23,623 bases of DNA from a virus, in IMG/VR virus record IMGVR_UViG_3300030002_000762, positions 1 through 23,623 of that record. One strand, given 5' to 3'. Each line of letters begins with the position of its first letter. The stretch's first letter is position 1. The position numbers and the translations under genes were made by a program. The notes under the pieces are model-generated. The model worked only from the letters and a program-made list of their open reading frames with translations. It was not told where the DNA came from and did no database searches. Positions 1-23,623 of the stretch are shown here, one piece after another.

Positions 1-130
1 TCCAGTGCACGCCATACGGAGCTACTCCACTTTGTTTGCCAACAAAGATATAGAGATAACGCTAACGTACGGTCAAGACCTACGCGGCTCCACTGCTCGC
101 GCTACTATCTATCTAGAGCGCTGCAAATGA
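1..130 (+). CDS. 3' end of a truncated upstream gene, unknown product
   Basis: The frame starting at base 2 is open from the window edge to a TGA at 128-130, giving the last 42 residues of a protein that begins outside the window. The end reads ITLTYGQDLRGSTARATIYL followed by ERCK, which looks like an ordinary beta-rich protein end. The TGA overlaps the ATG of the next gene (ATGA at 127-130), the usual sign of translational coupling in a phage operon. Nothing in the visible part identifies the function. By position it could be a head or portal-region gene, but that is a guess. Confidence 0.6.
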   Translation, partial: PVHAIRSYSTLFANKDIEITLTYGQDLRGSTARATIYLERCK

Positions 131-576
131 AGCTCCAAGCCCACACCCGTTTATCTTCTGCGCTATTCACCGAGGCTGAAGTCCGTGCTCGTGCCCGTCT
201 TAGTGCCTCGGACATGGACATCGCAGAGAAGATCGCGTCTGTCCTTACTGCAGACTCATCCGTTCCGATGGATGACGATGACTCCAAGGAGTTCCACGAG
301 CTGATCAAGCACACGCTACTGCCCGGCGTGGAAGCAGCCAAGCAGCAACTGGAGCATGCATCTTCCTATGCGGCCAAGAAGATTCAGTCGTGGGCATTGA
401 CGCACATCCGACAGTGCAAGATCCTCGGACGCGACGCTACTCTCTTTGAGAAGCTGATGGATAATCCGTTAGCTGCAGCACGCCAGCTTGCGTTGCACTT
501 GATGGGTGTGCCTACCAAGCCTAAGGACAGAGAGGATCGAGCAGTAGATGATCTGCTTACGGACTTGGAGTTCTGA
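127..576 (+). CDS. Hypothetical phage protein, 149 aa, mostly helical
   Basis: Not recognised. The start is fixed by the ATGA overlap with the preceding gene, with a weak GAGCG Shine-Dalgarno-like stretch just upstream. The sequence is alanine-, lysine- and glutamate-rich and looks almost wholly alpha-helical, with an acidic run (MDDDDSKE) near residue 48 and no cysteine cluster, signal peptide or membrane segment. The last residues (DREDRAVDDLLTDLEF) form an acidic tail. It is followed within 25 bases by a strong terminator, so it is the last gene of its transcription unit. Its place upstream of the capsid genes suggests a head-assembly or accessory role, but no domain supports one. Confidence 0.75.
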   Translation: MKLQAHTRLSSALFTEAEVRARARLSASDMDIAEKIASVLTADSSVPMDDDDSKEFHELIKHTLLPGVEAAKQQLEHASSYAAKKIQSWALTHIRQCKILGRDATLFEKLMDNPLAAARQLALHLMGVPTKPKDREDRAVDDLLTDLEF

Positions 577-598
577 AGAATACAACCCTTAATTTCAT

Positions 599-633
599 GG
601 GGACGTTCGGCATTTCGCTGACGTCCCCTTTTC
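599..633 (+). terminator. Rho-independent terminator
   Basis: An 8-bp perfect stem, GGGGACGT (599-606) with ACGTCCCC (621-628), is followed directly by TTTTC. It ends the transcript carrying the 127-576 gene and separates it from the gene at 650. Confidence 0.85.
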
Positions 634-649
634 TTCGTCTGGAATTCCT

Positions 650-1015
650 ATGGCTATTCCGTATTCAGTAGTGTCTGTACTCGAGAAGATGGCTTCCACT
701 ACTAGGAACGCGCATAGTAAGCACTACACACCCGGTACATATCCGAAATCTTCTGCTGCAGGTCTGGTTGCACATTATCTCTACCAGCACCACACCTGCC
801 AAGGCTACATTCTTTTCTTCGGTGATCTTCACAAGGTCGCACATGTCTGTCTATACTCCGCAAGTGGCGAGAAGATAGTGGACGCGAAGCAAGGTAAGCC
901 AGTATCGCACAATGGCCATGTGTTCTACATCTGCCATCTCCCTGAGTCCATGGACGAGTATCCACTGCTGTTCTCCTTAACTGTGGATGCCTTCTTTTCG
1001 CGGTATCACGGATAA
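650..1015 (+). CDS. Hypothetical protein, 121 aa
   Basis: Not recognised. It is a His- and Tyr-rich small protein with a GYILFFGDLHKVAHVCLYSA stretch near residues 51-70 that predicts as beta strands. Histidines at several places (HSKHY, HYLYQHH, HVFYICH) could bind metal, but they make no pattern I know. There is no signal peptide and no clear membrane segment. The ATG at 650 has only a weak upstream TGGA, so the start is less certain than for its neighbours. It stands alone between the terminator at 599-633 and the 114-base spacer before the next gene. Confidence 0.65.
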   Translation: MAIPYSVVSVLEKMASTTRNAHSKHYTPGTYPKSSAAGLVAHYLYQHHTCQGYILFFGDLHKVAHVCLYSASGEKIVDAKQGKPVSHNGHVFYICHLPESMDEYPLLFSLTVDAFFSRYHG

Positions 1016-1043
1016 TCCCCAAATCTCCCGCAGATACATCTTG

Positions 1044-1053
1044 CAATTTTATC
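1044..1053 (+). promoter_or_regulatory. Candidate phage promoter element CAATTTTATC
   Basis: The 114-base spacer 1016-1129 holds no convincing gene. It contains CAATTTTATC, an exact copy of which sits at 9784-9793 in the only other comparable spacer before a long + strand transcription unit. After each copy comes a similar CAT/GT/AGG-rich stretch. The spacer ends with a good ribosome site (AGAGGG, around 1118-1123) for the gene at 1130. A late-promoter role is inference from two copies only. Confidence 0.2.
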
Positions 1054-1129
1054 ATCGTGGAGGGAAGCGTGGATTTAGCTACACCTTCACAAGTTCACGT
1101 TTCCAATTTTCTTAACCAAGAGGGCGCAT

Positions 1130-2467
1130 ATGGTACAAAGCGACAAGCGCAAACGTTTGACCTCTTCTGCAAGCCACTTCCCTGTCGACTTGAAAAAGCC
1201 GGAAGGGCCGGACACGAGCAAGAGCGGTAACACGCTCAAGAATCATCAGGAAGCTGCTGTTGATCTGCTGTTCGATCCGAAGGATGCAGAGGGTGGCGAC
1301 ACGCACTCGGACAAGCCTGTGAAAGTCAAGGCTGCTCTGACTGCAGACGTCGACGGCGATGAAGATGTTGACTTCGCCGACATCGAGGATGCAATGCCTC
1401 CAACGGAAGGCGACACCACTGAAGAAGCATCTCTGTATGCTGCAGACGAAGGTGTTGAAAACTCCGTACTCGATCAGTTCGACGATGAAGACCAAGAACT
1501 CGATTCCGAAGTTGACGGCGAAGGCGAAGAAGCAATCGAGCCTGAAGTCGAAAGCTTTGGTGGCGACATGGGTGTTGATGATCCGGCATTCGGCGAGGGC
1601 GATGAGCCTGTTGCTGATGACTTGGAAGCAGAGCAGCTCTGCGGTGAAGATGGCGTTCCTCTGGTCGATGTTGATCAGACTGAAGATGCTGTCGACGACA
1701 CCGACGATCTGGGATTCGCTGCTATCGGTGCATCACTGCACTGTATCAAGGCCAATCGCATCATCGCAACGATGACCAAGAAAGCCGCTATCAAGGCCGG
1801 CAAGGATGACTTCTATCAAGGGGACGAGTTCCCAATGGTCGTGGCCGCCGAAGTCCAGTCCAAGGGTTTGCGGAAGGGTCTGATCGCTGCTGGTTTTGAA
1901 CTCTCCAAGGTTGACGTTACGTCGTCCAAGGCAGTCAGGGCCGCAGTCGACAAAGAATTGATTACTGCCAAGAAGAAGGTTGTTGCTTCCGAGGGCAAGA
2001 GTCAAGAAGCTTTCCAACAGTGCATGGCCATCGCGGCCGTCGGCATGAATCGCAACTTCTTCAAGAACTCGCCAAACGAATTGAGCGCAGGACTTGTCGA
2101 GGACCTTTCGGCCGCCGGTGTTCGCAACGCTCCGCGCATTGTCCGGGCAGCATTCGCGCAACATGGTATCGATTACGCCCGCTCGCTGATTGCAATGGCG
2201 AACAAGCTGGTGGCGATGCCGGAAGAAACGCGCAACCAGTTCGCAGAAGCGCTGGACATGACCGAAGCAATTGGTGATGAAGGCGACGAAGTGGAAGACG
2301 AGGGGAACGATTTTGATCCGGATGCTTTGGATGACGAAATCCCCGCAAGTGTGAGTGCAGCTGTTCGTACTCCCATCCGTAGTACCCGGGTTCACGCATC
2401 ATCGACCCAAAGAAGTGCCGCTCAGGAAATTCTGGCCGGCAATAAACCCTTGCCTTTCATCCTCTGA
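1130..2467 (+). CDS. Acidic prohead core/scaffold-like protein, 445 aa
   Basis: It has no family match that I can name. Three parts are visible: a basic N-terminus (residues 1-70, with MVQSDKRKRL), an extremely Asp/Glu-rich stretch (about residues 72-196), and a mixed helical domain (about 205-375) with many Ala, Lys and Val. A second acidic patch (about 383-404) follows, then a basic tail with VRTPIRSTRVH. Long acidic, low-complexity proteins directly upstream of the major capsid gene are typical of phage scaffold or prohead core proteins, which fill the procapsid and are later cleaved or expelled. That role is inferred from position and composition. The ATG has an AGAGGG ribosome site at 7-8 bases. 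A virion internal protein is the main alternative. Confidence 0.8.
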   Translation: MVQSDKRKRLTSSASHFPVDLKKPEGPDTSKSGNTLKNHQEAAVDLLFDPKDAEGGDTHSDKPVKVKAALTADVDGDEDVDFADIEDAMPPTEGDTTEEASLYAADEGVENSVLDQFDDEDQELDSEVDGEGEEAIEPEVESFGGDMGVDDPAFGEGDEPVADDLEAEQLCGEDGVPLVDVDQTEDAVDDTDDLGFAAIGASLHCIKANRIIATMTKKAAIKAGKDDFYQGDEFPMVVAAEVQSKGLRKGLIAAGFELSKVDVTSSKAVRAAVDKELITAKKKVVASEGKSQEAFQQCMAIAAVGMNRNFFKNSPNELSAGLVEDLSAAGVRNAPRIVRAAFAQHGIDYARSLIAMANKLVAMPEETRNQFAEALDMTEAIGDEGDEVEDEGNDFDPDALDDEIPASVSAAVRTPIRSTRVHASSTQRSAAQEILAGNKPLPFIL

Positions 2468-2480
2468 TCCCTCAGAGTTT
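2462..2480 (+). terminator. Weak hairpin over the stop codon
   Basis: CTCTGA (2462-2467, containing the TGA stop) pairs with TCAGAG (2472-2477) across a TCCC loop, followed by TTTG. The six-base stem without a full T tract is more likely an attenuator or an RNA-stability element than a full terminator. Confidence 0.35.
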
Positions 2481-2520
2481 GTAAGGTAAGATTCTTTCTG
2501 TTTTTTAGGAGACATCTTAG

Positions 2521-3189
2521 ATGTTCTATCTTCCTCTCAGCAAAATAGTTGATTCCGCCGAGGTGGCAGTGGCTCCGGGTGCGATGGTTCACGCAGAAGC
2601 GCAAGCTCTGACTCGCCAACCTGGTAATCAAGCTGCCGGTGTTGGCGCGTCGCAAGGCGTTGCCAACGAGATCTTCTGTGGCTTCGCAATCGCCGGTACT
2701 TCGGCTGCTCCGTTCCTCGAAACGTTCGACAACAAAGTCGAGCACTTCGTTGTTCCCGCTGGTGGTAACGTCAAGCTGCAAATGACACCGGTTGCTGGTC
2801 AGTTCAACGTCTACGACGAAACAGCTGGCAGTGCCGATGCCGATGCAACTTGCACGGGCAACGTCGTATCTGGTCTTACCGTCGGTAACACCGTCAAGGT
2901 CACGTACAAGTACGAAATGAACGCAACGCAAATTCGCGCCAAGATGGGTGACATTCAGCCGGGCGGTTACGTCGGCAATGAAGTCAACCAACTCGGTTGC
3001 GCAAAGCGCGGCCTCATCTACACCGGCGAGTTCGATGCCTCCGTTGATTGGGCTAACGTTACGGCCATCAAGCTGGGCGCAAATGGTCAGTTGGTCGCCT
3101 CCGGTGCCGGGGTTACGATCACTGGTTTTGTTACCCACCTTCCAACTGCCGACATTCCGTATCTCGGCGTTGAATTTTCCGCCGTCTGA
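2521..3189 (+). CDS. Probable head structural or decoration protein, 222 aa
   Basis: Not assigned to a named family. The protein is Gly/Ala/Val/Thr-rich with alternating hydrophobic residues, as expected for an all-beta structural protein. Examples are VPAGGNVKLQMTPVAGQFNV near residue 78 and the VNQLGCAKRGLIYTGEF region near 156. Upstream is AGGAG (2507-2511), 9 bases before the ATG. It lies between the scaffold-like gene and the capsid gene, 14 bases before the capsid start, so the two are probably co-translated at high level. Position and beta-rich composition favour a capsid decoration, cement or second coat protein. A head-fibre or tail structural role is possible. Confidence 0.75.
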   Translation: MFYLPLSKIVDSAEVAVAPGAMVHAEAQALTRQPGNQAAGVGASQGVANEIFCGFAIAGTSAAPFLETFDNKVEHFVVPAGGNVKLQMTPVAGQFNVYDETAGSADADATCTGNVVSGLTVGNTVKVTYKYEMNATQIRAKMGDIQPGGYVGNEVNQLGCAKRGLIYTGEFDASVDWANVTAIKLGANGQLVASGAGVTITGFVTHLPTADIPYLGVEFSAV

Positions 3190-3203
3190 GCAAGGAGACC
3201 AAA

Positions 3204-4262
3204 TTGAAAGTTAACCTCAAAGCAGGCAAGAGCCCCAAAGCTGTCCTGGCCTCCGAGTACAAGTTCGGCACCGACTCCGAACGCATGGTTGGTGCGAACG
3301 GTGAGTTGAACGCATCCAACAAACGCGATCTGCTGCAACAACAGCAGAAGTTCCTTGCAGCCCACGCCTCCGGCCGGATGACGACCGAAGACACGGAAGC
3401 TTCACGCGAACTGGTTGCCGCAGCGTTCAACGACGAAGGCGCCCATCGCGTTCTCGGTGAGCGTATGGCCGACGCGTTGTACATGACTGCCAATCGTCAA
3501 GGCTTCATGCGCAAGTTCCTGGCCAAGATCGACGTCGCGCAAGGTTCCGTCCCGCGCTTCCCGGTTCGCACCAAGAACGTTACGGCTGCGTACAGCACTT
3601 CCCCGACCCGCATCGCGCACCAGATCGTTCGCGACAAATGGTTGACGCCTCCGGAAATGTCGATTGTTGCTCGTCCGTTCATTCCGCAGACCGAGCTGAA
3701 TCAGTCGTCCGGCGACGTGCTTCAAGAGAAGTTCATTGAAGCGCAAGAAGCCCAGATGGTTGCCGAAGACCGCCTGTGGTACAACCAAGTGAACGCATTG
3801 GTCGGCGTTGACAACAACCTCAACATCGTGTCCGGTCAACTGACCCCATACACCCTGATGACTTCGCGTGCATCGGTCGACCGTTGGGGCCTGAAGTCCC
3901 TGCATGTCCTCCTGGCCAGCGACCTGTATCAGGACATCATCGGTAACACCGAGTTCTACTCGGCTATCGATCCGGTCGCCCGTCACGAGTTGCTGCTGAC
4001 TGGTGAGATCGGTGTGATGTACGGCATGACGATCACCAGCGACGCTTACCGTCACCCGGAACACCGCGTTCTGTCGCAAGGCGAGTTCTTCGTCGTGTCG
4101 GACAGTCTGAATCACGGTGCCTATTCGGATCGCGGCGGCATGCAGTCGAAGCCGATCGACATTTCGACAGAGGGTATGCCGGGCATGGGCTGGGTTATCT
4201 TCCAGTCCCTCGCAATGGCAGTTGCCAACAGCCGCTCCTTCTCGAAGGGCGTGCGCCTGTAA
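3204..4262 (+). CDS. Probable major capsid protein, 352 aa, TTG start
   Basis: The gene starts at TTG 3204, placed by a strong AAGGAG (3192-3197) 6 bases upstream; no ATG in frame has comparable support. The size suits an HK97-fold coat protein. The charged, Gln-rich, helical N-terminal 60 residues (LLQQQQKFLAAH) look like a delta or scaffold-like segment. An E-loop/P-domain type region follows (RFPVRTKNVTAAYSTSPTRI), and the C-terminal part is hydrophobic (GMTITSDAYRHPEHRV, GWVIFQSLAMAVANSRSF). The flanking scaffold-like gene, the small structural gene and the tail genes downstream fit a capsid gene. I see no unambiguous signature, so the call rests on size, composition and position. A different abundant structural protein is the alternative. 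Confidence 0.7.
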   Translation: MKVNLKAGKSPKAVLASEYKFGTDSERMVGANGELNASNKRDLLQQQQKFLAAHASGRMTTEDTEASRELVAAAFNDEGAHRVLGERMADALYMTANRQGFMRKFLAKIDVAQGSVPRFPVRTKNVTAAYSTSPTRIAHQIVRDKWLTPPEMSIVARPFIPQTELNQSSGDVLQEKFIEAQEAQMVAEDRLWYNQVNALVGVDNNLNIVSGQLTPYTLMTSRASVDRWGLKSLHVLLASDLYQDIIGNTEFYSAIDPVARHELLLTGEIGVMYGMTITSDAYRHPEHRVLSQGEFFVVSDSLNHGAYSDRGGMQSKPIDISTEGMPGMGWVIFQSLAMAVANSRSFSKGVRL

Positions 4263-4270
4263 GCATAGGT

Positions 4271-4300
4271 AGGGTGGTGCTTCTACAGACCACCCTCTCT
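4271..4300 (+). terminator. Hairpin after the capsid gene, probable attenuator
   Basis: AGGGTGGT (4271-4278) pairs perfectly with ACCACCCT (4289-4296) across a 10-base loop, followed by CTCT rather than a T run. It lies right after the capsid stop and probably gives partial termination or protects the capsid mRNA end. Confidence 0.55.
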
Positions 4301-4328
4301 GTGCTCCCCCTACTCGAAGGAGATCCTG

Positions 4329-4880
4329 ATGAAATACAATCGTACCCTGGACTTCATGGTTCTTTCCATGAATGCCATGAAGCATGGCAAGGGCGCACTG
4401 GCAGCTAAGCTGTTTGCGAAGGCTGCCACGCAAGACGACGTCGAGGATGCCATCCGTATCCTTGAAGCGTCGAATGCGCGTGCCCATGAGCTGGAAGCTG
4501 AGACCAAGAAGTTGGCCGCAGCCAAGAAGGTTGAAGCCAAGCCGGCGGCCAAGAAGGTTGAAGCCAAGCCTGCAGCGAAACCAGTTGTTGCAAAGAAAGA
4601 AACGTCCCCAGCAGCGAAGCGTTTGGCTGCATCGGAAGATATCCCTGTCGATGACGTGCCGGAAGGTACGAACGATGGTGAGATCGATGAATCCGAACTG
4701 GGTGCGGATCTGGTCGACGACGATGAACTGGCAATGGACAATGAAGACGAAGAACAACTCGCCGGCGATCTGTCCGAGCTGGAAGACGGCGCCGATGAAG
4801 CAACCGATGATAGCGTTGATGTGAGCGAAGAGTTCGCAGCAGTGCTGGCTTCGATGCAACGCAAGGCCGGTCGTAAGTAA
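4329..4880 (+). CDS. Low-complexity Lys/Ala then acidic protein, 183 aa, head-assembly candidate
   Basis: The start has AAGGAGAT just upstream (4318-4325). Residues 1-60 are helical (FMVLSMNAMKHGKGALAAKL). Residues about 61-90 are a Lys/Ala/Pro tandem repeat with the unit KKVEAKPAA. Residues about 98-170 are strongly acidic (EIDESELGADLVDDDELAMD), and the last residues are basic (MQRKAGRK). The basic linker plus acidic segment resembles prohead core or internal scaffold proteins of large phages. Its place between the capsid gene and the tail-junction genes agrees. No named family was recognised. It may be a second scaffold partner of the acidic protein at 1130-2467. Confidence 0.75.
   Translation: MKYNRTLDFMVLSMNAMKHGKGALAAKLFAKAATQDDVEDAIRILEASNARAHELEAETKKLAAAKKVEAKPAAKKVEAKPAAKPVVAKKETSPAAKRLAASEDIPVDDVPEGTNDGEIDESELGADLVDDDELAMDNEDEEQLAGDLSELEDGADEATDDSVDVSEEFAAVLASMQRKAGRK
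4521..4574 (+). repeat. 27-bp in-frame tandem repeat, two copies
   Basis: The units at 4521-4547 and 4548-4574 share their first 23 bases exactly and differ in the last four. Each encodes AKKVEAKPA within the Lys/Ala linker of the 4329-4880 gene. This is a recent local duplication that changes linker length without shifting the frame. Confidence 0.85.
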
Positions 4881-4907
4881 GACCTGTCGTCACTGTGAGT
4901 ATGAACT

Positions 4908-4948
4908 GAGGGAGGTTAGGTAATGTCTACCTTTCCTCCCTCTTTCTC
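4908..4948 (+). terminator. Rho-independent terminator or attenuator
   Basis: GAGGGAGG (4908-4915) pairs with CCTCCCTC (4935-4942). An inner AGGTA/TACCT pairing (4918-4922 with 4928-4932) extends the hairpin, and TTTCTCT follows. It lies between the low-complexity protein and the gene at 4969. Confidence 0.7.
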
Positions 4949-4968
4949 TAGGTCTGGGGTATTCATAG

Positions 4969-5607
4969 ATGAAGCTACAACCGATTGATGATTTTGTCAA
5001 GGCGGGGTTTCAAGAGCGGATGCAGCAACAGTTCAAGCGTCCGATGATCTATGTAACCTCTCCGGATAAGAGCCGTACTGTTGAGCATATGCTTGACGGG
5101 AAGCGACTGGAGTATCCGTACTTGACGGCGTTGATGCAGTTATCACCGAACACAGAAAGCTATAACCCTAATTTCATTAGTAGGAAAGGGTTGGTAGCAT
5201 TGGTCGACGCAGATGGGCTCACTGCACATCGTGTCCGCATCTTGCCAACGAACTTCGATGTTGAGATCACCTACTACACGAACAAGTTCTCTGGGCCTGA
5301 AGACGACAACGTGTCCTTCTTCATACGCAGGTGGCTGTTCGCTAGACGCAATGGTTCATTGTCCTTCACGATCAACTACGGAAGGCTGAAGTCAGGGATC
5401 CAAGTAACCGCGTCGGATCAAGTTCCTTTCACTCCGAGGGACGCACCTACGGAGGGCATTTCAGAGTATCAAGTAACAACCTCAGCGACGATACACGGCT
5501 ACATAAGTGAACCAGTCTTGGGCACAGTCGGAATCGTGAACACAGTAGCCCTGCTCGAAGCAGAGGGTCTTTCCGGTGGGCAATTTTTCCCTTTTGAAAG
5601 AGGATAG
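4969..5607 (+). CDS. Probable neck or tail-completion structural protein, 212 aa
   Basis: Not recognised by family. The protein mixes alpha and beta with an N-terminal helix (IDDFVKAGFQERMQQQFKRP), a central beta region (RVRILPTNFDVEITYYTNKF near residues 87-106) and a long beta-rich C-terminal half. There are no membrane segments or catalytic motifs. It sits between head genes and the tail sheath. In contractile-tailed phages this position usually holds neck, tail-terminator or head-tail connector proteins, so that role is inferred from order only. The ATG follows a GGGG about 10 bases upstream, a weak ribosome site. The gene ends 4 bases before the next ATG. Confidence 0.75.
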   Translation: MKLQPIDDFVKAGFQERMQQQFKRPMIYVTSPDKSRTVEHMLDGKRLEYPYLTALMQLSPNTESYNPNFISRKGLVALVDADGLTAHRVRILPTNFDVEITYYTNKFSGPEDDNVSFFIRRWLFARRNGSLSFTINYGRLKSGIQVTASDQVPFTPRDAPTEGISEYQVTTSATIHGYISEPVLGTVGIVNTVALLEAEGLSGGQFFPFERG

Positions 5608-5611
5608 TCCT

Positions 5612-5842
5612 ATGTTGGTTATCAACACAAACAATCACGCAGTAACAGTCAAGATCCAAACACCCGAAGGACCAGACACGGTTCACATTCAGGCCAAGGG
5701 TCGCGTGAATCTCGGTGAGGGTCGTACCGTTGACTCAAACTGGAAAGCACAGCACGGCGCTGGCGTACGGATTCCTGCACTGACTGAAACACAGACGGCC
5801 ACTCCTTCTGTTCCTGCAACCCTTCCCGCTAGCGAGGACTAA
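5612..5842 (+). CDS. Small hypothetical protein, 76 aa
   Basis: The start is ATG 5612, chosen over further upstream in-frame starts because AAAGAGGA (5597-5604) lies 7 bases before it. The first 45 residues look like a small beta domain (MLVINTNNHAVTVKIQTPEG, then HIQAKGRVNLGEGRTV). The tail is Thr/Pro/Ala-rich and probably flexible (TETQTATPSVPATLPASED). It fills the gap between the neck-like gene and the tail sheath, with its stop 3 bases before the sheath ATG, so it is likely co-translated with the sheath. A minor virion or chaperone role is possible; nothing identifies it. Confidence 0.7.
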   Translation: MLVINTNNHAVTVKIQTPEGPDTVHIQAKGRVNLGEGRTVDSNWKAQHGAGVRIPALTETQTATPSVPATLPASED

Positions 5843-5845
5843 GCC

Positions 5846-7777
5846 ATGGCCGAAATCGTAAAACGTGCATCGGACATTCGCACCAAAGAGCTGAATTTCT
5901 CCCAAGTGCTGATCTCCCTGTCTTCCTCGATAGCTTGTATGCCTATCGTGTCAAAGCAGGGCTCGCCGTTCCCCAAGCACTTCACCAACAATGTCGACTA
6001 CACGTTCGAGTACGGATCTCCGAATCCTTCGATCTCCATGTCCATCCAAATGGGCCTGGACTACTTCACTGAAGGCACAGACCTTTGGGGCTTGCGCGTT
6101 ACCGGTCAGGGTGCCAAGTATTCTGCCATCCTCATGTACCAGGACGGCGCAGTCACAAAGCTGATCCCTGTGTCCGCCGGCATCGTCGATCCTCTGAACG
6201 TCGACTGGAACGCGTTGCTGCCGAAAGCCAATACGGAAGCCATTGCCCTGTTCTATCCGAATCGTGGTCCAGGTTCGTATGGTGACATCTTCGGCATCGG
6301 TATCAGCACCAAGAACCTGACGACTCCTGCAAACATCTCTGCGGTGTCCCATTCGACTGGTGGCTTCCTCCCAGCTTCCACGTACTCCTACCGCATCGCT
6401 GCGTTGGGCCAGAACGGCGAGACGCTGGCAAGCGCCCCTGCTGAGGTCATCATTTCCGCTGCCGGTGTGACGAACTCCGTTTCGATCACTTGGGATGCAA
6501 TTGACAATGCAATCGGCTACGCAGTCTATGGTCGTGCCGACGGCTCTGGTTGCCTAGCGACTGTTGGTGCAGGCACCACGAGCTTCGTGGATGCAGGTAC
6601 TATCACGGCAGACGTTGCGCATCAACCGATCACTGATCCTGCAGATCTTGCAGCTCAGCTCGAAACGTTTGATGTGCAGTTGTTCGACACTTCAGCGAAT
6701 CTCACGACTCCAGCTGAGACCTTCAGTTGCACGCTTGATTATGCAATGGACGCCTCAGGTGCACAGTCCGAGCTGGAAGATCGCATCAATCCGTTCAGCC
6801 AGTATCTGAAGGTCGTGAGCAATGCGGCAGCTCTGATCGAATTCCCGAAGGTAACCGCGTGCCAGTTGCAGAACATGGCCGGTGGCAATTCGGGCGCAGC
6901 TCCGACAAGCTACGAGATCGTCAAGGCAATGCAAGTGTTCAGGAACAAGCAGTTGTATCGCGTGAACACCTTCATCAACGCGGGCTTTTCTGATCCAATC
7001 GTGCAGAAGGCATTGGACAGCATTGCTCAGTATCGTGGCGATGCGGTTGCGCTGTTGGATGTTCCATCTGCCAAGCAGAAGTTCCAGTCGGCTATCGATT
7101 ATCGTCGCCTCGAGCTGAACTTGAACAGTACGTACTCCGCCCTGTTCTGTCCGGACATCTTGGAAGCCGACTTGACGAACGGTCGGCAGATCTATGTGCC
7201 GTTCTCTGGTATGGCTGCTGCGTTGCTTGCACGTACCGATCGAGTCAGTGATCCTTCGCGTAGTCCAGCCGGTTTGAATCGTGGTTTGATCGATGCTCTC
7301 AAGCAGCGTTATCAATACGACGATCCACAGGCCTCCGCACTGTTCGAGGCACAGGTCAACTACATTCGTACCTTCTCCGGTGCGGGTATGGCCTTGTGGG
7401 AACAACAGACCTTGGCCAACGAGTTCAGTGCGCTGTCCTGGCTGAACGTCCGACGGATCACCAACGTTATCAAGACCGCCAGTTACGACTACTTGCTGTA
7501 TGCGTTGCAAGAGCCGAACAGCGATCACCTGAAGCGTTCGATTGTCGATGGCTTGACGACGTATCTGCAGAACCTGAAGAACAACGACTCCTTGTCGGAC
7601 TTCAACGTGGTCTGTGACAACACGAACAACAGCCTTGCGGTTGCGAACGCTGCGATCTTGGTTGTTTCGATTGTGTTGGTGCCGATGCTTGCTGTGCATG
7701 AGATCCAGTTGCAGATGATCATTAGCAAGCAGGGCGTGTCGTTCAAGGAAGTTCTGCGTAAAGCGGGCAACCAGTAA
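5846..7777 (+). CDS. Tail sheath protein with inserted FN3-like domain, 643 aa
   Basis: This is the contractile tail sheath subunit, which polymerises around the tail tube and shortens during infection. The C-terminal region is the best evidence: a region like DGLTTYLQNLKNNDSLSDF, a VVCDNTNN stretch and a final VHEIQLQMIISKQGVSFKEV strand pattern match the conserved sheath core that interlocks neighbouring subunits. The N-terminal about 155 residues form another sheath-type domain. Residues about 160-262 look like a fibronectin type III or Ig-like insertion (TYSYRIAALGQNGETL, then SVSITWDAIDNAIGYAVYGR). Such insertions usually face outward on the tail surface. The length is in the range for T4-like sheaths. 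A GAGG lies about 10 bases before the ATG. Confidence 0.93.
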   Translation: MAEIVKRASDIRTKELNFSQVLISLSSSIACMPIVSKQGSPFPKHFTNNVDYTFEYGSPNPSISMSIQMGLDYFTEGTDLWGLRVTGQGAKYSAILMYQDGAVTKLIPVSAGIVDPLNVDWNALLPKANTEAIALFYPNRGPGSYGDIFGIGISTKNLTTPANISAVSHSTGGFLPASTYSYRIAALGQNGETLASAPAEVIISAAGVTNSVSITWDAIDNAIGYAVYGRADGSGCLATVGAGTTSFVDAGTITADVAHQPITDPADLAAQLETFDVQLFDTSANLTTPAETFSCTLDYAMDASGAQSELEDRINPFSQYLKVVSNAAALIEFPKVTACQLQNMAGGNSGAAPTSYEIVKAMQVFRNKQLYRVNTFINAGFSDPIVQKALDSIAQYRGDAVALLDVPSAKQKFQSAIDYRRLELNLNSTYSALFCPDILEADLTNGRQIYVPFSGMAAALLARTDRVSDPSRSPAGLNRGLIDALKQRYQYDDPQASALFEAQVNYIRTFSGAGMALWEQQTLANEFSALSWLNVRRITNVIKTASYDYLLYALQEPNSDHLKRSIVDGLTTYLQNLKNNDSLSDFNVVCDNTNNSLAVANAAILVVSIVLVPMLAVHEIQLQMIISKQGVSFKEVLRKAGNQ

Positions 7778-7789
7778 TCGAAGTAGAGA

Positions 7790-7818
7790 GGGGTGGGCTT
7801 TCTTAGCCATCCCGTTCT
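7790..7818 (+). terminator. Imperfect hairpin between sheath and tube genes
   Basis: GGGGT (7790-7794) pairs with ATCCC (7809-7813), and GGCT (7796-7799) pairs with AGCC (7805-7808), leaving one bulged G; GTTCTTCC follows. It lies between two genes that are normally co-transcribed, so it is likely a leaky attenuator or mRNA stabiliser. Confidence 0.45.
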
Positions 7819-7840
7819 TCCTAACCTCAAGGAGTTTTTC

Positions 7841-8344
7841 ATGAGCCGTTCCAGTCTCTACAACGTATTGGCTTTGCCGGACGCGTTTCAAACGTGGCAG
7901 TTTGATTTGTTCTTCCCGTACATTCCCGGTTGGAGTGACAACATCCCTCTGACGTACAAGTGCCAGACGACTTCCCTACCAGGCTTCAACCTCGAGCCTG
8001 TCGAGATCGCCCTCCAAGGTGTCACGAAGAAGGAAGCGGGCCGCGCTACGTACAACCACACGTTCCCTATGACGTTCCTCGAAGTCAGTGACCAGTCGAC
8101 ACGCAGAGCCTTCCGTGCTTGGCGTGAGACCTGCCGGTCGCAGAAGAACAACACGGGTTCGGTGTCGTCAGCTTACAAGGTCAATGGTCAGATCGTCCTG
8201 TACGATAACCAGCCGACCGAAACTCACACCATGATCGTGTTCGGCATGTGGCCTGAGACTGTCGATGACCTTGGCCTCGAAGGCAATTCGTCGACGGCTG
8301 GTATGCTGTCGGTCACATGTAGCTACGACTTCACCGACGAGTAG
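7841..8344 (+). CDS. Tail tube protein, T4 gp19-like, 167 aa
   Basis: This is the subunit of the inner tail tube through which DNA passes, immediately downstream of the sheath as in most contractile-tailed phages. The motif pattern TTSLPGFNLEPVEIALQG, then AGRATYNHTFPMTFLEVSD and RRAFRAWRETC, and a final beta strand VTCSYDFTDE match the T4 gp19-like tube family. The length is typical. Start ATG 7841 is set by AAGGAG (7829-7834) 6 bases upstream. A GTG at 7793 in the same frame would add 16 residues but lies inside the preceding hairpin and lacks a ribosome site, so it was rejected. Confidence 0.92.
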   Translation: MSRSSLYNVLALPDAFQTWQFDLFFPYIPGWSDNIPLTYKCQTTSLPGFNLEPVEIALQGVTKKEAGRATYNHTFPMTFLEVSDQSTRRAFRAWRETCRSQKNNTGSVSSAYKVNGQIVLYDNQPTETHTMIVFGMWPETVDDLGLEGNSSTAGMLSVTCSYDFTDE

Positions 8345-8351
8345 TAGGTCG

Positions 8352-8717
8352 ATGAAGATCCAAGCGGCTCAACGATTACGCCTGAGAGCTAAAGCTGGAC
8401 CAGACTTGTTAGATCCGGGGTTGTATTTCTCAAGGACGCAACCCCTGATCTACAAGGGCAACGAGCATGAATCCCTAGACACCTTAGCAGCCATCTTGAC
8501 ACCTGACGGTATCTCTGCGTCGGACGTCAAGTATGGGTGGCCTCGGTATCCGATCAAGTTGGCTAACGCTGCAAGCTTCGCAGGTCTAATGGCCTTGCTG
8601 CCGAGAGTGTTCAACGAGTATCGGAATGCCAAGTACTCGAAAGAGCTTAGTCACGGTCAGGGGTATGTGTTCGCAGTCACTGGTGGCTGGCTCACCATCG
8701 CAGTTCCAACGGAATAG
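8352..8717 (+). CDS. Hypothetical protein in tail gene cluster, 121 aa
   Basis: Not recognised. ATG 8352 lies 7 bases after the tube stop, with only a weak AGG upstream, so translation is probably coupled to the tube gene. The N-terminus is basic and helical (MKIQAAQRLRLRAKAG). A mixed region follows with a helix (SFAGLMALLPRVFNEYRNAK), and the end is hydrophobic and beta-like (GYVFAVTGGWLTIAVPTE). In contractile-tailed phages this slot often holds a tail-assembly chaperone or a baseplate/tape-measure partner. No motif confirms that here. Confidence 0.7.
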   Translation: MKIQAAQRLRLRAKAGPDLLDPGLYFSRTQPLIYKGNEHESLDTLAAILTPDGISASDVKYGWPRYPIKLANAASFAGLMALLPRVFNEYRNAKYSKELSHGQGYVFAVTGGWLTIAVPTE

Positions 8718-8741
8718 TATCATCACCGAAAAGGTAACTCC

Positions 8742-8882
8742 ATGAACGCAACACTTATTTTGCTGATCATCTCAGCCATCTGCTTCTTTCTTGCCGCCGT
8801 TCCGATCCCGTGGGGTACGCACGTGCAGCTTGGATGGCTCGGCATGTTCTTCTGGATCCTTACGTACATCATCGGTAAGTAA
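8742..8882 (+). CDS. Small membrane protein with two transmembrane segments, 46 aa
   Basis: A short gene with ATG 8742, preceded by AAAAGGTAA with good spacing, and ending in TAA at 8880-8882. It encodes a strongly hydrophobic segment from residue 4 to about 21 (TLILLIISAICFFLAAV). A PIPWGTHVQ turn follows, then a second hydrophobic segment (GWLGMFFWILTYII) and a terminal GK. The size and topology fit a small phage inner-membrane protein, such as a pinholin, antiholin or superinfection-exclusion peptide. No lysozyme lies nearby, so a lysis role is not supported by context. It is unusual to find it among tail genes. Confidence 0.65.
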   Translation: MNATLILLIISAICFFLAAVPIPWGTHVQLGWLGMFFWILTYIIGK

Positions 8883-8891
8883 CACTTTTCC

Positions 8892-8911
8892 GGCACTCAC
8901 TAAGTGAGGCC
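8892..8911 (+). promoter_or_regulatory. Inverted repeat between small membrane gene and next gene
   Basis: GGC-A-CTCA (8892-8899) pairs with TGAGGCC (8905-8911), with one bulged A and a CTAAG loop. No T tract follows, so it could be an attenuator hairpin. The core CTCACT-A-AGTGAG (8896-8908) is also a near-perfect palindrome and could instead be a protein-binding site. Function is unknown. Confidence 0.35.
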
Positions 8912-8957
8912 TTAAACACCCATCACACCTTAGAGTGTCGCAATATGGAGATTCAAA

Positions 8958-9710
8958 ATGTTCAAGATGAACGCGTCAACTGTAGCAGTCACCGATTACA
9001 AGATCCTCAATGATGTTCTGGCGAAAGTGATCCTGTCTTTCACCGGCAAGCAAGATGCGCACAGCATTCGTGCTGCTATCGCTCAGAAGTTCGATGGCCT
9101 GGCCGCAGTAGTGGAACATAGTTTCAAGATCGTCAAGCCCGGTGTTGCTGTCGGCTTCCTTCGTGCTAACGTGGAAGTCCGTTCCGTTGAGCCCGCAGAA
9201 CTTGCCGCCTCGTATCGCATCATGAGCTCGAACATCGTCATGAGCAACGAGGACCGCAGCCTGTGGTCGATGCAGGATGGCAAGGCCGGCAAGTTCCTTA
9301 CTCGCCAGCAACAGGAAGATCTGTCCGCTCTAGTTGAAGCTGGTGTTCACCGCACCCCCGGCATTCCAGGCCTGCGTCACTTGACGATGGCCCGCGCTGC
9401 CAAGTCTGAACTCGTTGCCTACGTAAATAGCGAAGGTGACATGGACTACGGCTTCGCAGTTGCCAACGTCGGCACCGACAAGGTTCGCCTGCTCTCCTAC
9501 AGCGCGAGGGTTGCCCGTACCATTGACTACGACTCAGTCGTATCGATCGTCCCGGTTCAGGTTGATGCTGAGCTCAAGTCCAAGCTGTCGGCGGCATTGA
9601 CTCCGAAAGAGAAGAGCGATGCCAATGCGTACTGGACCAAGCTGTACAGTTTCGCGCCTGACTACATGCGTGAAGTGATCCGTCAGGTCAACGAAGACAC
9701 CACGGCGTAA
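8958..9710 (+). CDS. Hypothetical protein, 250 aa, last gene of the tail operon
   Basis: Not recognised. ATG 8958 follows GGAG with a 7-base spacer. The protein mixes alpha and beta, with an N-terminal helix-strand region (ILNDVLAKVILSFTG), a central HSFKIVKPGVAVGFLRANVE stretch, and a later beta region (DYGFAVANVGTDKVRLLSYS). The C-terminal end is helical (AYWTKLYSFAPDYMREVIRQ). There is no signal peptide, membrane segment or catalytic motif. The gene ends 21 bases before a strong terminator, so it closes the head-tail operon. A virion structural protein is the most likely class by position. Confidence 0.7.
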   Translation: MFKMNASTVAVTDYKILNDVLAKVILSFTGKQDAHSIRAAIAQKFDGLAAVVEHSFKIVKPGVAVGFLRANVEVRSVEPAELAASYRIMSSNIVMSNEDRSLWSMQDGKAGKFLTRQQQEDLSALVEAGVHRTPGIPGLRHLTMARAAKSELVAYVNSEGDMDYGFAVANVGTDKVRLLSYSARVARTIDYDSVVSIVPVQVDAELKSKLSAALTPKEKSDANAYWTKLYSFAPDYMREVIRQVNEDTTA

Positions 9711-9730
9711 GTTGCAGCTTTTGCAAATGT

Positions 9731-9769
9731 AAGGGGTTAGTACTTGATTACTAAGTACTAACCCCTTTT
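9731..9769 (+). terminator. Strong Rho-independent terminator
   Basis: A perfect 15-bp stem, AAGGGGTTAGTACTT (9731-9745) with AAGTACTAACCCCTT (9753-9767), has a 7-base loop and is followed by TT, CG and TTTG. It marks the end of the head/tail transcription unit before the fibre region. Confidence 0.9.
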
Positions 9770-9783
9770 CGTTTGTGGTGTAC

Positions 9784-9793
9784 CAATTTTATC
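9784..9793 (+). promoter_or_regulatory. Candidate phage promoter element CAATTTTATC
   Basis: This is the second exact copy of the 10-mer found at 1044-1053. It lies 15 bases after the strong terminator and 46 bases before the fibre start, where a new transcription start is expected. No good sigma-70 hexamer pair was seen. The ribosome site AAGAGGAAC precedes the ATG at 9840. Confidence 0.2.
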
Positions 9794-9839
9794 CATGTAG
9801 GTTTTCAGTTTTCTTGATCCGCTTAAAAGAGGAACTTCA

Positions 9840-11567
9840 ATGAGCAAGAGCATTCGGGTATCATCAGACGTTGAACTTCGTGGCTCCCTGCGTTTTGGTG
9901 TCAACGCTACAGGGTTTCCTGCCGACGCAGATCTTGGCACGCAGTGGTTCAAAGATGGGGTGATGTACGCATTGCAGCTGATCGGCGGCATTCGTACTTG
10001 GTATCCATTCACCAGTCCAACTGTGTCCTATGTGCATACACAAGGTCTTCCTTCTTTGGAATGGACCGTGCAGCACAACTTGGGCGTCGCCAACACCTGG
10101 TTCCAAGTACAAGACGCTGCTGGTCATCCCCTGTATTGCCAACGCACGCCCATCGATGGCAATTCGTTCAAGTTGGAATTCACCGACTTGGCAGATGGCA
10201 CATGCGTCGTAATCGCTCCTGATTCGATTAGCGTCCCTGAGATTCAGGCTTCGCTGATTTCAGCAACGACGATGAACATCGCAGGTGGTAAAGTAGTGTT
10301 GGGTTCGGACGGTGGTCACATCGACGGCTCCCCGATCCTTACTGCTGCTACTGCTCCTGGCGGCGGCTATGTCCTGCCAGTTTCCACGCAGACGATTCTT
10401 GGTGGTGTGAAGCAAGGTGCAAACATCACTATCGGCGCAGACGGCACGATCAGTGCTCAGGCATCTTCGAACTACGAACTTCCAGTTGCCACAGCTGGAA
10501 TCTTGGGTGGCGTGAAACAAGGCACCAACGTTACGATTGCGTTGGACGGCACGTTGAGTGCTACTGTACCTAGCTTGACCTCTGAGCTGACGAATGATTC
10601 GACGTTCGTTACCGCAGTGCAGATGAACACAGCCATCACTAACCTGATCGACATGGCTCCCGAAGACTTGAATACCATCGGTGAGCTGGCCAAGCAGTTG
10701 AAAGCCGACGAGACAGGCACCGCAGCAATCCTCACCGAGCTTGGCACTAAGGCCACTACGACCTACGTGAATCAGCAGTTGGATCTTAAGACTACGGATT
10801 CAACGTTGGCACCTGTTGCCAAGAGCGGCAGTTATGCCGACCTCACGGGCAAGCCTGCGATTCCTGTAATCCCAACTCTGGTGTCTGCTTTCACCAATGA
10901 CGCAGGGTATCAAAAGGCTTCCGACGTAGCGTCAGCGATTTCTGGTAAAGCTAACACCTCCAGCCTGGCTACGGTTGCTACTTCTGGCAGTTACACCGAC
11001 TTGGCGAACAAGCCTGCGATTCCTGCAGCGTACGCATTGCCTGCTGCTTCTGCAACAGTCCTCGGTGGCGTTAAGCAAGGTACCGGTATTGCTATTGCAG
11101 CAGATGGCACGATCAGTGCAGCAGGTGGCGGTGGTGGGTCCGTAGTCAATGACGTAACGACAAACGCCTTGAACTACCCAGTGTTTGCAGATGCGATCTC
11201 GGGAACGATGAACGCCCATGTTGCTAATACCAAGTTGACGTTCAATCCTTCGACGGGTGACTTCTTCGCAACGAACGTGGTGACCAGTTCTGATGAACGC
11301 CTGAAGACGGGCGTCAAGCCTATCAAGAACGGGTTGGCTTTGGTGAATGCCATTGAGGGTGTAAGCTTCACTATGATCGATGGCGGTCAGAAGTCCTTCG
11401 GTGTCATCGCCCAGCAAATCGAGAAGATTTTGCCTGAGCTCGTGCGTACCCGCGCAGATGACGGGATGAAGAGCGTGGTCTATGATGCAATTATCGGCAT
11501 CCTTTTGTCGGCCGTCAAAGAGCTCGATGCCAAGGTCGAGAGTCTTCAAGTCAAAGTGGGAGCCTAA
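9840..11567 (+). CDS. Tail fibre with C-terminal S74 intramolecular chaperone, 575 aa
   Basis: The N-terminal domain (about 1-140) contains TQWFKDGVMYALQLIGGIRT and LPSLEWTVQHNLG, probably for virion attachment. The shaft has three fibre repeats built on LGGVKQG..I..DGT(I/L)SA starting near residues 186, 221 and 407, and two copies of SGSY(A/T)DL..KPAIP, typical of trimeric tail fibres. The C-terminal about 92 residues are a Peptidase_S74 chaperone: S484 and K489 in SSDERLK have the Ser-x4-Lys spacing of the known catalytic dyad. GVIAQQIEKILPELV and a final coiled coil (SAVKELDAKVESLQVKV) follow. In this family the chaperone folds the trimer and then cuts itself off, here expected just before S484. 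The fibre heads the host-recognition gene block. Confidence 0.9.
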   Translation: MSKSIRVSSDVELRGSLRFGVNATGFPADADLGTQWFKDGVMYALQLIGGIRTWYPFTSPTVSYVHTQGLPSLEWTVQHNLGVANTWFQVQDAAGHPLYCQRTPIDGNSFKLEFTDLADGTCVVIAPDSISVPEIQASLISATTMNIAGGKVVLGSDGGHIDGSPILTAATAPGGGYVLPVSTQTILGGVKQGANITIGADGTISAQASSNYELPVATAGILGGVKQGTNVTIALDGTLSATVPSLTSELTNDSTFVTAVQMNTAITNLIDMAPEDLNTIGELAKQLKADETGTAAILTELGTKATTTYVNQQLDLKTTDSTLAPVAKSGSYADLTGKPAIPVIPTLVSAFTNDAGYQKASDVASAISGKANTSSLATVATSGSYTDLANKPAIPAAYALPAASATVLGGVKQGTGIAIAADGTISAAGGGGGSVVNDVTTNALNYPVFADAISGTMNAHVANTKLTFNPSTGDFFATNVVTSSDERLKTGVKPIKNGLALVNAIEGVSFTMIDGGQKSFGVIAQQIEKILPELVRTRADDGMKSVVYDAIIGILLSAVKELDAKVESLQVKVGA

Positions 11568-11569
11568 GC

Positions 11570-12724
11570 ATGGCGTTCAATACTCAGGGGGATGGTGACC
11601 CCCTGAATGTTTATGTCACCGACCAGTGGATCATAGACCAATTTGTTGGCAGTAAGTTGTGGGCTTGGGGACATAACACCTATGGCACTCTTGGGGATAG
11701 CACAGCCGTTAATAAGAGCTCTCCCGTTCAAACTGTTGCTAGTGGGCAGAATTGGAAACAATTAGCCTGCGGTTATGGCTTCATTGCTGCTGTTAAGACT
11801 GATGGATCTCTATGGTTGTGGGGTTACAACAGCGTTGGTCAGCTCGGAGATAACTCCACAGTCACCAAGAGCTCACCAGTGCAAACAGTAGCAGGTGGAA
11901 CTAACTGGGCTTCAGTTGCCGGTAATATGTACCACACGGCTGCCATCAAGAACGATGGCTCTTTGTGGCTATGGGGACAGAACTCGGTGGGTCTTCTTGG
12001 TGATGGGACTACAGTCAATAAGAGCTCTCCCGTTCAAACTGTTGCTAGTGGGCAGAATTGGGCATCAGTTTCCTGTGGTGGCAATAACACTGCGGCCATT
12101 AAGACTGATGGCTCTCTGTGGATTTGGGGGCATAACGCCTACGGAACTTTAGGTGATAACACCGTAGGCCACAAGAGCTCTCCAGTGCAAACAGTAGCAG
12201 GTGGAAATAATTGGAAGACCGTAGCCTGTGGATACGTGCATACTGCCGCCATAAAGAATGATGGATCTCTATGGTTGTGGGGAAATAATAGATTCGGTCA
12301 GTTGGGAGACGGTACCATCTCCCATAAGAGCTCTCCAGTGCAAACCGTCTGCCAAGGAAACAACTGGAAATCCGTGGCGTGTGGTTATGCTCATACGGCA
12401 GCCATCAAGGACGATGGTTCCTTGTGGGTTTGTGGTTACAACAAACAGGGACAGTTGGGCGACGGCACTGTAGTATATAAGAGCTCACCAGTTCAAACTA
12501 TTGCTGGTGGGAACAACTGGAAATCAGTAGCATGTGGTAGTCTCTATACTGCTGCTATCAAGACTGATAGTTCCTTGTGGTTGTGGGGTAGAGATACTCC
12601 GTATGGCATGCTGGGTGATAACACTTCAGTTAACAAAAGCTCTCCAGTGCAAACCATCTGCCAAGGAAACAACTGGAAGTCCGTTGCTTGTGGTTATTTT
12701 CATACTGCCGCTCTTACCTTCTAG
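11570..12724 (+). CDS. RCC1-repeat seven-bladed beta-propeller protein 1, 384 aa
   Basis: Probable virion-exposed host-recognition protein. Residues 1-about 24 are a short N-terminal segment (GDGDPLNVYVTDQW). The rest is seven RCC1-like repeats of about 50 residues, each with a (S/K)LWxWGxN core, a GQLGD-like turn, a KSSPVQTV strand, and a WKSVACGY..HTAAIK strand. Seven LWxWG cores are countable, enough to close one propeller. Blade 6 has Cys in place of the second Trp (LWVCGYN). The ATG has GGGAG 8 bases upstream and starts 2 bases after the fibre stop. RCC1 propellers usually bind protein or nucleic-acid partners. Use as a phage adhesin is inferred from its place after the fibre. Confidence 0.88.
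   Translation: MAFNTQGDGDPLNVYVTDQWIIDQFVGSKLWAWGHNTYGTLGDSTAVNKSSPVQTVASGQNWKQLACGYGFIAAVKTDGSLWLWGYNSVGQLGDNSTVTKSSPVQTVAGGTNWASVAGNMYHTAAIKNDGSLWLWGQNSVGLLGDGTTVNKSSPVQTVASGQNWASVSCGGNNTAAIKTDGSLWIWGHNAYGTLGDNTVGHKSSPVQTVAGGNNWKTVACGYVHTAAIKNDGSLWLWGNNRFGQLGDGTISHKSSPVQTVCQGNNWKSVACGYAHTAAIKDDGSLWVCGYNKQGQLGDGTVVYKSSPVQTIAGGNNWKSVACGSLYTAAIKTDSSLWLWGRDTPYGMLGDNTSVNKSSPVQTICQGNNWKSVACGYFHTAALTF
11711..12061 (+). repeat. 45-bp exact duplication within RCC1 gene 1
   Basis: Positions 11711-11755 and 12017-12061 are identical over 45 bases and flanked by mismatches. They encode the NKSSPVQTVASGQNW segment of two blades. The use of CTCCCG for Ser-Pro and of ASGQ instead of the usual AGGN/T is shared only by these two copies, which points to recent blade copying. 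Confidence 0.85.
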
Positions 12725-12734
12725 GAAATTCTAA

Positions 12735-13883
12735 ATGTTCAATACTCTTGGGGACGGTGATCCCCTTAGTGTGTATGTCACCGACCAGTGGGTCGTAGAC
12801 CAGTTCCTAGGAACCAAGCTATGGACTTGGGGTCGAAATAGTTACGGTCACCTTGGTGATGGGACTACAGTCAATAAGAGTTCTCCAGTTCAAACCGTAG
12901 CTGGGGGTACAAACTGGAAACAAGTAGCCTGTGGCACTAACTTCACTGCCGCTGTTAAGAATGATGGCTCCTTGTGGTTTTGTGGCTACAACTGGTTCGG
13001 CCAACTTGGAGATAACACTAGAACGCACAAGAGCTCACCAGTACAAACTATAGCTGGTGGGAACAACTGGAAGTCAGTAGCATGTGGTTATGCACATAAC
13101 GCGACCCTAAAGACTGATGGATCTTTGTGGGTGTGGGGATTAAACACTAAAGGTCAGCTCGGAGATAATTCCACAGTCCATAAAAGCTCACCAGTTCAAA
13201 CCATTGCTGGTGGCACCAATTGGGCTCAGGTAGCATGTGGTTATGACCACACTGCAGCTATCAAGAACGACGGATCTTTGTGGCTTTGTGGATACAACAG
13301 GCAGGGGCAGCTCGGTGACAATACTAGAGTAGACAAATCATCTCCAATTCAAACGGTTGCCGGTGGCAATAATTGGGCTCAAGTAGCGTGTGGTAATTGG
13401 TTTACAGCGGCCATCAAGACTGATGGTACTCTTTGGACTTGGGGCTATAATGCCAGTGGTCAGCTTGGAGATGGTACTGTAGTAGCAAAGAGCTCTCCAA
13501 TCCAGACGGTAGCTGGTGGAAACAACTGGAAGTCAGTAGCATGTGGCACCTATAGTACTGCTGCCATCAAGAACGATGGAACGTTATGGCTTTGGGGCTG
13601 CAACCCCTACGGACAGCTTGGAGATAACACTGTAGTCTATAAGAGTTCTCCAATTCAAACGGTAGCAGGTGGCACCAATTGGAGGTCAGTAGCAAGTGGC
13701 ATAAATCACACTGCAGCTGTGAAGATTGATGGAACCCTATGGATTTGGGGTCTGGATAATTACGGCCAACTCGGAGATGGTACTGTAGTAGCAAAGAGCT
13801 CTCCAATTCAAACGGTAGCTGGTGGCACCAATTGGAAATCGGTAGCGGCTGGTTTTTATCATACTGCCGCTTTAACACTTTAA
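12735..13883 (+). CDS. RCC1-repeat seven-bladed beta-propeller protein 2, 382 aa
   Basis: Tandem paralogue of the preceding gene. The first 28 residues align almost throughout with those of protein 1 (GDGDPLSVYVTDQWVVDQF), so the two arose by duplication of a whole gene. Seven LWxWG-type cores are countable (KLWTWG, SLWFCG, SLWVWG, SLWLCG, TLWTWG, TLWLWG, TLWIWG); two have Cys for Trp. The later blades share a KSSPIQTVAGG variant with AATT or AATC, marking local copying. The start follows AGGAA and lies 10 bases after the previous stop. Role as for protein 1: a probable tail-tip or capsid-surface binding protein. Base composition looks more A+T-rich by eye than the structural genes upstream. 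Confidence 0.88.
   Translation: MFNTLGDGDPLSVYVTDQWVVDQFLGTKLWTWGRNSYGHLGDGTTVNKSSPVQTVAGGTNWKQVACGTNFTAAVKNDGSLWFCGYNWFGQLGDNTRTHKSSPVQTIAGGNNWKSVACGYAHNATLKTDGSLWVWGLNTKGQLGDNSTVHKSSPVQTIAGGTNWAQVACGYDHTAAIKNDGSLWLCGYNRQGQLGDNTRVDKSSPIQTVAGGNNWAQVACGNWFTAAIKTDGTLWTWGYNASGQLGDGTVVAKSSPIQTVAGGNNWKSVACGTYSTAAIKNDGTLWLWGCNPYGQLGDNTVVYKSSPIQTVAGGTNWRSVASGINHTAAVKIDGTLWIWGLDNYGQLGDGTVVAKSSPIQTVAGGTNWKSVAAGFYHTAALTL
13314..13376 (+). repeat. 63-bp block shared between RCC1 genes 2 and 3 (copy A)
   Basis: Matches 15113-15175 at 62 of 63 bases, including the unusual AAATCATCT coding of Lys-Ser-Ser where most blades use AAGAGCTCT. The shared synonymous choice argues for recent exchange between the two genes rather than protein-level constraint. 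Confidence 0.85.
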
Positions 13884-13905
13884 TCAACCAAAGGAGTAAC
13901 AACTC

Positions 13906-14556
13906 ATGAACTTCGCATTCGTAGGTGGCACCTCGGTTCACTGGAGTCCTGTAGCTTGGACGAAACGCAAATTTGAAAACTACTTGAAAGAGGAATTCGG
14001 CATCGAGGCTGAACTGCCTGAGACTACTGAGGTCGCCGTGCATGTGACGGACACGATCCACATCCTTCCGATCACGGACGTTGCGACGCCAGCTTTCAAC
14101 GCGAAGATCGAACGCTTGGCCGGCCCATTCTACAATTTCCGTGCTGAAGACTGCGACATGTACTACACCGTCGAAGACATGCCTATTGATGCAGTTCGCA
14201 ACATGCTCATTGCTTTAACGGCTGATGAACGGTACAAGAAGGAAGTGTCTGGTACGTCGGTTGTTATCAATGGCGTTACCATTCCTATCACTACGGCACG
14301 CGGTGCTCGTGATATTTTCGGTCAAGGGTTGTTGCTTGGCAGTGATGGTGCCGCTTGGAAATTCGACGGCGACCTGTGGGTTACGTTGAGCAACGCCGAC
14401 CTGAAGACGATCGTGCAGGCTATCATGGCAAAGGTTCAGGAATCTTTCGACTGGGAAAAAGCGAAGAAGGCAGAGCTCGATGCCTGCGTTACTTTGGCCG
14501 ACCTGGATAAGGTTGAAATCGTTACGCCCCAAGCTGCGCCGGCGGTATCTGTCTGA
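13906..14556 (+). CDS. DUF4376-containing tail-fibre-assembly-like protein, 216 aa
   Basis: The C-terminal half (about residues 107-205) fits DUF4376, a domain common in proteins encoded next to phage tail fibres. It shows SGTSVVINGVTIPITTARGA, then LLLGSDGAAWKFDGDLWVTL, a helix NADLKTIVQAIMAKVQESFD and the end TLADLDKVEI. The N-terminal half (1-about 100) is an alpha/beta region I do not recognise. Proteins of this layout are usually thought to act as fibre assembly chaperones or small virion parts; the exact job is unproven. AAGGAGT lies 9 bases before the ATG. It sits between RCC1 genes 2 and 3, so it may help fold or attach the propeller proteins. Confidence 0.75.
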   Translation: MNFAFVGGTSVHWSPVAWTKRKFENYLKEEFGIEAELPETTEVAVHVTDTIHILPITDVATPAFNAKIERLAGPFYNFRAEDCDMYYTVEDMPIDAVRNMLIALTADERYKKEVSGTSVVINGVTIPITTARGARDIFGQGLLLGSDGAAWKFDGDLWVTLSNADLKTIVQAIMAKVQESFDWEKAKKAELDACVTLADLDKVEIVTPQAAPAVSV

Positions 14557-14572
14557 TAAAAGGACTAGAATG

Positions 14573-14604
14573 GTTGGTGCTTTATTGAAAGGTACCAACT
14601 CTTT
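14573..14604 (+). terminator. Weak hairpin before RCC1 gene 3
   Basis: GTTGGT (14573-14578) pairs with ACCAAC (14594-14599) across a 15-base loop, followed by TCTTTCT. A six-base stem with a large loop is at most a leaky terminator. Confidence 0.35.
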
Positions 14605-14629
14605 CTACTTTAATTGCTAAGGAAGTATG

Positions 14630-15853
14630 ATGACTCAGCCAGTAAAGCTCTTCGTAAATGCGTCAAATACAAATTCAGCGTCAGGTACGGATGTCGGTAG
14701 CCTCTTGGTTGACAAGTCCTACTTGCTGGATGTTTACCCGTCGTTGGTACCGTGGATCAAAGCCCCTGCCCTGTGGCTGTGGGGCTATAACATCAACTAT
14801 CAACTTGGCGATAATACGGCAGTCACCAAGAGCTCTCCAGTTCAAACCGTTGCTGGTGGCGCCAATTGGCAACAAGTAGCATGTGGCTACTACCATACTG
14901 CAGCCATCAAAACTGACGGCACTCTATGGGTGTGGGGATTCAGCATGAACGGAGGTATTGGCGATAACACTATGCTCACCAGAGCCTCACCAGTTCAGAC
15001 TATAGCTGGAGGAACCAACTGGGCTCAGGTAGCTGTCGGGAATAGGCAAACGGCAGCCATAAAGAACGATGGATCCTTGTGGCTGTGGGGTGGGGACGCC
15101 TATGGCCAGCTAGGTGACAATACTAGAGTAGACAAATCATCTCCAGTTCAAACGGTTGCCGGTGGCAATAATTGGAAACAAGTCTCAGCTGGCTACGGTC
15201 ACACGGCTGCGATTAAGACAGATGGAACTCTTTGGGCTTGGGGTTGGAATCCCTACGGCCAACTTGGAGACAACACCAGAGTCAGCAAGAGCTCGCCAGT
15301 TCAAACTATTGCCGGTGGAACGAACTGGGCTCAGGTAGCATGCGGACAGTATAGTACTGTAGCTGTCAAGACTGATGGTTCTTTATGGACTTGGGGAAAC
15401 AATAGTAACGGCGAGCTCGGAGATAACGCCATAAGCGTCCCTAAGAGCTCTCCAGTACAAACTGTCGCAGGAGGCAACAACTGGAAACAAGTTGCCTTCA
15501 GTCCAGCTGGCTACCACGTAGCAGCCATCAAGACCGATGGCACTCTTTGGACGTGGGGAAATAATGTCTATGGCAATCTAGGTCAAGGTACCATAGTTAA
15601 CGGTGCCTCTCCTGCGCAAACAGTAGCCGGTGGAAACAACTGGAAATCGGTAGCATGTGGCTCTTCTCACACGGCGGCTGTCAAGACTGATGGATCCTTG
15701 TGGACATGGGGTAGAGACACTTATGGCCAACTCGGAGACAACACCAGAGTCCATAAAAGCTCACCAGTTCAAACCATTGCTGGTGGCACCAATTGGAAAG
15801 CTGTGGCAGGTGGATACAACTATACGGCAGCAATCTCCGATTCAAACTTCTGA
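14630..15853 (+). CDS. RCC1-repeat seven-bladed beta-propeller protein 3, 407 aa
   Basis: Third paralogue. Two adjacent ATGs exist (14627 and 14630); 14630 is preferred because AAGGA (14619-14623) is then 6 bases away. The N-terminal segment is longer and different (about 45 residues, with SGTDVGSLLVDKSYLLDVYP) but keeps a short core that can be aligned to those of the other copies. Seven LWxWG cores follow (ALWLWG, TLWVWG, SLWLWG, TLWAWG, SLWTWG, TLWTWG, SLWTWG). Blade 5 carries a small insert (NAISVPKSSP), and the next interval has FSPAGYHVAAIK. Same inferred role as the other propellers, but the different N-terminus suggests a different attachment partner or site. Confidence 0.88.
   Translation: MTQPVKLFVNASNTNSASGTDVGSLLVDKSYLLDVYPSLVPWIKAPALWLWGYNINYQLGDNTAVTKSSPVQTVAGGANWQQVACGYYHTAAIKTDGTLWVWGFSMNGGIGDNTMLTRASPVQTIAGGTNWAQVAVGNRQTAAIKNDGSLWLWGGDAYGQLGDNTRVDKSSPVQTVAGGNNWKQVSAGYGHTAAIKTDGTLWAWGWNPYGQLGDNTRVSKSSPVQTIAGGTNWAQVACGQYSTVAVKTDGSLWTWGNNSNGELGDNAISVPKSSPVQTVAGGNNWKQVAFSPAGYHVAAIKTDGTLWTWGNNVYGNLGQGTIVNGASPAQTVAGGNNWKSVACGSSHTAAVKTDGSLWTWGRDTYGQLGDNTRVHKSSPVQTIAGGTNWKAVAGGYNYTAAISDSNF
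15113..15175 (+). repeat. 63-bp block shared between RCC1 genes 2 and 3 (copy B)
   Basis: Partner of 13314-13376 with one base difference. It lies in the third blade of RCC1 gene 3, whereas copy A lies in the fourth blade of gene 2, so the exchange was not between equivalent positions. Confidence 0.85.
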
Positions 15854-15860
15854 CATTCCT

Positions 15861-16361
15861 ATGGCTACTCAAACTCTTATTCATGCAAAACACTTCGTTG
15901 CCCCTAACCTCCTTCAAGTTGTGCAGGATCTTGTGTTTCTCGAGAACCAGCTTGGGATGGAGGTCAAGGACTTCGAGTACATAAGCCCACAAGCTTCTGA
16001 GCAGATCAAGTCGTTGCTTGAAGGCTTTGAACCTTCGTCGTCGGTCTTCCGTAAGCCCCACCCCTTCATTCACTTTGAAGACTGCTCGGAAGATAATCAG
16101 TGGTTGGTTGTGGCCGCATTAGACTACGTGGTGTTTCGTACCTGGAGACATCTCGAGACCGGCTTTACGTCAGCATTGGAAGTTCCTGACGTGACGACGT
16201 TTATCTCTGAGTGCTTCAAGCCTTCAAGTTGGGCAGTCGTGAACACTGTTATTGTATCACCCGGAGACTGCCTGTGTTTTCGTCCGTGGGAGTTTCATTC
16301 TATCGAGACTTCTGGCATCGTGCATATGTTCTATACGAGGAAGCATAATGTTCAAAACTAA
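15861..16361 (+). CDS. Double-stranded beta-helix protein, possible Fe/2-oxoglutarate oxygenase or cupin-like, 166 aa
   Basis: The start is ATG 15861, 8 bases after the RCC1 gene 3 stop. An H-x-E pair (H71, E73 in PFIHFEDCSEDNQW) is followed by a WLVVAALDYVVFRTWRHLETG strand region. A distal H146 lies in VSPGDCLCFRPWEFHSIET, and R160 lies in the final strand. This is the order of an H-x-D/E...H metal triad with a late Arg, as in 2-oxoglutarate/Fe(II) oxygenases. The PGD...H stretch also resembles cupins. The activity is unproven; it may be a degenerate, non-catalytic member. The gene overlaps the start of RCC1 gene 4 by 14 bases, so it is tightly coupled to the propeller genes. If active, it might hydroxylate a neighbouring virion protein. 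Confidence 0.6.
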   Translation: MATQTLIHAKHFVAPNLLQVVQDLVFLENQLGMEVKDFEYISPQASEQIKSLLEGFEPSSSVFRKPHPFIHFEDCSEDNQWLVVAALDYVVFRTWRHLETGFTSALEVPDVTTFISECFKPSSWAVVNTVIVSPGDCLCFRPWEFHSIETSGIVHMFYTRKHNVQN

Positions 16362-17499
16362 TAGCGGTACCCAGACACTAGACTCTCTGTTCGTCCGAAA
16401 AGACGCACTGCTCTCCGTGGGAAGTCTGTGGCTATGGGGACAGAACTCGATGGGTCAGCTCGGAGATAACACATCATCAGCCAACAAGAGCTCTCCAGTT
16501 CAAACAGTAGCAGGTGGAAATAATTGGAAAACGCTCACAGATAATGGGTCAACCACTATGGCAGCCATTAAGAATGATGGCTCGCTGTGGCTGTGGGGTA
16601 GCGGCAACCAAGGCCAGATCGGAGATAACAATCTAGTCTCTAGGAGCTCTCCGGTTCAAACTATCTGCCAAGGAACCAACTGGAAACAGGTATCATGTGG
16701 ATACAACCACACGGCAGCTGTAAAGACTGACGGCTCCTTGTGGTTGTGGGGTGGGGATAACTACGGTCAGCTTGGAGACAATACTACTGCTATTAAGGTG
16801 TCTCCAGTTCAAACTATCGCAGGTGGAAATAATTGGGCTCAGGTGTCATGTGGCAGAGGCAGTACGGCAGCCATAAAAACAGATGGTTCTCTATGGGCTT
16901 GGGGTAACAATCGATTCGGTCAGCTCGGAGACAACACTGCCAACAACAACAAGAGCTCTCCAGTGCAAACTATCGCTGGTGGCAATAACTGGGCTCAAGT
17001 AGCGTGTGGTTACGGTGCGGCTGCCATCAAGACTGATGGTTCTCTGTGGCTATGGGGCTATAATTATTATGGCCAACTCGGGGATGGTACAACCCTTAAC
17101 AAGAGCTCGCCAGTGCAAACTATTGCTGGTGGAAACAACTGGAAACGGGTATCCGTTAGTACTACTAATGCTATGGCTATAAAAACTGATGGGTCTTTGT
17201 GGACTTGGGGCTTTAATTATTATGGCCAACTCGGGGATGGTACAACCCTTAACAAGAGCTCGCCAGTGCAAACTATTGCTGGTGGAAACAACTGGAAACA
17301 AGCATCTTTAGGTACGTTGACGCAGCATACTGCTGCCATAAAAACAGATGGTTCTCTGTGGCTATGGGGTCAGAACACTGACGGCCAGCTCGGAGATGGC
17401 ACTGTCGCAACAAAGAGCTCTCCAGTTCAGACCATAGTAGGTGGCACCAACTGGAAGTCCGTAGCCGGTGGTGGGTCTCACATTGCAGCGCTAAAGTAG
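16348..17499 (+). CDS. RCC1-repeat seven-bladed beta-propeller protein 4, 383 aa
   Basis: ATG 16348 is chosen because GAGGAAG sits just upstream; it overlaps the end of the previous gene by 14 bases. A longer in-frame opening exists from 16252 but has no ribosome site. The N-terminal tag is short (SGTQTLDSLFVRKDALLSVG), followed by seven LWxWG cores (SLWLWG three times, SLWAWG, SLWLWG, SLWTWG, SLWLWG). Blades 5 and 6 share an 86-base exact repeat. The second blade interval has lost the usual SVACGY pattern (TLTDNGSTTMAAIK). Same inferred receptor-binding or virion-surface role as the other three. It closes the recognition block before the modification genes. Confidence 0.88.
   Translation: MFKTNSGTQTLDSLFVRKDALLSVGSLWLWGQNSMGQLGDNTSSANKSSPVQTVAGGNNWKTLTDNGSTTMAAIKNDGSLWLWGSGNQGQIGDNNLVSRSSPVQTICQGTNWKQVSCGYNHTAAVKTDGSLWLWGGDNYGQLGDNTTAIKVSPVQTIAGGNNWAQVSCGRGSTAAIKTDGSLWAWGNNRFGQLGDNTANNNKSSPVQTIAGGNNWAQVACGYGAAAIKTDGSLWLWGYNYYGQLGDGTTLNKSSPVQTIAGGNNWKRVSVSTTNAMAIKTDGSLWTWGFNYYGQLGDGTTLNKSSPVQTIAGGNNWKQASLGTLTQHTAAIKTDGSLWLWGQNTDGQLGDGTVATKSSPVQTIVGGTNWKSVAGGGSHIAALK
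17061..17146 (+). repeat. 86-bp exact direct repeat in RCC1 gene 4, copy 1
   Basis: Identical to 17214-17299 at an offset of 153 bases (51 codons, one blade), with mismatches on both sides. It covers the YYGQLGD turn through GGNNWK. Identity at every synonymous position marks a very recent duplication or conversion. Confidence 0.9.
17214..17299 (+). repeat. 86-bp exact direct repeat in RCC1 gene 4, copy 2
   Basis: Second copy of the 17061-17146 block, one blade downstream. The intervening parts of the two blades differ, so only part of the blade was copied. Confidence 0.9.
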
Positions 17500-17543
17500 C
17501 AACACTGTAAATAGGAAGACATCAATCACAAGGAGTTTCACAG

Positions 17544-18326
17544 ATGTCTTTCAATCAACAGTACTACTTCATTTCAGGATTGCCTAGAGCTGGTACCACT
17601 TTGCTCTCTGCAATCCTGAACCAGAATCCGAGGTTCCAAGCCTCGATCTCCGGGCCCCTAGCAAGGTTCGCCCGTGCCATCATTGACCAGTCCTCGGCAA
17701 TGTCCGGCTATCGCTATCAGTGTCCTGCTGAGAAGCGCGAATCCATTATTCATGGCATCTTCAACAACTACTACGACGACCTGAGCAAGGAAGTATTCTT
17801 TGACACTAATCGCGGCTGGTCGCTTATGCTGCCGATGCTTAAGAAGTTGTATCCATACACCAAGGTGCTCGTCTGCGTCCGAGACATCAACTGGGTGCTC
17901 GACAGTTTTGAATCTCTGTACCGCAAGAACCCGATGGACAAGCAGCTGATGATCCCTGACGAGTTCTCTGCCACCGTGTATTCGCGCTGCGACTACCTGA
18001 TGCACACCGATGCAACAGTCGGCTTTGCCTACATGGGGTTGAAGGAAGCGATCACTTCCAAAGAGAAGAACATGCTCATGCTTGTTGAGTACGAGCAGCT
18101 GTGCAAGCACCCTGAAGGTATGATGAAGGCGATCTACAACTTCATCGGTCAACCGTTGTTTGCTCATGACTTCAACAACGTTGAGTACTCCAACGACGAG
18201 TTCGATGCCGACGTGAATGTGAAAGGACTGCACACTACGCGCAAGGAAGTGTCGTTCATTCAACGCGAGATGATCCTCCCTCCGGACATCCAGCACAAGT
18301 TCGCAGGTATGGAAGTGTGGCGATAA
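17544..18326 (+). CDS. Sulfotransferase, PAPS-dependent, 260 aa
   Basis: Transfers a sulfuryl group from PAPS to a hydroxyl or amine on an unknown acceptor. The 5'-phosphosulfate loop is GLPRAGTT at residues 12-19. The 3'-phosphate site is KVLVCVRDINWVLDSF near 107-122, with R113 and S121 as the expected phosphate contacts. Length and fold order fit the P-loop sulfotransferase family. There is no signal peptide, so it acts in the cytoplasm. AAGGAG lies 9 bases before the ATG. Its TAA overlaps the ATG of the APS-kinase-like gene by one base, so donor synthesis and transfer are translationally coupled. The acceptor cannot be deduced from sequence; LPS, capsule, a virion protein or a small metabolite are options. 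Confidence 0.85.
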   Translation: MSFNQQYYFISGLPRAGTTLLSAILNQNPRFQASISGPLARFARAIIDQSSAMSGYRYQCPAEKRESIIHGIFNNYYDDLSKEVFFDTNRGWSLMLPMLKKLYPYTKVLVCVRDINWVLDSFESLYRKNPMDKQLMIPDEFSATVYSRCDYLMHTDATVGFAYMGLKEAITSKEKNMLMLVEYEQLCKHPEGMMKAIYNFIGQPLFAHDFNNVEYSNDEFDADVNVKGLHTTRKEVSFIQREMILPPDIQHKFAGMEVWR

Positions 18327-19003
18327 TGAAATCTATAGTCATCCTCGTAATGGGTCTTCCTGATTCGGGCAAGTCTAATTTCTCTGGAAGACTACGCACT
18401 AAGCTCAACGAGTTCTGCAAAGCCACGTGGATCAACGCAGATGCAGTGCGGGCTGAATACAACGACTGGGACTTCAGCACAGAGGGCAGAGCTCGGCAAG
18501 CCTCACGTATGAAGGGACTTGCAGCTAGAGCCGTCACTGATCTTGATGCCGAGGTTGTAATCCTTGACTTCGTGTGTCCCATCCCTGCCTTCCGTGAAGT
18601 CGTCGATCCCGACATTATTGTTTTCATGGACACGAAGGAAGATTGCGTCTACGAAGACACCAAGCGCATGTTCATCCCACCCGACTTAGGCTCAGAGCGT
18701 ATCCGCTGCCTACCTATAAAGGTTGAGAACTTTGATGTCTTTACTTCTGCACTGCACGAAGTAGCTGACGAGGCCGCAAGGCTGCTAGGCAAGACAGAGA
18801 AGAACCGGCTGCTGCATAAGGGTTCGCACCTGCGATCAATAGTCAAAGGCTTCACCTATCGATGCCTTGGATCACTGACCACAATGGGTATCAGTTTCCT
18901 CTTTACGCGGAGTGTTCCGATCACATTGAGCATCACGGGGATGGAGGTCATGTGCAAAGTGTTCATCTACTATCTTCACGAGAGGGTATGGAATAAGATA
19001 TGA
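18326..19003 (+). CDS. APS-kinase-like protein fused to DUF2061 membrane domain, 225 aa
   Basis: Residues 1-about 155 are a P-loop kinase of the adenylylsulfate kinase type. They show GLPDSGKS at 10-17, an INADAVR stretch at 36-42, DWDFSTEGRARQASRM at 47-62 and the strand DIIVFMDTKEDC. APS kinase phosphorylates adenylyl sulfate to PAPS, the donor for the sulfotransferase encoded just upstream. Residues about 165-225 match DUF2061, a small two-helix membrane domain: SIVKGFTYRCLGSLTTMGIS, then VMCKVFIYYLHERVWNKI. This would tether the kinase to the inner membrane. ATG 18326 is part of a TAATG overlap; an in-frame GTG at 18317 would add three residues. Specificity for APS rather than another small molecule is inferred. 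Confidence 0.8.
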   Translation: MKSIVILVMGLPDSGKSNFSGRLRTKLNEFCKATWINADAVRAEYNDWDFSTEGRARQASRMKGLAARAVTDLDAEVVILDFVCPIPAFREVVDPDIIVFMDTKEDCVYEDTKRMFIPPDLGSERIRCLPIKVENFDVFTSALHEVADEAARLLGKTEKNRLLHKGSHLRSIVKGFTYRCLGSLTTMGISFLFTRSVPITLSITGMEVMCKVFIYYLHERVWNKI

Positions 19004-19353
19004 GCCTGAAAGAATGCGGTGCTTGCAACAAATGCTGCTCGGGTGTGTTGGTCGGAAGTGCTTATGGCAATCCGTTCAATCCATCCAAGCCCTGCATCTT
19101 TCTTGTCGAGAATAAGTGCTGCATCTATGCAACTCGACCGGAGACATGCAGGACGTATCAGTGTGCGTGGTCTCAGAATTTGTTTAACGGGTTACGCAGG
19201 CCTGACCAATCCAACATCCTTGTGTCTGTTGAAAACAAGGACGGCAAGCAGCTCCTTCGATGCACGAAGCTTGGCGACACTGACAAAGCCGAAGTTGCCT
19301 ATTTGAACAAGTGGGCATTGACCAACAAAACTATCTGCATATGGGTGAATTGA
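19000..19353 (+). CDS. YkgJ-type zinc/iron-chelating cysteine-cluster protein, 117 aa
   Basis: The cysteine pattern defines it: C6-x2-C9-x2-CC12-13, then C32, CC40-41, and IYATRPETCRTYQC with C50 and C55. This is the pattern of the putative zinc- or iron-chelating YkgJ family. The metal, probably an iron-sulfur or zinc centre, and the reaction are unknown. The C-terminal half is a short beta region with more cysteines or hydrophobics (LLRCTKLG, TICIWVN). Its ATG overlaps the kinase stop (ATGA at 19000-19003). YkgJ proteins often sit in modification operons, which fits the methyltransferase and glycosyltransferase downstream. Confidence 0.8.
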   Translation: MSLKECGACNKCCSGVLVGSAYGNPFNPSKPCIFLVENKCCIYATRPETCRTYQCAWSQNLFNGLRRPDQSNILVSVENKDGKQLLRCTKLGDTDKAEVAYLNKWALTNKTICIWVN

Positions 19354-19354
19354 T

Positions 19355-19945
19355 ATGGTATCTCTGATGGACCTAAAATCCCTTCCTTCCGCTAACGATA
19401 AACTGAAACTCAACATCGGTGGCGGACTGAAACGCTACGAAGGTTTTATCAATGTTGACTTTGACGAACTGACGAAGCCGGACATCGTGCATAACCTCGA
19501 GACCGATACGTTCCCTCTGCCTGATTCGTCGGTGGCCGAAGTTCGCGCATTTCATATCCTGGAACACATCGGGCAAGGTTTCTTCCACCTGATGAAAGAG
19601 CTGTATCGTGTTTGCGATAACGGTGCATTGATCGACATTCAGGTACCTCACCATCGCAGTGAGATCTTCTATGGGGACGCCTCCCATGTGCGGCCGATCA
19701 CGGTAGAGATGCTTCGGCAGTTCTCGAAGTCCTACAACGACTATCATGTCGATCAGTTCAAATCTTCAATGGGCTTTGGCAATCGACTGGGAGTTGATTT
19801 CGAGATTCTGGAATTTTCGTTCATCCCAGAAGACATTTGGAAAGAACGCTTCCAGAGTATGTCGCCGGAGCAGATCGTTGAAGTGTCTCGCAACTTCAAC
19901 AACGTCTACGGAGAGACACACGTTAAGCTGGTGGTGAAGAAATGA
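19355..19945 (+). CDS. Class I SAM-dependent methyltransferase, 196 aa
   Basis: Motif I is LNIGGG at residues 19-24, followed by GFINVDFDEL with the ribose-binding acidic residue D35. FPLPDSSVAEVRAFHILEHI contains the LEH signature seen in Methyltransf_11-like enzymes acting on small molecules, sugars or lipids. FFHLMKELYRVCDNGALIDI follows as the post-motif helix and strand. There is no DNA-methylase catalytic motif (no DPPY or PC), so it is not a restriction-type enzyme. The start lies just after the YkgJ-type stop, and its end overlaps the next gene by four bases. Its likely substrate is a sugar or surface molecule handled by the same operon. Confidence 0.82.
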   Translation: MVSLMDLKSLPSANDKLKLNIGGGLKRYEGFINVDFDELTKPDIVHNLETDTFPLPDSSVAEVRAFHILEHIGQGFFHLMKELYRVCDNGALIDIQVPHHRSEIFYGDASHVRPITVEMLRQFSKSYNDYHVDQFKSSMGFGNRLGVDFEILEFSFIPEDIWKERFQSMSPEQIVEVSRNFNNVYGETHVKLVVKK

Positions 19946-21327
19946 GTCTAGAGCAAGTAACTCAATCGTTATACAAGCTCAAAGAGAAACCTCTTGCCAT
20001 TCAAGTACTGAACGCGTTCGCCAAGCAGGCGTACCTGTGGCCTGAGTACGACGATCTCGCTAAATGCTTCTTCAAGCTCAAAGAGTACAAGGACGCAATC
20101 AAGTACTCCGAACTGGCCTTGACTACGGCATACACGATGGAGCGTAGTTGGGCGGCTCGTGCTAACCTTATCAATGTCCTCAATCACGCCAACTATCCGG
20201 AAGAGGCATTGTTCCATATTGCCAATCAGGAACGGCTTATTCCTGAGGACCAAGACACAAGACTCGAGAAGGCGTTCTCCTACTTCCTGATGAATGATCG
20301 GGATAAGGCTGAATCCATCCTGCTCAGTGAGTTGGAGCGCGATGACCTCACGACGGAAGTTCAAACGAAGATCCTCTTCAACCTTGGGACGTATTGCCTC
20401 TGGCGTGACGAGTTCCAAAAGGGTCTGAGTTTGTTCTTGCATAAGGGTCAGGAGCTGGACTACTGGCGGAAGGCAAAGTTACCATTCAAGTTTTGGGATG
20501 GGGGCATCAAGCCTGGATCGTCGATCGTCTTGTACGCAGAGGCTGGTATTGGTGACGAGATCATCAATGTGCGTTTCATGCAGACGCTTTCCGATTTGGG
20601 CATGGAACCTATTTGGTTCACGGATCGCAAAGACATGGTTGAGATCTTCAACGCCAACGGCTTCAAGGCTACCTCGGACATCAAAGTCATCCAGAGCATG
20701 GCATCAAAGGATCCATCCTTGTTGTGGACGTACCCTATGAGCTTGCCGGTCTATCTTGACCTTCAGTACAAGAACCTATGGTATGCTCCATACCTGAAGC
20801 CCTTGGAGAAGTACTGGGGTACGGCTGTATGTCTTGTGGACGAGCATGTGAAAGAAGATGCACCCAACAAGAAGTACAAGATCGGTTTGCGGTGGGCGGG
20901 CAATCCTGAATATGACCATGACTTGCATAGGTCGGTTGAGTTGAACGACATCCTTGATACTTTGATTGACACTGATGCAGAGTTGTACTCGTTACAGAAA
21001 GACTCGGCGGTCGACGACCTGATAAATAGTCGACTGAAGGTTGAGGAGCTAGGCACCAAGCTTGATTCGTTTGGCTTGACCCTGTCAGTAATCAACGAAT
21101 TGGACCTAGTCATCACTACGTGCACTTCTGTGGCTCATGCTGCTGCAGCCATGGGTAAGCGCGTATGTATTTTCGTGCCGATCAGTGCCTACTACACGTG
21201 GAGCCACTCAATGGCGCAAAGCCCATGGTACGGAGATAACGTCACAATACTCCGGCAGACGAAACCTCGAGACTGGACGGAAGCAATGTTGCAACTCAGA
21301 AAGATCTTGGCAGCAGAATTTGCATAA
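19942..21327 (+). CDS. TPR-glycosyltransferase fusion, 461 aa
   Basis: The N-terminal about 175 residues are helical TPR-like repeats (AIKYSELALTTAYTMERSWA, then a LFNLGTYCLWRDEFQKGLSL unit). A C-terminal GT-B-type glycosyltransferase follows. Its marks are a WDGG...VLYAEAGIGDEIINVRF segment near 185-212, IGLRWAGNPEYDHDLHRS at 314-331, ELYSLQKD at 347-354 and ELDLVITTCTSVAHAAAAMG at 386-405. An SPWYGDNVTILRQ-like end completes it. These are the landmarks of the bacterial TPR-glycosyltransferases related to O-GlcNAc transferase and GT9/GT41 enzymes. The TPR part normally holds the acceptor. It overlaps the methyltransferase by ATGA and is the last gene before the terminator at 21351. Confidence 0.85.
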   Translation: MSLEQVTQSLYKLKEKPLAIQVLNAFAKQAYLWPEYDDLAKCFFKLKEYKDAIKYSELALTTAYTMERSWAARANLINVLNHANYPEEALFHIANQERLIPEDQDTRLEKAFSYFLMNDRDKAESILLSELERDDLTTEVQTKILFNLGTYCLWRDEFQKGLSLFLHKGQELDYWRKAKLPFKFWDGGIKPGSSIVLYAEAGIGDEIINVRFMQTLSDLGMEPIWFTDRKDMVEIFNANGFKATSDIKVIQSMASKDPSLLWTYPMSLPVYLDLQYKNLWYAPYLKPLEKYWGTAVCLVDEHVKEDAPNKKYKIGLRWAGNPEYDHDLHRSVELNDILDTLIDTDAELYSLQKDSAVDDLINSRLKVEELGTKLDSFGLTLSVINELDLVITTCTSVAHAAAAMGKRVCIFVPISAYYTWSHSMAQSPWYGDNVTILRQTKPRDWTEAMLQLRKILAAEFA

Positions 21328-21350
21328 GCGTCACGAAGCGCAGACGTGAG

Positions 21351-21388
21351 AGAGGGCGGTAAGGAATCTAATCCTTACCGCCCTCTTT
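21351..21388 (+). terminator. Strong hairpin terminator between convergent operons
   Basis: A perfect 15-bp stem, AGAGGGCGGTAAGGA (21351-21365) with TCCTTACCGCCCTCT (21372-21386), has a 6-base loop. Only a short TT follows on the plus strand and no T tract lies on the minus side. Its position between two converging operons suggests it serves both directions. Confidence 0.8.
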
Positions 21389-21406
21389 GCATTGGTGCTT
21401 CAATGC

Positions 21407-21649
21407 CTAACTATTAGCTGCCCTTGCGGGCGTGCGGTTGGGTGGCAAAAGGTCTGGATCTCGCACATAAGTGGCAAGCACCGAGAAGTACTTAACCGGA
21501 TCATCTCCAGCCAGCTCAGGGTAGGCGCCACAGTACTCTATCCACGCCAATGCCGTTTCGTAGCGACGCATCCTTTCCTTGATGGCGGCAAGCTCATGGA
21601 TCTTGGCGACGCATGCTTCGTGTATCTCAGGGTTTTGGCTCCAAGGCAT
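21407..21649 (-). CDS. Hypothetical protein, 80 aa
   Basis: Not recognised. It is the last gene of the leftward operon. ATG 21649 shares its A with the stop of the upstream gene (TGATG); a GTG one codon earlier at 21652 is possible. The protein is helical, with an Arg/Glu-rich middle (KIHELAAIKERMRRYETALA), an IEYCGAYPELAG segment and a disordered Pro/Ala tail. No membrane part, signal or motif is visible. Its coupling to the DUF3164 gene suggests a shared role in early phage functions. Confidence 0.65.
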   Translation of the reverse strand: MPWSQNPEIHEACVAKIHELAAIKERMRRYETALAWIEYCGAYPELAGDDPVKYFSVLATYVRDPDLLPPNRTPARAANS

Positions 21650-22656
21650 CACAGCACCGCCATATCCAACGAGATCGCCACGTAATCACCGGCCTCGTTC
21701 TTCTCGTAGAAGCGAATGTACGGCTTGGTGCCAGAGACCTGAATGCTGTCGCCGATGGCCTGCATCGCACGCTGCCACTTCGGATCCTCGATCTTCAATC
21801 TTCGCAGGCCGAGCACCCGCTGCGTGTCAATCTTCCCAGCCTTGTCGACCTGGAACGCATCTTTCACCAAGACCGTGATGTTCGCATTCGTGGTCTTGCT
21901 CCACGCAATGATGCACTCGTCGATCAGGGCCTTAGCTGCTTGCAGTCGTTCGTCGAAGACCAAGGTCTCCTGCATCTGCCGCACGACCTTGTACTTGCCG
22001 TCGAAAGAGATGAGCGTGATGTTGCCCTTCTTCCCACCATGCTTGACCTTGTACTCAGCCATGCTGTGAGCCACAAAATCCAGAACCAGATCAGTAGCCT
22101 TGGCCTTGAAGTCTGCAATCAAGGCACTCTGCACGCTGGCGAGTCTGCACAGTTCAGTAACGACCTTGGTCCTTTCCTTGTCGATGTCTGTGATCTTGGA
22201 CAGGGGCACGAGCATTCCGTCTGCACGTTCCCAGTAGCCGTTCGGGATTACAGGTTTGTCTTCCGTTTGCATCTTTGCTCTCCATTGTTTAGCCCGCTCA
22301 GGGTCAACGACTGACACTTCATACGGGCACAAGTTAATACCTCGATCACGCGACGCTGTCAGGAGCATCATTACTCCCTCACAGTTCGCAGGCTTGCTGC
22401 CAGCAGACCGCAGACAGTGACGCATCCTAGGTGACAGCTTCTTTGAATACACGCTACCGATCACGTGTTTCGGGTCGTTAGATCCGATGATCCGCACCTT
22501 AATCAGTAGACTGTAATCGTTCTCTATCTCGACGATCTCTAGCACTAGTGGATACACGCTAGCCCTGTAGTCGGTGAACAGGATGTCCACCCTAGGCTCT
22601 CCTTGCCGAATTAGTTCATCACTGCGCATCAGTACCTTACTGAATACGTTTTCCAT
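21649..22656 (-). CDS. DUF3164 protein with extra N-terminal domain, 335 aa
   Basis: Residues about 135-335 match DUF3164, a family common in Mu-like and other phages. The matching features are NGYWERADGMLVP, KHGGKKGNITLISFDGKYKV, FDERLQAAKALIDECI, DAFQVDKAGKIDTQRVLGLR and IRFYEKNEAGDYVAISLD. Its biochemical function is unknown. Residues 1-about 128 are not part of the usual family length: an alpha/beta region (PLVLEIVEIENDYSLLIKVR) with several AGG and CTA codons that are less frequent in the rest. Methionine 129 (22272) has GGAG 7 bases upstream, so a separate 207-residue DUF3164 product is possible. The gene starts 3 bases after the preceding stop. Confidence 0.82.
   Translation of the reverse strand: MENVFSKVLMRSDELIRQGEPRVDILFTDYRASVYPLVLEIVEIENDYSLLIKVRIIGSNDPKHVIGSVYSKKLSPRMRHCLRSAGSKPANCEGVMMLLTASRDRGINLCPYEVSVVDPERAKQWRAKMQTEDKPVIPNGYWERADGMLVPLSKITDIDKERTKVVTELCRLASVQSALIADFKAKATDLVLDFVAHSMAEYKVKHGGKKGNITLISFDGKYKVVRQMQETLVFDERLQAAKALIDECIIAWSKTTNANITVLVKDAFQVDKAGKIDTQRVLGLRRLKIEDPKWQRAMQAIGDSIQVSGTKPYIRFYEKNEAGDYVAISLDMAVL
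22280..22283 (-). promoter_or_regulatory. Internal ribosome-binding site before DUF3164 methionine 129
   Basis: On the minus strand GGAG lies 7 bases before ATG 22272, exactly where a free-standing DUF3164 protein would begin. The site is stronger than the one in front of the full-length start at 22656, so a shorter second product is plausible. Confidence 0.45.
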
Positions 22657-22659
22657 GAC

Positions 22660-22965
22660 CTAGATGAACTTCAGCACCGGCAAGACTGCTTCTTGCGTTT
22701 CTTTCGGCAAGCCGCTCGGCATTTCCTTTGTCGAGATCAAAGCGATCGCGTGCTCCCTCGACATTAGAGCCACGGGCATGGATGCCTCAGCCTTGACTTC
22801 CGACGGCATCTCGTCGATCTCGTAAACGCGGATGCCTCGCGAACTGCGGATGACCTTCTTGGGTGTGCCACCCAAGTAATCTTCGTACATGGCAAACACG
22901 TGCTCGTTCAACAAATGAATTGATGCTTTGCCGCTGACTTCCAGTGCATTGACTGTGGTGATCAT
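22660..22965 (-). CDS. Hypothetical protein, 101 aa
   Basis: Not recognised. The ATG overlaps the stop of the upstream gene by four bases (ATGA), with GGAG 6 bases before it. The N-terminal part looks like alternating strands (TTVNALEVSGKASIHLL). A basic TPKKVIRSSRGIRVYEI stretch follows, and the C-terminal half contains SREHAIALISTKEMPSGL. No membrane, signal or metal motif is present. It lies in the same operon as the DUF3164 gene, three bases upstream of it. Confidence 0.7.
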   Translation of the reverse strand: MITTVNALEVSGKASIHLLNEHVFAMYEDYLGGTPKKVIRSSRGIRVYEIDEMPSEVKAEASMPVALMSREHAIALISTKEMPSGLPKETQEAVLPVLKFI

Positions 22966-23477
22966 TCTTGCTCCTTCTCATTGTTATCTTTGGGTGTGTC
23001 TTCTTTGGTGTCCTGAAACTCAGGATCGCGTACGAAAACGTCCATCGTCAACTTGACGCGCTTCGGGGGCCATGCCCCGTCAAGCCAATCTTTCTCTTCA
23101 CCCTTCGTGAAATACACGTTGGGCAACGACGGTGTCCCCGACATAGTAGCCGTGATGAACTTGGTCTTGTTCCTCTGATCCATCCAGCCATAGCAGACGA
23201 CTGAATCTGCCTGCTTGTATCCGGGCTCGTTGCTCTGTGGCATCAGTTCAATGTCCGACTCGAACACTTCGACTTCACCTGCAGCCATGAACGCACCGAA
23301 GAGGGACATGAGCTCCCACAGCATCCACGTGCTGCGACCCTTGTCATCCACGGTGAGGACTGGACGGTGTTTTTCCTGCAGCCCGTTATCGACAAGCTGC
23401 TGACTGTAAGCCGCGAATACTGCGACGCCGCGTTCCGAAAGCGTGACCTGGACAAGATCGTTAATGTTCATCTTCAT
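22962..23477 (-). CDS. Hypothetical phage protein, 171 aa
   Basis: Not assigned to a named family. The first 85 residues (NINDLVQVTLSERGVAVFAA, then STWMLWELMSLFGAFMAAG) resemble a small helical or winged-helix-like domain that I associate with uncharacterised phage proteins. The middle contains YFTKGEEKDWLDGAWPPKRV and the C-terminus is a highly charged tail (KEDTPKDNNEKEQE). The start overlaps the preceding gene by ATGA with GGAG about 7 bases away; a second Met at residue 3 is also possible. It may be a regulatory or early protein, but there is no proof. Confidence 0.72.
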   Translation of the reverse strand: MKMNINDLVQVTLSERGVAVFAAYSQQLVDNGLQEKHRPVLTVDDKGRSTWMLWELMSLFGAFMAAGEVEVFESDIELMPQSNEPGYKQADSVVCYGWMDQRNKTKFITATMSGTPSLPNVYFTKGEEKDWLDGAWPPKRVKLTMDVFVRDPEFQDTKEDTPKDNNEKEQE

Positions 23478-23623
23478 GCTGATGCTCCGTTTCCTTGTTG
23501 TTTGGCGAGTAGCGCTTTTACTTTGTCTGCCTTGCGCTGACGTTTTGCTGCTGCGTCATCCAGCAACTGCTGGTCGTTACGCATCGAGTCTGACCGAACC
23601 GCTTGTTGGTGCAGTGCAACTTC
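23474..23623 (-). CDS. 3' end of a truncated leftward gene
   Basis: On the minus strand the frame is open from the window edge and ends at TGA 23476-23474, overlapping the next ATG (ATGA). The visible 49 residues are charged and helical (DDAAAKRQRKADKVKALLAK, then QQGNGASA). This looks like a coiled or basic C-terminal tail. The rest of the gene lies outside the window and the function is unknown. Confidence 0.65.
   Translation of the reverse strand, partial: EVALHQQAVRSDSMRNDQQLLDDAAAKRQRKADKVKALLAKQQGNGASA

Follow-up and report, generated by a model that had tools for sequence, protein, structure and literature searches.

Multi-copy RCC1 proteins are already known in phages, and some of them are located in virions. 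Large enterobacterial phages carry arrays of such genes, 13 in 121Q and 11 in phAPEC6 (PMC5259590, PMC7247149, PMC11370258), and mass spectrometry detected three tandem RCC1 proteins in W70 virions (PMC11370258) and one RCC1 protein in the GAP32 virion (PMC5259590). The RCC1-like proteins of phAPEC6 were suggested to order DNA (PMC7247149), a proposal echoed for W70 (PMC11370258). These arrays resemble the genes described here in that each phage has several RCC1-like proteins, some in virions, and phrog_4219 also matches our proteins; 121Q, phAPEC6, W70 and GAP32 were nevertheless absent from the 34 phage records found with protein A (E 1e-5, see below), and are only distant kin. In the open-access literature, we found no paper joining phage RCC1 proteins with a tail fibre, receptor binding or host range.

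Synechococcus phage S-SRM01 (Kyanoviridae; gp334-gp338, gp344 and gp345) has a locus that can be compared gene by gene with the one analysed computationally here, which lies in a window of 23,623 nucleotides, meaning the whole stretch of viral DNA under analysis. Both share a tail fibre with an S74 domain, RCC1 genes of three classes (I, II and III, defined below), a DUF4376 gene between classes I and II, a sulfotransferase and a TPR gene. In S-SRM01, by contrast, gp335 is six-bladed, there is only one class I gene, several genes separate classes II and III, the strand motif is RSTPVTT instead of KSSPVQT, and the backbone is of the T4 type, with Gp23. The head and tail genes of the window are, in turn, shared up to position 9710, in content and order, with Burkholderia phage BcepSauron and Achromobacter phage Motura. 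The features of the window are as follows.

1130..9710, plus strand: head and tail backbone genes, Sarumanvirus/Moturavirus-like by homology and order against BcepSauron (head protein 3204-4262; sheath 5846-7777; tube 7841-8344; last backbone gene 8958-9710)
9840..11567, plus strand: tail fibre with a C-terminal Peptidase_S74 chaperone domain (PF13884, E 8.8e-14), first gene of the cassette
11570-12724, plus strand: RCC1 protein A, class I anchor (residues 1-29, 11570-11656) and seven blades, from Pfam, blade cutting and a structure model
12735-13883, plus strand: RCC1 protein B, second class I copy (anchor 12735-12818) and seven blades
13906..14556, plus strand: DUF4376 protein (PF14301, E 1.1e-9; 30% to S-SRM01 gp336; model pLDDT 94)
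14627-15853, plus strand: RCC1 protein C, class II anchor (14627-14770) and seven blades
15861..16361, plus strand: small ORF (166 aa) lacking a Pfam match, between classes II and III
16348-17499, plus strand: RCC1 protein D, class III anchor (16348-16425) and seven blades
17544..18326, plus strand: sulfotransferase (PF13469, E 1.6e-15; 28% to S-SRM01, syntenic with gp345)
19942..21327, plus strand: TPR-like protein, last window gene matching S-SRM01 (39% to gp338; TPR matches weak, below the Pfam cut-off)

Pfam recognised 28 RCC1 repeats (PF00415) in the window, all above the cut-off and seven per ORF in A to D, and since the whole-protein RCC1 E-values range from 1e-64 to 1e-77, a chance origin of the match is excluded for these four proteins. 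Cutting at the LWx[WC]G core gave the same number, seven blades per protein of 47-54 aa, mostly 51 residues. The AlphaFold2 model of A (pTM 0.87) contains 28 strands, four per blade, preceded by a helical N-terminal segment, and superimposes on HERC2 RLD2, itself a closed ring of seven blades, at 1.5 A for 357 residues (Z 55.5); A is predicted to be a closed ring of seven four-stranded blades. Repeats in all four proteins and a closed seven-blade ring in the model of A thus identify RCC1-like domains, and confirm what a sequence-only reading of this DNA had proposed, namely four genes with seven blades each. Its count of seven LWxWG cores per protein also stands, but not their uniformity, as the core is LWxCG in three blades (A6, B2 and B4). 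The KSSPVQT strand, described as constant, is frequent rather than constant, with KSSPIQT, RASPVQT, GASPAQT, RSSPVQT and KVSPVQT among the other blades. The internal DNA copying that it had noticed is real: exact DNA matches between different window RCC1 genes reach 49 bp, and in D, blade 5 is almost the same as blade 6. With regard to D, the start codon is most likely the ATG at 16348 and not the TTG at 16252, as the class III anchor is free-standing only with the former. The end of the small ORF at 15861-16361 overlaps this start by 14 bases.

The seven-bladed fold is shared with plant UVR8, human RCC1, the RLD domains of HERC1 and HERC2, and bacterial BLIP-II (Z 33 to 55 against the model of A), which are single proteins without the phage anchors and differ in partners and functions. 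Kinship to RCC1 as Ran guanine-nucleotide exchange factor is claimed for the fold only, and we know of no Ran partner to be expected in a bacterial host.

Scanning viral contigs with protein B alone returned no match, whereas an alignment-based scan of IMG/VR yielded 70 loci with relatives. Most of these are metagenome contigs, where repeats can be collapsed or misjoined, and blades were counted in 138 distinct complete RCC1 ORFs, the four of the window included. About 129 of the 138 carry 7, 14, 21 or 28 blades: 120 with seven, 7 with 14, 21 or 28, and two that were called as eight-bladed but have seven, one blade being split by an insert. Exceptions are few: three real six-blade proteins, S-SRM01 gp335, L015 9552-10577 and L043 6277-7287, four blades in L052, 27 in L020, plus a small number of fragmentary or degenerate ORFs. 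Six blades are also noted for L009 4719-5750. When the recruiting ORFs of each locus were left out, 73 out of 78 were still multiples of seven. The same counting gave 7, 8, 14 and other numbers for bacterial ORFs, of which the '8' may include split end blades. The conservation of seven blades in relatives, as put forward by the sequence-only reading, is borne out; freely varying counts, which it had named beforehand as speaking against it, were not seen among the complete ORFs. This constancy suggests that ring closure is enforced. Seven is, however, the usual blade number of RCC1 rings, so the constancy is better seen as a feature of the fold than as a finding, and the number itself is not new.

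Variation is concentrated at certain positions of the blade. Among 674 phage blades, the entropy calculated for each position peaks at 40, 41, 6, 8, 9 and 19, and the UVR8 residues described as interfacial (PMC8748919) map to these same six positions, at the dimer interface, while the buried core tryptophans of UVR8 map to position 4, which is nearly invariant in phages. In the single close pair of relatives available (L021/L036), 10 of the 18 face residues differ, compared with 15 of the 135 others. The idea that only phages have a hypervariable face went too far and was discarded. Because bacterial RCC1 blades vary at nearly the same positions (columns shifted by one in the second half), the variable positions appear to mark a binding face of the RCC1 fold in general, and not a phage invention.

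The N-terminal anchors of the phage RCC1 relatives (25-50 residues) form three classes, which were first sorted by sequence pattern and by eye, and which class profiles then separate well, with few cross-hits. They are class-specific across phages, and the genes follow the S74 tail-fibre gene in the fixed order I, DUF4376, II, III. The full I-II-III order was found in 20 loci and partial versions in most others, with duplications such as I-I-II-III, the arrangement of the window, where class I is doubled. In 30 out of 31 loci, classes I and II have a DUF4376-like gene between them. In L037 and L046, other N-terminal segments precede the class I or III anchor. As no anchor was found on the non-RCC1 proteins within the loci, it is from conservation that we infer a function as pegs. 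The four proteins had been regarded earlier as alternative or cooperating receptor-binding proteins; the view of four alternatives is not supported, three conserved, differently anchored classes being present, one of them duplicated, which suggests that the classes are used in parallel and not as alternatives.

Anchors and propellers have followed different courses. In comparisons across genomes, anchor identity is 39.7% for members of one class and 26.5% for members of different classes, and the nearest neighbour by anchor belongs to the same class in 90 of 97 cases. Propellers show almost no class signal (59.9% within versus 59.6% between classes), and those of different classes in one genome are 66.0% identical. 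In label shuffles, neither the genome signal of the propellers nor the class signal of the anchors was reached (0/500 each); the class signal of the propellers is tiny (0.0024), yet reached by only 15/500 shuffles. The propellers are homogenised within each genome. In addition, when RCC1 genes of one genome are compared, the longest stretch of exactly matching DNA has a median of 32 bp and reaches up to 179 bp, against a median of 18 bp for genes of different genomes. Shared host selection could raise protein similarity but hardly long exact DNA tracts, and DNA exchange between the RCC1 genes of a genome therefore seems the better explanation. The three-anchor class structure, the gene exchange and the transfer discussed below appear undescribed in the literature searched, which does not prove their absence.

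The genes are linked to tail fibres by their position. An S74 fibre lies directly upstream of class I in 26 of 28 loci, these fibres being counted with their own domain, since an iterated whole-fibre search drew unrelated ORFs; in the window, the S74 region of the fibre is 47% identical to S-SRM01 gp334. In four loci (L026, L028, L029 and L050), one, two or four propellers are built into the S74-capped fibre, and the L026 and L028 fibres have collagen-type shafts according to Pfam. The RCC1 proteins are thus adjacent or fused to an S74 fibre, as expected for receptor-binding proteins. The putative receptor-binding role suggested earlier is strengthened by the upstream fibre, the fusions and the variable face. 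We consider it rather probable that A to D are host-recognition heads of the virion, combining a peg with a recombining propeller on three sockets, and encoded by a mobile cassette. The L028 fusion (616-7998) is a single ORF of 2461 residues, in which four seven-bladed RCC1 rings are combined with shaft segments of the collagen type and an S74 domain stands at the C-terminus.

Fibres of the collagen type bearing as many as four rings would suit decorations of the virion or carbohydrate-adhering whiskers, holding the phage to surfaces or polysaccharide without choosing a host. The separate N-terminal domain ahead of the anchor in L037 and L046 could be read in the same way, and whiskered relatives exist among the large phages with many RCC1 genes (PMC5259590). 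However, defined sockets are suggested by three conserved anchor classes whose number and order next to a tail-fibre gene are fixed, and the variability of the face better suits specific recognition, which leaves the whiskers a rather unlikely explanation. The role suggested for phAPEC6 (PMC7247149) and W70 (PMC11370258), internal virion proteins that order the packaged DNA, would agree with the mildly basic pI of A to D (8.3-9.2) and with nucleosome binding by eukaryotic RCC1 (PDB 3mvd is among the structure matches). We regard it as improbable for the present proteins, in view of their position after the S74 fibre, the fusion into S74 fibres with collagen-type shafts, the concentration of variability on one face, and a net charge of merely +3 to +7. 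Still less probable is a role outside the virion, as protein binders or inhibitors within the infected cell: propellers of the RCC1 fold serve generally to bind proteins, the inhibitor protein BLIP-II aligns to the model (Z 33), and the block includes non-fibre genes such as the sulfotransferase, but the genes directly follow the tail fibre in fixed order behind S74, fusions to the fibre occur, and RCC1 proteins are present in the W70 and GAP32 virions.

Under the preferred reading as host-recognition heads, each protein would pair a closed RCC1 propeller of seven blades with a short peg at the N-terminus, which is helical in the model of A. Each of the three peg classes (I, II and III) would have a socket of its own on the tail or the fibre apparatus, with class I doubled in the window, and one propeller face, bearing the variable residues, would contact the host surface. 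Copying and exchange of propeller DNA between the genes would homogenise the frame and shuffle the face, and survival would normally require seven blades or an integer multiple of seven. All genes between the S74 fibre and the TPR gene, these two included, would travel between phage lineages as a cassette. We hold more tentatively the broader picture of a mobile system with three fixed virion sockets and interchangeable seven-bladed heads. Recombination of blades between the genes would let the phage replace its binding faces while keeping every socket, and the system would have spread among large phages that are unrelated and differ in host. Until now, the RCC1 proteins of phages have been interpreted as organisers of DNA, and a fixed three-anchor cassette with recombining, face-variable propellers offers a testable alternative, namely modular receptor recognition through repeat shuffling under a ring-closure constraint. 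The idea is directly testable, since the isolated phage S-SRM01 carries the cassette.

The backbone and the cassette of the window have different affinities. The head protein is 65.7% identical to that of BcepSauron, the sheath 50% and the tube 48%, with the order kept, which identifies a Sarumanvirus/Moturavirus-like backbone. In the compared stretches of BcepSauron and Motura (34 and 30 kb), no match to a cassette gene was found after the homologue of the gene at 8958-9710, and several window genes from the S74 fibre to the TPR gene match S-SRM01. A T4-type Gp23 head protein is present in 15 of 33 cassette-bearing records, and the window head protein had no match in the records of these 33 relatives, in a search run without a positive control. 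GC3 amounts to 0.41-0.48 in A to D versus 0.66-0.74 in three backbone genes. Given a BcepSauron/Motura-like backbone, an S-SRM01-like cassette, and differing head proteins and GC3, the cassette has probably moved between phage lineages. The RCC1 matches had initially suggested that the entire window came from a cyanophage, a view rejected on account of the Sarumanvirus/Moturavirus-like backbone.

As for the neighbouring genes, the model of the DUF4376 protein had no significant match in the PDB (the best was prefoldin-like, E 0.3), and in BFVD it matched mainly other DUF4376-type viral proteins. Sulfotransferase homologues occur in 40 of the loci. Right after the sulfotransferase gene of the window, positions 18317-19003 encode an APS-kinase/KTI12-like P-loop domain with a C-terminal DUF2061 predicted membrane domain, and just past the cassette, on the opposite (minus) strand, lies a DUF3164 protein (21652-22656, E 1.9e-74).
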